A stretch of DNA of 64,000 nucleotides from Undibacterium sp. (GTDB lineage Bacteria; Pseudomonadota; Gammaproteobacteria; Burkholderiales; Burkholderiaceae_D), in contig JAUSNO010000018.1 of the NCBI GenBank assembly GCA_030645915.1, positions 1 through 64,000 of the forward strand, given 5' to 3'. The position numbers and the translations under genes are program-made. Below the pieces are notes generated by a model. The model did no database searches, was not told the origin of the DNA, and was given only the letters and a program-made list of their open reading frames with translations. Every line of letters begins with the position of its first letter. The stretch's first letter is position 1. This document shows positions 1 to 64,000 of this stretch, one piece after another.

Positions 1-134
1 AGAACCTTTCCAATCGACAAATTCAACACATTGAAGATCGTCTTAACCATCGGCCAAGAAAGACATTAAGTTACAAAACTCCACATGAAGTACTATTTAA
101 TCTACAACCCAATTCCGTCGCAATTCGAACTTGA
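1..134 (+). mobile_element. IS30-family transposase, C-terminal end only (cut by window edge)
   Basis: An open frame enters from the left edge (first full codon at 3) and stops with TGA at 132-134. It reads NLSNRQIQHIEDRLNHRPRK and then TLSYKTPHEVLFNL. The 'LNHRPRKTLSYKTPxEVL' block is the usual C-terminal end of IS30-type DDE transposases. Only the tail is visible, so it cannot be said whether the copy is intact. No clear terminal inverted repeat could be picked out downstream. Confidence 0.8.
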
Positions 135-142
135 ATTCGCAA

Positions 143-185
143 GGCAGGCTGGAAAGGCGCATGGATAGTGCGTGTCGGGCCTGCC
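143..185. repeat. Dispersed hairpin repeat, copy 1 (half copy)
   Basis: GGCAGGC at 143-149 pairs with GCCTGCC at 179-185 around a loop that carries the core GCGCATGGATAGTGCGTGT (158-176). The same core recurs at 7040-7123, 11021-11099, 34290-34364 and 50218-50284, always between genes. This copy has only the right-hand core arm; the stem is made by outer flanks. It lies between the IS30 remnant and the hydroxyproline genes and is followed by a T-rich run, so it may act as a terminator. Confidence 0.7.
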
Positions 186-308
186 ACTTTTTAATTTTTT
201 ACTCACATCACGCACAATTTCACCCGCCAGGCACCGCTATGCCGATTTAGCCAGAAAATCGCCTTAAAATATCAAGCCTCTCGGCAGAAATTTTTATAAG
301 CTAGGCCC

Positions 309-1256
309 ATGAAAAAAATATCCATCATTGATTCCCATACCGGCGGCGAGCCTACGCGTTTAATTGTGGGCGGCGGGCCGGATCTTGGGCTTGGGCCGCT
401 GGCTGAGCGTTTAAAACTATTCAAGGAAAAATTTGACCATTACCGCAGCGCGGTGGTGTGCGAGCCGCGGGGTTCGGATGTGATTGTCGGCGCGCTAGCG
501 TGTGCGCCACATGATGCGTCTTGCACTGCTGGCGTGATTTTTTTTAATAACGTCGCTTACCTGGGCATGTGCGGTCACGGCATGATAGGTTTTATCGCTA
601 CGCTGGCTTACCAGAACAAGATCGCGCTCGGACGCCATCGCATCGAGACGCCGGTCGGCATCGTCGAGACTGAACTGCATGCGGATCTGAGTGTCACTGT
701 GCATAATATTCCGGCGTATCGGCACCGCAAGGATGTGGCGATAGCGGTGGAAGGATTCGGCCGCATTACTGGTGACGTGGCCTGGGGCGGCAACTGGTTT
801 TTTCTGATCGCCGATCATGGGCAGGATTTGCGTCTGGCGAATGTCGATGCCCTGGCGGATTTTTGCTGGCGCGTGCGGCAGGCGCTGGAAGCGCAGGGCG
901 TGACCGGCAAAAACGGAGCGTTGATTGATCACATAGAATTATTCAACGCGCCGATTGCGCCGGAAAATCATAGTCAGAATTTTGTACTCTGCCCCGGCAA
1001 GGCATACGACCGCTCGCCTTGCGGCACCGGCACCAGCGCCAAACTGGCTTGCCTTGCGGCCGATGGCAAGCTGGCGGAGGGCGACATCTGGCGACAGGAG
1101 AGCATTATCGGCAGCGTGTTTGAGGGCAGCTATCGATGCAATCCCAATGCGCAAGACGGCTCGATTCTGCCCAGCATCAAAGGCGCTGCCTTCATCAACG
1201 CCGAGGCTAGCTTACTGCTTGATGAGCGCGATCCTTTTGTCTGGGGCATACGCTAG
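309..1256 (+). CDS. 4-hydroxyproline 2-epimerase (proline racemase family)
   Basis: The 315-residue protein belongs to the proline racemase family. It should convert trans-4-hydroxy-L-proline to cis-4-hydroxy-D-proline in the cytoplasm, the first step of hydroxyproline catabolism. Both catalytic cysteines are present: C88 in MCGHGMIG and C238 in SPCGTGTSA. Having both argues against trans-3-hydroxyproline dehydratase, where the second is replaced. The ATG at 309 gives the typical start [16 protein letters not shown]. The next three genes overlap in series and look like the cognate dehydrogenase, which supports hydroxyproline rather than proline as substrate. Known names for such genes include lhpA and hypE; substrate choice is inferred from context. 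Confidence 0.9.
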
Positions 1257-2374
1257 TGGTTGACGTCATCATCGTCGGTGCTGGCATCATAGGCTGCGCC
1301 TGTGCGGCGACGCTGGCCAGGCAAGGCTTGCGCGTGACGCTGATTGAATCTGGCGTCATCGGTGGCGGCGCAACTGCCGCCGGCATGGGGCATCTGGTGG
1401 TGATGGATGACAACCCGGCCGAGCTGGCGCTGACTAGTTACTCACTCGATTTGTGGCGTGAGCAGGTCGCAGCCCAGCCGCTCGCGCATGAGTACCATCG
1501 CTGCGGCACCTTGTGGGTCGCCAGCGATGAAGAAGAGATGGCGGCGGCACAGGACAAACATAGCTTGATGCGCGCACATGGCATCGCTTGCAGCATGCTC
1601 GATGCAACAGCGCTGCACAAGGCCGAGCCAGTCTTGCGGCCAGGCTTGGCAGGCGGCTTGCTGGTGCCGGATGACGGTCTGGTATATCCGCCCAAGAGCG
1701 CCCAGATATTACTTGATCAGGCGCTGCAGCACGGCGCGACATTGCTACGCGCTGAAGTGGCGGCCTTGATACCAGGCGGCGTGCGTCTTGCCGAAGGACG
1801 TGAAATTTTCGCCAATGAAGTAGTGATTGCGAATGGACTTGCGGCGCTTAAGCTCTTGCCCGAAATCCCTTTGCGCCACAAGAAAGGGCATGTGTTAATT
1901 ACCGACCGCTACCCGGATTTTGCACGCCATCAGTTGGTCGAATTGGGTTACATCAAGAGCGCGCATGCCTCGACTGGCGATTCGGTCGCCTTCAATTTAC
2001 AACCGCGCCCTACAGGGCAAATCATGCTCGGTTCGTCGCGCCAGTTTGATGTGACAGATAAAGCCGTCGAGCCAGCCATCCTGGCCAGGATGCTGCAACA
2101 GGCAATCAGCTTTATCCCTGCGCTGGCCGGTCTCAAGGCCTTGCGTAGCTGGACCGGATTCAGGGCCGCCAGCCCCGATGGTTTGCCTCTCATCGGCCCG
2201 CACCCTTCGCGTGCGCATGTGTGGCTGGCCAGTGGACATGAAGGTCTGGGTATCACGACCTCACTGGCGACTGCCGAAATATTGAAAGACCAGATCACGC
2301 AGCAACGCAGCAAGATTGATATCATGCCCTATTTGCCGTCGCGCTTTGATTTGAGTGGGCAAATGGCATCATGA
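1256..2374 (+). CDS. D-hydroxyproline dehydrogenase, FAD subunit (DAO family)
   Basis: This 372-residue FAD-dependent oxidoreductase is of the D-amino-acid oxidase/glycine oxidase family. The dinucleotide-binding motif VGAGIIGCACAATLARQG is at residues 7-24, and a DAO-type C-terminal block (SWTGFRAASPDGLPLIGP) is near 300. It should oxidise cis-4-hydroxy-D-proline to pyrroline-4-hydroxy-2-carboxylate. The GTG start at 1256 overlaps the last base of the epimerase stop codon, so translation is probably coupled. It is followed by a small [2Fe-2S] protein and a second FAD protein, the usual arrangement of heteromeric hydroxyproline/proline dehydrogenases. The assignment of this chain as the catalytic (beta) subunit is by family similarity. 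Confidence 0.85.
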   Translation: MVDVIIVGAGIIGCACAATLARQGLRVTLIESGVIGGGATAAGMGHLVVMDDNPAELALTSYSLDLWREQVAAQPLAHEYHRCGTLWVASDEEEMAAAQDKHSLMRAHGIACSMLDATALHKAEPVLRPGLAGGLLVPDDGLVYPPKSAQILLDQALQHGATLLRAEVAALIPGGVRLAEGREIFANEVVIANGLAALKLLPEIPLRHKKGHVLITDRYPDFARHQLVELGYIKSAHASTGDSVAFNLQPRPTGQIMLGSSRQFDVTDKAVEPAILARMLQQAISFIPALAGLKALRSWTGFRAASPDGLPLIGPHPSRAHVWLASGHEGLGITTSLATAEILKDQITQQRSKIDIMPYLPSRFDLSGQMAS

Positions 2375-2625
2375 GCGCCTTCGTTTCGATCAAAATCAAC
2401 GATCAACTGATTGACGTCAACGCGGGTATCAGCGTTGACGCCGCCATTGCCCTAAGCGGCAACCCGGTCACCCGAACATCCGTCACTGGCCAGCCGCGCG
2501 CGCCCTTGTGCGGCATGGGCATTTGCATGGAGTGCCGCGTGACCATTGACGGGCAGGCACATCAACTGGCTTGCCAGACCCTATGCCTCGACGGCATGCA
2601 GATTAGCACCGTAGCATCATCATGA
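2371..2625 (+). CDS. D-hydroxyproline dehydrogenase, small [2Fe-2S] subunit
   Basis: This 84-residue protein has the plant-type ferredoxin cysteine pattern: C47, C52 and C55 in CGMGICMEC, plus C68 in LACQT. It matches the small gamma subunit of heteromeric D-hydroxyproline dehydrogenases, which passes electrons between the two flavoproteins. Its ATG overlaps the TGA of the upstream gene in an ATGA junction, and its own end overlaps the next start in the same way. This fits co-translation of a stoichiometric complex. Confidence 0.87.
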   Translation: MSAFVSIKINDQLIDVNAGISVDAAIALSGNPVTRTSVTGQPRAPLCGMGICMECRVTIDGQAHQLACQTLCLDGMQISTVASS

Positions 2626-3905
2626 AGACAGATATTCTTATCGTAGGCGCTGGCCCCGCAGGCTTGGCCGCGGCAGACAGCGCATCGGCGTCGGGCGCGA
2701 TGATCGACATCATTGATGATAACTTCACCTCGGGCGGACAGATCTGGCGTGGCGGTGCGGCGGTCCAACAAGATCCGCGCGCCAGAGAGTTATGGCAAAA
2801 ACTCAGCGCAAAAAACAATGTGCGTTTTCATTTTAAAACCCGCGTGGTGCATGCGGTTTCGCCCCGGCAGGTATTGATCGAGAGCGCAGGTACATCAAGC
2901 ATCATTGAAACCGAAAAAATGATACTGGCAACCGGTGCCAGAGAACTGTTGCTGCCCTTCCCTGGCTGGACTTTGCCCGGCGTAATGGGCGCGGGTGGTT
3001 TGCAGGCGCTATCAAAAAATGGCTTTCCGGTTGAAGGCAAGCGCGTCATCGTGGCCGGGTCTGGGCCTTTATTGCTAGCAGTGGCGGCCAGCCTGATTGC
3101 ACGCGGCGCGATCGTCACGCATATCCTGGAACAGGCCAAGCTACCGCAGATGGCGCGCTTTGCACTGTCATTGCTGGCGACACCGGGCAAACTGAAACAG
3201 GCCTGGCAATTACAGAAAATTTTGCGAGAGGTAAAGTACTTCAGCGACAGCTATATCCGTGCCGCACTTGGCGTTAATCAAGTCACCGGCGTGCGTGCGC
3301 AAATCAATGGGCGAGAACAGTTACTGGAATGCGATTATCTGGCTTGTGGCTATGGCTTAATTCCCAATATTGATTTGGCATCGTCCATCGCCTGCACATT
3401 GGATGAGGCAGGCGGCTATGCCAAAGTGCGGGTAGATCAATGGCAGCACAGCAGCGTGGCGCAGGTGTATTCGGCGGGCGAAAGCACCGGCATAGGCGGC
3501 GTCGATCTGGCGCTGGCCGAAGGCGCAATAGCCGGCTGGGCAGCGACAGAACGTCACGACATGGCAGAAAAATTATTTGCCGAGCGCAGGCGCTGGCAGG
3601 CATTTGGCCGAAGGCTGGCAACTGCCTTTGTACTGCGCCCGGAGCTACAATTATTATGCGCACCCGATACGCTGGTATGCCGCTGTGAAGACGTGAGCTT
3701 TGCACAGTTGCAGGCGCATGACAATTGGCGCAGCGCCAAGCTGCATACGCGTTGCGGTATGGGCGCATGCCAGGGCCGCATCTGCGGCGCGGCAAGTCAT
3801 GTCTTATTCAACTGGGAAAAAGATGCTGGACGGCTGCCGTTTTCCAATGCCAGCATCGCTAGTCTTTGCAGCTTGAGTGCGGCAGAAGACACTGCAAACC
3901 ATTAA
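2622..3905 (+). CDS. D-hydroxyproline dehydrogenase, NAD/FAD-binding subunit with C-terminal Fe-S motif
   Basis: This 427-residue pyridine-nucleotide-disulphide-oxidoreductase-type flavoprotein starts with the FAD motif VGAGPAGLAAADSA (6-19). A second nucleotide motif, VAGSGPLLLAVAASL, lies near residue 145. The C-terminal part carries a BFD-like cluster motif: CRCEDV, then CGMGACQGRIC. This is the architecture of the alpha subunit of heteromeric hydroxyproline dehydrogenase and related opine/sarcosine oxidases. It is the last gene of the overlapping four-gene operon; pilU converges on it only 3 bases downstream. Confidence 0.85.
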   Translation: MKTDILIVGAGPAGLAAADSASASGAMIDIIDDNFTSGGQIWRGGAAVQQDPRARELWQKLSAKNNVRFHFKTRVVHAVSPRQVLIESAGTSSIIETEKMILATGARELLLPFPGWTLPGVMGAGGLQALSKNGFPVEGKRVIVAGSGPLLLAVAASLIARGAIVTHILEQAKLPQMARFALSLLATPGKLKQAWQLQKILREVKYFSDSYIRAALGVNQVTGVRAQINGREQLLECDYLACGYGLIPNIDLASSIACTLDEAGGYAKVRVDQWQHSSVAQVYSAGESTGIGGVDLALAEGAIAGWAATERHDMAEKLFAERRRWQAFGRRLATAFVLRPELQLLCAPDTLVCRCEDVSFAQLQAHDNWRSAKLHTRCGMGACQGRICGAASHVLFNWEKDAGRLPFSNASIASLCSLSAAEDTANH

Positions 3906-3908
3906 ATC

Positions 3909-5030
3909 TCATTTTTCTTTTTTGGGCATCTCATCCATGCTCAGGCTAGGTGCATCGGCCGTGCTATGGTGCGCCGACAAGCGTATCTTCAAGGATAAAT
4001 CCGTGACGGAATCTGCATTGCCTATCGCCTCTTCCGCCGTGATTTTTCCAGCCTGATACAGTGCGAACAGCGATTGATCGAAGGTGACGATACCCTCCTC
4101 CTTGCCCTTGACCATGGCGTCTTTGATTTCATTCAGACGGCCGCGCTGCATCAGTTCAGAAATGAATGATGTCTGCAATAGGATCTCTACCGCCAGCACG
4201 CGTTTTTTCCTGATCGCCGGGATCAGGCGCTGAGAAACCACGGCTTTCAGGTTCATCGATAAATCCATCAGAATTTGCTTGTGCGCTTCTTCCGGGAAAA
4301 AATTGATCAACCTGTCTATCGCCTGATTGGCGTTATTGGCGTGCATGGTAGAAATGCACAGATGTCCGGTTTCTGCATAGGCGATTGCATGCTGCGCGGT
4401 TTCTCTGTCGCGGATCTCGCCTAGCATGATGACGTCGGGCGCTTCGCGCAAGGCGTTATGCAAGGCCTCGGCAAAGCTCAGGGTGTCGATACCCACTTCG
4501 CGCTGATCGACGATCGACCTGCCATGCGCGAACAAGAACTCAATCGGATCTTCTATCGTCAGTATATGTCCGTCGGCATTGGCGGCGCGATGCCGGATCA
4601 TGGCGGCCAAGGTGGTACTTTTACCCGAGCCGGCGGCACCTACTACCAGTACCAAGCCACGCTTCATCATGGACAATTCGGCGACCCTGGCCGGCAAACC
4701 CAGCGAGGCGAAATCGGGCACCTGAGAATTAATCATGCGCATCACCATGGCGACTTCACCGCGCTGGCGGTATACGTTAATGCGGTAGCGCCCCAGATCC
4801 TTGCAGGCCCAGGAAAAATTGCTTTCCAGCGTAGTTTCAAACTGCTTTCTTTGTTGCTCGGTCATGATGCGCTCGGCCATTTCCTTGACTTCGCCCACCA
4901 TCAATTTGGGCACATCCAGCGCATGCACGACGCCATCAACCTTAATGCTGGGCGGCGCGCCCGTGGTGAGGAACAGATCTGAGGCAGATTTATCTAGCAT
5001 CAGCCTAAGATAGGCATTCATGTCGGTCAT
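3909..5030 (-). CDS. pilU: Type IV pilus retraction ATPase PilU
   Basis: This 373-residue PilT/VirB11-family ATPase has Walker A GAAGSGKST, an Asp-box (ILTIEDPIEF), Walker B (VIMLGEIRD) and a His-box (HLCISTMHANN). The GAAGSGKST loop, in place of PilT's GPTGSGKST, and the extended acidic tail point to PilU, the accessory retraction motor. An upstream TTG is possible, but the ATG at 5030 has AAAGGA 7 bases ahead and gives the family start MTDMNAYLRLMLDKSASDLF. In many relatives pilT is adjacent; no pilT is visible here, so PilU would have to work with a PilT encoded elsewhere. Confidence 0.88.
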   Translation of the reverse strand: MTDMNAYLRLMLDKSASDLFLTTGAPPSIKVDGVVHALDVPKLMVGEVKEMAERIMTEQQRKQFETTLESNFSWACKDLGRYRINVYRQRGEVAMVMRMINSQVPDFASLGLPARVAELSMMKRGLVLVVGAAGSGKSTTLAAMIRHRAANADGHILTIEDPIEFLFAHGRSIVDQREVGIDTLSFAEALHNALREAPDVIMLGEIRDRETAQHAIAYAETGHLCISTMHANNANQAIDRLINFFPEEAHKQILMDLSMNLKAVVSQRLIPAIRKKRVLAVEILLQTSFISELMQRGRLNEIKDAMVKGKEEGIVTFDQSLFALYQAGKITAEEAIGNADSVTDLSLKIRLSAHHSTADAPSLSMDEMPKKEK

Positions 5031-5310
5031 GATGATTCCTTTCGATCTGGACAAGCCTTTTTTTGCAGTTTTTGAACAACAACTTAAAATTTTTTACAAT
5101 TTTTAACAAACTGAATCCTGAATATCCTAGCCGAGATTTTTCATTCGCGCTTGTTCCAGATCAAACTAATATCTCTACGGCAGCCATTGAAAACCCCGCG
5201 CTAAAAATGTTTCAAAACCACACATACCGTCTTGCGAAGCAGATTCAAGCGGAGTAGATTAGATAAAGCAAGATGGATTTATTGATTATCTCGTAAAAAG
5301 GAAAGCAATC

Positions 5311-6471
5311 ATGATGGATGTCGGTCTTCCCCTCCCCAAGCGCATTTTCCAGCTCGTCACAATTAGTCTCCTCCTCATCCCTGCTTCGTTTTGCTGGGCG
5401 CAAGACACCAGTAGCAGTTCAGATTTAAAAATGACAGGATTTATCTCTGTCACAGGAGGGAAAATTCTAAATGGCAGCCTGGACGCCAATTACGCAGGGC
5501 CAGCGCAAATCGATGGAAACAATTGCCCTTGCTATACCGCCGACTGGAGCAATGCTGGTGTCTACACGAAGAGTTTTTCGCTTAAGCCAGAATCACGTAT
5601 TGGCATACAGGCCACCTACAAACCGAATGCAAACACCAGCTTCGTAGGTCAGTTGGTCAGTCGCGGAACCGATGGGACGCCCAATTTGCAATGGGCATAC
5701 GGTGGCTACAAATTAGATAAGCACTGGGAGATTCAGGTCGGGCGCAAGCGTGTTCCGCTTTATTACTACTCTGACTTTCAGGATATCGGACTCTCGTATC
5801 CGTGGGTCAGCACGCCGCCGGAATTATATGGATGGGAGGTCACCAATTACAACGGTGCCAGCCTGCGTTACAACAACAATTTTGGCGACAACAATCTGAC
5901 AGCAAGCCTGTTTACCGGATCTGAAAAAGTCAAAGATTCTCTGTATCAAAGGCTCTATTACACCGGTAAAACAGAAGTTTCCTGGAAGAGTCTGATAGGG
6001 GGTGATATCGAGATCAACAATGGGTCACTGACAGCACGTGCAGTCTATATGCAGGCCGATGCAAGGGCGCAAATTTTTGATTTGTCGATTGATGATACGG
6101 CGGCTTTAAAAGCCTACGGATTCGCATTTAATTTTGATGTTGATCAATGGTTCATTCTGTCAGAGTTGACTCAACTCAGCAGAAACTTCAAGCAAAATCA
6201 ATACACGGTAACGGCACCGGCGATGACCTTGGGCGCGGGATGGCGTTTAGGAGCATGGACGCCATTTATCAACTTTGCAAAATATACCGAAAAGTCTAAC
6301 GATCATAGTCAATACCTGCCGCAGTCCTATAAACGCACCTCGTTCACTGTGCGCTACGATATGGGGTCAAGCAGCGCCATCAAGGCACAGCTGGATAGAA
6401 ATACCGATGTTACCAATAACTTTGGTGGTAACAACACCTTGTTTCGCATCAGTTATGACCGCGTATTTTGA
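5311..6471 (+). CDS. Outer membrane porin-like beta-barrel protein
   Basis: This 386-residue protein has a signal peptide (LVTISLLLIPASFCWAQ, cleavage near residue 31). Alternating hydrophobic strands and a C-terminal Phe (ISYDRVF) follow, typical of outer membrane barrels. A small CPC motif (NCPCYTADW) lies near residue 70. RBS AAAGGA is at 5299-5304. Its length and tyrosine-rich barrel fit porins of the Oxalobacteraceae, but the substrate cannot be read from the sequence. The next gene, 16 bases downstream, is a small PstS-like periplasmic protein, so a role in anion or phosphate capture is possible but only inferred. Confidence 0.7.
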   Translation: MMDVGLPLPKRIFQLVTISLLLIPASFCWAQDTSSSSDLKMTGFISVTGGKILNGSLDANYAGPAQIDGNNCPCYTADWSNAGVYTKSFSLKPESRIGIQATYKPNANTSFVGQLVSRGTDGTPNLQWAYGGYKLDKHWEIQVGRKRVPLYYYSDFQDIGLSYPWVSTPPELYGWEVTNYNGASLRYNNNFGDNNLTASLFTGSEKVKDSLYQRLYYTGKTEVSWKSLIGGDIEINNGSLTARAVYMQADARAQIFDLSIDDTAALKAYGFAFNFDVDQWFILSELTQLSRNFKQNQYTVTAPAMTLGAGWRLGAWTPFINFAKYTEKSNDHSQYLPQSYKRTSFTVRYDMGSSSAIKAQLDRNTDVTNNFGGNNTLFRISYDRVF

Positions 6472-6487
6472 TTAGGAGCGAAATAAA

Positions 6488-6913
6488 ATGAAAACCATTT
6501 TTACATTCTTGTTACTCGCCACCAGCATCTTATTTGTACAAAAGAGCCAGGCTCAGGTGGTTGTCGTGGCGGGTGCCAAAAGTCCGGCAAGCGTGCTAAC
6601 GCGTGATCAGGCTGCGGCTTTGTTTCTCGGCAAATCGACACAGTTACCTGGTGCCGGCATACCCGTTCTTATCGATCAGGTTGAATCAGTGGATGCCCGG
6701 CAAATTTTTTATACCAAGGTCACAGAGAAGACCCCTGCACAGGTGAAGGCGGTGTGGTCGCGTCTGGTTTTTTCAGGTAAAGGGGCTCCGCCAAAAGAGG
6801 TAGCGAATAGCGCCGAGGTAAAAAAATTGGTCAATGCCAATCCAGACGCCATTGGTTACATCGAAAAAAATGCTGTCGATAGCACGGTCAAAGTACTGTT
6901 CAGCATTGAGTAA
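6488..6913 (+). CDS. Small periplasmic PstS-like (PBP-like) protein
   Basis: This 141-residue protein has a signal peptide (MKTIFTFLLLATSILFVQKSQAQ). The mature part resembles one lobe of phosphate-binding PstS proteins: ASVLTRDQAAALFLGKS, then the typical 'W..LVFSGKG.PP' and 'NPDAIGYIEK' blocks. At about 120 mature residues it is under half the size of a full PstS, and no pstCAB is nearby, so it is unlikely to serve a classical ABC importer. It probably shares a transcript with the upstream porin. This one-lobe class is common in proteobacteria and its function is poorly defined. Confidence 0.75.
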   Translation: MKTIFTFLLLATSILFVQKSQAQVVVVAGAKSPASVLTRDQAAALFLGKSTQLPGAGIPVLIDQVESVDARQIFYTKVTEKTPAQVKAVWSRLVFSGKGAPPKEVANSAEVKKLVNANPDAIGYIEKNAVDSTVKVLFSIE

Positions 6914-7039
6914 TTGATCCGACCACTGGCAATAAGAGAACGATGATTGTAGCGAGGCGCCTTGTCAAGCACATCGCGCTTTGTTTGCCTGCCATATTAA
7001 AACTGGGCGACAACTAAGAACGTACCTAATTTTGCACCC

Positions 7040-7123
7040 ATGCCCAACACGCAGGCGCCAAGCGGCTTGCAGGCAAGACCTGCCGCAAAGGCGCATGGGT
7101 GTTGCGTGTTGCGTGTTGGGCAT
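7040..7123. repeat. Dispersed hairpin repeat, copy 2
   Basis: ATGCCCAACACGCA at 7040-7053 is the perfect inverted complement of TGCGTGTTGGGCAT at 7110-7123. The inner part contains GCGCATGG (7091-7098), matching the core of the other copies. It lies in the 354-base gap between the PstS-like gene and the orphan ATPase. Nothing else recognisable was found in 6914-7267 apart from an AT-rich promoter-like stretch after 7137. Confidence 0.75.
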
Positions 7124-7267
7124 CTGTTTTGCCGATAGTTTACATATCTAACCCACAAAAAAATAGAGCGCTCTCTTTTTGATGCTAAGCAAAGCACGGC
7201 ACTATGTCTGGTGACAAAATGCGCTAGCCCTCATTACCTCATTCAAAGAGATGCAAAGAAAATAGTC

Positions 7268-9019
7268 ATGAACACCGCATTAAAAAGTAATTCCTGGAAC
7301 CGTATGCAACAAGGCCGAAATTCCACCGAACTCGGTAACTTGCTTAGCACGCAAAAAATTCATCATTTAAAGCTAGGGCAGTTTTTACTGAATGAGCAAT
7401 TACTCACCAGCGATACCTTACGCGTCGCGCTTAATCAGCAAAGCGTCTCACCGAGCAAGAAACTCGGTGAAATTTTGATCGAGATGCACGCGATCTCGAA
7501 GGACGAACTGGACCGTTCTATTCTGGAAACGCTAGATCTTCCAAAGGCAGTGCTGGAAGATTTTGATTTCGATACCAAAATCACTTCATTAGTGCCAGTT
7601 GATCTTGCGCGCAACTTGAATGTCATGCCGCTTATGCTGCACGACGACACGTTGATTCTGGCGACCGCCGCCTTGCAAAACGTACAATCTTTAGAGCTGC
7701 TGCGATTCACGGTGGAGCATCCGGTTCAATTTGTCATGTCTTCGCACGAAGAGATTGCACGAGCGATCAAAGCCAACTACCAAGAGTTTCAGAGAGTTCA
7801 GGAGCTCGATATTCCCGCGCCAGAACTCATTGACGAACAGCGCATCTGGCGTGATGCGGAACAGATGGCCAAGCAGGCGCCACTGGTACAGCTGGTTAAC
7901 TCCATTATTCTCGATGCGATCAACCAACGCGCCTCGGATATTCATATTCGTCCAAGTGAAAAATCGTTTGAGCTGCTGTACCGCGTTGATGGCAGCTTGC
8001 TCTCAATACGCCAGTTCAATCATAGCTTATTGCCTGCCGTAGTCAGCCGCATCAAGATTTTATCAAGTTTAAATATTGCGGAACACAGGTTGGCACAAGA
8101 CGGCCGCATTCGCATCAAGGATAAATTGCAGTCGGTCGATTTGCGCATTTCAATTATTCCGGTGCAATACGGCGAGAGCATTGTGATTCGTATTTTGAAT
8201 AAAAATCAGGGCCTGCGCTCGATCAATGAAATTGGTTTCAAGCCTCGCGACAAAGAGCGCTTTATCGATTTGATCAAGCGCAGTTACGGCATCATTTTAG
8301 TCACGGGGCCCACCGGTTCAGGAAAATCAACCACCTTGTATGCAGCGCTTCAAGAGGTTAAAAAGGACAACGTTAACGTGATCACGGTGGAAGACCCGAT
8401 CGAATATGAGCTATCCGACACGAGGCAAATTCAGATCAATCCGGCGATCAATTTTGGTTTTCCGCAAGCCTTAAGACACATCCTGAGGCATGACCCCGAT
8501 GTCATCATGATCGGTGAAATGCGCGATGTGGAGACTTGCAAGATAGCGGTAGAAAGTGCCCTGACCGGCCATCTTGTTTTCAGTACTTTGCATACCAACG
8601 ATGCTTCCAGCGCACTGGTGCGCTTGATGGAGATTGGCATTGCGCCGTACTTGATTCGCTCTGCCGTCATCGGTGTGTTGGCGCAGCGGCTGGTACGCCG
8701 CAATTGCCCCGATTGCCTGGAAGAAGAAACCGTTGCGCCTTTGATGCGAAAAAACCTGTTACTTGACGCAGATGAAAAATTTTATCGCGGCACCGGATGC
8801 AAGAGCTGCCGCCAGACCGGATTCAAGGGCCGGCTGGCCATCTATGAATTGCTGATCATGGATGACGAATTGCGTGCACAAATCGATGCAGGCGTTGCCA
8901 GCGATGATTACCGCAAGCTGGCATTGAAAAATGGCATGGTCAGCTTGCCCGTCAATGGCATTGAACAGGCGCGGACAAAACAGGTATCGATTGCCGAGGT
9001 ATACAGGGCCTGTATGTAA
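7268..9019 (+). CDS. Orphan GspE/PilB-type secretion ATPase with MshEN domain
   Basis: This hexameric type II secretion/type IV pilus assembly ATPase has 583 residues from the ATG at 7268; an earlier GTG at 7211 lacks support. Residues about 35-90 carry two tandem 24-residue repeats of MshEN type (KLGQFLLNEQLLTSDTLRVA and KLGEILIEMHAISKDELDRS), a fold that binds cyclic-di-GMP in MshE. Then come Walker A GPTGSGKST, ITVEDPIEYE, the Walker B region VIMIGEMRD and a zinc-binding pair CPDC/CKSC. No platform protein, pilin or secretin lies next to it, so its machine is unknown. It is related to, but distinct from, MshE at 30445-32148. Confidence 0.87.
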   Translation: MNTALKSNSWNRMQQGRNSTELGNLLSTQKIHHLKLGQFLLNEQLLTSDTLRVALNQQSVSPSKKLGEILIEMHAISKDELDRSILETLDLPKAVLEDFDFDTKITSLVPVDLARNLNVMPLMLHDDTLILATAALQNVQSLELLRFTVEHPVQFVMSSHEEIARAIKANYQEFQRVQELDIPAPELIDEQRIWRDAEQMAKQAPLVQLVNSIILDAINQRASDIHIRPSEKSFELLYRVDGSLLSIRQFNHSLLPAVVSRIKILSSLNIAEHRLAQDGRIRIKDKLQSVDLRISIIPVQYGESIVIRILNKNQGLRSINEIGFKPRDKERFIDLIKRSYGIILVTGPTGSGKSTTLYAALQEVKKDNVNVITVEDPIEYELSDTRQIQINPAINFGFPQALRHILRHDPDVIMIGEMRDVETCKIAVESALTGHLVFSTLHTNDASSALVRLMEIGIAPYLIRSAVIGVLAQRLVRRNCPDCLEEETVAPLMRKNLLLDADEKFYRGTGCKSCRQTGFKGRLAIYELLIMDDELRAQIDAGVASDDYRKLALKNGMVSLPVNGIEQARTKQVSIAEVYRACM

Positions 9020-9048
9020 ACCGACAACGGCAAAATTGATTGATTAAA

Positions 9049-9825
9049 TTAATCGAGCTTGCTGAGCAAAACTACACGGTATTCGCTAGGCGTGACACCG
9101 ACTGTCGCCTTGAATACCCGAGAGAAAGCGCTATGATCCTGATAACCACAGGCCACGGCAATATCAGTGATCGTCTTGCCAGGATCTGCCAGCATTGACG
9201 ATGCGGCATCAAGTCTGATCTTGATGATCATCTGGCGTGGCGTGAGAGAAAATATTTTTTGAAAATAACGCTCAATTTGCGCAATCGACAAATTGGTGAT
9301 TTGTGCAAGATCCGCCATTTGTATCGGCTCTGCATAATGCGTATGCAGATGACGTACGGCCGCGGCAATGCGGTGATACACAGGATGCCGCTGGTCAGGC
9401 ATGGCCAGATCACGCGAGATACCGGACAAGCCGATGATATTTTTTTGCGCATCACGCACAGGAATCTTGTGCGTAAGACACCAGCCTGGGTCGCGATCGG
9501 GATACAGATGCAACTCCAGCTGATCGTGCACTTCTGCTTCGCCACTGAGCACTAGCTGATCTTGCTCTTCGTAGCTCACGGCAAGCGATGCGGGGAAAAC
9601 TTCGCCCGCAGTGTGCCCCAGCAGAGCTTGTTTATTTTTCATCCCGCACCGCTCTGCCAAAGTCTGGTTCACCACCACGTAGCGACCTTGCATGTCCTTC
9701 ACAAAAAACACCACATCTGGCATGGCATCGAACAAAGGTTCGGTAAAAAATACGTCACCAATTTCGCGCGCTAATTGATCACGTGTTTTAGGTTGCTGGT
9801 CGGTTAGCAGTGTTGACATGCGCAT
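9049..9825 (-). CDS. AraC-family regulator with PAS domain, probable hydroxyproline regulator
   Basis: This protein has 258 residues from ATG 9825 (ATG 9819 and TTG 9849 are alternatives). An N-terminal PAS sensor (FDAMPDVVFFVKDMQGRYVV; about residues 30-140) is followed by a C-terminal AraC double helix-turn-helix (ITDIAVACGYQDHSAFSRVF, TPSEYR). It is divergent from the DapA-like hydroxyproline deaminase at 10025. The shared intergenic region holds direct repeats and a large palindrome (9890-9970), so it very likely controls that gene and perhaps the operon at 309-3905. The PAS ligand cannot be told from the sequence. Confidence 0.85.
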   Translation of the reverse strand: MRMSTLLTDQQPKTRDQLAREIGDVFFTEPLFDAMPDVVFFVKDMQGRYVVVNQTLAERCGMKNKQALLGHTAGEVFPASLAVSYEEQDQLVLSGEAEVHDQLELHLYPDRDPGWCLTHKIPVRDAQKNIIGLSGISRDLAMPDQRHPVYHRIAAAVRHLHTHYAEPIQMADLAQITNLSIAQIERYFQKIFSLTPRQMIIKIRLDAASSMLADPGKTITDIAVACGYQDHSAFSRVFKATVGVTPSEYRVVLLSKLD

Positions 9826-9889
9826 GGCTTCTATAGGTGAGACTTGCAATCAAAGTGTCGATGATCGAGATTAAAAAAACAACATCGAT

Positions 9890-9970
9890 TTTACATGCAA
9901 CGATGACTATTTACCAAATATTTACATGTACATCAAATGTGCCACTTAAATATATTGTAAATATATTTAA
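9890..9970. promoter_or_regulatory. Probable operator region: TTTACATG direct repeats plus 25-bp palindrome
   Basis: TTTACATG occurs at 9890-9897 and again at 9921-9928, 31 bases apart (about three helical turns), as expected for an AraC-type site. Further on, TTAAATATATT at 9946-9956 is mirrored by AATATATTTAA at 9960-9970 around GTA, a perfect 11-bp inverted repeat. Both lie between the divergent AraC gene and the deaminase gene. Binding is inferred. Confidence 0.55.
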
Positions 9971-10024
9971 ATTATTCTACCATCTGGCATAGCAACAAAT
10001 GCAAGCTCAACCAAGGAGAAAATA

Positions 10025-10930
10025 ATGGCAAAATGGCGCGGCGTATTTCCTGCAGTAACGACCAAATTCAAAGAGAACGAGGATCTCGATCCGGCTGCGA
10101 TGGAAAAGCATTTTGACTTTCAGATCAGCGGCGGTGTGCACGGCCTGGTCACTTGCGGCTCTCTTGGCGAAGCCAGTACCTTGTCGTTTGACGAGAAACT
10201 GGAAGTCACAAAAATCGCCCTCAATGTGGCAAATAAACGCGTGCCGGTGTTGGTCAATGTATCTGAAACCCGAACCACCAACGCCATCCGCTTTGTCGAG
10301 CAGGCGGCAAACATGGGCGTGCAAGGTTTTATGGTGATGCCGTCTGTGTTGTATGCAGCCGATGCGCGCGAGGCGAAAGACAATTTGCGTATCATTGCCA
10401 AGGCGGCACAATTGCCTATCATGGTCTACAACAATCCGGTCACTTATAAAGTCGATCTGACACCGGATGACTTCGTCGATCTGGCAGACTGCGAGTGGAT
10501 CGTTGCGATCAAGGAATCGACTGATAACATCCGCCGCATCACCGACTTGCGCAATACGGTCGGCACGCGTTACCAGCTATTCATGGGCGTGGATGACCTC
10601 TCGTTTGAAGGTCTGGCAGTAGGTGCGGACGGCTTGCTGGCGGGCTTGGTGGTGGCATTCCCGCAAGAGACTGTGGCGCTGTACAACTTGATGCAAGCCA
10701 AACGCTATGACGAAGCGCTCAAGCTGTATCAATGGTTCATGCCACTGATGCATCTGGATGTCTCCAACAAGCTGGTGCAAAACCTGAAGCTGGTCGAAAC
10801 CATGGCGGGTGTCGGCAATGAATTCGTGCGTCGTCCACGCCAGCCTTTGGTGGGAGCAGAACGTGAACGGGTTAGCGCCATCGTTCGCAAGGCGTTGGAT
10901 ACCCGACCTGACGTGTCAGCTTACCGATAA
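10025..10930 (+). CDS. DapA-family lyase, probable pyrroline-4-hydroxy-2-carboxylate deaminase
   Basis: This 301-residue protein is of the dihydrodipicolinate synthase/N-acetylneuraminate lyase family. The Schiff-base lysine is K163 (VAIKEST) and the catalytic tyrosine Y135 (MVYNNP). True DapA is usually near the lysine genes; here the divergent AraC regulator and the nearby hydroxyproline operon point to the hydroxyproline enzyme, which yields alpha-ketoglutarate semialdehyde and ammonia. RBS AAGGAGA sits at 10013-10019, ahead of ATG 10025. The final semialdehyde dehydrogenase is not in this window. Confidence 0.83.
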   Translation: MAKWRGVFPAVTTKFKENEDLDPAAMEKHFDFQISGGVHGLVTCGSLGEASTLSFDEKLEVTKIALNVANKRVPVLVNVSETRTTNAIRFVEQAANMGVQGFMVMPSVLYAADAREAKDNLRIIAKAAQLPIMVYNNPVTYKVDLTPDDFVDLADCEWIVAIKESTDNIRRITDLRNTVGTRYQLFMGVDDLSFEGLAVGADGLLAGLVVAFPQETVALYNLMQAKRYDEALKLYQWFMPLMHLDVSNKLVQNLKLVETMAGVGNEFVRRPRQPLVGAERERVSAIVRKALDTRPDVSAYR

Positions 10931-11020
10931 GTTTTTCTTCCGGGTTTTTCTGCTACCGGCCAGCTAAGGATTTGCCCTAAGGATTTGCACCAGCATCACC
11001 CCAAACGCCATCAAGGGCAG

Positions 11021-11099
11021 CCCTGGCACGCACTGTTCATGCGCTTCTCCGGCGTGCCTGCCCTGCAAGCCGCATGGGGATTGCGTGTTGGGCAGGGGG
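11021..11099. repeat. Dispersed hairpin repeat, copy 3 (diverged)
   Basis: GCACGCACTGTTCATGCG at 11026-11043 and CGCATGGGGATTGCGTG at 11071-11087 are imperfect inverted copies of the core seen at 34290-34364. CCCTG at 11021-11025 and CAGGG at 11093-11097 extend the pairing. It lies in the 420-base gap 10931-11350. Otherwise that gap shows only a short repetition of CCATTAC near 11108-11125 and no convincing gene. Confidence 0.65.
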
Positions 11100-11350
11100 C
11101 ATTTGTACCATTACTTACCATTACGCACGATTACATACCTGCAGCACACATCGCGACCTGGCGGCTGGCCGTTTTAGGCCAGGCTAACGGCTAAATCCGG
11201 GGCTGATAAGGGCCTGCAGTTATTTTCATGTTGCCGACTTCGTAGCAAAATAAACAAGAATATGAGAAACCCAAACGATATCAAGGTAAAATTCTAGCGA
11301 CAGACGCACCATCCATACAAAATACCGTCATCGCACCATAGAAAAATCCC

Positions 11351-12016
11351 ATGCTCGCTCAAACCATCAAATCCGCCCTACCCAAACTGCGTGCCGCGGA
11401 CCTAGCCTACGATGCCATCGAGAGCATGATCGTGACCTTGCAGCTCAAGCCGGGCATGCCTATCGTTGAATCTGAGCTAATTGAACTCACTGGACTGGGC
11501 CGCACACCATTGCGTGAAGCCTTGATGCGCATGTCATCCAATGGCCTGATCGTGCAGCTGCCCAGACGCGGCCTGATCATCAGCGATATTGAAGCTGCCG
11601 GACACATGACCCTGATAGAAACGCGTCGTGTGATCGAGCGCCTGATCGCCACCAGTGCAGCCAGACGGGCCACGCCACAGCACAGGGCAGACATACTGGA
11701 ATGTGCGGACCTCATGGTGCTGGCAGCCAAACGTGCCGATCTGACTGAATATATGGCCGCCGATCAGGCGCTTGATCACGTGGTCCACGAAGCGTGCCGC
11801 AACCCCTCTGCGGTGGCGGCTGTGATCCCGCTGATCATCAAGTGCCGACGCTTTTGGTACGCGTTTCAACATGAAGGCGACATAGAAGAAGGCGCGCGCT
11901 GCCACTTTCTGCTGGCGACAGCCATCGCCAAAGGCGATGAAGAGCAAGCAGAAAAAGCGGCAAATGCGCTGATGGACTATCTAGAATCATTCGCCCGCAA
12001 AATCATCAACGGATGA
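11351..12016 (+). CDS. GntR-family transcriptional regulator (FCD subfamily)
   Basis: This 221-residue regulator has an N-terminal winged helix (about residues 13-80: AYDAIESMIVTLQLKPG, then LGRTPLREALMRMSSNGLI) and an all-helical C-terminal ligand-binding FCD domain (about 90-215). FCD-type GntR proteins usually repress catabolic genes for organic or amino acids. Its place 420 bases after the hydroxyproline deaminase makes it a candidate second regulator of that pathway. This is inference from position; no operator was identified. Confidence 0.83.
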   Translation: MLAQTIKSALPKLRAADLAYDAIESMIVTLQLKPGMPIVESELIELTGLGRTPLREALMRMSSNGLIVQLPRRGLIISDIEAAGHMTLIETRRVIERLIATSAARRATPQHRADILECADLMVLAAKRADLTEYMAADQALDHVVHEACRNPSAVAAVIPLIIKCRRFWYAFQHEGDIEEGARCHFLLATAIAKGDEEQAEKAANALMDYLESFARKIING

Positions 12017-12078
12017 GCGTAAGTTTTAGGGCATTGAACCTGAATTGAGCGCCGGGTTAGCGCTCACCTGGTACTCAC

Positions 12079-13692
12079 TTAGCGCTTAAGCGCACCAAAC
12101 GGATCGCCTTTTTTCCAGCTTGGCAACGATCGCGCATTGGCGACGGCATAGCCAAGATTGAGGGTAAATTGCGCCTGCTGCACCATGCCGGATAAATCCC
12201 AGGCAGGGCTGTATTGATCTCGCACGGTGTGGTAGTCATTCTTAAATCCCCGCATCTTTGACGTCGATGCAGTTTCTTCCGCCGCAAAATCGAAATGCCC
12301 GTCGCCGGAAAACACCGCCGACCCCACATTAAATGCGGGCACACCCGCGCGCGCAAAATTAAAATGGTCCGCTCTAAAATACGCGCCGCCCAGATCAGGT
12401 ACCGATGGCGCCAGCCGCAGCCCCATTTTTTTCGCCACCTGTGCAGCACTTGCATACAGACTGCTGCGCTCGCTGCCGGCAACCCCGATATCAAGCGTGG
12501 CACCGACAAAATTCATGCTGTCGAGATTGAGATCTGCGGCGGTTTTAGCCAGTGGCCACAATGGATCTCTGACATACGCTGCACTGCCCAGCAAATACTG
12601 TTCCTCCGCGCACGGCCATAAAAACAATTGACTGCGCTTGGCTGGATGCGAGACCGCAGCCTGTGCCATCGCCAGCAAGGCGGCAGCACCCGATGCATTG
12701 TCGACTGCACCGTTCCAGATCTGCGCAGGCTTGCCGTCTTCATTCACGATACCCAAATGGTCCCAATGTGCCGAGTAAATAACGGCCTCTTGCTTCAATT
12801 TGGCATCGCTACCCGGCACCATCCCGATCACGTTAAATTGTTCTACATGGCGTATCGCGCTATGCAACATCCCTTGCGCCTTTGCGTTCAATACCACGGG
12901 TTTAAAATCAGCCTGCTCGGCGCTCGCTCTTAATCGGTCTAGATCCTGACCCGCCGCGGCAAACACGGCTTTAGCGCTACTCTCTTGCCACCAGCCTTCC
13001 AATGCATTGCCGGCGTTGGGCAGATTGAAGCGTTCATGGCTAAACGAGGTCTGCGGCACATTCCATCCATACGTGGCCGAGGCCGTGGTGTGGATCAGCA
13101 AAACCCCGGCCGCGCCCTGGCGAGCGGCTTCTTCAAACTTATACGTCCAGCGGCCATAATAGGTAAGTGCCTTGCCGCCAAAACGATCCGGTTCGCTCTT
13201 CGTTGGCTGCGGATCATTGGCCATCATCACCAGCATCTTTCCTTTAAGATCAACGCCTTTGTAATCATCCCAACGCTCGTCTGCCGCTCTGATGCCATAA
13301 CCCACAAACACAAGCGGAGCGTCCAGCACTATCTCTGTCTTGCCGCTGGAAGTGCCAAAGACCATGTCACTCCCCAGCGCAGGAGACAACACGTTTCCAT
13401 TCACAGAAAAATGCAGACTGCTGGTCGGCAGCGTCTGGCTTCCGACTATCTTCACCGACTGGCGAAAGCTGTTGCCCTTAACGGGTTTTAAGCCGATCAA
13501 CGCCGCCTGCGTTTCCAGATAACGCACCGCCAGATCACCGCCACGCTGGCCGGTGCCGCGCCCTTCCAGTAAATCATCCGCCAGAAAGGCAAGATGCGCA
13601 CGCAAGGGGTGCTCATTGACTTTGGCCGGCTGCGCCGAGACATTATTTATCATCAGGCCGATAGCAAACATAAGATAGAAAAAAGATCGCAT
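12079..13692 (-). CDS. M28-family zinc metallopeptidase, exported
   Basis: This protein has 537 residues from ATG 13692, which has GGAG 5 bases upstream; the codon at 13698 is an in-frame alternative. A signal peptide (FFYLMFAIGLMINNVSAQ) is followed by a PA-like insert and the M28 catalytic core. The expected zinc ligands and catalytic acid are visible: His/Asp in SAHWDHLG, Asp in GAVDNASGA, the Glu pair in CAEEQYLLGS, Asp in LNLDSMNF and His in NDYHTVRD. It should be a periplasmic or secreted aminopeptidase. It is monocistronic, with converging neighbours on the left side of the GntR gene. Confidence 0.88.
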   Translation of the reverse strand: MRSFFYLMFAIGLMINNVSAQPAKVNEHPLRAHLAFLADDLLEGRGTGQRGGDLAVRYLETQAALIGLKPVKGNSFRQSVKIVGSQTLPTSSLHFSVNGNVLSPALGSDMVFGTSSGKTEIVLDAPLVFVGYGIRAADERWDDYKGVDLKGKMLVMMANDPQPTKSEPDRFGGKALTYYGRWTYKFEEAARQGAAGVLLIHTTASATYGWNVPQTSFSHERFNLPNAGNALEGWWQESSAKAVFAAAGQDLDRLRASAEQADFKPVVLNAKAQGMLHSAIRHVEQFNVIGMVPGSDAKLKQEAVIYSAHWDHLGIVNEDGKPAQIWNGAVDNASGAAALLAMAQAAVSHPAKRSQLFLWPCAEEQYLLGSAAYVRDPLWPLAKTAADLNLDSMNFVGATLDIGVAGSERSSLYASAAQVAKKMGLRLAPSVPDLGGAYFRADHFNFARAGVPAFNVGSAVFSGDGHFDFAAEETASTSKMRGFKNDYHTVRDQYSPAWDLSGMVQQAQFTLNLGYAVANARSLPSWKKGDPFGALKR

Positions 13693-13765
13693 GAACACTC
13701 CAAAAATACAATGGCCACCCTACGCTTGCGCATTAAAAGGCTGGCCGATTGGTTTAGTTGACAAC

Positions 13766-14293
13766 TTATCGATAATTTGCGGCTGACTCCGGCAAACGCC
13801 GGACATTGGGTAAGGCATTTTGCAGCAACCAGTTTCTGAACATGATCATCTTATTGCTGGCACGACGATGTTCGGTACGGCTGGCCAATAAACGTAAAAG
13901 ACCCGCCTCGGACACACCACATTCCTGATGTTCGGGAATTTTCCCATACGCGTCGCCAAGCAGGCGAAGTTCTCGTTCATTCAATGCCGGTTGCATCACG
14001 TGTCGCAAATCATTGACCGGTATCCAAATCGTTTCATCAACGATATAGAAACGGATCTGGCGATTGTCGAACGTATAAAACCGGCCCTGCCAGCGCAGGA
14101 GCACCGATCGTTCGGCCCAATATTTAATGGTGGGGATGAGTTCGACAAGGTAACGCGCAAACGTAATGCCCCAGACCACGGAGGCCACAACCAGGCCAAT
14201 CGCGCCATATCGGCTATCAAATGCGCTGGCGATTTTCCAGGACAGAACCGTGATGCCGGAACAAAGCGCCAATTTAAATATAAATATCCACAT
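13766..14293 (-). CDS. Membrane protein with BRO-N-like C-terminal domain, function unknown
   Basis: This 175-residue protein has two probable transmembrane helices at the N-terminus (about 3-20 and 30-52). The rest resembles the BRO-N/antirepressor fold known from phage and insect-virus proteins: RQIRFYIVDETIWIPVNDLR corresponds to the opening strand pair. GVSEAGLLRLLASR followed by MIMFRNWLLQNALPNVRRL corresponds to the typical 'lSepGLyrLi...F..Wv..eVLPsIR' ending. BRO-N proteins are normally soluble DNA-binding factors, so the membrane anchor is unusual. No phage genes are adjacent. The domain call was made by eye and needs a profile search. Confidence 0.6.
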   Translation of the reverse strand: MWIFIFKLALCSGITVLSWKIASAFDSRYGAIGLVVASVVWGITFARYLVELIPTIKYWAERSVLLRWQGRFYTFDNRQIRFYIVDETIWIPVNDLRHVMQPALNERELRLLGDAYGKIPEHQECGVSEAGLLRLLASRTEHRRASNKMIMFRNWLLQNALPNVRRLPESAANYR

Positions 14294-14483
14294 CGTGCGA
14301 TCTCTATCATTAGGCTACCCTCGCCCGTTTTCAAGAACAAGATTTGTTCAAGCGAGGCCAAAAAAACGCGCAGGGCGAAGCGATAGAGTCCGGCTACCCT
14401 TGCAAGCTCGCGTTCGCCCTCAAGCGTTCATGATGCCGCTGAGATTTCTGCCGAAGGCTGACATCGGGTAGAGAAATACCAGA

Positions 14484-15425
14484 TCACTCCTCATCAGGCT
14501 CAGGCGCTTCTTCTGCAACAATGCCCGTATCGACGCTCTTGCCGAGCCCCAGCAACACTGGCGCCACATAGGTGGCGAGTAAATGCTCGCGGCTTTGTGG
14601 CGTCTCCAAACTGACACGACCGAGCGCCCCGCTGCGATAATCGAGCAAGAGCGTATGGGCGGCTTTTTCATAATCCCAATCGCCACCCTTGAGGCGATAA
14701 CCGCGCTTCTTTGCCACGCCTTCAATCACGCTGACGGCATCAATGCCATCGGTCACCATGCCGTAACGCTCAGTCAAATATTGGGGATAGCGCTGCAGAA
14801 CGATTTCTGCCAAAAAGGTCGCCACCTCTTCCTCGATCAATGCATTGACACCGACCGCATGGCTGGCAGCCAGCATCAGCCCATCCGTTGGGTGTGCTAT
14901 TTTTGGCCACAACATACCTGGCGTATCGGTCAGGATCATGTTCTTGCCGAGATACAAACGTTGCTGCACTTTGGTAACCGCAGGCTCATCGCCAACGTTT
15001 GCCACACGCTTTTTCAGCAAGGCATTCATCAGGGTCGATTTACCTACGTTGGGAATTCCCATGATCATGATGCGCAGCGGCTTGGTCGGCACGCCACGAT
15101 GCGGCGCCTGTTCCAGCGCAAAGGTCGGTATTTTGGCGACATCGGAAGGTTTCTTGCAACTGAGTGCAACCGCGCGCACGCCTTTTTGACTATTGTAAAA
15201 ATCCAGCCAGGCCTTGGTGGCGTGCGGATCGGCCAGATCGCTTTTATTCAGGATTTTAAGACAGGGGCGCTGACGGAAATTACGTAGACTTTCCACCATC
15301 GGGTTAGTACTCGCTTGCGGGATGCGCGCATCAAGCACTTCTATCACCAGATCGGTGTTTTCCATGGTTTCCGCTGCTTTTTTGCGGGCGGCATTCATGT
15401 GGCCTGGGAACCATTGTATCGACAT
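14484..15425 (-). CDS. Ribosome biogenesis GTPase RbgA/YlqF
   Basis: This circularly permuted GTPase has 313 residues from ATG 15425. The order of motifs is G4 (NKSD near residue 60), then G1 (GIPNVGKSTLMNAL near 123) and G3 (DTPG near 165). The start MSIQWFPGHMNAARK is typical of RbgA, which helps late assembly of the large ribosomal subunit. A TTG at 15452 is an in-frame alternative but would add nine unlikely residues. The tail is acidic (EEAPEPDEE). Confidence 0.9.
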   Translation of the reverse strand: MSIQWFPGHMNAARKKAAETMENTDLVIEVLDARIPQASTNPMVESLRNFRQRPCLKILNKSDLADPHATKAWLDFYNSQKGVRAVALSCKKPSDVAKIPTFALEQAPHRGVPTKPLRIMIMGIPNVGKSTLMNALLKKRVANVGDEPAVTKVQQRLYLGKNMILTDTPGMLWPKIAHPTDGLMLAASHAVGVNALIEEEVATFLAEIVLQRYPQYLTERYGMVTDGIDAVSVIEGVAKKRGYRLKGGDWDYEKAAHTLLLDYRSGALGRVSLETPQSREHLLATYVAPVLLGLGKSVDTGIVAEEAPEPDEE

Positions 15426-15631
15426 GCTTATTCTTCTTTTTACACAATTCAAACCGCTATTTTACGGACTTGCGCGCAACTATTCCCGATTTGTTTTGCC
15501 AGCACGCCATGAAGAGCACATACATAAGCGCAAATTAAAGGGAGTATAGGTTAAAAATGGCAATTTACGCTTTATCCACGGGCGCATTTTAAAATACCCT
15601 ACCCCAGTATTACATCTATTCAGACGTCATA

Positions 15632-16765
15632 TTAGCGCTGGAGCTGGGTAATTTTTTGCTCTACGAACGCCAACAGGTCCGGGCTAAGACCGTTTCCGGA
15701 TTTGGCGTGACCAAAGGCATCGAGCGCCTCCTGGTTGCGCCCATCGGCTTGCAGAGAGATGCCCAGGCCCATCCACCATACTGCATTTTGTGGCATTTTC
15801 TTGAGTGCCTGCTGATACAGATCTACGGCCTCCTTATGATGCGATGCGCGCTGCTGCAATGCCGCCAGAAACGCCAAAAAATCAGCCCTATCCTGTGCAT
15901 GCGGCAATGTACGTTGCAGGGTTTCAATCGCACCTGGCAACTTTCCTTTTTCAACTTGCAGACGCGCCAGGATCATCGCCATGCCCGGTTGATTTTTATC
16001 AGCACTCAAGCCTTGCTGCAACCAGCGAATGGCATCTTCATGCCGCTTATTGTCCAGCAGCAGCGTGATCAATGACTGGCGGGCTGCGGCATGCTGCGGA
16101 TCGGACTTGAGTGCTGCTTCAAACATAAGGACGGCATCGTTGATGCGACCCTGCTGCTGCAATAAAGTGGCTTGCCTATAGTCGCTTTCAGCCTGCTGTG
16201 CAGGAGTGGTCTCCTTGATAAATTTACTCGCCAATGTAGCTTGCTCAGCCGACTTTGCGGTTGCCGGCCGCTGTACAGAATCAATTTTTTTTATTTTTTC
16301 GCCACTGTCAGGCAGCACTCTTTCGATTTTCGCGATGATAGGCGGCGATGCATTTTTTTCTGATGCAGACGTCTCCACAATCAGTGTTTTATCCAAACCA
16401 GACGAAAGTTTTAACAGCAAAGGCAATTCAGCCATCGCTGGCAAATTCATCGCTGCCGGCGCTGCCGCCACCTGCGACGTAGCAGCCAGTGCCACGGGCG
16501 GCGCAACCGGAACAGATGCCGGAACAGCCGAAGCGACTAGTATCACGGGGACGGTTTTTTGCTGTCCGTTAACACTGGGGAAAAACTGCTTCCATAGCTG
16601 CCACGTCACGATTGCACCGAGCAAAGCAAGCGAAAGCAGCACCCACAGTGTCTTGCGCGTCTGCGGCAGGTTGACTGGCCGAATCTGCGCATGCAAAGGC
16701 CCGGCAGCACTGGCATCTGCGCCACGCTTATCCAGATCCTGCAGCATTTGATTGATCAGGCTCAT
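15632..16765 (-). CDS. mshN: MSHA biogenesis protein MshN (TPR protein)
   Basis: The 377-residue protein starts MSLINQMLQDLDKRGA, the conserved start of MshN. One transmembrane helix (LWVLLSLALLGAIVTWQL, about 40-57) follows, then an Ala/Pro-rich linker and a series of TPR repeats from about residue 190 to the end. It is the last gene of the MSHA operon, 36 bases after mshM, and probably forms part of the periplasm-spanning scaffold. A 180-base gap separates it from rbgA. Confidence 0.85.
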   Translation of the reverse strand: MSLINQMLQDLDKRGADASAAGPLHAQIRPVNLPQTRKTLWVLLSLALLGAIVTWQLWKQFFPSVNGQQKTVPVILVASAVPASVPVAPPVALAATSQVAAAPAAMNLPAMAELPLLLKLSSGLDKTLIVETSASEKNASPPIIAKIERVLPDSGEKIKKIDSVQRPATAKSAEQATLASKFIKETTPAQQAESDYRQATLLQQQGRINDAVLMFEAALKSDPQHAAARQSLITLLLDNKRHEDAIRWLQQGLSADKNQPGMAMILARLQVEKGKLPGAIETLQRTLPHAQDRADFLAFLAALQQRASHHKEAVDLYQQALKKMPQNAVWWMGLGISLQADGRNQEALDAFGHAKSGNGLSPDLLAFVEQKITQLQR

Positions 16766-16801
16766 ATTTACTTTTTACTCATTCAAGTATGCGCACATTG
16801 T

Positions 16802-17701
16802 TTATTTAATGAACACCCATCCTGCCATCACCGACACGACTACCAGCGCGCTCACCACTAACTTCAGTTGATTCGCATAAGAATGTATCTGCCCCACAGC
16901 AAGCGTATCTTTGGCAGCCAGAATCACATGCCTGACGCTGACGTGTTGCCGGCCTTCGCCAAAACTTAACATCAGCGCTTTGTGCGCCAGCACATTCACC
17001 ACGCGCGGAATACCGCCGCTAGCCATTCTCAACATCGTCAATGCAGCAGAACCAAACAAGGCCGGGCCGCTATATCCCGCCACTTTCAGGCGATGTGCGA
17101 CATAAATTTCAATTTCGTTTGCCGTCAAGGCTTGCAGCTGGTAATGAAAACTGATGCGTTGCGTCAGTTGACGGATCTCGTTACGCGCCAGCTTACGATC
17201 AAGTTCCGGCTGCCCGAACAAGACAATTTGCAGGAGCTTTCTTTTTTCTGTTTCCAGGTTACTCAATAAACGCAAGGCTTCAAGCGTCTCAAGAGGCAAA
17301 GCCTGCGCTTCATCTATACACAGAAGCACACGCTTGCCTTCGCGCGCCAATTCAAGCAACTTGAAATTAATCGCCTTGATCAATTGATGCTGTTCAATGC
17401 CGCGCTCGACCGGACACGCCAATTCGTCAGCCAATGCCAGCATCAAACTACGCGGTTCGAGCAGTGGGTTCGGGATGTATGCCGTCACAAAGTCTGCATC
17501 GAGCATTGCCATGAACTTTCGGCACAACAGAGTTTTACCGGTGCCCACCTCGCCAGTAATTTTAATAAACCCTTCGCCATTTTTGGCGGCAATCAGCAGC
17601 GTATTTAACGCTTCCTGATAACTATTGAAGGAAAAAAAATAACTGGTGTCCGGCGTGAGACTGAAGGGAACTTCAGATAAGCCGAAATGTGCCGTGTACA
17701 T
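16802..17701 (-). CDS. mshM: MSHA biogenesis ATPase MshM (ExeA-like)
   Basis: This 299-residue AAA ATPase of the ExeA/GspA type has the characteristic start MYTAHFGLSEVPFSLTPD, Walker A GEVGTGKT (about 50-57), Walker B VLLCIDEAQ and a C-terminal transmembrane helix (VVSALVVVSVMAGWVFI). ExeA-type ATPases help insert or assemble secretins through peptidoglycan. The secretin mshL is directly upstream, with its stop only 2 bases from this start. Confidence 0.87.
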   Translation of the reverse strand: MYTAHFGLSEVPFSLTPDTSYFFSFNSYQEALNTLLIAAKNGEGFIKITGEVGTGKTLLCRKFMAMLDADFVTAYIPNPLLEPRSLMLALADELACPVERGIEQHQLIKAINFKLLELAREGKRVLLCIDEAQALPLETLEALRLLSNLETEKRKLLQIVLFGQPELDRKLARNEIRQLTQRISFHYQLQALTANEIEIYVAHRLKVAGYSGPALFGSAALTMLRMASGGIPRVVNVLAHKALMLSFGEGRQHVSVRHVILAAKDTLAVGQIHSYANQLKLVVSALVVVSVMAGWVFIK

Positions 17702-17703
17702 GG

Positions 17704-19437
17704 TTATTGTTTTTCGAAACGACTCCTGGGAGCCAAATTCTGAATCCGATTCTGGCTATCCAGCACATCTTGCTCCCAAGCTCCCTCACCTTGCACGATG
17801 GTCGGCTTGATCAAGATCACCAGCTCTCGTTTTTGCGAGATCTGCTTGGTATTACGGAACAAACCACCGAACAATGGAACATCGCCCGCGCCGGGAATCT
17901 GTGACCGGTCGCTCGTATTGGACTGACGCATCAAACCACCGATGGCAACAATGCGGCCATCTTGCCCGCGCACCACGCTATCTGTTTCAGAAACCACGCT
18001 GGACGCGAGTGGCAGACTAATGGTACCGGCACTTCCTGCATTGACGGTTTTATCGATCGTCGTCACATTATTCACCGAGGGATGCACGTGCAAAATGATA
18101 TTGCCGCTATCGTCAATCTGCGGCGTCACGTCTAAAGCAACGCCAGAAAAGAAAGGCTGCACATCGACGCTGACGGTAGGTGCCGTATTGCCGGACGTAC
18201 TGGTCGTGCCTGGCGTAGTGCTCAGCTTAGTCACGAAAAATTCATCCTTACCGACTTTAAGCACTGCCTTTTGGTTATTCAGGGTTGCAATGCGCGGGCT
18301 GGACAAGACATGCACATTGCCCTGTGATTCGAGAAAGGACAATAGCGCTGAAAAATTCGCGGTCTGAAAAGCCAATCCGAACAAAGACCCAGCCGCATTT
18401 GCGGTAGCACCTAATGCAGTGCCCGCTGTCGCAGTAATGCCGGTGTCGGTCGCGGTAACCGTGGTGGTGCTCAAATTGGTTCCTGGCGACACAAAGCCTA
18501 ACGACGTACGGCTATTTGGCGAAGATTTAAGTGACGCGAACGAAGCCCAGTTAATCCCGGATTGGAATTCATCATTTAACTCGACTTCAAGTATCTTCGC
18601 CTCCAGGATCACTTGCCTGTCCACTGACAGTTGCGTCGCCTTCAGGTAGGCGGCGATGTTGCGCATTTCATCCGACATGGCACGCACCACCACCACACCA
18701 GACTGCGGGCTAATCACCACTTGGCGACCATCCTTGCCAGCGCCCGCCAGTAACTCAAGTGACATCTTTAACTCTGACCAAAAATCATTGTTGGAGACCG
18801 TACTGATCTTGCTCGATGTCGTTGCATGAGCAGAATTACTGCCGGACGACGTATTCCCTTGTGAATTGTTCTGGCCAGTTTGATTAGCTGACGCGTTAGA
18901 TGTCCCGACAGAATCAGAAATAGAACCCGACGTCACCCGGATATCCGATGTCCCTTTACGCGATGCCGCCAAATAATTAATCTGAAACACACGCGTTTGC
19001 AGGCTTAAGGGTTTGATATAAATGCGGCTTCCCTCCACCTTATAGTCATAACCGTATAGCTCGCGAATGGCGTCAAGCGCTTCAAACAATGTCACGTCTT
19101 TCAGATTGGCAGAAATACTGCCGGTGACATCCGGATGCACCAGCATGTTATAGCGGGTACCGGATACAATGCCCATAAAAAATTGCGCGGCGGGAGCGTT
19201 GCTGAAATTGAGGTTAAAGCGCTCCTCCATCGGTTTGCGTGCCGGCGGCATGTCAACTGATAATGCCGGCAACAATGAGGCTGAGACCACTTCCGCGTCA
19301 GCTGGTTTTACTTTCGGCCCTGCAGCGGCCTTGCTCATCTCGCTTTTGATCAGATCATAGGTCTCTTGCCGTGATACCGGCATGGCGCAACCGGCGAAGA
19401 CCGTCGATATCAGTAACGAAGATAATATTTTTTTCAT
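17704..19437 (-). CDS. mshL: MSHA outer membrane secretin MshL
   Basis: This protein has 577 residues from ATG 19437, which gives a lipoprotein signal peptide with lipobox FAGC (KKILSSLLISTVFAGC); a GTG/ATG-type start at 19476 would bury it. An N-terminal secretin N0/STN-type domain (RFNLNFSNAPAAQFFMGI) is followed by a Ser/Thr/Asn-rich low-complexity linker. The C-terminal secretin channel has the SPRIATLNNQKAVLKVG, VTPQIDDSGNIILHVHPSV and IVAIGGLM blocks. It should form the outer membrane pore for the MSHA pilus. Confidence 0.9.
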   Translation of the reverse strand: MKKILSSLLISTVFAGCAMPVSRQETYDLIKSEMSKAAAGPKVKPADAEVVSASLLPALSVDMPPARKPMEERFNLNFSNAPAAQFFMGIVSGTRYNMLVHPDVTGSISANLKDVTLFEALDAIRELYGYDYKVEGSRIYIKPLSLQTRVFQINYLAASRKGTSDIRVTSGSISDSVGTSNASANQTGQNNSQGNTSSGSNSAHATTSSKISTVSNNDFWSELKMSLELLAGAGKDGRQVVISPQSGVVVVRAMSDEMRNIAAYLKATQLSVDRQVILEAKILEVELNDEFQSGINWASFASLKSSPNSRTSLGFVSPGTNLSTTTVTATDTGITATAGTALGATANAAGSLFGLAFQTANFSALLSFLESQGNVHVLSSPRIATLNNQKAVLKVGKDEFFVTKLSTTPGTTSTSGNTAPTVSVDVQPFFSGVALDVTPQIDDSGNIILHVHPSVNNVTTIDKTVNAGSAGTISLPLASSVVSETDSVVRGQDGRIVAIGGLMRQSNTSDRSQIPGAGDVPLFGGLFRNTKQISQKRELVILIKPTIVQGEGAWEQDVLDSQNRIQNLAPRSRFEKQ

Positions 19438-19498
19438 GCTGTTCTTGCCTTTATGGGCGCTTCTATCGGTACGCATTTTCAGTACACGCTATCGGTAT

Positions 19499-19885
19499 TC
19501 ATTTACTATGCACCCGACTCAACTTCTTATCAAAATCGGGAAAGAGCTTGAGTGTCAAAAGTTCTTTCCCGTTACGTAAAACTGCTTCAGTTTCTGTCAG
19601 TTTAATCAGAGTCTGATCGCCATATTTACCGTTCAAGGCTACCGTCTGGCCGCTGATGATCGCAACGTGTCTGTTCGGCGCGATCAAAATCGATTGCAAT
19701 ACCGGCCCGGAAACCACTGCAGGGTTTGCCGCCGTTTGCATCATCTTCGCAGGCGGTCGAGTCGGGTCTGGCAAATTTTGCGCCAGCGTCATTTGACAAA
19801 ACATAAGACTAAGGGATGCGAACACTACGCAATGAAGCATGATGTGTTTTATGTGTGAATAAACCGACATTACATGTTGAGCCAT
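19499..19885 (-). CDS. mshK: MSHA biogenesis protein MshK-like
   Basis: This short protein of 128 residues has an N-terminal hydrophobic segment (IMLHCVVFASLSLMFCQ). A periplasmic domain with LPDPTRPP and LQSILIAPNRHVAIISGQTV follows, the pattern of PilP/MshK-type secretin-associated proteins. Its ATG at 19885 overlaps the end of mshJ by 16 bases, and it lies between mshJ and mshL, the normal mshK position. Confidence 0.75.
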   Translation of the reverse strand: MAQHVMSVYSHIKHIMLHCVVFASLSLMFCQMTLAQNLPDPTRPPAKMMQTAANPAVVSGPVLQSILIAPNRHVAIISGQTVALNGKYGDQTLIKLTETEAVLRNGKELLTLKLFPDFDKKLSRVHSK

Positions 19886-20586
19886 TTTTTTTCCAAGCTC
19901 AATGTGAACAGCGTTAAGGTTAGATTCGCTTTGGGATATTCAGTCACCGTCAATTGGCCTTTATTCCAATACAGCTGCTCAGGCAACGATTCGAGTTCAT
20001 GCATGTAACTCAACATGTCGAGATAATTGCCCTGCAAGACAATTTCCACTTCGTGCTTATAGATCGCATCATTGATATTGACATCGGCCTTGTTGAGGTT
20101 CAGGTCAGAAACCGAAATCGTCGGCTTGCCCGCCACTACACTGCCGCGCTCCATTTCATCAATCACATTGATGGCTGGCAGACTTTTTAGAGAAACCAAT
20201 TGCAGTTTGTGATTCCGCTTCAGGATACTTTCCAGCAATGAGGTCATCTTTTCAGGTCGGACCAAATTCTTTTGCAACGCTTGCAGATCGCTATCGATTT
20301 GCCCCAATTGCTGCTGCGCACTGGCTACACGTCGCTTCATCTCCACATCGGGATCAGTCATCACGTTCGCTACGCGTTGTGCCATCTCCAGCTGTAGCGC
20401 ACTCACCTGCGACTGCTCTTGCTTGATCTTACTGGACAATATTTTTTGTTTAGCAAACTGAGGTTCAATCACCAAGCTATTGAATAAAAAAATGATCCCG
20501 AACGAGATGACAATGAGCATAATGCCTCGCTCACGCAAGCTAAGCGCATCAATCTTGTTCCTGAGTTGCTCCCATTGCTGCTTCAT
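19870..20586 (-). CDS. mshJ: MSHA biogenesis protein MshJ (PilO-like)
   Basis: This 238-residue bitopic inner membrane protein has one transmembrane helix (GIMLIVISFGIIFLFNSLV, about 22-40). A coiled coil (about 45-105) and a ferredoxin-like PilO-type periplasmic domain follow, ending YPKANLTLTLFTLSLEKKW. It should pair with the upstream PilN-like protein in the alignment subcomplex. Start and stop overlap the neighbours (4 bases upstream, 16 downstream), showing a tight operon. Confidence 0.8.
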   Translation of the reverse strand: MKQQWEQLRNKIDALSLRERGIMLIVISFGIIFLFNSLVIEPQFAKQKILSSKIKQEQSQVSALQLEMAQRVANVMTDPDVEMKRRVASAQQQLGQIDSDLQALQKNLVRPEKMTSLLESILKRNHKLQLVSLKSLPAINVIDEMERGSVVAGKPTISVSDLNLNKADVNINDAIYKHEVEIVLQGNYLDMLSYMHELESLPEQLYWNKGQLTVTEYPKANLTLTLFTLSLEKKWLNM

Positions 20587-21263
20587 TGTCCCTTCACTCC
20601 TGTAGAGCTATTTTTTTCAGGCAGATCGGATGACCGTAAATTAAACTCGATGTAAGGTGCAGTATCGAACTGTTTGGCAACGTCAGACTTCCCCTGAACG
20701 CTGGCACCTGTCATTTCAGGCAGTTGCATTTGCAGTGCAGCAAAACTTTTTCCTTGCATGGCAGGCTCGCGCTTGAGCTGGCTGACATAGGCTGGTACCA
20801 ATTCAGGTTTTAAGGTGCGTCCTTGCAAGCTGATTTCATTTCCGCCACCGCTAATAGTGAAACCTGTTAACCATAATCCGGTTGGAATCTGACGTGCAAA
20901 CGCAACAAGATAAGCCGAGTATCCTTGTGTGTTTCCAAAATCGCTTTTCTGCAAAACAGCGCTTATTTTTTGTCTATTTTGAATATCGGCCTCAAGCTTC
21001 GCCAGCGACGCTTCAAGCGCCTTATTGGCAACCGGCACAACCGCTTGCGCGCGCAGTTTTGCGATCTGCGCCTCGGCGTTGCGTAGCTGTGCGGTAACGA
21101 TGTCGGCACTTCTCATCAACCCGGCGGACTGATAAATGACATACATCACCATACATATGGCGCCCAGCAACACCAGGCCAAATGTCTGAAGCAAAGAAAT
21201 CGCAGAAAAAACCTTCTGCGTTTTTAAAAAAATGGGATTAAAAAGATTGATCTGCTGACTCAT
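20583..21263 (-). CDS. PilN-like MSHA assembly protein
   Basis: This 226-residue protein starts QQINLFNPIFLKTQK, the typical cytoplasmic 'INLFNP' tail of PilN/MshI2-type proteins. A transmembrane helix (GLVLLGAICMVMYVIYQ, about 30-46), a coiled coil and a periplasmic domain follow. It sits between mshI (PilM-like) and mshJ (PilO-like) and overlaps both by 4 bases. It completes a PilM-N-O-like trio; in Vibrio the gene is often called mshI2. Confidence 0.78.
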   Translation of the reverse strand: MSQQINLFNPIFLKTQKVFSAISLLQTFGLVLLGAICMVMYVIYQSAGLMRSADIVTAQLRNAEAQIAKLRAQAVVPVANKALEASLAKLEADIQNRQKISAVLQKSDFGNTQGYSAYLVAFARQIPTGLWLTGFTISGGGNEISLQGRTLKPELVPAYVSQLKREPAMQGKSFAALQMQLPEMTGASVQGKSDVAKQFDTAPYIEFNLRSSDLPEKNSSTGVKGQ

Positions 21264-22210
21264 AGAGCAGTCTCTTCATGTCTGAGCGCAGCGCCTATCG
21301 TCAAAAAATAGGCTTGTTGGCGCGTCACATCCTTTAATTCAGGAATTTTGGATAAATCCAATATATTTTCCAGATTAAGTACCTCTACTGGCATATACAT
21401 ATTTGACGCCAGATAGGCTTGCAATTCTGCCGCAACCGAACCCAAAGGCGCCAGTATGAGTTTTGCGGTAGTGATGAAATTATGTTGCCGGTCGAAATTA
21501 TCCAGGGAACGCTGAAGCTCCAAAGTAATACGTTCGAAAATCATGGTTTGCTTATCCGCATCACTTGTCTGCAACTGGGACAATTTAATATCAAGCCGAC
21601 GCGATAGGTACAGCTCACCGCCAAAAGTAAGTGTCAACAAACCACCATTTTCATCAAAAGAGAGCAAGGCGATACCTCGCCCCTCTGGTTCCAGTAAGCT
21701 GGAAATATTGCGTTGCGCCAAATCTGGAATATCAATGATACTTAAAGGGAGTTTGGCATCCGAAAATAACGCCTGACGCTCTGCAATGAGTTTATTGCGC
21801 GCGGCCACGGCATACATCGAATGAATGCGCCCACCTGCATTTTTATCGCCCGGCACACCAAAGACATCAAAAGTGGCATCGTCGATATGGTAATCAAGCA
21901 TCTCCTTCAAACGCCAGCGCATTGCACTCTTAAGCTCTTCTGCAGGAACATTCAGGGGTTCCACCGAAAAGAGTTGATACTCATCAGGTGACAGAAGCAA
22001 ACCACATCGATAATTTTTGGCTGGCGACTCTTTCGCAAATCGCTCCAACATCTCGGGCCAGGACTTAGTCGCCTTTGGGTAGAATGAAACAAACTCTAAG
22101 GTTGGCACAGATACATGTACTCGCGTCAGTCTGGCAGAGTAAATGCCGTCTGGACACAAACTGATTGCCATCAGTCCAGCCTCTTTCTTTTTTTTCGAGA
22201 AAAATCCCAT
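21260..22210 (-). CDS. mshI: MSHA biogenesis protein MshI (PilM-like)
   Basis: This protein has 316 residues from ATG 22210 (ATG 22216 also possible). It starts MGFFSKKKKEAGLMAISLCP and has an actin-like PilM/GspL-type cytoplasmic fold: GLLLSPDEYQLFSVEPLNVP, then ELKSAMRWRLKEML and SLLEPEGRGIALLSFDE. It has no membrane helix and should bind the N-terminal tail of the PilN-like protein that follows. A 139-base gap (22211-22349) separates it from mshQ upstream. Confidence 0.8.
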   Translation of the reverse strand: MGFFSKKKKEAGLMAISLCPDGIYSARLTRVHVSVPTLEFVSFYPKATKSWPEMLERFAKESPAKNYRCGLLLSPDEYQLFSVEPLNVPAEELKSAMRWRLKEMLDYHIDDATFDVFGVPGDKNAGGRIHSMYAVAARNKLIAERQALFSDAKLPLSIIDIPDLAQRNISSLLEPEGRGIALLSFDENGGLLTLTFGGELYLSRRLDIKLSQLQTSDADKQTMIFERITLELQRSLDNFDRQHNFITTAKLILAPLGSVAAELQAYLASNMYMPVEVLNLENILDLSKIPELKDVTRQQAYFLTIGAALRHEETAL

Positions 22211-22349
22211 GCACAAAGCCCAAATGTATATCTTGCTTGACGTTAAGTTAATATTGGAGTGCTGTCAATGAATGATCGCTAATTGTCCGGCAAATTGTTG
22301 TCTGTCTGGCGTATTTCATAGATACATTAACGGTGTAACTCTATTTTTC

Positions 22350-25300
22350 TTAGTGTAATTCACGCATATAAATGAACTCATTGGCGTTTTTATAGATGCC
22401 GAAAGTGGCTCTTACCGAGGGATTTTGCAAGGCAGATCCTGCACCAGTCCAGTGATATTGCAACCAGGTCATAGTGGGTACAGGACTCACCGCAGCAGGT
22501 CCCGCAGCGCCAATGGCCACACACTGAGTGCCGCTTGGGCTAGCAAGATTAAGCACGACATCTGTCCAGCCGTTGTTTCCCGTACCAGGCGCTTTCAATA
22601 ACATAGTCTGCGCTGGTGCGACACCGCCCAAAGCAGGGAGATAGGTTTCGCATGCGGCCAGATTATTCGGTTTTGCTGCTGTCCCGGTGGGGAACGACAA
22701 TGAAAAATTGTTTGCAGAAAAATTACTACAGGTATCCAGCGCATTGATTGCCCAGCCTTTAGTTACGCCGGCCCAATATTCCAAACGAAGTGGAACAGGC
22801 AGATCAAGCCGCTCACTACCGTGTGCATTGCCCAATTTAAGACGGCCATGTCGCAGCTTAGTCGTCACTGCAGTTTTTGCCGTACAAGTACCGCTTGAAG
22901 TACCTGAGGGATCAGGCACGCAACTGGCATTGCTCGCATCCATATCTCGATTCGCCAGCAATACTGCACCGGACTCATCAGTTGCAGCAAGACCGATGGC
23001 AAGGCTATCGTAAGGGCCATCCGCCGGCGTCTGGCGACTGAAATTAGTAGCCACAAAGGGGTAATTGCCGCCCGTCCAGAATGGTGTGCCAAGGCCACTG
23101 AGCCTTGCAGTCAAACTGACTCCACTATTTGCGTTTTCCACCTGCGGAGTTACCACCCCCCTGGCAAAAAGTGGTCCAGCGTAATTGAAAGTTTTGGTAT
23201 CCGCCAAGCTGCGGGCTTCAATGCTGGCACTCATAGTAAATGGCTGATCCATATAGGTAAAACCACCTGTAACACAACCTGCAGGCATACCTGATGATGC
23301 TAATGTGAAATGGTGAGGAATGAAACGCCCGAACGTTGACGAAATCTTGTTACCGATACTGCAGCCATATTTACCACCGCTTAAGGCATCGGACAAATTG
23401 GCATTGAGGTCGGTGTCGGTAATGCAGTCGCCAGTAGTGCCGTCAACAGCGGTAAAAAGATCATCGCGATACGCACCCGGAGCGAGGTAAAGATATCCCA
23501 CCTCATTATAAGTTGCGCTGATGGCAGCAGCATTTGCTACCAACGACGGCGTGAGCGTACCAACCACACCACCACTTTCCGGGATCGTATCCTGGGTAGT
23601 GACTTGCGCTGAAAGCTTGCTGGCATCTAGGGCCAATGAACCAGAATAACTGGCAACCGGACTAGTCGTTCCACTCAACATAAAACCAGTCCCGGCCTTT
23701 ATAGTAGGTGTAGAAATGGACGATGGCGCTGTCGCCATAGGGAGATTAGTCAGCGTGGTAGCGGCTAGGGCGATGGCAGAAGGGCGCACAGCGAACGAGT
23801 CCGATGAACAACCAGACACTGCGGTTGGAACAGTTTGCCTCACCTGACAACGCAGATTTGGATACGCTGCAGAAAGATTCACAGGGATGGCTAGAGTTTT
23901 ACGCCCATTATCACCCGCCAAATATGTCAGCGTCTGGCTTGCCAGCGCCGTTCCGGTAAAGGCGCAAAACGGTGCAGGTTTAGCCGTTGCATCAAATAAT
24001 TCTACGGTGACAGCGCCGGTATAGCCGGTTGCAATCGCGCCGCTAGATTGCAGTGCCAGCACGTCAAAGGTAAAGGCGGTGCCGACCAGTTTGGTATAGA
24101 GCGGGTTACGCGCAGTGGTTGTTACGGGAGTGTTATATGGCTGACCAGTTTCCATACACTCAAAATCCGCAACGCACGGCGTATTAGCGATCGTCATGAT
24201 ACAGCTGGTGGCAATACTGCCGTTTGAACACTTGACCCCATTTAAAGGCACTGTTCCACTAATCCCGTTAATACTCAGGGTGTAGGTGCCGGCGCCCGTC
24301 CCTTGCAATACGACAGTGGGATTATAAACAGCGGGACCGATCGAAAAGGTGGCAGGCGTAATCGACACGGCAGGCAATGCAGGCGTCACCTTCAGGTTGC
24401 CGGTGAGCGTACCGGTATTTACCGAAGCGCCCGCGGGGCAAGGAACCGTAGAAGAAGTGCATGCAAGAATTATTACATTCTCAGGGCACAAGGTTGCTGT
24501 GCCATCATGGACAATTTCTAAATGATCGTAAGCGGGAACCACAGTCGATCCGATCACAAAATCATAACTAAAGGTATATGTTCCTGGCGCAGTAAAATCA
24601 AATTCAACGCCAATACCAGTATCTTGATAGCTTGTGACAATCGTATTGCTAAGAGGCGCAGTTTGCAGGACCGAACAATTTACTCCCCCGTTGGTAAAAA
24701 AAGTAGACCACCCTGCTGCACAATATTTAGAAAAAGCTAAGCCGCTGCGCTCGCGAAAAGACTCAACAATCGTGACGCCAGCCGGTATGGACGTACTCGA
24801 TGGGCAAGTGGTGCCGCTAGGTGGCGGATAAGTTCCGACCACAGCCTTCCCATTCGAGTCAGTAAATTTGACACCGCATCCAGAATCGCTCCCGCCCAAA
24901 TATGTATCAAACACATGATAGTAGCGTACTGGCTTGGCCACGCTGACAGTATAAGTAGGGGGAATAACAATGGTTACATCGGCAGTCAGAAAATCCAGTG
25001 GAGTGGTGTATTTCCAATTGATAGTGACCTGCGGCCCAGCGGTAATGCCAAGATTATTCGTCGCAATTTGTTGCACGCCTGCAGAAGAGGGATTGGCTGG
25101 AATGGGCGCGGTGATGGAATACGTGTTGTACATGCCGCCGGTAGGATTAAAACCACTCACCGTATGCGATGGCCCGTACACTTTGGTATTGGCAAGTAAA
25201 AAAACACCGTTATCTAAATTGACGCTTGGAGGAATTGCGCCGGGACTATAAACCTGGCCTGTATTATTGAGCCGCCTGACTTGCATGTGCGTCGTATCTT

Positions 25301-25496
25301 CAATAAAAAAATGCAGGCCGTTAGTCGCTGTGGTACCGCCCGTACTATTCAACTCGACGACTGCGGCCATAGATACTCGTTCACCTGCCAGCAGTAACAA
25401 GACAAGCAATACTCCGGCAAAAAATGCTCGCAACAACCGTGTGGATTGATGCGTATGTTGAGATTGAGCGTAAATCATATGTGTTTTCCACTTCAT
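22350..25496 (-). CDS. mshQ: MshQ-like DUF6701 protein, possible tip adhesin
   Basis: This large protein has about 1048 residues from ATG 25496 (ATG 25478 and earlier codons are possible; no strong RBS decides). A signal/anchor segment (AFFAGVLLVLLLLAGE) is followed by an unrecognised N-terminal region of about 340 residues. Then comes a cysteine-rich beta region (CPENVIILACTSSTVPCPAG) and the long DUF6701 part typical of MshQ, ending ATFGIYKNANEFIYMREL. MshQ lies downstream of the minor pilins mshC-D-O-P in many MSHA loci and is thought to sit at the pilus tip. The start lies just after the mshP stop. Confidence 0.8.
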   Translation of the reverse strand: MKWKTHMIYAQSQHTHQSTRLLRAFFAGVLLVLLLLAGERVSMAAVVELNSTGGTTATNGLHFFIEDTTHMQVRRLNNTGQVYSPGAIPPSVNLDNGVFLLANTKVYGPSHTVSGFNPTGGMYNTYSITAPIPANPSSAGVQQIATNNLGITAGPQVTINWKYTTPLDFLTADVTIVIPPTYTVSVAKPVRYYHVFDTYLGGSDSGCGVKFTDSNGKAVVGTYPPPSGTTCPSSTSIPAGVTIVESFRERSGLAFSKYCAAGWSTFFTNGGVNCSVLQTAPLSNTIVTSYQDTGIGVEFDFTAPGTYTFSYDFVIGSTVVPAYDHLEIVHDGTATLCPENVIILACTSSTVPCPAGASVNTGTLTGNLKVTPALPAVSITPATFSIGPAVYNPTVVLQGTGAGTYTLSINGISGTVPLNGVKCSNGSIATSCIMTIANTPCVADFECMETGQPYNTPVTTTARNPLYTKLVGTAFTFDVLALQSSGAIATGYTGAVTVELFDATAKPAPFCAFTGTALASQTLTYLAGDNGRKTLAIPVNLSAAYPNLRCQVRQTVPTAVSGCSSDSFAVRPSAIALAATTLTNLPMATAPSSISTPTIKAGTGFMLSGTTSPVASYSGSLALDASKLSAQVTTQDTIPESGGVVGTLTPSLVANAAAISATYNEVGYLYLAPGAYRDDLFTAVDGTTGDCITDTDLNANLSDALSGGKYGCSIGNKISSTFGRFIPHHFTLASSGMPAGCVTGGFTYMDQPFTMSASIEARSLADTKTFNYAGPLFARGVVTPQVENANSGVSLTARLSGLGTPFWTGGNYPFVATNFSRQTPADGPYDSLAIGLAATDESGAVLLANRDMDASNASCVPDPSGTSSGTCTAKTAVTTKLRHGRLKLGNAHGSERLDLPVPLRLEYWAGVTKGWAINALDTCSNFSANNFSLSFPTGTAAKPNNLAACETYLPALGGVAPAQTMLLKAPGTGNNGWTDVVLNLASPSGTQCVAIGAAGPAAVSPVPTMTWLQYHWTGAGSALQNPSVRATFGIYKNANEFIYMRELH

Positions 25497-25531
25497 CGAT
25501 AAGTCACGCCTACCCAATTTTATGTGCGATC

Positions 25532-26032
25532 TTAACCAGAGCATGGTGCGCCCCAAGCAACGACACCAAGACGGCAGATATTGATGGATGCCCTGATGCT
25601 TCTTTCAACAAAATTTGTCGCTGGCGATGTGCCAAATCTTGCCGTGGAGGTGAGCTGATACACCCTCACCGTATTTCCCCCTTCAATGAAATCAGGTGAC
25701 TGTACGCATTCAACTGTCACTACAAAATCATTTAATGCACCGCCAAACACTGGCATAGGCAATGGAATTGGACAAGCGTAGGGGGCAACGCCAACACTAT
25801 TCTCAGGCGTCATGATCTGATAGGCGCCCCACTCCAGGCCAGCCTTCGCCGCCTGATAAGCTTTACTACCCTGTAAATCTTGCGTAGATGTAGTTTGCTG
25901 CATAGTGGAGATAGACAACATAAACACCCCCAAAGCGGACAAAATCACCAGCAGAAAAATTGCCGATACGAGCGAAAAACCGCACTCACGCAGAGTCGGG
26001 GTAATTCTACAAACTGAACGTTTATGGCACAT
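25532..26032 (-). CDS. mshP: MSHA biogenesis protein MshP (PilX-like)
   Basis: This protein has about 166 residues from ATG 26032, which overlaps the 3' end of mshO; ATG 26041 is equally possible. A prepilin-like hydrophobic helix (GFSLVSAIFLLVILSALGVF) starts right after ECG, so a type III leader cut is likely. The motif QGSKAYQAAKAGLEWGAYQI is shared with PilX/MshP minor pilin-like proteins. The C-terminus has several cysteines (ICRLGVVAWGAPCSG). Confidence 0.8.
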   Translation of the reverse strand: MCHKRSVCRITPTLRECGFSLVSAIFLLVILSALGVFMLSISTMQQTTSTQDLQGSKAYQAAKAGLEWGAYQIMTPENSVGVAPYACPIPLPMPVFGGALNDFVVTVECVQSPDFIEGGNTVRVYQLTSTARFGTSPATNFVERSIRASINICRLGVVAWGAPCSG

Positions 26033-26855
26033 TGTTGACATGCACGTCTTGATAAAGGTTGACTGTCTCATTGTTTTTGGTAATACCAAGGCGAATAGAA
26101 ACCAAACCACTACGTTCTGTCACACCACTGGAATAGGTAAACTGGCATTGGCTAATATTTTGCGCCAATATCGGGGTGCCCACCGGTGTCGCCGGACAGG
26201 GACTTGGTTCTGCTGCATTAATGCCGTATGCCGATGCACGAAACAAGGTACCAGTGCCATTCCCATTCACTATACCCGCGGTACAGACATACGCCACGGC
26301 TTGCTCAACACCTGACAGAACATGAAAGCGGTTGCCCGGAGAGGCGAGAGGAAACTGTTTGAGCGATGAAAACACGATCGAATTAACAGTAGTTCCCCCA
26401 CCTACGGTCGCCCGATTATCGCCCGCATAAGCATTGGCACCTGTTATACCAAGGTTGTAGATGACAATGAAATCACCATTGGCCGGAGCCGCACTCAGGT
26501 CTCCCAGCACATCAAGTGCAGCCAGAGAAGTCGCTGTACTAAACACGTTTCCGCCGCCGGCACCATCCACATCAGCGCGATAGCGACCACCATTAATCGT
26601 GGGTAAAAATTCCATGCATTGATTACTCGGCATTCTCACGCTATTTGGCAAAGCCAAATGTAAATCACGTGTAATCCGGCGGGCCGTCGTGTCGGCAATA
26701 TCGCTTAATTCAGTACGTCGGGCCAAATCCATATAACCATCTATCGGTTTGCGCAAAAATACCGCCACACCCGCTGCCAAGACGGCAGTGATAGTCATCA
26801 CCATGATCGCTTCGATCAGGGTAAAACCAGATTGGTATTTTTTAGAAAAACGCAT
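26022..26855 (-). CDS. mshO: MSHA minor pilin MshO
   Basis: This 277-residue protein has a classic prepilin leader (MRFSKKYQSG) and N-methylated helix start FTLIEAIMVMTITAVLAAG. A PilW/MshO-type globular domain (TARRITRDLHLALPNSVR, FHVLSGVEQAVAYVC) follows. It begins 1 base after mshD ends and overlaps mshP. It is probably part of the priming complex at the pilus tip. Confidence 0.85.
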   Translation of the reverse strand: MRFSKKYQSGFTLIEAIMVMTITAVLAAGVAVFLRKPIDGYMDLARRTELSDIADTTARRITRDLHLALPNSVRMPSNQCMEFLPTINGGRYRADVDGAGGGNVFSTATSLAALDVLGDLSAAPANGDFIVIYNLGITGANAYAGDNRATVGGGTTVNSIVFSSLKQFPLASPGNRFHVLSGVEQAVAYVCTAGIVNGNGTGTLFRASAYGINAAEPSPCPATPVGTPILAQNISQCQFTYSSGVTERSGLVSIRLGITKNNETVNLYQDVHVNNVP

Positions 26856-26856
26856 C

Positions 26857-27453
26857 TTATGGTACCGCCCTTGGCGCGTAGCGGAAACGATAACCCGTCA
26901 AGGAAACAATCGGCGGATTAGGCGGAAGTGGCGACACAGGTACGGGCCCCAATGTAACTGCAATATTTATCTGCAAAACAGCATTGTCGTCTGGAAGTCC
27001 GAATGCGCCACCAACTGCCGCCATATTGACGTCCGCTGTAAAATTGGTGAGATCGGCAATCGGATTATTCTCGATATCACGTATTCCAGTAATATTAAGC
27101 AGGTGGTAATCCCCCACATTATCGAAACGCGGATCAGTGTAGCGCGTCTCGCCAGGAGTTTTACCCAACCCTTGAACAGTTGCACAATCTGCCGTAGTAA
27201 GCGCAGTGCGGGCATTGTCATCATCAGGATCACACAAGGTAAATGGCTGCAGCTCAATTTCTTCCAAAAGAGATTCTGCAATTGCCAAGGCCTGCTTGCG
27301 CAGCATTGGGTCTGCGCTGGCTTTTGTCGTGACATTCATCACCGATAAAATACCAACAATGCCAAGACCGACGATCACGATAAACATGATTAGCTCAACC
27401 AGCGAAATCCCGGCCTGAATGCTCCTGCGCGGGAAACGAGGCTCAATGCACAT
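26857..27453 (-). CDS. mshD: MSHA minor pilin MshD (PilV-like)
   Basis: This protein has 198 residues from ATG 27453, which overlaps the mshC end by 11 bases; an in-frame upstream codon at 27501 lies inside mshC. The prepilin segment reads SIQAGISLVELIMFIVIVGL, with Ala-Gly before Ile in place of the usual Gly-Phe. The PilV/MshD block ALAIAESLLEEIELQPFT (about 50-67) is clear. It is a minor pilin in the mshC-D-O-P series. Confidence 0.83.
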   Translation of the reverse strand: MCIEPRFPRRSIQAGISLVELIMFIVIVGLGIVGILSVMNVTTKASADPMLRKQALAIAESLLEEIELQPFTLCDPDDDNARTALTTADCATVQGLGKTPGETRYTDPRFDNVGDYHLLNITGIRDIENNPIADLTNFTADVNMAAVGGAFGLPDDNAVLQINIAVTLGPVPVSPLPPNPPIVSLTGYRFRYAPRAVP

Positions 27454-27946
27454 AACCAGTCTCGCGCTCCACCGTGATGGATTGTGTAGTGCCAGATCCA
27501 TTCAGATTAATGATCGTTGTATTGGCAAAACTTGGTTTCCCCAATGCAGAGAAAGAAAAAGAAATGATTGTCCCGAATACCATATCGGCAGGAGTATTTC
27601 CTTGCATCCAGCTTTGATCGCCGATCAAGGGCATGGGGGACAAGGCAAGTACTTTTTCGCTCGCTGTAGTGCTTGCACAATTTGGATCTGCCACGTAAGT
27701 CAGGCAGATGGTACCCGGCGTCACATTCACAAACACATTGGTATGTTGCGCTATCGCGACTTTTTGCGCATAGCGCACCATGCTGATGCTTTGATCAAAG
27801 AATCCACGCTCGTCAAACGCATTTTTATTGGCGAAACGAGGAATGATCGCCACCGAAAGTATGCCGACCAAGATCATTACCATGATCAATTCGATCAAGG
27901 TAAATCCTTTAGATGATTGGCAATAATCGAGACTTTTATTCAGCAT
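27443..27946 (-). CDS. mshC: MSHA minor pilin MshC
   Basis: This protein has 167 residues from ATG 27946, with AGGA 7 bases upstream (rather than the codon at 28000). The prepilin motif is KGFTLIELIMVMILVGILSV. The following DERGFFDQSISMVRYAQKVA is typical of FimT/MshC-type minor pilins. It is separated from the second pilin gene by a strong hairpin terminator (28001-28043), so its expression probably depends on read-through. Confidence 0.83.
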   Translation of the reverse strand: MLNKSLDYCQSSKGFTLIELIMVMILVGILSVAIIPRFANKNAFDERGFFDQSISMVRYAQKVAIAQHTNVFVNVTPGTICLTYVADPNCASTTASEKVLALSPMPLIGDQSWMQGNTPADMVFGTIISFSFSALGKPSFANTTIINLNGSGTTQSITVERETGYVH

Positions 27947-28000
27947 CGAATCTGTCCTGGGTGCCAAAAAAGAGGCTTGTTGCGAAATAGAAAAAGACAA

Positions 28001-28043
28001 TAAAAATACAAAAGGTGCGAATAGAAAATATTCGCACCTTTTT
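28001..28043 (-). terminator. Rho-independent terminator between the major pilins and mshC
   Basis: AAAGGTGCGAATA (28011-28023) and TATTCGCACCTTT (28029-28041) form a perfect 13-bp stem with a 5-base loop. On the minus strand it is followed by a T-rich stretch ending near 28001. It lies after the second pilin gene and inside the MSHA operon, which would give more pilin message than downstream message. Confidence 0.85.
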
Positions 28044-28060
28044 ATTGAGCCTACTAAATT

Positions 28061-28504
28061 TTAGGTTCCTATAGCAGTATAAGTGAATGGAACTCCAGCA
28101 TTGGTATCATCACCATACACAGCACTGCAGGTTGCGGTAGTCCCGGCAGGTGCGGCAGCCGTATCTGCAACGATATAAAATTTCTTGGCAACAGTAGGGG
28201 TCGGCAAAACGCCTGGAATAATTACAATGCCAGGATTAAGCAAAGGCCCCATGTCGGAACACTTGGCGACTTTGACGCAAACGTTAGCTGTCACAGCAAA
28301 ATTCTTGGCAGCACAGCCCGCATAATTGATCGAAGCGGCAGAACTCAATGCCCCCCCAAAGCCATCGGCTACTGACTTATTCGCATCCCCACGCAAATCA
28401 ACAAACTTGGGTAAGGCGGTAGCCGCCAGAATTCCCAAAATAACGATCACCATGACCAGTTCAATCAGGGTAAAACCAGATTGCTGTTTATTCATTTGTT
28501 TCAT
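28061..28504 (-). CDS. MSHA-type prepilin (MshA/MshB-like), second copy
   Basis: This protein has 147 residues from ATG 28504, which has GGAG 6 bases upstream; codons at 28510 and 28525 are too close to or before it. The prepilin cleavage site is QQSG/FTLIELVMVIVILG. The mature protein has MshA-like features: ALPKFVDLRGDANKSVADG, AASINYAGCAA, and four cysteines in the mature part. It is just upstream of a terminator, as expected for a highly expressed pilin. Whether it or the neighbour at 28555 is the major subunit is not decided by the sequence. Confidence 0.87.
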   Translation of the reverse strand: MKQMNKQQSGFTLIELVMVIVILGILAATALPKFVDLRGDANKSVADGFGGALSSAASINYAGCAAKNFAVTANVCVKVAKCSDMGPLLNPGIVIIPGVLPTPTVAKKFYIVADTAAAPAGTTATCSAVYGDDTNAGVPFTYTAIGT

Positions 28505-28554
28505 TTTCATCTCCGATAAATTCAAAAACTTGTTCTACATTTAAAATGTATTGA

Positions 28555-29022
28555 TTAGCAATTAGTCGCGTTGACGTTGCCGTTGCTATAAATTGGCGAA
28601 CCGTTGACTGCCGGCTCGGTGTAAGTAATGGTACAAGCTGGGTAACCTGCATCTGGTGCCACGGTGAACACGCCGGCTGCTCCGTTTAATATGTACTCTG
28701 GGAAAGCCACGCCTGCAAGTGTTGACAATCCTGCTGCATGTCCGATGGACGCATTGGTTGCCAATGGATAGCCGTTACCCATTGTAATGACCGAACCTTC
28801 CATCGTTACCGAGGTATTGACGCCCAAATTTTGTGTCAATTGTATTGAATGTGCTAACACGGCTGCGGCCTTGATTGAACCCAGAGCGCCATTCATTTTT
28901 GCCATGCGGGCATCGGTTTGCAAAGCCGCAAATCGTGGGAGCGCAAATGCAGAGAGGATACCCAGAATAGTAATCACAACAATCAACTCAATTAAGGTAA
29001 AACCAGATTGCTCTTTTTTCAT
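28555..29022 (-). CDS. MSHA-type prepilin (MshA/MshB-like), first copy
   Basis: This protein has 155 residues from ATG 29022 (GGAG upstream; an earlier frame start at 29076 is not needed). The prepilin motif is EQSG/FTLIELIVVITILGI. The mature part has ALPRFAALQTDARMAKMNGA and the typical MshA disulphide pair C147/C155 near the end (PACTITY...NATNC). It is clearly a paralogue of the pilin 51 bases downstream. Both lie between mshG and mshC, the mshB-mshA position. Confidence 0.87.
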   Translation of the reverse strand: MKKEQSGFTLIELIVVITILGILSAFALPRFAALQTDARMAKMNGALGSIKAAAVLAHSIQLTQNLGVNTSVTMEGSVITMGNGYPLATNASIGHAAGLSTLAGVAFPEYILNGAAGVFTVAPDAGYPACTITYTEPAVNGSPIYSNGNVNATNC

Positions 29023-29212
29023 GGCAGGCTCCAAATTAAATTTAAAAAACGTAACGCAGTATGGGTGACAAAACATTGATCAAGAAAATGCGCTATAGCA
29101 ACACCTCTGTATCATACTAGCAAACATCTAGCGCTGATGCTATTGAGCAAGCATTCGGATTAATAAGCAACAATTATTAACACATTTAAGAGACAACTTA
29201 AAACGCATCGAA

Positions 29213-30442
29213 TTACTTTCGCAACGCCACCCTGCCGAGATCCCAGATCGGAAGAAAGATACCTAGCGCCAAAATAAGCACCAGAACGCCCAGGCCGGCG
29301 ATCAGAATGGGTTCAATATTGGCAGATAATGTCTTTAGTTCATATTCGACTTCGTGCTCATACATGCCAGCGATTTCATCCATCAAATCGTCGATTGCGC
29401 CAGTCTCCTCACCAACAGCAATCATCTGCAAAACCACGGGGGTGAACACGCCAGCGGCGGCAGCTGTACGCAAAATACTTTCACCACGCTCAACCCCATC
29501 GCGCATTTGATCGATTCTGCTGGCGATGTAGGCATTATCGACAGTTTGTCCCACAACATTAAGTGCTTGTACGATGGGCACGCCACTTTTACTGGAAAGC
29601 GCAAAACTGCGTGCAAATCGCGCTAAGGTGCCTTTGAGGATGATACGGCCCACAATAGGAAAGCGTAATTTGGCTCTATCCCAGACAAACCTGCCATGTT
29701 CTGTGCCGATGAACATGTTAAATCCGACAATTACCGCAATCATGCCGACGACAATCAGCAGCCAGTATTCGACCGCAAAATTCGACGTACCGATCAAGAT
29801 TCTGGTCATCAGTGGTAACTGTGCATTGAAGCCGGCAAACACTTTGGCGAAGGCGGGGATAACAAAAATATTAATGACAGCCATGGCAATGACCATGGCA
29901 ATCATGACAAACATCGGATAACGCAAGGCGGTTTTTACCCTCTCATGCATATCCCTTTCAAATTCCAGATGGGCATACAGGCGCAGAAATATATGTTCCA
30001 GTTGCCCGGTCATTTCACCAACCCGCACCATGCTAATATAAAAAGACGAGAAGGCCTTGGGATGACGTCGCATGGCGGCAGACAGCTCACGACCGGAATC
30101 GAGCGACTCGCGCAGATCTTGAATCAATTTGCCAAATGCCTTATTGACCGCCGACTCTTGCAAGCCAGCCAAGCCTCGCATGATGGGCACTCCAGATTTC
30201 AAGAGTGTATATAGCTGGCGACTAAACAGTTGCACATCGATGGGCTGCACTTTCTGTTCCATCAGGCTACGCCACCAGGAAGGCAAGGCATCGCCTCCAG
30301 GTTTGCCGGTAACGTTAATTTGTACGGGGGTGATGCCAGTATTGAAAAGTTGACTCGCTACCGCGCTGCTATCGACGCTTTCAATCACACCTTCGACCAG
30401 TTCGCCTTTTGCATTTCTGGCTTTGTAGGCAAAAAAGGGCAT
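29213..30442 (-). CDS. mshG: MSHA inner membrane platform protein MshG (GspF/PilC family)
   Basis: This 409-residue polytopic protein starts MPFFAYKARNAKGELVEGVI. It has two GspF/T2SSF domains (about 70-195 and 275-395), each with membrane helices (PMFVMIAMVIAMAVINIFVI; ILIAGLGVLVLILALGIFL). It is the platform that the ATPase MshE, ending 2 bases upstream, turns against. It is followed by a 190-base gap that should contain the promoter for the pilin genes. Confidence 0.9.
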   Translation of the reverse strand: MPFFAYKARNAKGELVEGVIESVDSSAVASQLFNTGITPVQINVTGKPGGDALPSWWRSLMEQKVQPIDVQLFSRQLYTLLKSGVPIMRGLAGLQESAVNKAFGKLIQDLRESLDSGRELSAAMRRHPKAFSSFYISMVRVGEMTGQLEHIFLRLYAHLEFERDMHERVKTALRYPMFVMIAMVIAMAVINIFVIPAFAKVFAGFNAQLPLMTRILIGTSNFAVEYWLLIVVGMIAVIVGFNMFIGTEHGRFVWDRAKLRFPIVGRIILKGTLARFARSFALSSKSGVPIVQALNVVGQTVDNAYIASRIDQMRDGVERGESILRTAAAAGVFTPVVLQMIAVGEETGAIDDLMDEIAGMYEHEVEYELKTLSANIEPILIAGLGVLVLILALGIFLPIWDLGRVALRK

Positions 30443-30444
30443 GC

Positions 30445-32148
30445 TTAGTCCTCTTGTTGATTACTAATGCGCATCGCCTCACCAACCGTGGTGATACCCG
30501 ACAACACCAGATCCACGGCATATTTTCTTAACGTAAGGCCAGCCATTTGTTGTCGTGCCACCCGAATGAAATCGGCAGGATCATCTTGATGCGCAGCTGC
30601 CACCACCGGCCCGGTCATTTCCAATAGTTCATAAACGCCGATACGCCCGCGAAAACCTGTGCCATTGCAGTGTCCACAACCCCGGCCACAATGGTATTGG
30701 TGCTGTTCTACGGTATCACCCAACTCTGTCGCCAGCCATTCTTTTTCAGTCGCGAGTATTGGCTCTGGCTGACAACAACTTTCACAAATCACGCGCACCA
30801 GCCTTTGCGCCAGCACCGCCTGCAGGGAGCTGCCGACCATATAACGCGGTACGCCCATATCGAGCAAACGTATCGGCGTACTGACTGCATCATTGGTATG
30901 CAAGGTCGACAGCACCAGATGTCCGGTCATCGCGGCACGCATGCCGATCTGGGCGGTTTCCTGATCGCGCATTTCACCTACCAGCAAGACATCCGGATCT
31001 TGCCGCAAGGACGAACGCAGGACTTTGGCAAAACTAAGATCGATTTTCTCGTTGACCTGCACCTGATTGATCCCGGCAAGACGGTATTCCACCGGATCTT
31101 CCACGGTGATGAGCTTCTTTTCCTGCGTATTTAATTCTGCCAGCGCCCCATACAGCGTGGTAGTTTTTCCGCTACCGGTTGGCCCCGTGACCAACACCAG
31201 ACCATTTGGCCGTTTGATGATTTTACGGAAACGCTCCAGCATGGCTTTGGGCATGCCGAGGCGATCAAGATTGAGTGTGCCGCCGCCCTGATTCAGCAGG
31301 CGCATCACGACAGATTCGCCATATTGTGTCGGCATGGTCGAAATACGCACGTCGATCTGCTGTTGCCTGACCTTGATGGCAAAGCGGCCGTCTTGCGGCA
31401 GGCGTTTTTCTGAAATATCCATATCCGACATCAGCTTTAAACGCAACGCCAAAGAACTGGCGATCTTGATATCGGCTTCGGTTTGCAGATGCAACACCCC
31501 ATCGATCCGGAAGCGAATTTGCAGACGTTTCTCTTGCGGCTCGATATGAATATCAGAAGCCCTTGCCTGCGTCGCATCATCAAACACCGATTGCAGCAAC
31601 TTCACCACAGGGGCGTCTTCCATGCCTGGCGTGACACCGAGTGCGCCAAAATCAATATTGGAATCGCCCAGCTCCTGCTCCAGCTCACGCGCCAGCCCGG
31701 TAATCTCATCAGTACGCCGATAGACGTTATCGATGGTCGCCAGCAATTCTGATTCGTTGACTACCGCAAGAACAATATTGTTTTTGACTAGCCGGCTGAT
31801 CTCATCGTAGGCGAACAGATCGGTAGGATCTGCCATGCCAACTAAGAGCGCATTGTCCTTTTCTTCCAGAACAATCGCCCTGAAGCGCCTGGCCTGCATC
31901 TCGGGCAACAGACGTACTGCCTTCGAGCTGATGTTGAATTGCTTGAGGTTGACGTACGCAATATTAAGCTGTTTGGCCAAGGCTCCCGAAATTTGCTCTT
32001 CCGTCACATAGCCGTTTTCAACAAACAAACGTCCCAGCTTGCGACCGGTACGTTTTTGTTCTGTTAAAGCGAATTGCAGCTGCTCTTCCGACATCAGCTT
32101 TTGTTGCAATAAAATCTCGCCCAGGCGAATTTTTTCTGGCCTTGCCAT
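30445..32148 (-). CDS. mshE: MSHA pilus extension ATPase MshE
   Basis: This 567-residue protein has a tandem MshEN motif at residues about 6-60 (RLGEILLQQKLMSEEQLQFA and KLGRLFVENGYVTEEQISGA), which binds cyclic-di-GMP in Vibrio MshE. The leading Arg (IRLG) is kept. GspE-type ATPase motifs follow: GPTGSGKTT, ITVEDPVEYR, VLLVGEMRD, HLVLSTLHTND, and the zinc-type cysteines CESC and CGHC. It is the first gene of the minus-strand MSHA operon as seen here. Confidence 0.92.
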   Translation of the reverse strand: MARPEKIRLGEILLQQKLMSEEQLQFALTEQKRTGRKLGRLFVENGYVTEEQISGALAKQLNIAYVNLKQFNISSKAVRLLPEMQARRFRAIVLEEKDNALLVGMADPTDLFAYDEISRLVKNNIVLAVVNESELLATIDNVYRRTDEITGLARELEQELGDSNIDFGALGVTPGMEDAPVVKLLQSVFDDATQARASDIHIEPQEKRLQIRFRIDGVLHLQTEADIKIASSLALRLKLMSDMDISEKRLPQDGRFAIKVRQQQIDVRISTMPTQYGESVVMRLLNQGGGTLNLDRLGMPKAMLERFRKIIKRPNGLVLVTGPTGSGKTTTLYGALAELNTQEKKLITVEDPVEYRLAGINQVQVNEKIDLSFAKVLRSSLRQDPDVLLVGEMRDQETAQIGMRAAMTGHLVLSTLHTNDAVSTPIRLLDMGVPRYMVGSSLQAVLAQRLVRVICESCCQPEPILATEKEWLATELGDTVEQHQYHCGRGCGHCNGTGFRGRIGVYELLEMTGPVVAAAHQDDPADFIRVARQQMAGLTLRKYAVDLVLSGITTVGEAMRISNQQED

Positions 32149-32262
32149 GGTCTTACCCTTTAATTGGCCAAGCGCTGGCCCTATTCGATCTTGTTTGATT
32201 CGCTATCATCTGCGCCAGATTATTGTCTGATACCAACATCAAAGCAAGGCTTACTGTTGTTA

Positions 32263-33201
32263 CTATTCAAGCTCTGCCAACACCTTGAGATGCGCAACAA
32301 CACTTCTGGCCAATGCGGAAAGGCTGTACCCACCTTCCAGACAACTGACGATGCGCCCCTGTGAATATTGCTTTGCCACGGCCATGATTTGTTGCGTGAT
32401 CCAGGCGTAATCCGCTTCAACCAGCCCCATCTGCGCCATCTCGTCTTCACGATGGGCATCAAATCCAGCCGAAATGAAGATCATTTCCGGACGTTGCTCA
32501 TGCAAGGCAGGAAGCCAGTTATCCAGAACTATTTCACGTACCACATCGCCCCTGCTATGCGCGGGCAACGGGACATTAATCATGTTGGATGCAGGATGCC
32601 CGGTACCGGTATACGGATAAAACGGATGTTGAAAAAAACTTACCATCAGCACACGCGGATCATCTCGAAATGCATCCTCAGTACCGTTGCCATGATGCAC
32701 ATCGAAATCAACAATGGCCACTCTCTGTAAACCGTGCACCTCCAACGCATGCTTGGCGGCGATAGCCACGTTATTAAACATGCAGAAGCCCATCGCTTCG
32801 GTAGGTGTGGCGTGATGGCCCGGTGGACGAATCGAGCAAAAGGCGTTTGCAATCTCTCCATTGATCACCGCATCAGTTGCCGCTATCGCCGCGCCGGCAG
32901 CACGCAACGCGGCGCGCCAGGTATAGGCATTGAGCGTGGTGTCAGCGTCCAATGGAAAATAACGCACTTCGGCATCGGGATCAGGGCAGTTGTCCCGGAT
33001 ACGCGCGATCGCATCAAGGCTATGCACTCGCGCCAGATCGCGCTCTTGCGCAACAGGCGCCTCGCGGCGATCCAGCAGATCATGAAGACGACTGGCGATC
33101 AACTGATCATCAATTGCCTGTAATCGCGCCGGAGATTCGGGATGCCATGTGCCCATTTCATGGCGTTTGCAATCCGCATGGGTATAAAACGCAGTAGTCA
33201 T
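32263..33201 (-). CDS. Histone deacetylase family protein (class II-like)
   Basis: This protein has 312 residues from ATG 33201 (the codon at 33231 would add ten residues). It starts TTAFYTHADCKRHEMGTWHP, the usual start of bacterial class II HDAC-like amidohydrolases. Zinc ligands and catalytic His are in RPPGHHA, VDFDVHHGNGT and SAGFDAH. Bacterial members act on acetylpolyamines, acetoin or acetyl-lysine; which one cannot be told. It lies 114 bases upstream of mshE on the same strand and may share no function with the pilus. Confidence 0.88.
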   Translation of the reverse strand: MTTAFYTHADCKRHEMGTWHPESPARLQAIDDQLIASRLHDLLDRREAPVAQERDLARVHSLDAIARIRDNCPDPDAEVRYFPLDADTTLNAYTWRAALRAAGAAIAATDAVINGEIANAFCSIRPPGHHATPTEAMGFCMFNNVAIAAKHALEVHGLQRVAIVDFDVHHGNGTEDAFRDDPRVLMVSFFQHPFYPYTGTGHPASNMINVPLPAHSRGDVVREIVLDNWLPALHEQRPEMIFISAGFDAHREDEMAQMGLVEADYAWITQQIMAVAKQYSQGRIVSCLEGGYSLSALARSVVAHLKVLAELE

Positions 33202-33345
33202 CTGTCTTCGTGTTAACGGCTTAAAAAGCATCAGTGCCTAGTGTCAACCTATTTAGTATATTTTGCAAATGTGCTGCCATTTCCATCCAAACAAAAACAT
33301 CCGTGAAGGATTCGGTTTACACTCCTAGCATTCATTTCATAAGGT

Positions 33346-34272
33346 ATGCCTATGTTTTCGAAAGTGCATGAAGTCGCCAGGCAAGTTGGTCAAATTATTA
33401 TCGGTAAGGATACCCAGATCAGGCAAGCTTTAGTCTGCTTGCTGGCTGGCGGTCATCTGCTGATCGAGGACGTGCCGGGTGTTGGCAAGACCACACTGGC
33501 GCATGCACTGGCAATTTCGCTGGGGCTTAACTTTAATCGCCTGCAATTTACCAGCGATCTATTGCCAGCCGACGTGATTGGCGTTTCTATCTTTGAGCGA
33601 GAAAAGAGCCAATTTGTGTTTCACCCGGGGCCGATATTTACGCAAGTACTGCTGGCCGATGAAATTAACCGCGCCACGCCAAAAACCCAGTCTGCCTTGC
33701 TAGAAGCAATGGAAGAGCATCAGGTAACGGCAGAAGGACAAACCCGCCAACTGCCGGAACCCTTTTTTGTGATCGCCACGCAAAACCCTACCCACCAGGT
33801 AGGTACTTTTGCACTGCCTGAATCGCAACTCGATCGCTTTCTGATGTGTTTATCGCTTGGCTATCCCGATGCGGCGGCAGAACGCGCATTATTGCTAGGT
33901 GAAGACAGGCGCAGCCTGCTCAAGGCGATGACGCCCGTCATGCAGCCACAGCAATTGATGCAGGCACAGCAAGCACTCAGGCAAATACACACCTCATCCT
34001 CATTGGTGGATTACGTACAATCGCTGGCGCATGCCACCCGTCAGGGTGATATTTTTGCTGAAGGCATGAGTCCACGGGCCGCCATCGCCCTGTTGCAAGC
34101 CGCTCGCGCCTGGGCCGCGCTGGAGGGGCGCGATCATGTGTTGCCGGAAGACGTGCAGGCGGTACTGATTCCTGTCATCGCACATCGTCTGCGTCCATTA
34201 AGGTCGGTCAGTGGAAAAGTCAATGCCAGCAGCGAACTTCTGGCGCAACTCATGCTAAAAGTAAGCGTATAA
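33346..34272 (+). CDS. MoxR-family AAA ATPase
   Basis: This 308-residue MoxR ATPase has Walker A GVGKTTLA (about 45-52), Walker B LLADEINRA, sensor ATQNPTHQVGTFALPESQLDRF and a C-terminal lid. It heads the MoxR-DUF58-TgpA module, where MoxR is thought to act as a chaperone for the partners. It is divergent from the HDAC-like gene; the 144 bases between (33202-33345) should hold both promoters. Confidence 0.92.
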   Translation: MPMFSKVHEVARQVGQIIIGKDTQIRQALVCLLAGGHLLIEDVPGVGKTTLAHALAISLGLNFNRLQFTSDLLPADVIGVSIFEREKSQFVFHPGPIFTQVLLADEINRATPKTQSALLEAMEEHQVTAEGQTRQLPEPFFVIATQNPTHQVGTFALPESQLDRFLMCLSLGYPDAAAERALLLGEDRRSLLKAMTPVMQPQQLMQAQQALRQIHTSSSLVDYVQSLAHATRQGDIFAEGMSPRAAIALLQAARAWAALEGRDHVLPEDVQAVLIPVIAHRLRPLRSVSGKVNASSELLAQLMLKVSV

Positions 34273-34289
34273 AAAATGTAAAACAGGCA

Positions 34290-34364
34290 GGCCCAGCACG
34301 CACTATCCATGCGGGCTGCAGAGGCGACAAGCCTGAAACCCGCATGGATAGTGCGTGTCAGGCT
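34290..34364. repeat. Dispersed hairpin repeat, copy 4 (best copy)
   Basis: CACGCACTATCCATGCGGG at 34297-34315 is the perfect 19-bp inverted complement of 34339-34357, with a 23-base loop. AAGCCTGA and TCAGGCTT lie just inside and outside on the right. It sits between moxR and the DUF58 gene, inside what would otherwise be a compact operon. Confidence 0.85.
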
Positions 34365-34424
34365 TACTTACTTTTAATTATTTTTTAGTTACTTTCACAA
34401 ATCTATCCCTCTTCAGTCCAACCA

Positions 34425-35402
34425 ATGCGCGCACTCACCTCCCTGCAACAAAAATTTCGCCGGCTCGTTTTCCTTGAGCACCGGCCAGAAAGCGGTGAGG
34501 TGTTTCTTAAGCAAAGGCGAGTGTTTACCGTGCCGAGCAAAGCGGGCTGGATGTTTATCGTCTTGTTGCTGGTACTGTTTATCGCTTCAACCAATTACAA
34601 TTTAAATCTAGGTTTTGCCCTGACTTTTGTGCTTGGTGGCTGCGCCTGCGTTAACGCATTGATGGGGTTTCGCAATCTCGCTTACCTGCATTTATCGGCA
34701 GGCACGGCTGCAGCAGTTTTTGCCGGAGAAGAAGCGCGCTTCACCTTGCACCTGATCAACCGCCGCAAGCATTATCGTTACGCGCTGCATGTCGGATTTA
34801 CTGAAAAAGGCCACTCTGAACAATCGGTCGACATCGCGCCGCATAGCCGCAGCACGGTACAGCTGAGCTACCCGACCGTGCGCCGGGGCTGGTTGCCCAT
34901 TCCAAGAGTACGCATACAAACCTGGTTCCCGCTAGGCTTGCTGCGCGCCTGGAGCACCTGGATGCCAGATACGCAGGCGTTGGTTTTCCCGCAACCGGAG
35001 CCGTTTTCACCACCACTGCCCATCATCGGCGCGGCCAGCAAGAATGGCCATGGCATGGCGGGGGACGAAGACTTTTCTGGCGTGCGGGTGTATCAAGCCG
35101 GAGATGCATTGAAGCATCTGGCATGGAAGCACATCGCCAGAGTCGATCTGGATGCCGGCGGCAGTTTGATTACCAAACAGTTTTCCGGCGGATCGGCGAG
35201 CGATATCCTGTTGGATTTCTCTGGCTTGTCCACCAGTCTGGATCTGGAACTGCGCTTATCCCGCATGACCAGCTGGGTGCTGGAAGCTGATGCCAGCGGC
35301 CTGGCATACGCGTTCCGCCTCGGTGCGACGGAGTATCCTGCCGCCATCGGCGAATCACACCGGATGGATTGCCTTAGTGCGCTGGCACTCTTTGAAAAAT
35401 AA
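34425..35402 (+). CDS. DUF58 domain membrane protein
   Basis: This 325-residue protein has two N-terminal membrane helices (GWMFIVLLLVLFIAS and a second near 60-80). A DUF58 domain follows, with the signature region YQAGDALKHLAWKHIAR (about 223-240). It is the normal middle gene of the MoxR-DUF58-TgpA module; a start at ATG 34425 fits the family. The TgpA gene begins 3 bases after its stop. Confidence 0.88.
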   Translation: MRALTSLQQKFRRLVFLEHRPESGEVFLKQRRVFTVPSKAGWMFIVLLLVLFIASTNYNLNLGFALTFVLGGCACVNALMGFRNLAYLHLSAGTAAAVFAGEEARFTLHLINRRKHYRYALHVGFTEKGHSEQSVDIAPHSRSTVQLSYPTVRRGWLPIPRVRIQTWFPLGLLRAWSTWMPDTQALVFPQPEPFSPPLPIIGAASKNGHGMAGDEDFSGVRVYQAGDALKHLAWKHIARVDLDAGGSLITKQFSGGSASDILLDFSGLSTSLDLELRLSRMTSWVLEADASGLAYAFRLGATEYPAAIGESHRMDCLSALALFEK

Positions 35403-35405
35403 GCC

Positions 35406-37460
35406 ATGCTGAAACTCGCCCCTCAGAAATCTGGCCTCAATGCCGCCATCGCGGGTGTCCATGCCAGCTGGAAAAAACAGCCCCTGTCACGCGACAAGGC
35501 CGATACCTTACTCCTGTTGACGGCGTGTTTGCTCGTGCTCATCCCTCACGTGCAGGCAATGCCCGGTTGGGTAAGTGCCTGCTGCGCAATGTTGATGCTG
35601 TGGCGTGGCTGGTTGACATTAACAGGGCGTCGCCTGCCTCCCTCCTGGATATTAATACCAATCTCCTTGCTGATGATGGCAGGCGTGTTTCTCACGTTCC
35701 GAACATTTTTTGGGCGAGAAGCCGGTGTCACCATGGTGGCCTTGTTACTGGCATGTAAATTACTGGAAATGCATGCAAAGCGCGATTTATTCGTCGTGAT
35801 TTTTCTCAGTTTTTTCGTCTTACTCACCAGTTTTTTTTATTCGCAAACGATCGCCAGCGCATTCATGGCACTGGCTGCCACTGCAACACTGCTCACCGCG
35901 CAGTTATCCTTTCAATACACTGGCGTCATTCCCTCTTTGTGGCAAAGAGCCAAACTTGGGGCACTGATTTTACTCTTGGCGATTCCACTGACGGTTGTCT
36001 CTTTCTTTTTATTTCCGCGTATTCAAGGCCCCTTATGGAGCTTGCCGGGCGATGCAAATTCTGCGCGCAGCGGCTTGTCGGACTCTATGTCGCCGGGCAA
36101 TATCAGCAATCTGGCTTTATCCGAAGATATCGCTTTCAGAGCCAAATTCTCTCCGGCCACACCTGAAAAATCACGGCTGTATTGGCGCGGCATTGTTTTC
36201 AACCGATTTGATGGAAGAACCTGGTCGCGTGAAGATGTCATACGTACCTCACGCCCGGCAGATCTTTACCGTACCAACGGCAAAGAAATCCGTCAGGAGA
36301 TCATTCTGGAAGCCAGCGGACAAGCCTGGTTGTTCGCTCTGGATATCCCGGGCAGCGCACCTGTGCTGGAGGATATGCGCACCAGCCTGAACACCCAATT
36401 TGAAATTCATAGTGCACGCAGTATCAATAACCGGATTCGCTATCAGGTCAGCTCTTTTCCAGACTACTTCCTGCAAACAGAACTAACGCCACAAGAATTG
36501 CAAACATCACTGGAATTACCGGCCGGCTTCAATCCTAAAACACTCAGCTACGCCGCTCAGCTGAGTCAGCGGATCAAGGGCAATCAGCAGCGCATTGACG
36601 CGGTGCTGCAGCTGTTTCGGCAGGAACAGTTCGTCTATACGTTAGAACCAGCGCTCCTGGGCGAAAACAGCATTGATGATTTTCTATTCACCACTCGCGC
36701 CGGTTTTTGCGAACACTATTCGAGCGCGTTTGTCGTATTGATGCGCAGCATGGGCATTCCGGCGCGCGTCATCACTGGCTATCAAGGAGGAGCGCCCAAC
36801 AACGTAGACGGCTATCTGGAGGTGCGCCAATCCGACGCCCATGCGTGGGCGGAGGTCTGGCTGACGGGACGCGGCTGGATCCGGGTTGATCCTACTGCAG
36901 CAGTGGCACCAGAACGTGTGATGCAAAATCTATTTTCAACACAACCTCGACGCGGTATGGCCGGTCTGGTCAATCTAGCCATGGGAAATAATTCCTGGCT
37001 GCACTCCATGAGAATGCAATGGGATGCCATCAATAATTCCTGGAACCTCTGGATACTCAATTACAACCAAGCAAAGCAAATGGACTTCATGCATTATCTG
37101 GGCCTATCTGAACTGGATTGGCCGCAACTAAGCCTGTTTTTTTTCCTCATGGCGCTGGCGGCAATGTCCGTCGTGGCCCTGCCCTTAATGCGCAATCGCC
37201 CGCAAATTTCTGCACTTGATCGGATATACTCATCACTGTGCCAAAGGCTCGCTGACAAAGGCATGGCCAAAGCGGCTCACGAGGGTCCGCATGCTTTTAT
37301 GCAGCGACTTCAAATCAGTCTGACTGAGGCACAATATGCACCCGTGCGACAATTTCTTACCATTTACATTGCAACTAAATATGGAAAAGCAAGCTTGCCT
37401 GAGGCAAGCGTCGTCCCACAATTGAAAACCTTGCTGACGCAATATCGTCAGCTTAATTAA
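35406..37460 (+). CDS. TgpA-type membrane transglutaminase-like protein
   Basis: This 684-residue protein has an N-terminal DUF3488 region with about six membrane helices (to residue about 210). A periplasmic transglutaminase-like domain follows, with Cys in TRAGFCEHYSSAF, His in SDAHAWAEVW and Asp in WIRVDPTAAV. A final transmembrane helix (LSLFFFLMALAAMSVVALPL) and a cytoplasmic DUF4129-like tail end the protein. In Pseudomonas the family member TgpA is essential. It is immediately downstream of the DUF58 gene. Confidence 0.9.
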   Translation: MLKLAPQKSGLNAAIAGVHASWKKQPLSRDKADTLLLLTACLLVLIPHVQAMPGWVSACCAMLMLWRGWLTLTGRRLPPSWILIPISLLMMAGVFLTFRTFFGREAGVTMVALLLACKLLEMHAKRDLFVVIFLSFFVLLTSFFYSQTIASAFMALAATATLLTAQLSFQYTGVIPSLWQRAKLGALILLLAIPLTVVSFFLFPRIQGPLWSLPGDANSARSGLSDSMSPGNISNLALSEDIAFRAKFSPATPEKSRLYWRGIVFNRFDGRTWSREDVIRTSRPADLYRTNGKEIRQEIILEASGQAWLFALDIPGSAPVLEDMRTSLNTQFEIHSARSINNRIRYQVSSFPDYFLQTELTPQELQTSLELPAGFNPKTLSYAAQLSQRIKGNQQRIDAVLQLFRQEQFVYTLEPALLGENSIDDFLFTTRAGFCEHYSSAFVVLMRSMGIPARVITGYQGGAPNNVDGYLEVRQSDAHAWAEVWLTGRGWIRVDPTAAVAPERVMQNLFSTQPRRGMAGLVNLAMGNNSWLHSMRMQWDAINNSWNLWILNYNQAKQMDFMHYLGLSELDWPQLSLFFFLMALAAMSVVALPLMRNRPQISALDRIYSSLCQRLADKGMAKAAHEGPHAFMQRLQISLTEAQYAPVRQFLTIYIATKYGKASLPEASVVPQLKTLLTQYRQLN

Positions 37461-37477
37461 TCTCATCATTTCTCATT

Positions 37478-38602
37478 TTGAAATCATCATCCCGCCTCAC
37501 TGTAGCCGCCCTTCTCTGCGCAATAATCGCCGTTTCACCAAATGCAACTGCGGCAAATAAATCCAGGAAAAAGGCAAAAGCTGTCAAAGTCACCAAAACT
37601 GTCAAAGCTTCCGCAGTCAGCGCAGAATTTGTCCATTTCTCCCAATGGAAAGAAGTCGCGGAGTTTATTGATCAAATGGTGACGCGACATGGTTTCGACA
37701 AAGCACGACTCGACACAACATTTGATCAGGTACGTTATGTTGAAAGCGCCATTCAACTCATCAAGCCAGCGCCACCGGGGCGTCCCAAGAACTGGAAAGC
37801 CTATCGCGCAAGATTTGTTGAAAAAAACAGAATTGATGCAGGTATCGCATTTTGGGATACTCATGCCGATGCACTGGACAAAGCCGAAAGGGAATATGGC
37901 GTTCCCGCGGAAATTATTGTTGGCTTGATCGGCGTCGAAACTATCTATGGTCGTAATACAGGTAATTTCCGTGTCATGGATGCGTTAACCACGCTCGCTT
38001 TTGCCTATCCCGATACGCCAACACGACTCACGAGAATGGCATTTTTCCGGACCGAATTGGAGAACCTGTTGTTATTGTCGCGCGACTCCTTAATCGACCC
38101 GTTTTCGTTCAAAGGCTCTTATGCTGGTGCGATAGGCTTGCCCCAATTCATGCCTGGCAGTATACGAAGTTATGCCGTGGATTTTAATGGCGATGGACAG
38201 ATCGATTTACTGACGTCTCCTGCCGATGCCATCGGCAGTATTGCAAATTACTTGTCCCTGCATGGATGGAAAAAAGGATTGCCCACTGTCTTTCCTGCAA
38301 CGCTTATCAGCGTAGAAACAGATTTGGACAAATCTGCGGACAAACTAAATACGGTACTCTCGCAAGGGTTAAAGGCCAGTTATTCATTAAACGAACTCAG
38401 GCCGTTAGCGACGACTGCCAGCCAGGATATACCGGACCATCTTCTATATGGATTGGTTGACTTGCAAAACGGAAATGACCCTACCGAATATTGGCTAGCG
38501 ACAGACAATTTTTTTGCGATTACGCAATACAATCGCAGTTATTTCTATGCAATGTCTGTTATCGATTTGGGCAGAGTAATTGCATTGGCAAGATTAAAAT
38601 AA
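37478..38602 (+). CDS. mltB: Membrane-bound lytic murein transglycosylase B
   Basis: This 374-residue protein uses TTG at 37478 as start, giving a signal peptide (LTVAALLCAIIAVSPNATAA). No good ATG lies between this and the conserved region. The MltB (SLT family 3) core has PAEIIVGLIGVETIYGRNTG with the catalytic Glu, FKGSYAGAIGLPQFMPGSI and YAVDFNGDGQIDL. It lacks a lipobox, so it may be soluble in the periplasm. It starts 17 bases after the TgpA gene. Confidence 0.88.
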   Translation: MKSSSRLTVAALLCAIIAVSPNATAANKSRKKAKAVKVTKTVKASAVSAEFVHFSQWKEVAEFIDQMVTRHGFDKARLDTTFDQVRYVESAIQLIKPAPPGRPKNWKAYRARFVEKNRIDAGIAFWDTHADALDKAEREYGVPAEIIVGLIGVETIYGRNTGNFRVMDALTTLAFAYPDTPTRLTRMAFFRTELENLLLLSRDSLIDPFSFKGSYAGAIGLPQFMPGSIRSYAVDFNGDGQIDLLTSPADAIGSIANYLSLHGWKKGLPTVFPATLISVETDLDKSADKLNTVLSQGLKASYSLNELRPLATTASQDIPDHLLYGLVDLQNGNDPTEYWLATDNFFAITQYNRSYFYAMSVIDLGRVIALARLK

Positions 38603-38881
38603 ATCTAGCTCAATTTGACAATTGGTATCAAATTGAAACAAATGTGTACAAAATCAGATAATATTCAATTAATATTGTTAAATAGTATTTTTTATACTAC
38701 AGTAACATTATCTAATGATGCATTTACGTGCACTAAAAGCAATGTGTCAAGAGATTTAACACTTTTTATACATTTTTCTAAAGAATTATTTCAATTTTAA
38801 CGATACAATATTACCGTTTGAATAATTTTTTATTGAAGCAACATTCCTAGCGCATCAATAAACATAAACAGCGAGGTAATT
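38603..38881. other. AT-rich intergenic region with an inverted repeat
   Basis: 279 bases, clearly richer in A/T than the surroundings. TCAATTTGA at 38610-38618 and TCAAATTGA at 38628-38636 form a 9-bp inverted repeat just after mltB. The rest has long A/T runs and no convincing gene. It presumably holds the promoter of the small helix-turn-helix gene at 38882 (RBS GAGG 5 bases before its ATG). Confidence 0.5.
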
Positions 38882-39187
38882 ATGGCAAACCTGACACAAC
38901 TTGAATCTGACGAGATTGATTACGATCCAAATAATTTATTGGATACCCTGATCAAGCAATTACATTTAAAAAATGATGCAGCTCTATCGAGAGCACTGGA
39001 AGTAGCACCACCAGTCATCAGCAAAATTCGTCACCGTCGTCTGCCTGTTGGCGCGTCGTTGTTGATACGTATGCACGAAATCAGCGATGTCAGCATCAAG
39101 GATTTACGTGGCTTGATGGGCGACCGCAGAGCAAAATTTCGCATCAGCGATAAGCAATTCAAACCAAAAGACGGCGAGACCAGCTAA
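38882..39187 (+). CDS. Small helix-turn-helix protein of unknown role
   Basis: This 101-residue protein contains a Cro/XRE-like segment, NDAALSRALEVAPPVISKIR (about 31-50). It is followed by HRRLPVGASLLIRMHEISD, matching the helix pattern of single-domain HTH regulators that recognise start-up sites. The C-terminal tail is charged. RBS GAGG precedes the ATG. It is monocistronic, preceded by an AT-rich region and followed by a strong terminator. No partner toxin is adjacent. The name of the family is not known to me. Confidence 0.7.
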   Translation: MANLTQLESDEIDYDPNNLLDTLIKQLHLKNDAALSRALEVAPPVISKIRHRRLPVGASLLIRMHEISDVSIKDLRGLMGDRRAKFRISDKQFKPKDGETS

Positions 39188-39204
39188 GATCGTTGTTGAT
39201 AGTT

Positions 39205-39246
39205 AAAAAAGCCTGAAACGCGCATTAGCGTATCTCAGGCTTTTTT
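39205..39246. terminator. Bidirectional terminator between the HTH gene and cysM
   Basis: AAAAAAGCCTGA (39205-39216) pairs with TCAGGCTTTTTT (39235-39246), with additional ACGC/GCGT pairing inside. The A/T runs on both sides suit convergent transcription. Confidence 0.85.
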
Positions 39247-39269
39247 CGTTATAACGCTCTACTCAGATT

Positions 39270-40172
39270 TTATGCCGGAAATACGCCTGTAGATAAATAA
39301 CGATCACCCCGATCGCAAACGATAAATACTATCGTCGCGTTTTCTACAGTTTCAGCGATCCGGAGTGCAACCTCACAAGCGCCAGCAGCCGAAATTCCAC
39401 AAAATATACCTTCCTCCGCAGCCAAACGTCGGGCCATCAACTCTGCCGATGATTGACTAACGGATTCAATTTGATCAATTCTGGATTTATCATAAATCTT
39501 CGGCATATAAGCTTCTGGCCATTTTCGGATTCCCGGAATTTGCGAACCGTCTTCGGGCTGCGCACCTACAATCTGAATCTGCGAATTCATCTCTTTTAGA
39601 TAACGGGAGACGCCCATAATCGTTCCCGTTGTTCCCATTGCACTGACAAAATGCGTAATCTTGCCGGCGGTGTCACGCCATATTTCAGGACCGGTAGAAT
39701 CATAGTGAGCAAGCGGATTATCCGGATTTCCAAATTGATCAAGGATAGTTCCTCTCCCCTCCTTTTGCATTTTCTCAGCGAGGTCACGTGCATACTCCAT
39801 ACCGCCAGTTTTTGGCGTCAAAATAATCTGTGCGCCATAAGCAGCCATACTTTGCCTACGCTCAATGCTTAAATTTTCAGGCATGAGTAACACCATTTTA
39901 TATCCGCGCATGGCAGCAGCCATCGCTAACGCTATGCCGGTATTACCACTGGTTGCCTCAATTAAAGTATCGCCGGGTTTGATTTGCCCACGCTCTTCAG
40001 CGTGCTTGATCATGGCAAGTGCAGGTCTGTCTTTTACCGACCCTGCTGGATTATTACCTTCCAATTTACCAAGAATAATATTGTTCCGACGTTTAAGCTC
40101 ATCCCCGGGAAGTCGTTGCAACATAACAAGTGGGGTATTTCCTATGGTATCTTCAATGGTCAGGTAAGTCAT
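39270..40172 (-). CDS. cysM: Cysteine synthase B
   Basis: This protein has 300 residues from ATG 40172. It is a PLP enzyme making cysteine (or S-sulfocysteine) from O-acetylserine. The PLP lysine is in NPAGSVKDRPAL, and the phosphate loop is SGNTGIALA. CysM-type features are the start MTYLTIEDTIGNTPLV and the block QIPGIRKWPEAYMPKIYD. The gene is convergent with the HTH gene. Confidence 0.92.
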   Translation of the reverse strand: MTYLTIEDTIGNTPLVMLQRLPGDELKRRNNIILGKLEGNNPAGSVKDRPALAMIKHAEERGQIKPGDTLIEATSGNTGIALAMAAAMRGYKMVLLMPENLSIERRQSMAAYGAQIILTPKTGGMEYARDLAEKMQKEGRGTILDQFGNPDNPLAHYDSTGPEIWRDTAGKITHFVSAMGTTGTIMGVSRYLKEMNSQIQIVGAQPEDGSQIPGIRKWPEAYMPKIYDKSRIDQIESVSQSSAELMARRLAAEEGIFCGISAAGACEVALRIAETVENATIVFIVCDRGDRYLSTGVFPA

Positions 40173-40264
40173 ATGGCATAAGCACTGTATAAACAAAGTA
40201 CCATTTTAAACGTTGCAGCTGGTTCATGCTTGATTGCTATCAAAAGCAGTTTAGCCAGGCAAAT

Positions 40265-40300
40265 GAAAAAATCCCGAGATGCCGCGCATCAGGGGATTTT
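40265..40300 (-). terminator. Terminator of the ComEA-like gene
   Basis: On the minus strand AAAATCCC...GATGC pairs with GCATC...GGGATTTT, followed by a T run (A run at 40265-40270 on the plus strand). It lies 39 bases after the stop of 40339-40776. Confidence 0.7.
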
Positions 40301-40338
40301 ACATTCAGGATCCGGTCATACCAGATCAATGACATTAA

Positions 40339-40776
40339 TTACTTGGTTGCTGGCGCTTTTGCTGAAGCCGCAGCTTTTTCTTCTTTTTTCGCCTTCGCCT
40401 CGGCCTTTAATTCCGCCTTAGTTTTTACTGCTGGCTTTGAATCTACCTTTGCTGAGGCTTCTGTTTTTTCAGGTGCTTTAGCTGTTGCTTTTGTGGCGAC
40501 ACCAGATTTAGATTGGCCATTTACCGTCAAACCTGCTTCGGATAATTTGGCAGCACTCTTATCGCCAATACCTTTAACACGAGCTTCAAAATCGGCCCAA
40601 TCCTTAAAATTCCCACCCTTGCTACGCTCTTCTAAAATAGCTTTGGATGTTGCCGGGCCTATCCCTTTTACCCCATCAAGTGCCGCCTGATCACCCTTAT
40701 TCACGTCAACACCGGCAAATGCAAAGCCCATGGAAACAACCAGAGTGACGACAGCCATCAATAATTTCTTGAACAT
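40339..40776 (-). CDS. ComEA-like helix-hairpin-helix protein with Lys/Ala-rich tail
   Basis: This 145-residue protein has a signal peptide (LLMAVVTLVVSMGFAFA). Two HhH motifs (about 30-85) follow: ALDGVKGIGPATSKAILEER and VKGIGDKSAAKLSEAG. A long tail rich in Ala and Lys ends the protein. ComEA-type proteins bind DNA in the periplasm during uptake; this tail is not typical of ComEA and may be an added nucleic-acid-binding region. It sits where hldD is often found in related genomes. Confidence 0.78.
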   Translation of the reverse strand: MFKKLLMAVVTLVVSMGFAFAGVDVNKGDQAALDGVKGIGPATSKAILEERSKGGNFKDWADFEARVKGIGDKSAAKLSEAGLTVNGQSKSGVATKATAKAPEKTEASAKVDSKPAVKTKAELKAEAKAKKEEKAAASAKAPATK

Positions 40777-40950
40777 TTAAATACTCCAAAAGTAGTTAAT
40801 TTTAAGTACATCATTTTGCAGCCTTGATTTGAGCATTAATACCGTCGTTCAAAACTAAAATCCGATATTATTTTCATCTCATCACCAATAACGTCCATAA
40901 ATAAGCGAGGTTGACTAGCGCAAGTAACTTACCATAAAAATAACAATAAT

Positions 40951-41871
40951 TTACATATCTGGAAATAATTCTTCTCGAGTTACGGTAGCCGTACCCAGCT
41001 TACCTACGACTAAACCACCTGCACGGTTCGCCATCAGCACCGCATCTCTCATAGATTTGCCTTCCGCCAGCATAGTTGCCATAGTGGCAATGACAGTATC
41101 GCCCGCGCCGGACACGTCGAAAACTTCTCTCGCCATCGCCGGCACGTGAAACACTTCACCATCAGTATAGAGCGTCATCCCTTCCTCGGATCTGGTTAGC
41201 AATAGCGCTTTTAAATCGAGCTTACGACGCAAGTTCTGTGCTTTTTCGGTCAAGTCAGATTCGCTTGTCCATTCTCCAATGATTTGTTTCATTTCGGACT
41301 TATTTGGCGTAAGCACCGTCGCACCCGCATATCGGGAAAAATCGTTTCCTTTTGGATCAACCAAAATCAATTTATCAGCATCTCTGGCAGTGGAAATCAT
41401 TTCAACAATGTTCACCAGACTGCCCTTGGCATAATCGGAAAGAACGATTACATCATAGTCTGAGATCAAGGCATTAAAACGCGACAGTTTGTCACGCAAT
41501 ACCATTTCTGTCGGTTTTTCTTCAAAATCGATACGCAGTAATTGTTGCTGTCGTCCAATAACTCTCAATTTAATGATGGTGGAAATGGCCTGATCACGAT
41601 TGAGATAACTTTGAATACCAGAATCTCGCAATAGACTCTCGACAATATTGCCCGCCTCGTCTACTCCTATTACTCCCAGCAAGCCAGCTGCCATGCCTAA
41701 CGCTACCGCATTACGCGCTACGTTCGCCGCACCGCCCAATCGCTCCTCACTCTTTTCTATGCGTACTATTGGCACGGGTGCCTCAGGTGAAATACGATTG
41801 ACTTCACCAAACCAGTAACGGTCCAACATCACATCACCAACGACGAGCATGCGTTTTACTTGCTTATCCAT
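40951..41871 (-). CDS. rfaE1: D-glycero-beta-D-manno-heptose-7-phosphate kinase
   Basis: This 306-residue PfkB/ribokinase-family kinase is the kinase half of HldE. The start VKRMLVVGDVMLDRYWFGEV and the ATP site DVSGAGDTVIATMATML are clear. The cytidylyltransferase domain of bifunctional HldE is absent, so it is of the separate (HldA/RfaE1) type. It begins 1 base after ugd. No hldD or cytidylyltransferase gene follows in the window. Confidence 0.9.
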   Translation of the reverse strand: MDKQVKRMLVVGDVMLDRYWFGEVNRISPEAPVPIVRIEKSEERLGGAANVARNAVALGMAAGLLGVIGVDEAGNIVESLLRDSGIQSYLNRDQAISTIIKLRVIGRQQQLLRIDFEEKPTEMVLRDKLSRFNALISDYDVIVLSDYAKGSLVNIVEMISTARDADKLILVDPKGNDFSRYAGATVLTPNKSEMKQIIGEWTSESDLTEKAQNLRRKLDLKALLLTRSEEGMTLYTDGEVFHVPAMAREVFDVSGAGDTVIATMATMLAEGKSMRDAVLMANRAGGLVVGKLGTATVTREELFPDM

Positions 41872-41872
41872 A

Positions 41873-43246
41873 TCAAATCCGAGTCAATACTGAACGGCCA
41901 ATTCCGTGATACTCGACACCAATTTCGGTCATTGCCGCGGGGTCAAACAAATTTCTGCCATCAAAAATAATTGAATGTTTCAATCTTAATTTGACCTGCT
42001 CGAAATCAGGGCTTCGAAATGTCTTCCATTCGGTAACAATCACTAACGCATCAGCCTGCGTTAACGCATCCATAGGATCAGCAGCAAAGCGGATTTTTTC
42101 CAGCAAATGCGGCATGTCAGAGAAATCTAATGCAAATACGCGCTTTGCTTCAGTCATGGCAACAGGGTCATAAATGGCAACGCTTGCACCAGCGCTCAGC
42201 AATTCCATCAGCAACACACGTGACGAGGCTGCGCGCATATCGTCGGTATTCGGCTTAAAAGCCAATCCCCAAACAGCAAAATGCTTGCCGGTCAAATCCT
42301 CCCCAAAACGCTTTTTAATTTTGCCACCAAGTATTTGCTTTTGTTTGGCGTTGACGGCTTCCACTGCATGCAGAATCAATAAATCCTGGCCGTAATCTTG
42401 CGCGGTACGCTCCAACGCCTGTACATCTTTGGGAAAGCAGGATCCGCCGTAACCGCAACCAGCATACAGAAAACTATGACCTATGCGGGGATCTGAACCG
42501 ATGCCACGTCTCACCGCTTCGATATCTACACCAACACGATCAGCTAGATTTGCCAGCTCATTCATAAAAGAAATCCGCGTCGCCAACATCGCATTCGCAG
42601 CATATTTAGTGAACTCAGCCGAGCGCACGTCCATCCAGTAAGTACGTTCATGATTGCGATTAAATGGAGCGTACAGAGTTTTCATTCGCTCTCTCGCGAT
42701 ATCACCATGAGGACTATCATCACATCCGATCACAATTCGATCAGGCCGCATGAAATCCTCTACTGCAGCGCCTTCTTTCAAAAACTCGGGATTAGATACA
42801 ACTGAAAAAATTGCGCTCACATCACGTGACGTCAACTCACTCTGAATTGTCGCTGCCACTCTTTCCGCCGTCCCTACCGGGACAGTCGATTTATCTACAA
42901 TGACTTTAAAACCAGTCATATATCTGCCAATGCTACGAGCTGCGGCCAAAACATATTGCAGGTCCGCGGAACCATCTTCATCCGGTGGCGTACCAACCGC
43001 AATAAACTGTATATCGCCGTGCGCGACGCCTGCCTCAATATCGGTAGAGAAAACAATCCGACCTGCGGCGCGATTACGTGTAACTACCTCGTCCAACCCT
43101 GGCTCGTGAATAGGGATACCGCCATTATTAAGTGTATCAATCTTACTTTGGTCGACATCTAGGCAAAATACATCATTGCCGAGCTCCGCCAGACAGGCAC
43201 CTGTTACCAAGCCTACATAGCCTGTACCAATAATAGTTATTTTCAT
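41873..43246 (-). CDS. ugd: UDP-glucose 6-dehydrogenase
   Basis: This 457-residue protein has the NAD-binding start [20 protein letters not shown]. The catalytic cysteine is in [15 protein letters not shown], and the C-terminal domain ([16 protein letters not shown]) is complete. It makes UDP-glucuronate for surface polysaccharides. It is followed directly by the heptose kinase gene, suggesting a small surface-sugar operon. Confidence 0.93.
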
Positions 43247-43301
43247 TTCGGACTACACCTAATTAATTGTTCCTTCGTGTTGAGTACATTCTCAGCACGG
43301 T

Positions 43302-44477
43302 TTAAATCATTACGTTCAACTCTTCCGTACGACGCGGTGGATATGTCTCCCAGCGACTGCAACCGGGGCATTGCCAATAAAATTGACGCGCCTTGAAACC
43401 GCAATGTGAACATTGATAACGAGTTAACTTCTGAGCATATCCATGCACCAAATTCTTCACCAGAAATAGTTCGGGACGCACTTCAGGGGTTGCCACCATT
43501 AAACGAGCATCCAGCAATTTATCTAACCCCAAGAGGGTCGGAGTACGTCGCAATTCAGCAACAACTAACTCATTGGCTGCTTCAACAGTATCAAGCTCCA
43601 ACGTCGCCTTAAAAACTACCTCAAGCAAATCAATGGACGGTGCTTCCGCAAGATAGCCCATAAGAAGATTTAAACCTTCTTGTGGCCGCTCCAATTTACG
43701 GTATCCATCCATCAATCGTTGAGCGACCAAAGCCACATGTGGAACACTTTGTTGTTCAACGCGTCGCCAGGCTAATACCGCGCTTTCGATATCACCGTTT
43801 GCCAGATGAACATCACCCAACAAGATCGCTGCCCGCACGCTATGACGGTCAGTGGCCAGCGCTTTGTCTAACATATTCAATGCTGACTCAGGGTGCGTAT
43901 GAACCAGTTCATCCTGAGCTATTTCGCAATAAAATTGAGCAATTTCCTTTTGTCGGCCGCCAGCACCAGACTCTTGTAATGCATGCGCAGCGTCTATTGC
44001 ACGAGCCCACTCTTTTTCGCGTTGATAAATCTCGAGTAAAGCACGCCTTGCTTGAATTGAATACTGTCCAGCAACTAATAAATTAAACGTTTCCTCTGCC
44101 CTATCAAGCAATCCTGCCTTAAGGTAATCCTGACCAAGCTCAAACATCGCTTGCGTTTGCTGTTCCAATGGCATATCTGGTCGAGACAACAGATTTTGAT
44201 GGACGCGAATAGCGCGTTCAGTCTCACCTCGACGACGAAATAAATTACCGAGCGCAAAATGTAAATCTATTGTTTCAGGATCAAGTTTAACTATCTCAAT
44301 GAAGGCATCAATCGCCTTATCATGTTGGTCATTAAGTAAAAAATTTAAACCTTTAAAATATCCTTGCGGCAAAGTACGCGACTCTGATAATAACTGCCGA
44401 ATATCGATTCGAGCGGCAATCCAGCCCAAAGAAAAAAATAGGGGAATGCCCAGTAACAACCAAATTTCAAATTCCAT
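43302..44477 (-). CDS. lapB: Lipopolysaccharide assembly protein LapB
   Basis: This 391-residue protein has an N-terminal membrane helix (IWLLLGIPLFFSLGWIAARI). A run of TPR repeats covers about 40-330, and a C-terminal rubredoxin-like zinc module has C-x2-C twice (YQCSHCGFK, WQCPGCSRW). LapB controls LpxC turnover and LPS assembly. It follows lapA by 23 bases, the usual pair. Confidence 0.93.
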   Translation of the reverse strand: MEFEIWLLLGIPLFFSLGWIAARIDIRQLLSESRTLPQGYFKGLNFLLNDQHDKAIDAFIEIVKLDPETIDLHFALGNLFRRRGETERAIRVHQNLLSRPDMPLEQQTQAMFELGQDYLKAGLLDRAEETFNLLVAGQYSIQARRALLEIYQREKEWARAIDAAHALQESGAGGRQKEIAQFYCEIAQDELVHTHPESALNMLDKALATDRHSVRAAILLGDVHLANGDIESAVLAWRRVEQQSVPHVALVAQRLMDGYRKLERPQEGLNLLMGYLAEAPSIDLLEVVFKATLELDTVEAANELVVAELRRTPTLLGLDKLLDARLMVATPEVRPELFLVKNLVHGYAQKLTRYQCSHCGFKARQFYWQCPGCSRWETYPPRRTEELNVMI

Positions 44478-44500
44478 TTTATTATGTGTGCCTATTCAGG

Positions 44501-44815
44501 TCAGATATTTCGGATGCTGTCGGATTGTCGAATATTTACGTTAGAGAACTGTCCCGCCAATCGTTCTTTCTCGATTTCAGCGATTGTTTTTTTATGAATT
44601 GAAATATCTTTTCGATGACGAAACACAATTGGAACCATGGCAAGCACTCCAAGAATGGCGCCAATTAAAAAAAATGCCAGCAATAAAATGACTAGCGGTG
44701 CTGATTGCGCATACCCAAAAAAATACTGCAAAGTAACAATTTGATCATTTTTCAAAGCAAAGCCAAAAAATAAAACAAACAAGATCACTGCAAAAATTTT
44801 AGAAACAATTTTCAT
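44501..44815 (-). CDS. lapA: LapA-domain inner membrane protein
   Basis: This 104-residue protein has two transmembrane helices (about 5-22 and 41-63). The LapA (DUF1049) pattern NDQIVTLQYFFGYAQSAPLV lies between them, and a short coiled coil follows. It is the partner of LapB, directly downstream. Confidence 0.88.
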   Translation of the reverse strand: MKIVSKIFAVILFVLFFGFALKNDQIVTLQYFFGYAQSAPLVILLLAFFLIGAILGVLAMVPIVFRHRKDISIHKKTIAEIEKERLAGQFSNVNIRQSDSIRNI

Positions 44816-44921
44816 CTCAGTACCTTATATCAGTCCAAACAAATAACATGCCATTAACAGTATTATTAACGACTCAATAATAGACACGCTACTATCTACA
44901 GAAATAAGCGAAATTGTACGT

Positions 44922-44957
44922 GAAAAAAAACGGCATATCGGAAATCCGTTATGCCGC
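44922..44957 (-). terminator. Terminator after ihfB
   Basis: On the minus strand, CGGCAT...CGGA pairs with TCCG...ATGCCG (44931-44956), followed by eight T (A run 44923-44930 on the plus strand). It would end the rpsA-ihfB transcript before lapA. Confidence 0.85.
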
Positions 44958-44989
44958 CTTCATTTGTTACGTCAGATGCTCGCCTTCAT

Positions 44990-45295
44990 TTAATCATCCA
45001 GGATAGGTTGCCCCACCATAGCATCCACTCTCTCCCGTAATTCTTTACCTGGTTTGAAGTGTGGTACCCGTTTTTCGGGGACCATCACCTTATCGCCAGA
45101 TTTGGGATTACGTCCAATTCGTGGTGGGCGACTATTTAACGAAAAACTGCCAAAACCACGAATCTCGATACGTTGACCAACTGCCAAGGCAGATGACATC
45201 GCATCAAGTATGGTCTTGACAGCGACATCCACATCTTTACCAACCAGTTGTGGATATCGCTCCGCCAGACGGGCAATCAGCTCCGACTTAGTCAT
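44990..45295 (-). CDS. ihfB: Integration host factor subunit beta
   Basis: This 101-residue HU/IHF-family protein starts [17 protein letters not shown] and has [15 protein letters not shown] and [14 protein letters not shown], the DNA-bending arm. It is directly downstream of rpsA, its usual place in proteobacteria. Confidence 0.95.
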
Positions 45296-45336
45296 AGTTT
45301 TTGAAACATCGAAAACCTCAATGACTTAGTTCTTGC

Positions 45337-47058
45337 TTAGTTCTTGTTTTCGAGCTTTGCTTTCAACAATGCGCCCAAGCTAGTTGTGCCTGAAGCTGCA
45401 TTTGAATCAACAGCTGTAGACATTTTTTGCATGGCTTCTTGTGTCTCAGCGGAATCTTTTGCCTTGATAGACAATTGAATACCACGTGCCTTACGATCAA
45501 TGTTCAGAACCAAAGCTTCAACGGAATCGCCAACTTTCAGGTGAGTACCAGCATCTTCCACGCGGTCGCGGGATATTTCTGATGCACGCAAGTAGCCTTC
45601 AACTTCGTCTGCCAATTGGATCACTGCGCCTTTGGCTTCAACAGATTTAACTGTACCAGTCACAATCGCGCCTTTGTCATTCATTGCGCAATAGTTGTTG
45701 AATGGGTCGCCTTCCAATTGCTTCACGCCTAACGATACGCGCTCACGCTCAACATCGATAGCCAGAACGATGGCTTCCAGTTCGTCACCTTTCTTGAAGC
45801 GACGTACAGCTTCTTCGCCAGTTTCGTTCCAAGACAAGTCAGACAAATGCACCAGACCGTCGATGTTGCCAGACAAACCGATAAATACGCCGAAATCAGT
45901 GATGGATTTGATTGCGCCGCGAACTTTATCGCCTTTTTTGAAGTTCAGTGAGAAGTCATCCCAAGGATTAGCTTTGCACTGCTTCATACCCAGGCTGATA
46001 CGACGACGCTCTTCGTCGATTTCCAGAACCATGACTTCAACTTCATCGCCCAATTGAACAACTTTGTTTGGTGCCACGTTCTTGTTAGTCCAGTCCATTT
46101 CAGAAACGTGGACCAGGCCTTCAATACCTTGCTCGACTTCAACAAACGCGCCGTAGTCAGTCAGGTTCGTAACTTTACCGAACAAACGGGTGTGTTGTGG
46201 GTAACGACGTGACAGACCTGTCCAAGGATCGTCGCCCAATTGTTTTACGCCCAATGAAACACGGTTTTTCTCTTGATCAAATTTCAAAATCTTGGCAGTA
46301 ATCTCTTGACCGACTGTCAACACTTCTGAAGGATGACGCACACGACGCCATGCCAGATCAGTGATGTGCAACAAGCCATCGATGCCACCCAGATCAACGA
46401 ATGCGCCGTAGTCAGTGATGTTTTTAACAACACCAGTAACCACTGTGCCTTCTTTCAGTGTTTCCATCAATTTTTGACGCTCTTCGCCCATCGATGCTTC
46501 AACTACGGCACGACGTGACAGAACAACGTTGTTACGCTTACGATCGAGCTTGATAACTTTGAATTCCAAAGTTTTGCCTTCGTACGGCGTTGTATCTTTA
46601 ACTGGACGTGTATCGACCAGTGAACCCGGCAAGAAAGCGCGGATACCATTTGTCAAGACAGTCAGACCGCCTTTGACTTTGCCATTGACGGTACCAATGA
46701 CCATTTCGCCAGATTCCAGCGCTTTTTCCAGCGCCAGCCATGAGGCCAAACGTTTTGCTTTGTCGCGGGACAAAATAGTGTCGCCGAAACCGTTTTCCAG
46801 CGAATCGATCGCTACGGAAACGAAATCACCGATGTTAACTTCCAGTTCGCCCTGGTCGTTTTTGAATTCTTAAACAGGGATAAAGGCTTCAGATTTGAGG
46901 CCAGCGTTCACGATCACGAAATTGTGGTCGATACGAACGACTTCAGCAGAAATCACTTCACCGGAACGCATATCTTGGCGTGACAGGGATTCTTCGAATA
47001 AAGCTGCGAAGCTATCTGCACCGGTTGCGAAATCTTGGGACATGAAAACAGTAGACAT
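45337..47058 (-). pseudogene. rpsA: rpsA, 30S ribosomal protein S1, interrupted by an in-frame TAA at codon 63
   Basis: The full frame is 574 codons including the stop, normal for S1 (six S1 domains). Reading starts MSTVFMSQDFATGADSFAAL and gives KSEAFIPV, then TAA (plus strand 46870-46872), then [16 protein letters not shown] and the rest without interruption. Relatives have Glu there (IPVEEF), so one G-to-T change of GAA explains it. The remaining frame is otherwise perfect: S1 domains such as [20 protein letters not shown] are intact. S1 is normally essential in proteobacteria, so a sequencing or assembly error is the likeliest cause. A real nonsense allele with read-through or a second copy is the alternative. 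Confidence 0.85.
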
Positions 47059-47179
47059 AAATATTCACGAGTTAGCCGGAATAGTGCAAATGCGCCATTT
47101 ACCGGGTTAGGTTAAACAAACCCGCACAAGCTTTGCGCCTGCACGAGAACATTATCTTTCGACCATGCTAAATATAAAA

Positions 47180-47848
47180 TCAGGTCGAAAGCTTTACTGC
47201 ATTGGCATATAGATCGAGAACAATGTGAACGGCCTCATCGACCGTCATATCAGATGTATCCAGAATATAAGCCCCTGGCGCAGGCTTGAGAGGGGCGCTA
47301 GCGCGGGTTGTATCCCTTGCATCGCGTTCAGTCAAATCTTTTACCAAGTCTTTCATACTAGCAGAAAAACCCTTTTCAATCAATTGCTTATATCGACGAT
47401 CCGCACGCGCCTCTACACTTGCCGTCAAATACACTTTTTGAATTGCATCCGGGAAAATAACCGTTCCCATATCCCGTCCGTCTGCCACCAATCCCGGTGT
47501 AGTACGAAAAGCAATTTGCAGATCAACCAATGCCTGGCGCACCTTTGGCAATACAGCGATTTTGGATGCAGCCACACCAATTGCTTCAGCGCGTACTGCA
47601 TCAGTAACATCCTCGCCATCCAGAAAGACATGTCCTTTTACAAATAGACAAGGTAATACGCGCGCCATTGCGGCCAATCCGTCTTCATTATCCAGAGCAA
47701 TACCGCGCCTTGTCGCTGACAAGGCCGTTAAACGGTACAACGCGCCCGAATCGAGATAGTGAAACCCCAGGTGCTTGGCAACTCTGTGCGCCACCGTGCC
47801 CTTGCCTGAAGCTGTGGGGCCATCTATCGTGATAACCGGGAAATTCAA
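47180..47848 (-). CDS. cmk: Cytidylate kinase
   Basis: This 222-residue protein has the P-loop [18 protein letters not shown] at the start, [16 protein letters not shown] and the usual end. It phosphorylates CMP/dCMP. Its start overlaps the aroA stop by 4 bases. An inverted repeat, CTTTCGACC (47156-47164) and GGTCGAAAG (47183-47191), spans its stop and the gap before rpsA. Confidence 0.95.
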
Positions 47849-49182
47849 AATAACTCCTTATGATTGATTTTGGCAAACGCCTCAAAATAATCCGGAAAAG
47901 TTTTGGCCACACATTTGGGATCATTAATGCGCATGGCAGCACCGCGCCGCGCCGCGCCGTCCAAAGTGGCCAACGAGAAACACATTGCCATCCTGTGGTC
48001 ATCGTAGGTATCGATGGTAGCGGGAAGAATTGTCGCTGGCGGCGTTACGGCCATATAGTCCGCCCCCTCTTCCACGATTGCCCCAACTTTGCGCAATTCA
48101 GTCGCCATTGCGCTGATCCTGTCAGTTTCTTTCACGCGCCAGCTGGCTATATTACGCAATACCGTGGTCCCATTTGCATACAAAGCCGCTACTGCAATCG
48201 TCATCGCGGCATCTGGAATATGATTGAAATCCATATCAATCGCCTGCAACACGCCATTCGATTTAGCCTCTATCCAATTGTCGCCGCGGGTAATGGTGGC
48301 GCCCATTTTTTCCAGTGCTTCAGCAAAGCGCACGTCACCCTGGATGCTATTAAGACCCACACCTTCGACTCGAATCGGGCCGCCAGCAATCGCGCCCGCC
48401 GCCAAAAAATAGGAAGCAGAAGAAGCGTCCCCTTCAACATGAATCACTCCCGGCGACACATAATGCTGCCCTGCTTTAACTGTAAACGCCTGCCATCCAT
48501 CCCGCTCTACTGTCACGCCGAAACGCTGCATCAGGTTCAGGGTAATTTCTATGTATGGCTTGGAAATCAGCTCGCCGATCACCTCAATAACCACATCATG
48601 ATGTTGTGCCATCAGCGGCGCAGCCATCAGCAAGGCGGTCAAAAACTGGCTCGATACACTGCCTTTCACCTGCATGCGCTGTGCATGCATATGTCCACGA
48701 CGAATATGCAAGGGAGGAAAACCCGGATTGCCCGTATACGTAATTTGCGCCCCGACCGCATTCAATGCATCGACCAGATCGCCAATCGGCCTTTCATGCA
48801 TGCGCGCCACGCCATGCAAGGTGTAATCGCCGCCCAACACCGCTAACGCCGCCACCAAGGGCCGGATAGCGGTCCCTGCATTGCCCATAAACAGATCGGC
48901 CTGATGAATGGGTAAAACACCATTAACGCCCTGCACTGTGTAGTTTTGCGTAGATCCTTCTTGCGTCCAATGCACGCCCAGTGCATGCAAGGCATTCAGC
49001 ATCACCAGCGTATCGTCCGATGCCAGCAAATCGAGTATTTGCGTATTTCCTTCAGCCAAAGCTGCCAGCAACAAAATACGATTGGAGATACTCTTGGATC
49101 CAGGCAAACGCACGCATCCCTGAGCCTGCATGACCGGATGCAAATCGATATAGTGCGGATAATGTTTATTGTGCTGATTCAT
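47845..49182 (-). CDS. aroA: 3-phosphoshikimate 1-carboxyvinyltransferase (EPSP synthase)
   Basis: This 445-residue protein has the [37 protein letters not shown] and [18 protein letters not shown] blocks of AroA. It makes 5-enolpyruvylshikimate-3-phosphate in aromatic amino acid synthesis. It is part of the tyrA-aroA-cmk series. The motif NAGTAIRPL (with Ala rather than Gly-Thr-Ala-Met-Arg-Pro) differs slightly from the E. coli type. Confidence 0.94.
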
Positions 49183-49249
49183 GTTTAATCTTTGTTAAGC
49201 AATGTAGTAAAAATGGCGCTGAAGAAATTGACTGAATCGAATATTGAAT

Positions 49250-50179
49250 TCAATCGCCGCCATCCTTATTCTGTTTTTCTGCCGATTCTATGGCGCTGAT
49301 CCAATTATGTCGCGCCCTCTGTGCATTGGTGTAAATATCCTCAATCGCCTGCGCATCAGCGTTTTGCAAATGATGACGTAAGCGCGCCAGCTGTGCGGTA
49401 TAAGAATCAAGCTCCTGCAACATGGCCGTGCGATTTGCGAGGGTAATATCGCGCCACATTTCAGGCGATGACCCGGCGATACGGGTAAAGTCGCGAAAGC
49501 CACTGGCAGCATATTGAAACAGTCTATCAGCATGCGGCTTTCTGGCAATATCGTCGACCAAAGCATACGCCAGTAAATGTGGCAAGTGGCTGACCGAAGC
49601 AAACACGGCATCATGTTCAGCCGGACTTAAATAATGAATCACGGCACCGCATTGCTGCCACGCGCTCGCCACCACGGCGACATCGGCATCGGCATTTTCT
49701 GGCAAACGCGTGATGACTGTTTTTTTGCCTGCATATAAGTCCACCAGCGCGGCGTCGGGCCCGTTCAATTCACGGCCTGCGATAGGATGCGCCGGCACAA
49801 ATTGCGCCAGTTTCTCTTTCATCACTTGCCGCGCCGCAGCCACCACATCGCTCTTGGTGCTGCCTGCGTCTGTAACAATGGTACCGGGCTGCAAATACGG
49901 TTGTATCGAGGATAAAATGGCAGCGGTCTGGGCGACGGGTGCCGCGATCAGGATAAGATCGGCATTGCACACCGCCGCTTCTACCGAAACGGCGATCTCG
50001 TCAATGATGCCCAGCTGTTGCGCCCGCTGCAAAGACGCAAGACTGCGGCCGACGCCAACAACGCTTTGCACGGCGCCGGCTTTTTTCAGCGCCAGCGCAA
50101 ACGAGCCACCTATCAAGCCTACGCCGAAGATAGCGATACGCTTGAAAGTTTGCGGCTTTATGGTTCCTGCATTTCCCAT
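49250..50179 (-). CDS. tyrA: Prephenate dehydrogenase
   Basis: This protein has 309 residues from ATG 50179 (an in-frame TTG at 50194 is possible). The NAD motif is IAIFGVGLIGGSFALALK, and PAHPIAGRELNGPDAALVDL is the prephenate-binding region. It is a monofunctional TyrA without chorismate mutase. It lies between pheA and aroA; related genomes often have hisC here, which is absent in this stretch (only a repeat lies between). Confidence 0.92.
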   Translation of the reverse strand: MGNAGTIKPQTFKRIAIFGVGLIGGSFALALKKAGAVQSVVGVGRSLASLQRAQQLGIIDEIAVSVEAAVCNADLILIAAPVAQTAAILSSIQPYLQPGTIVTDAGSTKSDVVAAARQVMKEKLAQFVPAHPIAGRELNGPDAALVDLYAGKKTVITRLPENADADVAVVASAWQQCGAVIHYLSPAEHDAVFASVSHLPHLLAYALVDDIARKPHADRLFQYAASGFRDFTRIAGSSPEMWRDITLANRTAMLQELDSYTAQLARLRHHLQNADAQAIEDIYTNAQRARHNWISAIESAEKQNKDGGD

Positions 50180-50217
50180 CCGAACACCATTCAATATTTT
50201 CTCAAATCAGGAATCAA

Positions 50218-50284
50218 CAGCGCACTATCCATGCGGGTTTTCAGGCACTTTCATGCCAGAAGGCGCATGGATGCTGCGTGTTCT
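50218..50284. repeat. Dispersed hairpin repeat, copy 5
   Basis: GCGCACTATCCATGCGGG at 50220-50237 and GCGCATGGATGCTGCGTG at 50263-50280 are near-inverted copies of the shared core. The inner TCAGGCA and TGCCAGA add pairing. It lies between pheA and tyrA. Confidence 0.75.
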
Positions 50285-50328
50285 ATTTTTCAATTAAATC
50301 AAACGGATTCAATTGAGGCCAATTGAAT

Positions 50329-51402
50329 TCACAGCGTACAGGGATAGGAACCGAGGATCTTAAAGAACGCTGCATTGTCATTAAGTTCTGCCATCGCTGC
50401 TGCAACTTTGACATCCATGACATGACCCTCAACGTCAACATAGAAATAGTATTCCCAGTTGCCGGTACGTGCCGGACGTGATTCAAAGCGTGTCATTGAG
50501 ACGCTGTGCTTGGATAAAGGTGCGAGCAAGTTATATACCGCGCCCGCCTTGTTCGGTACCGCGAGCACCAGGGAAGTTTGATCCTTGCCGCTTGGTGTCG
50601 TGCGCAGGCGACCGATCACTGCAAAACGGGTACGATTATGTGGATCATCCTGGATATGTGCGCTGACAATGCCAAGATTGTATTGGTGTCCGGCGATTTC
50701 ACTGGCAATCGCCGCCACACTAAAGTCATTGCTGGCCATGCGTGCGGCCTCCGCATTGGATGCGACGGCCTGACGTTCGATATGCGGAAAATGTTGATTC
50801 AGCCAAGCCTGACATTGCGCCAATGCCTGCGAATGCGCGCAAATACGCGATACGCCGTCCATATTGCCAGACTTGCTCATCAAACTGTGCTGAACAGGGA
50901 TCGCCAATTCGCCGCTGATAGCGAGACTGGTTTGCAATAGCAGATCCAGGGTACGGTTGATTGCGCCTTCGGAAGAGTTTTCGATTGGCACTACACCAAA
51001 ATCAGCCGTTCCGGCTTCGGTGGCACGAAATACCTCATCAATGGAAACGCAAGGCAAAGCTTGAATTGCGTGACCAAATTGCTGATACACAGCCTGCTCG
51101 CTAAAAGTACCGACGGGGCCGAGAAATGCAACGACCACCCGGCGCTCCAGAGCGCGGCAGGCGGACATGATCTCGCGGAAAATGAGTTGTACATCATCGC
51201 TGTTGAGCGGACCGGGATTTCGCTCTGCAACGCTGCGCAACACCTGCGCTTCACGTTCAGGGCGAAACACTGGTGCGTTGGTTTCTGCTTTGACATGACC
51301 AACCGCTTCTGCCACACGGGCGCGTTGATTCAGTAAGTCAAGGATTTGTGCATCGATGGCATCAATCTGATGACGCAAGGGGAGTAATTTATTGTCGCTC
51401 AT
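50329..51402 (-). CDS. pheA: Bifunctional chorismate mutase/prephenate dehydratase (P-protein)
   Basis: This 357-residue protein has an N-terminal AroQ chorismate mutase (about 1-95: LRHQIDAIDAQILDLLNQRA). The prephenate dehydratase domain (VAFLGPVGTFSEQAVYQQFG, then SSEGAINRTLDLLL and TRFAVIG) follows, then a C-terminal ACT domain with the ESRP Phe-binding motif. It should be feedback-inhibited by phenylalanine. Confidence 0.94.
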   Translation of the reverse strand: MSDNKLLPLRHQIDAIDAQILDLLNQRARVAEAVGHVKAETNAPVFRPEREAQVLRSVAERNPGPLNSDDVQLIFREIMSACRALERRVVVAFLGPVGTFSEQAVYQQFGHAIQALPCVSIDEVFRATEAGTADFGVVPIENSSEGAINRTLDLLLQTSLAISGELAIPVQHSLMSKSGNMDGVSRICAHSQALAQCQAWLNQHFPHIERQAVASNAEAARMASNDFSVAAIASEIAGHQYNLGIVSAHIQDDPHNRTRFAVIGRLRTTPSGKDQTSLVLAVPNKAGAVYNLLAPLSKHSVSMTRFESRPARTGNWEYYFYVDVEGHVMDVKVAAAMAELNDNAAFFKILGSYPCTL

Positions 51403-51734
51403 AAATAACCTAAAAACCGTTGTTGGGCGGCGTTTTCAATCCCTTACCCGGGCGCATCGCGGCGTTGCCTATCCTCGCAATACCGATGTATTGCGGTGGT
51501 CGACGCCTTGCGCTGCATCCCGCGCTGTATTCCAATTAAGAACTTTTAAACGCACCCATTTGCCAATATTTTTTAAAATTCAACATCGGCAAAAAACAAA
51601 ACTGGCAAATCTCGCCAATCGCTCTATTTACCACAATGAGATATCACTCTGAGCTTTTGGCTCATGCTGCCAGCGCTTCGGTTTTTAGGTGATGGTGGGT
51701 ACCATGCAAAGAAAAGCTTAGCAGGAAAAATGTA
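51403..51734. other. Intergenic region upstream of pheA with a compound hairpin
   Basis: 332 bases between serC and pheA. CGCAATAC (51476-51483) and GTATTGCG (51488-51495) form a perfect 8-bp stem with loop CGAT. It is extended by GGCGT (51461-51465) and ACGCC (51503-51507). The GC-rich block 51425-51530 contrasts with the AT-rich remainder and could be a mobile repeat or a leader structure. No coding region could be supported. Confidence 0.55.
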
Positions 51735-52838
51735 TTAACTATTTTGTTGCGCGAAATCTTGCATGAATGCGAGCAGTGCTTGCACGCCCTCAATCGGCAT
51801 TGCATTGTAGATAGAAGCACGCATGCCGCCTACCGACTTATGGCCTTTCAATTGCAATAGCCCTCGCGCTTTTGCCGCTGCCAGAAATTCTGCATTGAGA
51901 GCTTCATTCTTGAGATAAAACGGCACATTCATACGTGACCGACAATCTTTGGCAATGCGGTTTTCATAAAAATCTGTCGCGTCCAGATAATCATAAAGCA
52001 GCTTGGCCTTGGCAATATTTTTTTGCTCGATGGCAGCAACGCCACCTTGACGTTTCAACCATTGAAACACCAGGCCAGCGATATAAATCGCATACGTCGG
52101 CGGCGTGTTGTACATGGAATCATTGTCAGCAACTATCTTCCAATCAAATGCGGAAGGACAACAAGGTAAAGCGTGGCCTAACAGATCTTCGCGTACGATG
52201 ACGATAGTCAGACCAGCCGGGCCAATATTTTTTTGTGCCCCGCCAAATATCACACCATATTTGGACACATCAATGACGCGCGACAAAATATGCGAAGACA
52301 TATCTGCCACGATCGGCGCGTCGCCCGTATCAAAGCCCACCTCCGGGGTGAATTGGTATTCAACACCGTCTATGGTCTCGTTTGTACAGAGATGAACATA
52401 CGCTGCGTCTTTCGACAATTTCCAGCTATCACGCGCAGGAACTGCTGTGAATCCGATGGATTCAGCAGAAGCGGCAATATTCACCTTGCCATACTTCTGC
52501 GCTTCCTTGATCGACTTGCCTGTCCATGAACCAGTATGGATGAAGTCTGCAGTCGCCGGTTGCGGCTTGCGCCCCATCAGATTCATCGGAACGATAGCAT
52601 TTTCGCCCAATCCACCACCCTGCAGAAACAGGATTTTGTAGTTTTCCGGCACGGCAAGCAATTCGCGCAAATCACTTTGCGCTGCCGCAATAATCGACAT
52701 AAACTCGGCGCCACGATGACTCATCTCCATCACCGACATACCGCTACCGTGCCAATCCAACATTTCTGCAGCAGCCTGCTGCAAGACTTCTTTCGGCAAC
52801 ACGGCAGGGCCGGCAGAAAAATTGAATATCGTCGTCAT
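51735..52838 (-). CDS. serC: Phosphoserine aminotransferase
   Basis: This protein has 367 residues from ATG 52838; upstream in-frame codons lie inside gyrA. The start is [20 protein letters not shown]; the PLP lysine is in [16 protein letters not shown]; and the end is [17 protein letters not shown]. It serves serine and pyridoxal phosphate synthesis. It starts 4 bases after the gyrA stop. Confidence 0.95.
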
Positions 52839-52842
52839 AAAA

Positions 52843-55509
52843 TTATTCCACAGCTCCGGTCTCACTATCTGCATCTGGTGCCGTATCGATCGCACCATCA
52901 GCACCCGCGTCAGCATCCACCTCAACATCAACGTCCGTTTCAACAATACGCTGCAAACCGGACAATTTAGTACCATCTTCCACTGCGATCAATGTCACGC
53001 CCTGGGTTGCCCTACCCATTTCGCGGATCTCAGCAACACGGGTACGTATCAATACTCCGCCAGTGGTAATGAGCATGATTTCATCAACAGTATCGACTAA
53101 GGTAGCGGCAACAACCTTGCCGTTACGCTCAGAAGTCTGAATCGCGATCATGCCCTTGGTGCCACGACCATGACGAGTATATTCGGCGATAGGCGTACGT
53201 TTTCCATAGCCATTTTCAGTAGCGGTCAAGACTGATTGCTGTTCGTTTTCTGCCACTAACAGCGCAATAACCTGCTGGCCCTCTTCCAGATTCATCCCGC
53301 GTACGCCACGAGCAGTGCGGCCCATAGGACGAACATCGTTTTCGTCAAAGCGTACTGCCTTGCCAGAATCAGAGAACAACATAACGTCGTGTTTGCCATC
53401 AGTTAAGGCAGCACCGATCAGGAAATCACCTTCATCCAGCGCAACCGCGATGATCCCGGCCTTGCGTGGATTGCTAAAATCGTTCAGTGGTGATTTCTTC
53501 ACCGTGCCCAGACTGGTCGCCATGAAGATGTAATGATCTTCAGGGAAAGTGCGGTTATCCCCTGACAAAGGCAAAATCACGGTGATTTTTTCGCCGTCAA
53601 GCAACGGGAACATGTTCACAATAGGCTTGCCGCGAGAATTGCGTGAACCTTGCGGCACTTCCCATACCTTCAACCAGTAGAGGCGACCGCGATTACTGAA
53701 GCATAAAATGTAGTCATGGGTATTGGCGACGAACAACTGCTCAATCCAGTCATCATCCTTGGTCGCCATCGCTTGCTTGCCTCGGCCACCGCGTTTTTGC
53801 GCGCGATATTCCGAAACTGGCTGCGATTTCATGTAACCGGTGTGCGATAAGGTAACCACCATATCTAACGGCGTAATTAAATCTTCGGTTTCCAGCTCGG
53901 TCGCGTTATGCGTAATTTCAGAACGACGTACGTCTTTGTTACCCGCGCCGTATTCGTTCATGCAGGCGGTCAATTCATCAGTAATGATGACCGTTACACG
54001 CTCAGGTTTAGACAAAATATCCAGCAGATCGGCGATTTCCGACATCACTTCTTTATATTCATTGACGATCTTGTCTTGCTCAAGACCAGTCAAGCGCTGC
54101 AAACGCATCTGCAAAATCTCTTGCGCCTGATCGTCAGACAATTTATACAAACCGTCTTTCTGGATACCGTAGTGCTTAGGTAAATTCTCAGGGCGGAAAG
54201 CATCGATACCGGCCGGGTTGTCAGCCGCCGTACGCATTAGCATCTCGCGCACCATCGAGCTATCCCAAGGACGATTCATCAATTCAATCTTCGCCAACGG
54301 TGGCGATGGAGCCGCCTTGATGATCGCGATAAAGTCATCGATATTGGCCAGAGCAACCGCCAGACCTTCAAGCACATGGCCACGCTCGCGCGCCTTGCGC
54401 AATTCAAATACGGTACGGCGTGTCACCACTTCGCGACGATGCGACAGGAAACATTCCAGCATCTGCTTCAGGTTCAGCAATTTAGGCTGGCCGTTGACCA
54501 GTGCCACCATATTCATACCAAAGGTATCTTGTAGCTGCGTCTGCTTGTACAAATTATTCAGGACAACTTCCGGCACTTCGCCGCGCTTGAGTTCGATTAC
54601 CACACGCATACCCGACTTATCGGATTCATCGCGGATATCAGAAATACCCTCTAGCTTTTTATCGCGTACGTTTTCCGCGATACGTTCTAGCAGAGACTTT
54701 TTATTTACCTGAAATGGCAGCTCGTCAACGATGATCGCTGTGCGACCTTCTTTGCCATACTCTTCAAAATGCGTCTTGGCACGCATCACCACACGGCCCC
54801 GGCCAGTGCGATAGCCATCGCGCACACCAGAAACGCCGTAAATAATACCGCCGGTAGGAAAATCTGGCGCCGGGATGATTTCAATCAGTTCATCGATCGT
54901 ACAATCCTGATTACGCAAGACGTGCAAGGCACCGTTGATGATTTCAGTAATATTGTGCGGTGGAATATTGGTTGCCATACCGACCGCTATACCCGAAGAA
55001 CCATTGATTAGCAGATTGGGAATGCGTGTCGGTAAAACCGATGGTTCTTTTTCCTTACCGTCGTAATTGGGAACGAAATCGACTGTTTCTTTTTCGATAT
55101 CGGCCAGAATTTCATTGGCGATCTTATCCAGACGACACTCGGTGTAGCGCATTGCTGCAGCATTATCGCCATCCACAGAACCGAAGTTACCCTGCCCATC
55201 GACCAGCGTGTAGCGCAATGAAAAATCCTGCGCCATCCGCACCAAGGTGTCATAAATCGACGCATCGCCATGCGGATGATACTTACCCATAGTCTCACCG
55301 ACTACGCGAGCGCACTTGACGAACGGTCGATTGTAGACGTTGTTCATTTCATGCATAGCAAACAAGACGCGTCGGTGTACTGGCTTTAAACCATCCCGCG
55401 CATCAGGCAAAGCGCGACCGACAATCACGCTCATGGCGTAATCGAGGTAGCTCTTGCGCATTTCTTCCTCAAGGGAAATCGGGAGTGTTTCTTTAGCGAA
55501 TTGATCCAT
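52843..55509 (-). CDS. gyrA: DNA gyrase subunit A
   Basis: This 888-residue protein has the catalytic Tyr122 in [17 protein letters not shown] and six C-terminal beta-pinwheel blades including the GyrA box QKRGGRGK. The acidic tail ([12 protein letters not shown]) is typical. The quinolone region reads [11 protein letters not shown], so E. coli position 83 is Ala, with Asp87 kept. The gene heads the gyrA-serC-pheA series. Confidence 0.97.
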
Positions 55510-55606
55510 TGGCAGGCCGGCAAATGTAAAGCTTGGTTAATAATAACGAGCCAACTATTGGTGTTGGTTAAACACCGAGCACATCAGGTTGGGGTCGCGC
55601 ACGAAA

Positions 55607-55639
55607 AATACATTTTTGAATGACATACAAAAATGTATT
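55607..55639. promoter_or_regulatory. 12-bp inverted repeat upstream of gyrA
   Basis: AATACATTTTTG (55607-55618) and CAAAAATGTATT (55628-55639) are perfect inverted complements with a 9-base spacer. They lie about 100 bases before gyrA in the 320-base divergent gap to the OmpA-like gene. No T run follows, so an operator is more likely than a terminator. The rest of 55510-55829 shows no gene. Confidence 0.55.
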
Positions 55640-55829
55640 CAGTGACAAGCATTTTATAGCGTTTAACCCGTAATTCTAACACGCCTACCCTGTACCAACA
55701 TCGTTTTTGCAGCCACCACGCGAACCGACAAGTGTCATCCGAATGACAGCTTCGCTTGATGCATCCATGATGTAATCAATGCCTAACAACAATAAAAACG
55801 ACTTTTACCAACATAAACGGAGACCTACC

Positions 55830-56513
55830 ATGATTAAAAAAATTACTTTTGCATGCCTGCTCACAAGCTTGGCACTCCCAACTTTCGCCCAAACCGACAT
55901 TCAGGCACTTACACCCAATAGCGCCTACGGTCAGGATGCTCGCGGCAAAATTACACGAAGCGGCTTTGGCTTATGCTGGCGCACTGGTTACTGGACATCA
56001 GCCGACTCAACGCCTGGCTGCGATGGGGAATTGCTTGCGCCAGTTGCAAAACCCATCACACCAGAAGTAGTTGCACCTATAGCCAGCCCAGCTCCCGCTC
56101 CAGTAGCACCTAAACCCGCGGCACCAAAACGTTGCGACTTCGCCATTACTCTTCAAAGTGATGAGACATTCGACTTCAACAAAGCGCTACTCAAAAACGG
56201 CGCAAAGCAAAGAATTGACAAAGATGTCATGGATAAACTGGCGACTTGCGTCAAATTGGATCTGGTGATCGTGACTGGTCACACGGATTTGATTGGCGAT
56301 CACAAATACAATCAAAAATTATCCGAAAAACGTGCTGATGCTGTAGCTACATATTTAACAAGCAAGGGTGTCTCCGCCCCGATTGACACCATGGGAATGG
56401 GTAAAACACAACAAATAAAATTTTGTGATGAAAAACTTTCACAAACAAAATTATTCGAATGTCTGGCACCAAATCGTCGTGTGGTTATCGAAGGTCGCGG
56501 ACTAGCAAAATAG
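55830..56513 (+). CDS. OmpA-family outer membrane protein (first of two paralogues)
   Basis: This protein has 227 residues from ATG 55830 (upstream GGAG; the codon at 55779 is not needed). A signal peptide (KKITFACLLTSLALPTFAQ) is followed by the conserved NSAYGQDARGKITRSGFGLC and RTGYWT. A Pro/Ala linker and a C-terminal OmpA peptidoglycan-binding domain (VIVTGHTDLIGDHKYNQKLS; NRRVVIEGRG) follow. An extra cysteine pair (CDEKLSQTKLFEC) sits in the OmpA domain. There is no N-terminal barrel. Confidence 0.88.
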   Translation: MIKKITFACLLTSLALPTFAQTDIQALTPNSAYGQDARGKITRSGFGLCWRTGYWTSADSTPGCDGELLAPVAKPITPEVVAPIASPAPAPVAPKPAAPKRCDFAITLQSDETFDFNKALLKNGAKQRIDKDVMDKLATCVKLDLVIVTGHTDLIGDHKYNQKLSEKRADAVATYLTSKGVSAPIDTMGMGKTQQIKFCDEKLSQTKLFECLAPNRRVVIEGRGLAK

Positions 56514-56678
56514 ACAAAAAACATATACGGAGAGCTACAATTCTGACAATTGTTGTGAGAAAGCGACACAATTCACAGAATGTTACTTTTACCAATTTAT
56601 CAGTTCACGCTTACACATAAATCTTATGGCAAAATAATCGCGTGGAATATCTTTTTTACATGTAGATATTCAGGTGTT

Positions 56679-56714
56679 ACAAGACTAATACGTAACTATA
56701 CGTAATAGTCTTGT
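56679..56714. promoter_or_regulatory. Large palindrome upstream of the second OmpA gene
   Basis: ACAAGACTAATACGTA (56679-56694) and TACGTAATAGTCTTGT (56699-56714) pair over 16 bases with a single mismatch and a 4-base loop. No T run follows, so it is not an obvious terminator. It lies 80 bases before the ATG at 56795, over a TTGTCA that could be a -35 element. The gap 56514-56794 is otherwise empty. Confidence 0.6.
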
Positions 56715-56794
56715 CATCAAGCGCATGGTAATATTCAATCTTATGCAGTATTTTGCGCAGTTAATCTGCGGTAATCTTAACCGAGAAGAAAAAC

Positions 56795-57466
56795 ATGAAA
56801 ATTCTAGTCAAACTCGTTATCGCAGCGTCAGCAGTCGTCGCTTTGTCCGCTTCTGCACAAACAATTACAGACATCAAGGCAAGAGCGCCTCATAGTGCTT
56901 ATGTGCAAGATGCCCGCGGTGTAATCGCCCGTGATCCATTTGGCCTTTGCTGGCGCACAGGATACTGGACACCTGCTGATTCTGATGCAGTTGTTGGTTG
57001 CGATGGTGTTGTTGAAAAAGTTGCACCACCTGCGCCAGCTGCACCAGCCCCGGTCGCTGCTCCAGTTACACCTCCAAAACCAGTTGCACCACCAGCACCA
57101 ACCTCCGAAAAGGTTACATTTGCAGCTGATGCATTCTTTGATTTCGACAAAGCAGTTCTGAAGCCAGAAGCCAAAGTCAAGTTGGACGACATGGCGTCTA
57201 AATTGAAAGGCATCAATTTGGAAGTAGTGATTGCTGTTGGTCATACTGACTCAGTCGGATCTGACGAATACAACCAAAAATTATCAATCCGACGTGCAGA
57301 AGCTGTCAAAGCTTACTTGGTAAGCAATGGCGGCATTGAAAACAATCGCGTTTATACTGAAGGCAAGGGCGAAAAGCAACCAGTTGCTGATAACAAAACA
57401 GCAGATGGCCGCGCTCAAAACCGTCGTGTTGAAATCGAAGTAGTTGGCACACGCAATCTGAAGTAA
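56795..57466 (+). CDS. OmpA-family outer membrane protein (second paralogue)
   Basis: This 223-residue protein has a signal peptide (ILVKLVIAASAVVALSASAQ). SAYVQDARGVIARDPFGLC and RTGYWTPADS match the upstream paralogue. A Pro/Ala/Val linker and an OmpA domain (IAVGHTDSVGSDEYNQKLS, NRRVEIEVVG) follow. This copy is closer to the family norm than the first. A strong terminator follows. Confidence 0.92.
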   Translation: MKILVKLVIAASAVVALSASAQTITDIKARAPHSAYVQDARGVIARDPFGLCWRTGYWTPADSDAVVGCDGVVEKVAPPAPAAPAPVAAPVTPPKPVAPPAPTSEKVTFAADAFFDFDKAVLKPEAKVKLDDMASKLKGINLEVVIAVGHTDSVGSDEYNQKLSIRRAEAVKAYLVSNGGIENNRVYTEGKGEKQPVADNKTADGRAQNRRVEIEVVGTRNLK

Positions 57467-57499
57467 TACAAAGTCTAGTCTGCAATAGACTAGTTAAAT

Positions 57500-57529
57500 A
57501 AAAAAACCCCGCTGAGACGGGGTTTTTTT
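57500..57529 (+). terminator. Terminator of the OmpA gene
   Basis: AAAAAAACCCCG pairs with CGGGGTTTTTTT around a six-base loop, ending in a run of seven T. Confidence 0.92.
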
Positions 57530-57600
57530 ATTGGCGGTTAAAGACCAAGTATCCTAAAATAGCCACTTCAAATCACCGCCGCATCACGTCACGAACAATT

Positions 57601-58305
57601 ATGAACCCACTGAACGCCGACCCATTAGAAATCCAGAAATTCAGTGACCTAGCCCATCGATGGTGGGATCCAACCTCTGAATTTCGCCCATTACACGAAA
57701 TCAACCCCCTACGCTTAGAATGGATTAACAACCGCGCCTCTTTAGCAGGTAAAAATGTCATCGATATTGGATGCGGCGGAGGTATCTTAGCAGAATCCAT
57801 GGCAAAAAAAGGGGCAAACGTCACAGGGATAGACCTGTCTGACAAAGCACTTAAAGTGGCCGATTTACACGGACTGGAATCCGGCATCAGCGTACGATAC
57901 AAAAAAATCGCAGCCGAAGAAATGGCGATTCAAGAAGCTGCACAATACGATATTGTCACCTGCATGGAGATGTTGGAGCATGTACCAGATCCGGCATCAA
58001 TTATTCGCGCATGCCATTCACTTGTAAAACCGGGCGGGCATGTATTTTTCTCGACCTTGAACCGCAATGCAAAATCTTATCTTTTCGCCATCATTGGTGC
58101 AGAATACCTTTTACAAATGCTCCCAAAAGGCACCCATGATTATGCAAAATTTATCAAACCTGCCGAACTATCCCAGGATATCCGTAATGCTGGCCTGACC
58201 ATTGAATCGATTCGAGGCATGAGTTACAACCCACTCACCAAAATCTATTCATTAAACCAAGATACCAGCGTCAACTATCTAGTTGCCTGCGTTCGCCCAT
58301 CATAA
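57601..58305 (+). CDS. ubiG: Ubiquinone biosynthesis O-methyltransferase
   Basis: This 234-residue SAM-dependent methyltransferase has motif [20 protein letters not shown] and the UbiG start region [36 protein letters not shown] is motif II. It carries out both O-methylations of ubiquinone synthesis. It is followed by gph, the usual ubiG-gph pair. Confidence 0.94.
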
Positions 58306-58365
58306 TCATTTACAATGTAATTCCACGGTGCCATCCCACTGTGAAATCACTTCGACATCCCATTT

Positions 58366-59043
58366 ATGCAAGTCCCACAAGCAATACTTTTCGACCTCGA
58401 CGGCACACTCGCCGACACGGCACCCGATTTAGCTGCTGCGGTTAATCTTATGCGCAACCAACGCAATATGCCGTCTGCGCCCTATTTAAGTCTACGCCCC
58501 TTTGCTTCAGCAGGTGCCCGCGGCTTACTCGCAGCAGGATTCAATATCACACCAGAACATTCTGAATACGAAACCATGCGTATCGAATTTTTGAATAATT
58601 ATGAATCTGCCATTGCAGAACGAAGTCATCTATTCAAGCATGTAACAGCATTACTCGAAGGAATCAACAATCTCGGCTTACCTTGGGGCATTGTCACCAA
58701 CAAAGCAGCGCGCTTCACTGATCCACTTATTCCGTTATTGGGGTTACAAGAAGCTGCGTGCATCATCTCTGGAGATACCACCGCACATGCAAAGCCTCAT
58801 CCAGAACCGCTACTAGAAGCAGCACGGCGCATTCAAATCAAGCCGCAGCATTGTTGGTATATAGGGGACGATCTACGTGACATTCAGGCAGGGCAAGCAG
58901 CCGGCATGCAAACAATCGCAGCTGCCTGGGGCTATTGTGGCACGACAGAACCAACCCTATGGAAAGCCAGCGCTATATCTGACACGCCTTTAGGATTGCT
59001 GGAACTCATCAGCGCCAAACATTTACAAACAGCAGGCTCTTGA
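58366..59043 (+). CDS. gph: Phosphoglycolate phosphatase (HAD family)
   Basis: This 225-residue protein has the HAD motif I ILFDLDGTLADTAPDLA, motif II (GIVTNKA), motif III lysine (KPHPEPLLEA) and motif IV (YIGDDLRDIQAG). It is found after ubiG in most betaproteobacteria. The tmRNA gene starts 49 bases downstream. Confidence 0.9.
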   Translation: MQVPQAILFDLDGTLADTAPDLAAAVNLMRNQRNMPSAPYLSLRPFASAGARGLLAAGFNITPEHSEYETMRIEFLNNYESAIAERSHLFKHVTALLEGINNLGLPWGIVTNKAARFTDPLIPLLGLQEAACIISGDTTAHAKPHPEPLLEAARRIQIKPQHCWYIGDDLRDIQAGQAAGMQTIAAAWGYCGTTEPTLWKASAISDTPLGLLELISAKHLQTAGS

Positions 59044-59091
59044 AACTAAAGGACATCACCCCAATTATTGGAGTATACTTAGTACCGCTTT

Positions 59092-59452
59092 GGGGTCGAC
59101 CAGGTTTCGACAGGGGTTGCAAAGCAGCGCAGGGCATACCGAGGCCTGACTACCTCGTAAATACAATCAGAAATATATAACTGCAAACGATAACTCGTAC
59201 GCATTAGCAGCTTAATTGCTTGCTAACTCTACACCGTCTCTTCCCTAGGGCGGGCTGGCAACAGCAGTAGAGTCATTCATAGGGAATCGTCTTAGGCCGG
59301 GTTACTTGGCTCAGGATTAAATAATAGGTAACTCGTCTTTGCGCAGCGTGTGCGTTCGCGTCGTGAGGGTTAAATTAAATAACAGCACTAAGTATGTAGA
59401 ACTGTCTGTAGAGTGCTTCTGGACGCGGGTTCGATTCCCGCCGACTCCACCA
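59092..59452 (+). ncRNA. ssrA: tmRNA (ssrA)
   Basis: It starts GGGGTCGACCAGGTTTCGAC and ends with the tRNA-like T-arm GGTTCGATTCCCGCC and the acceptor CGACTCCACCA. GGGGTCG pairs with CGACTCC (one G-U). The tag frame at 59183-59215 encodes ANDNSYALAA followed by TAA, a typical betaproteobacterial tag. It is one-piece and encodes its own CCA. The 3' end is the attachment site of the decayed element that follows. Confidence 0.97.
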
Positions 59453-59483
59453 AATAACTGCCTAACCATGGCAAAGTAACGCT

Positions 59484-59519
59484 AAAGCCTCCACCCTTTC
59501 ATAGGGCGGGGGCTTTTTT
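59484..59519 (+). terminator. Terminator after ssrA (element-borne)
   Basis: AAAGCC...CCCT pairs with AGGG...GGCTTT and is followed by T6. As it lies inside the element, it would have replaced the original ssrA terminator, which may be the hairpin at 61347-61372. Confidence 0.85.
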
Positions 59520-59589
59520 ATTGCCCAAGCACGACTACCGTTAAGTAGTGACTGCAAAAAACCGAGTCACTACATCGGGAGTCACTACA

Positions 59590-59799
59590 ATGGCGCTGCA
59601 TAAAATATCAGGCACGACATTGCGGTCACTCAAACCCACTACCGACAACATTAACGGGAAGCAATGCCTAGATGATGGTGGTGGCTTAGTTCTATTACTC
59701 GCAGTTAAGGGCGGCGGTAGAACTTGGCAATTAAATTACACCCTTGGCCGCAAGCGCAAGACCATCAGTCTTGGCAACTACCCGCACCTACGCAATTAA
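59590..59799 (+). pseudogene. Truncated tyrosine-recombinase integrase (DUF4102 N-terminal domain only)
   Basis: From ATG 59590 it reads MALHKISGTTLRSLKPTTDN, then LDDGGGLVLLL and KRKTISLGNYPHL and stops. This is the N-terminal arm-binding domain of P4-type integrases (usual length about 400 residues). The catalytic domain is missing. Position right after ssrA is the standard place for such an integrase. Confidence 0.85.
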
Positions 59800-59803
59800 C
59801 CTA

Positions 59804-60160
59804 GCGACCAGCGATTGCAACTACGGCGGCAAGCGTACTTGGTTTATCAGCCCGCGCTGTTGTGGCAGCAAGGCGAAACTATTTCTACGCAACGGCCACT
59901 TCGCCTGCCGCACCTGCCAACGCCTGCGCTACCACTCCCAAGCACTAGACCCAATGGGGCGCAATCAATGAGCGTACAGCCGATTACAAAAGAAACTGAG
60001 AGATGGGGAAGGCAAACCCAAAGGAATGCACTGGCGAACGTTTGAACGCTTGCATGAACGCATGGAAGTGATTGATGCAAAGATCGATGGCGCGTTTAAT
60101 ATCAGGGTGGCAGGCTTTTTGCAACGTGTTGGCGCTAGCTCTCTATTGGTTAATGCATAG
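59804..60160 (+). pseudogene. Zinc-ribbon protein remnant, broken by an in-frame TGA
   Basis: In one frame the sequence reads NYGGKRTWFISPRCCGSKAK and FACRTCQRLRYHSQ, then TGA at 59969-59971. It then continues in the same frame with KPKGMHWRTFERLHERM to TAG at 60158-60160. The pattern matches the C-terminal half of a small conserved protein often found on mobile elements (FLCPxCG...YFACRHCxxLxYxSQ...PKGMHWRTYxRL). The first cysteine is replaced by Ser. It has no proper start and is decayed. Confidence 0.65.
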
Positions 60161-60319
60161 ATAGAGAGGCGGGGGAGGTAAAAAGTCGACGCGATTTAGA
60201 CCGGACACCGACTGTAAAGCGCTTATTTACTCTAAACACACAAAACGCCAAGGAATTAATTCGACTCATGCTGTTGTGCGCGCGCACGCGCGAGGCGAGT
60301 CAATATTTTCACAGCCCAC

Positions 60320-60352
60320 AAATGACAAACCCCGCCGTAGCGGGGTTATGTC
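60320..60352 (-). terminator. Hairpin downstream of the PEP-CTERM gene
   Basis: TGACA-AACCCCGC (60323 on) pairs with GCGGGGTT-A-TGTCA around CGTA. It lies 16 bases after the stop of the minus-strand gene at 60368-60982. Confidence 0.7.
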
Positions 60353-60367
60353 AGTTCAACAAATTAA

Positions 60368-60982
60368 TTATTGCTTGCGGCGACGTGCTGCTGCGAAGCC
60401 TAACATGCCTAAACCTAACAATGCGATTGATGTTGGCTCCGGCACCTCATTTGACTTGTAATTAATATTATCCACAACTTCAATCAAACCGACTGGATTT
60501 TTATTAGCATCGGTGTAGGTAAAAATTGCGCTGTTAAAAGCAAGTCCAGTGTACGAAATAGTCTGATTCATGATGTCGTCAAGGTTGACTACCACACTGG
60601 CTTCACCAACCAAAACATTATTCATAAATAACTGAAGATAAGCCAAACCATCTACCGCAATAAAACCAAGGTTATCATTTCCAAAATCTAATGACATCGA
60701 TGCCATATTTGCAAAAAAATCCATGCGCAAACCGCCAGTATCATCACCAAAATTGGCCAAACAGTGATTGCTTGCAGATGCGCACTCAGTCGGCAAGCCA
60801 TTCATTACATTTAATCCACTGCCATTCGTATCGCTAAATGTCACACCTCCAGAAATGAAACCATTTGCTTTACTTCCTAAAGTGTCAGCTTCGAAATCGA
60901 CTAAGCCTGCTTGAGCTTGTGTTCCAGCTATCGCCAGCAATGCTGTAGCCGAAAATAATAACGCATTAATAATTTTCTTCAT
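60368..60982 (-). CDS. PEP-CTERM sorting domain exported protein
   Basis: This 204-residue protein has a signal peptide (INALLFSATALLAIAGTQAQA) and a C-terminal PEP-CTERM anchor: VPEPTSIALLGLGMLGFAAA followed by RRRKQ. This is the signal recognised by exosortase in EPS-producing bacteria. The central domain begins LVDFEADTLGSKANGFISGG and is of the type common in such proteins. No exosortase gene is in the window. It lies inside the ssrA element, so it may be cargo. An A-rich RBS region precedes it. Confidence 0.85.
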   Translation of the reverse strand: MKKIINALLFSATALLAIAGTQAQAGLVDFEADTLGSKANGFISGGVTFSDTNGSGLNVMNGLPTECASASNHCLANFGDDTGGLRMDFFANMASMSLDFGNDNLGFIAVDGLAYLQLFMNNVLVGEASVVVNLDDIMNQTISYTGLAFNSAIFTYTDANKNPVGLIEVVDNINYKSNEVPEPTSIALLGLGMLGFAAARRRKQ

Positions 60983-61493
60983 TTTTGCTCCTTAAAATTG
61001 TTTTAGAAGTGCTTCAACAATAACAGCAGCAAATATCATGCCAAAAAAATTAGTAATATAAATCAGATGCTTACATAAAAAATTTGCAACCAATTAAAAA
61101 AATGTAAGATTTTTCGACATTTTCTAGGTGCGTATTAACATGTCAAATATTGCGAAAACCATAAAATGTACGGCCTAGAAATTACATAATCTGGTGCGTA
61201 TTACAACAAATACTCTTTGTTACTCAAAGGACAAATCGCAACACCACCAACCAAATGTAGTGACTATCGTAGTAAATTAAGGCATGAACACCGGAGAACC
61301 ATGTCTGACGTCATTTTCGATTCCCGCCGACCCACCATTATTACGCTAAGCCACTGATTCGTCAGTGGCTTATTGCGTTTGCGCTTCCTGATTTAACTTA
61401 AAATTTCAACGAAATTCTTGAGGTATTGGCACTCACTTTATCTACAAGTCAGTACAAAATAACGTCTAATTATGGATATATTGGTGGCTGAGC
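60983..61493. other. Intergenic region holding the right end of the ssrA element
   Basis: 511 bases. 60983-61200 is AT-rich and should contain the PEP-CTERM gene promoter. GTAGTGAC at 61257-61264 and the attachment-core copy at 61316-61337 mark the element end. A hairpin (61347-61372) follows. No convincing gene was seen. Confidence 0.6.
61347..61372. terminator. Perfect hairpin with TTCG loop, possible original ssrA terminator
   Basis: TAAGCCACTGA (61347-61357) pairs with TCAGTGGCTTA (61362-61372) around TTCG. It lies 10 bases after the second copy of the tmRNA 3' core, the spacing expected for the terminator of the intact ssrA before the element inserted. Confidence 0.65.
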
Positions 61494-61785
61494 ATGGGAT
61501 CGATGGATAAGCTAATCACGTTGGCAGATCTGCAGGCAGAAAATCTGCGCTTAACCACCTTACTTGAAGCGCCTGGCATTGCATGGCGCATGCCAGCAGC
61601 AACAATATGCTGGTCGCCTGCACCGCGAACACGCTACCAAGACTGACGTACGCATCATTGATTGCGTCGACACCGGCCACCCGACGCTGCTACGCATGTG
61701 GGACAAACGCCAGCGCGGTTATCGTGCCATGGGCTACCGGATAGCGGCGCAATCGGCGTTGAGAGAACAATCAGCAGCGGCATAA
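61494..61785 (+). pseudogene. Internally deleted helicase remnant
   Basis: From ATG 61494 or 61503 a frame reads MDKLITLADLQAENLRLTTL then LEAPGIAWR. A second frame from about 61585 to 61785 reads QQYAGRLHREHATKTDVRII followed by DTGHPTLLRMWDKRQRGYRA. The second piece is the end of a superfamily 2 helicase (motif VI QYAGRLHR). The first looks like the N-terminal coiled start of the same kind of protein. The whole middle is gone and the two parts are in different frames. Confidence 0.6.
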
Positions 61786-61927
61786 CACGATATCGACAAT
61801 AGAGACAGTCAAACACGTTGAAGATTCTAAGTGCTGACTTTCTGCATTTTTCCCGTGTGCTGTAGTGTTCCTCCGGCACCGAATCAAGGATAATCACGTC
61901 TCAATAAAAAAATCAGAAAGTACCCCT

Positions 61928-62827
61928 ATGACCCGCCAGAGTTTTCGTGCCGATCTTTTAATGTTGTTCATCGCCATGATCTGGGGTTCTACCTTTGTTG
62001 CGCAGCGCTTGGGCATGGATGCGGTCGGTCCTTTTTTCTACTCGGCCTCACGTTTTATTTTGGGAGCACTACTGTTATTGCCTCTGGTTTATTTCCGGGG
62101 CCACGCAGAAAATGGTTCTACCGAGAGCTTATGGCGCGATGGCGCACTGCTTGGCCTGATCATTGCCGTTGGCATTAATATGCAACAAGTTGGACTGCAA
62201 TTTACCTCGATTGCCAATGCAGGCTTTATCACTGGCCTGTACGTCATTATCGTACCGATTATTGGTATTTTTTTACGTCACAAGATGCATCCATCTACTT
62301 GGCTGGGGGTTTTTCTGGCGGTGCTGGGTACTTATTTTTTAAGTGTGAAGGGTGACTTCAGCATCGCCAAGGGAGACTGGATGCAATTGATCGGCACCTT
62401 CGCCTGGGCTGCTCATGTGTTGTTGTTGTCGGTCCTGTCGCAACGCCACGACCCTATCCGTTTATCCATCGTGCAATTTTTTGTCTGCGGCGTTGTCTGC
62501 CTGCTGCTATCACTGATTTTTGAGGATATGTCTGCACAAAACGTCAGTCAGGCGGTGCCTGCCATTTTGTACGGTGGAGTGCTCTCGGTTGGCCTTGGCT
62601 ATACCTTGCAGGTAGTGGCGCAGAGAAATGCCATTCCCTCCCATGCCGCCATTATCTTTAGCATGGAGTCGGTATTTGCTGCACTGGCTGCCTGGCTGGT
62701 ACTCGGAGAAACACTCTCCTCACGTGCCATGTTAGGTTGTGCCTTAATGTTGATTGGTATGCTGATCGCCCAGCTGGTACCGCTATATTTACAGGATGAA
62801 CAACCTAGCGCGCCGCATCCGCAGTGA
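61928..62827 (+). CDS. EamA-family (DMT) transporter
   Basis: This protein has 299 residues from ATG 61928 (the codon at 61865 adds an unlikely polar stretch). Ten hydrophobic helices form two EamA repeats: the first starts LLMLFIAMIWGSTFVAQRLG, the second near WMQLIGTFAWAAHVLLLSV. The family exports amino acids or other metabolites; the substrate is not predictable. It is monocistronic. Confidence 0.87.
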   Translation: MTRQSFRADLLMLFIAMIWGSTFVAQRLGMDAVGPFFYSASRFILGALLLLPLVYFRGHAENGSTESLWRDGALLGLIIAVGINMQQVGLQFTSIANAGFITGLYVIIVPIIGIFLRHKMHPSTWLGVFLAVLGTYFLSVKGDFSIAKGDWMQLIGTFAWAAHVLLLSVLSQRHDPIRLSIVQFFVCGVVCLLLSLIFEDMSAQNVSQAVPAILYGGVLSVGLGYTLQVVAQRNAIPSHAAIIFSMESVFAALAAWLVLGETLSSRAMLGCALMLIGMLIAQLVPLYLQDEQPSAPHPQ

Positions 62828-62950
62828 GATACGCGCATGTGAATGTCAACGTTGACAGGTAACATTTTTAAAAATATCTAAGGTTTGTACAGAGCGCTGC
62901 AATCCTTTACAATTGGCCTCCCTGAATCCGACTCATTCGCTATTTTTAAC

Positions 62951-63268
62951 GTGCAAACCCGACGCCCATTAGTGTCATTATTTTTGGTATTTTTGCTGCT
63001 GTTCATGCAGCAAGTTGGCTATGCACACGCAATTTCTCATTTGTCGAACGCCAATTTCAGCAATGTAAAAAATAGCCATCTACCTGCCGAACTTGCTTGC
63101 GAGCAATGCATTGCCTTTGCACAAGTTGGCTCAGCAGTGCGCACCGACCCAATTACCCTTGCAGTAACGCCTGTTGCTGTCGATATCCCACTAAGCAGAT
63201 CAACTCAGTTTCATTTTCTGAAAACGGTTTGCGTCTTCCATTCCCGCGCGCCCCCAATCATTGCCTAG
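62951..63268 (+). CDS. DUF2946-like small exported protein, first of a pair
   Basis: This protein has 105 residues from GTG 62951; a TTG at 62885 is in frame but gives a long polar lead. A hydrophobic N-terminus (LVSLFLVFLLLFMQQVGYA) is followed by HAISHL, the CEQC pair and a C-terminal SRAPP. The 'H..SH...C..C...(S/A)RAPP' pattern is typical of DUF2946 proteins, which sit next to metal-linked TonB receptors. The next gene has the same ending. The metal link is inferred. Confidence 0.6.
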   Translation: MQTRRPLVSLFLVFLLLFMQQVGYAHAISHLSNANFSNVKNSHLPAELACEQCIAFAQVGSAVRTDPITLAVTPVAVDIPLSRSTQFHFLKTVCVFHSRAPPIIA

Positions 63269-63455
63269 AAACAAAGTAAGCCAATATTAAATCCTTGCCC
63301 AAAAGCCAGGGTTTGGTTTTATTTCTGCATTACGGGGAACATCATGTTTAACTATCTAACAAAAGCGATGGCGCTAAGCGCATCGTCTTTCGCCGCTTTG
63401 AGCGCTCGCCATCAAAGTGCGTGCAAACGGCATGAGCACTGATACGGACTGATCA

Positions 63456-63824
63456 GTGCGAACAATTCACCACCGTGCAGTAGCAATACTGATCTGGCTA
63501 TGCATGCCAGCATTGCTCTTGTCTCAGCTATCTGGCCTCGCGCATCGCGTTTATCACTCCGGCTGGATCAATGTCCAAGCGCCCTCTCTGCGCAACAATA
63601 CCGATGCAGTCATCGGTATTTTTTACAATGGCGAGAGTCCTCAGCATTCTTGCACGCTATTCGATGCCAGCACGCTCGTTGAGTGTCTGCATGACGGACA
63701 AGCGGTGCTGCCAGATACCTCAACACGTGATGCTCTTGCTTTATTTGCGGCAAATAAAACATGGCTTGCTCAACCACAGGTCTATTTTTCTTCGCGCGCC
63801 CCGCCATTTTCTGACGCTTTCTAG
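63456..63824 (+). CDS. DUF2946-like small exported protein, second of a pair
   Basis: This 122-residue protein from GTG 63456 has a signal peptide (AILIWLCMPALLLSQLSGLA), then HRVYHSGW, HSCTLFDASTLVECL and the ending VYFSSRAPPFSD. It shares its layout with the gene at 62951 and lies 79 bases before a probable TonB receptor gene. Histidines and two cysteines in the mature part would suit metal binding. Confidence 0.6.
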   Translation: MRTIHHRAVAILIWLCMPALLLSQLSGLAHRVYHSGWINVQAPSLRNNTDAVIGIFYNGESPQHSCTLFDASTLVECLHDGQAVLPDTSTRDALALFAANKTWLAQPQVYFSSRAPPFSDAF

Positions 63825-63903
63825 CGCGACCCGAGACGGGTCATTATGAAACAGTCTGCCGTGATTTATCCGGCGCCATTTGTCATATTTTTCAGGAATT
63901 GTT

Positions 63904-64000
63904 ATGTATTTTCAACGTACTTTATTACACCGTACCATCTTATCTGCACTCGCCACTTTATCGACAACGCTCATGGTCTCAGCCCATGCGCAGACATCCC
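63904..64000 (+). CDS. Start of an outer membrane protein gene, probably a TonB-dependent receptor (cut by window edge)
   Basis: ATG 63904, with AGGA 6 bases upstream, opens a frame reading MYFQRTLLHRTILSALATLS then TTLMVSAHAQTS, a long signal peptide with an AHAQ cut site. The frame is open to the edge. The receptor call rests only on the two DUF2946-like genes upstream, which usually precede TonB receptors. Confidence 0.5.
   Translation, partial: MYFQRTLLHRTILSALATLSTTLMVSAHAQTS

Follow-up and report, generated by a model that had tools for sequence, protein, structure and literature searches.

The window, i.e. the whole stretch of 64,000 nt analysed here, carries five members of a dispersed family of hairpin repeats, and the family is real: it is abundant and forms hairpins. 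Its architecture is REPIN-like, as its origin probably is too, and with moderate confidence we favour the reading that it is an untagged family of REPIN-like hairpins, spread by transposition of the folded single strand through an enzyme acting in trans. It appears to be a new family of a type of repeat that is already known; the family was not found in the accessible parts of the literature, in a search that was far from exhaustive and used neither the genus name nor the sequence.

Copies in the window

The initial annotation had described a dispersed hairpin family with copies in five places, and our data bear this out. With up to two mismatches, the core GCATGGATAGTGCG matches the window seven times versus 0.58 expected, a number reached by none of 100 shuffles; one of the seven (11305) is a stray, and the copy at 7040, which has diverged too far, is not among them. 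The covariance model R1, the training alignment of which contained four of the five window copies (the 143 copy was outside training), recovers all five places, and a second model, R2, at E ≤ 0.001 finds four of them and misses the half element at 143. The set consists of four whole elements of around 105 bp and one half element:

34273–34381, minus strand: full element in the gap that separates the MoxR-like ATPase gene from its neighbour (R1 104.7 bits on one strand and 98.5 on the other; R2 81.3 and 80.8 bits; DNA fold z −6.9)
34297–34315, plus strand: its left arm, 19 bp, read from the sequence as a perfect inverted repeat of 34339–34357
34339–34357, plus strand: its right arm, 19 bp, read from the sequence
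34316–34338, no strand: loop of this copy (the 34290 copy), compared with the loops of the same-site copies in G006 and G016
50195–50304, minus strand: full element in the gap between the prephenate-dehydrogenase-like and the chorismate mutase-prephenate dehydratase genes (R1 71.2 bits)
11003–11111, minus strand: full element with mismatched arms (R1 85.8 bits; fold z 0.06)
7024–7132, plus strand: full element whose outer arm carries a short TTGCGTG tandem (R1 63.5 bits)
143–185, plus strand: half element consisting of a single arm unit, with its own GGCAGGC/GCCTGCC as closure (sequence; R1 52.7 bits)

Direct reading also confirmed the perfect 19-bp inverted repeat reported for 34297–34357, formed by CACGCACTATCCATGCGGG (34297–34315) and CCCGCATGGATAGTGCGTG (34339–34357) around a 23-nt loop. 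When folded as single-stranded DNA, the copy at 34276–34381 gave a strong structure (z −6.9), the 50198 and 7024 copies moderate ones (z −3.7 each) and the half element (130–200) a weak one (z −2.1), while 11006–11111 folded no better than its shuffles (z 0.06); this copy was the exception among six full copies folded, the other five of which beat their shuffles. A scan of the window with Rfam at gathering scores matched only a tmRNA gene (59092–59452) and not the hairpin element. Just upstream of the half element and reaching into it, window positions 21 to 141–174 show 83–87 % identity to several places in the relatives G016 and G014, the segment 21–174 being part of another repeated segment.

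All five copies had been placed between genes, which holds for the four that sit in gaps between ORFs; the fifth was seen only as lying upstream of a 4-hydroxyproline epimerase gene (above cut-off). Two of these four gaps separate a dapA-like gene from a GntR-like regulator, both below cut-off, and a small ORF without any match from a GspE/PilB-like ATPase gene, also below cut-off. A third lies between the MoxR-like ATPase gene and the next ORF. MoxR and DUF58 are the names that we presume for the neighbours of the 34290 copy: in NCBIfam, the MoxR-like gene had only sub-threshold AAA ATPase matches and the DUF58-named gene none. The fourth gap, described earlier as lying between pheA and tyrA, has on one side a chorismate mutase/prephenate dehydratase gene, which is above cut-off, and on the other a prephenate-dehydrogenase-like gene, the best match of which, at 313.6 bits, falls below the curated cut-offs shown.

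Structure of the element

Two alignments were used, i.e. A1, with 38 copies from this genome (G000; the other G numbers denote relatives of the same genus), and A3, with 33 copies from sampled stretches (14 own, 13 from G016 and 6 from G006). For the latter, 33 of 40 places were taken; the half copy at 143, the copy at 7019, L080:13099 with its extra units, and four that are degenerate or broken (L064, two in L068 and L078:125) were left out. In both, the consensus begins with an A-rich flank, an outer stem (approximately GGCATGCCCA) and the arm CGCA-N6-ATGCG, and continues through a loop of usually 26–28 nt to the arm CGCAT-N6-TGCG, the outer stem and a T-rich flank; a unit of around 40 nt is present twice, in inverted orientation, on either side of the loop. 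Each arm alone can form a small CGCAT-N5-ATGCG hairpin, and most of the folded copies are predicted to make one long hairpin of around 100 nt as single-stranded DNA or RNA. RNAalifold on the 38 copies of A1 returned only the two small within-arm hairpins, with no long hairpin and 0 covarying pairs. Half elements occur as well, as at window 143–185.

GTAG is absent from the consensus and the conserved columns of A1 and A3, and an unpaired CGTC at the end of an 8–9 bp stem is absent from the consensus of both. At least one 14-bp unit, CTCCGCCTAGTGCG, is inserted in an arm in eight of 50 first-set copies, two of the 50 being from outside MAGs, and L059 has such units in both arms. One to three of these units, or close variants, were seen inside an arm at L030, L036, L043, L045, L054, L058, L059 and L080:13099. 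An integron attC, suggested by GTTGGGC at the end of one copy, was considered and dropped on inspection by eye.

Copy number and distribution

The whole genome, 4.17 Mb in 39 contigs, has 249 matches to the core at up to one mismatch, a count in which a full element may score twice, once per arm, and none to the reversed pattern. At E ≤ 0.001, 464 kb of sampled sequence from this genome gave 21 R1 places, and 1.08 Mb from G016 and G006 gave 68, i.e. 89 places in 1.544 Mb of stretches set at round-number coordinates in three genomes. This bears out the dispersed, REP-like family of the initial annotation, with numerous additional copies here and in the relatives. In scans of whole genomes, no more than 150 candidates per genome were scored with R1 and 91 with R2, and totals were therefore estimated from the stretches. 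Extrapolation gives around 190 elements here and around 300 in each of the two relatives, although the density of G006 may be inflated, since its contigs came from earlier hit lists. L175, L208 and L209, at least, cover places earlier listed as element-like, and many of the G016 places also appear in an earlier hit list, although that list was not used for their choice.

A crude ORF caller puts 65 of the 89 places into gaps of 100 nt or more, 18 at edges or in overlaps and six within ORFs of 110 codons or longer, and 61 of the 68 places in G016 and G006 are in non-coding DNA. The distribution within the genus is patchy: in a survey of 43 genomes with R2 (E ≤ 1e-8, strict filters), six were rich in matches (at least 91 each in G000, G006, G014 and G016, 70 in G011 and 52 in G018), three had 10–23 (23 in G051, 19 in G015 and 10 in G021) and 34 had 0–2, i.e. 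one or two in nine genomes and none in 25. The exact 19-base arm was found on two contigs (one Burkholderiales MAG and one other MAG) of a collection of genomes from 84,980 species, which may omit near relatives of this genome. Plasmid and phage records had no match to the 34276–34381 copy.

Paired variation of the arms

The proposal that the arms co-vary holds for G016, G006 and the pooled alignment A3, but not for this genome alone. For the first set of 38 own copies, an exact core match in one of the arms had been the criterion; this holds the matched arm constant and biases the set, and therefore round-number stretches were sampled instead. This first set gave no signal of co-variation, with 73.9 % paired positions versus 72.3 % in shuffles (10/500), a covariation score reached in 63/500, and 476, 4604 and 1287 of 5000 in duplex self-versus-swap tests. 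In A3, the long hairpin has 73.7 % standard pairs versus 67.9 % in shuffles and a covariation of 0.245 versus 0.166 (sd 0.012; 0/500 shuffles), and all slid registers score far lower, while the number of pairs with changes on both sides was unremarkable (82/500). Since the A3 shuffles mix three genomes, species differences add to this signal.

A permutation test within genomes compared the pairing of the six middle arm positions in an element with the pairing to other elements, 84 of the 89 places having usable arm anchors. In the first sample of 38, 4.00 positions were paired versus 3.35 (2/10000), with 11/10000 for G016 (n=13) and 45/10000 for G006 (n=6); the 19 elements of this genome, taken alone, showed no co-variation (3.00 versus 2.95 paired; 4503/10000). 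A later separate sample of 46 elements from G016 and G006 gave 4.09 versus 3.21 of six positions (0/10000), and 7/10000 and 9/10000 for the two genomes, respectively. The middle hexamer is identical in both arms of 16/34 elements of G006 and 10/31 of G016, versus 4.4 and 4.9 when permuted, and of 2/19 in this genome. The commonest hexamer is GGATAG here (7/38 arms) and GGAATA in G016 (24/62), while GGGATA (18/68) and GGAATA (14/68) are the commonest in G006.

Over 8 nt the outer stem showed weak self-pairing, reached by 154/5000 permutations, and over 4 nt none (1675/5000). An excess of G-T over A-C on the canonical strand, as for a selected RNA strand, was not seen (45 versus 52). In G016, two copies separated by 1.4 kb differ in the core by a single base, and these cores lie inside different outer arms. 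The results show that the arms travel or change as pairs, which does not by itself imply selection on pairing: the permutation tests ignore the relatedness of copies, and copied subfamilies would therefore yield the same signal.

Occupancy of sites in relatives

At the 50218 site, nine of 13 relatives fetched have a short spacer only, G016 and G014 are occupied, and G022 has another sequence without an R1 match; the G006 stretch fell outside the site. A copy is found at the 34290 site in two of seven relatives fetched (G016 and G006), and no copy at the 11003 site in G011, G022, G006 and G016, at the 7024 site in G016 and G022, or at the 143 site in G014, G016 and G006. Altogether, nine own sites were followed into at least one of G006, G014, G016, G011 and G022, of which five are occupied in one or more of the relatives fetched for them and four in none of these. 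Tracing from the G016 copies revealed two more sites that are occupied in both G016 and this genome.

Shared sites often differ in arm type between species: at the 34290 site, for example, the type is CTATCC/GGATAG here and TATCCC/GGAATA in G006. By contrast, G014 carries GGATAG at L134:18230. The loop of the 34290 copy has an identity of 0.78 to its G006 counterpart and of 0.70 to that of G016, values reached by 5.2 % and 28 % of non-orthologous pairs, respectively. Only four of 17 ortholog pairs (this genome and G016 at site A, this genome and G006 at site C, G016 and G014 at sites I and J) have a loop identity that fewer than 2 % of non-orthologous pairs reach. Since most other loop pairs are indistinguishable from chance, we do not claim shared descent at every shared site, and sites without distinctive loops may reflect independent insertion into the same gap. 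Insertion junctions or target duplications were not resolved in the relatives compared, because their matching genes are mostly only 70–88 % identical and the spacers barely align.

Apart from the element sites, G014 and G016, which elsewhere differ by some 10–20 %, share an identical 3.6-kb block and a block of around 16.8 kb with 99.7 % identity, including a 16.3-kb run free of differences (L160/L161 and L169/L180). These near-identical blocks reflect either recent transfer or an assembly mix.

RAYT genes and their repeats

The RAYT (Y1-Tnp) gene that the initial annotation proposed to look for in the same genome is present, in one intact and one broken copy. The RAYT family NF047646 had matches in all 14 genomes searched, above the curated cut-off in 10, and in this genome one intact gene (C29:26319–26768) and one in two pieces (C3:39352–39803) exceeded it, besides some weaker relatives; PF01797 missed the intact gene that NF047646 found. 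The intact RAYT is flanked by GTAGGGTGCGCCATGCGCACC palindromes, and no core match (up to two mismatches) lies in the 1.5 kb on either side. Beside the broken one, GTAGGGCGGGT palindromes lie to one side and a GGGCGGGT/ACCCGC palindrome, which is similar but without GTAG, to the other; one copy of the hairpin element lies around 0.5 kb away. Neither of these two loci is bracketed by the element.

At all eight loci put through a repeat finder (L102, L105, L106, L108, L118, L119, L120 and L128, the intact own gene being among them), the RAYT gene lies between palindromes that contain GTAG. As these palindromes differ in sequence, several REP families coexist in the genus. In G006, G014 and G016, an R1 copy is no more than 600 nt away at four of eight RAYT loci versus around 1.0 expected from the density in non-coding DNA, the expectation resting on a crude ORF caller and the four including one broken gene (L129); a link between RAYT and the element is thus weakly possible. 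Three of these four loci were put through the repeat finder (L129 was left out) and have GTAG palindromes flanking the gene. At L128, a RAYT locus of G016, an R1 copy lies on one side, and repeat-finder relatives of that copy lie on both.

Origin of the family

The reading we favour would have copies spread by transposition of the folded single strand, with a mobilising enzyme that would act in trans and recognise the hairpin arms, and further copying or gene conversion among copies may then have led to the species-specific commonest arm sequences. It is supported by the core count of 249 versus 0 and the 89 R1 places in 1.544 Mb, as well as by the mostly non-coding placement in G016 and G006, the paired arm variation, the commonest hexamers that differ between genomes, the two neighbouring G016 copies with nearly identical cores, the patchy distribution in the genus and the empty sites. 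Weighing against it are the lack of resolved junctions or target duplications and of a replichore strand bias in G016 (33/71), the latter giving no support to lagging-strand transposition. The same applies to the unbracketed own RAYTs above cut-off, the lack of co-variation in this genome, the RNAalifold result without the long hairpin, the one of four full window copies that folds no better than shuffles, and the window copy without a plasmid or phage match. The initial annotation had called the repeats REP-like or RAYT-mobilised, and of this the REP-like, dispersed hairpins stand. A REP or REPIN family mobilised by a RAYT of the genus appears quite unlikely to us: RAYT-like matches in 14/14 genomes, the proximity at four of eight loci, the copy near the broken own gene and the arrangement at L128 speak for it, but all eight loci put through the repeat finder are bracketed by GTAG palindromes of several sequences, the element lacks GTAG, and element-free genomes, such as G042 and G054, also have strong RAYT matches. 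A bolder reading, possible but not likely, is a RAYT-independent family under concerted evolution, in which copies would keep their gene neighbourhoods from species to species while both arms of hundreds of copies would drift jointly to a species-specific sequence (GGATAG commonest here, GGAATA or GGGATA in relatives), tracking a changing hairpin-recognising protein or single-strand transposase.

Hairpins selected at the 3′ ends of genes, as bidirectional transcription terminators or mRNA-stabilising structures that are not, or no longer, mobile, would also account for paired arm changes, and we consider them unlikely. T tracts (at least five T in 8 nt) lie beside 51 % and 62 % of 84 elements on the two sides versus 31 % of non-coding controls, in 43 of 65 cases a stop is the gene boundary closest to the element, and convergent gaps are in excess by gap number (18 versus 10.5 expected, p 0.04), but not by gap length (p 0.13; crude ORF caller). 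The T tracts and the proximity of stops fit 3′-end hairpins or insertion beside terminators and are not decisive. Moreover, a terminator scan of 33800–51000, which covers two elements and limits the loop to 8 nt, flagged only two small stems, both inside the 50218 element, with 17 sites versus 20.4 in shuffles; the missing excess of G-T over A-C and the 25 of 43 genomes of the genus without a match likewise speak against selected hairpins. A miniature inverted-repeat transposon moved by the DDE transposase of a conventional insertion sequence would share the terminal inverted organization, the mostly intergenic location and the length of around 100 bp. It is very improbable, given that target duplications were not resolvable and that no transposase ORF was seen where copies cluster; no mobiliser gene was recognized between neighbouring copies when ORFs were read by eye in six stretches of relatives (L160–L165) and one of this genome (L043).

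Relation to known repeats

ERIC elements are enterobacterial imperfect palindromes of around 100–130 bp located between genes, and are not known to have a mobiliser. Compared by description only, the present element resembles them as an intergenic imperfect palindrome of around 100 bp.

REPINs are REP doublets that form hairpins, and, going by their description in PMC3116915, the likeness extends to two conserved inverted units with a less conserved spacer, a predicted hairpin, many extragenic copies, compensatory changes in the stem and single units as likely remnants. Here, inverted units with a spacer (A1 and A3) and a high extragenic copy number were found, and compensatory changes were found in G016, G006 and the pooled alignment but not in this genome alone. 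In contrast to REPINs, the element has no GTAG-type head tetranucleotide, and the own RAYTs above cut-off are not bracketed by it.

According to a REP survey (PMC3733652), GTAG and CGTC define two tagged super-families, to which most of the REPs surveyed belong, and untagged families exist, those named being from M. tuberculosis, D. radiodurans, Bordetellae, Brucellae and Cyanobacteria. CGTC REPs are described there as mostly alphaproteobacterial, with stems of 8–9 bp and a terminal CGTC motif, and no dedicated transposase was found for them. Like CGTC-tagged and untagged REPs in that account, our element is palindromic, dispersed and often paired; unlike the former it lacks a terminal CGTC, and it is likened to the named untagged families by description, not by sequence. 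The inverted repeats of TIRYTs and TIRtrons, which PMC3733652 defines by a flanking Y1 transposase gene, are also dispersed and without GTAG, but the element does not flank the own RAYT loci above cut-off.

A tag-less family with shared sites, paired arm variation and commonest arm sequences that differ between species makes a good natural test case for the question of what spreads palindromic repeats, and what homogenizes them, where a cognate RAYT is not evident. Since one genus has both element-rich and element-free species, the mobiliser can be sought by comparing which genes they have and lack.

Other repeats were seen beside the family. Inverted repeats of the CTTTGCCGCAGAGGCGCAGAG type adjoin an element copy at L171 (around 6230–6640) and at L181. 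A second dispersed repeat of around 100 bp, with the ends GGACTTACGCAAAA/TTTTGCGTAAGTCC, lies at L132:9070–9170 (contig C5 of this genome, around 282069–282169) and recurs, mostly at around 80–90 % identity, in dozens of places in G016, G014, G006, G018 and G022.
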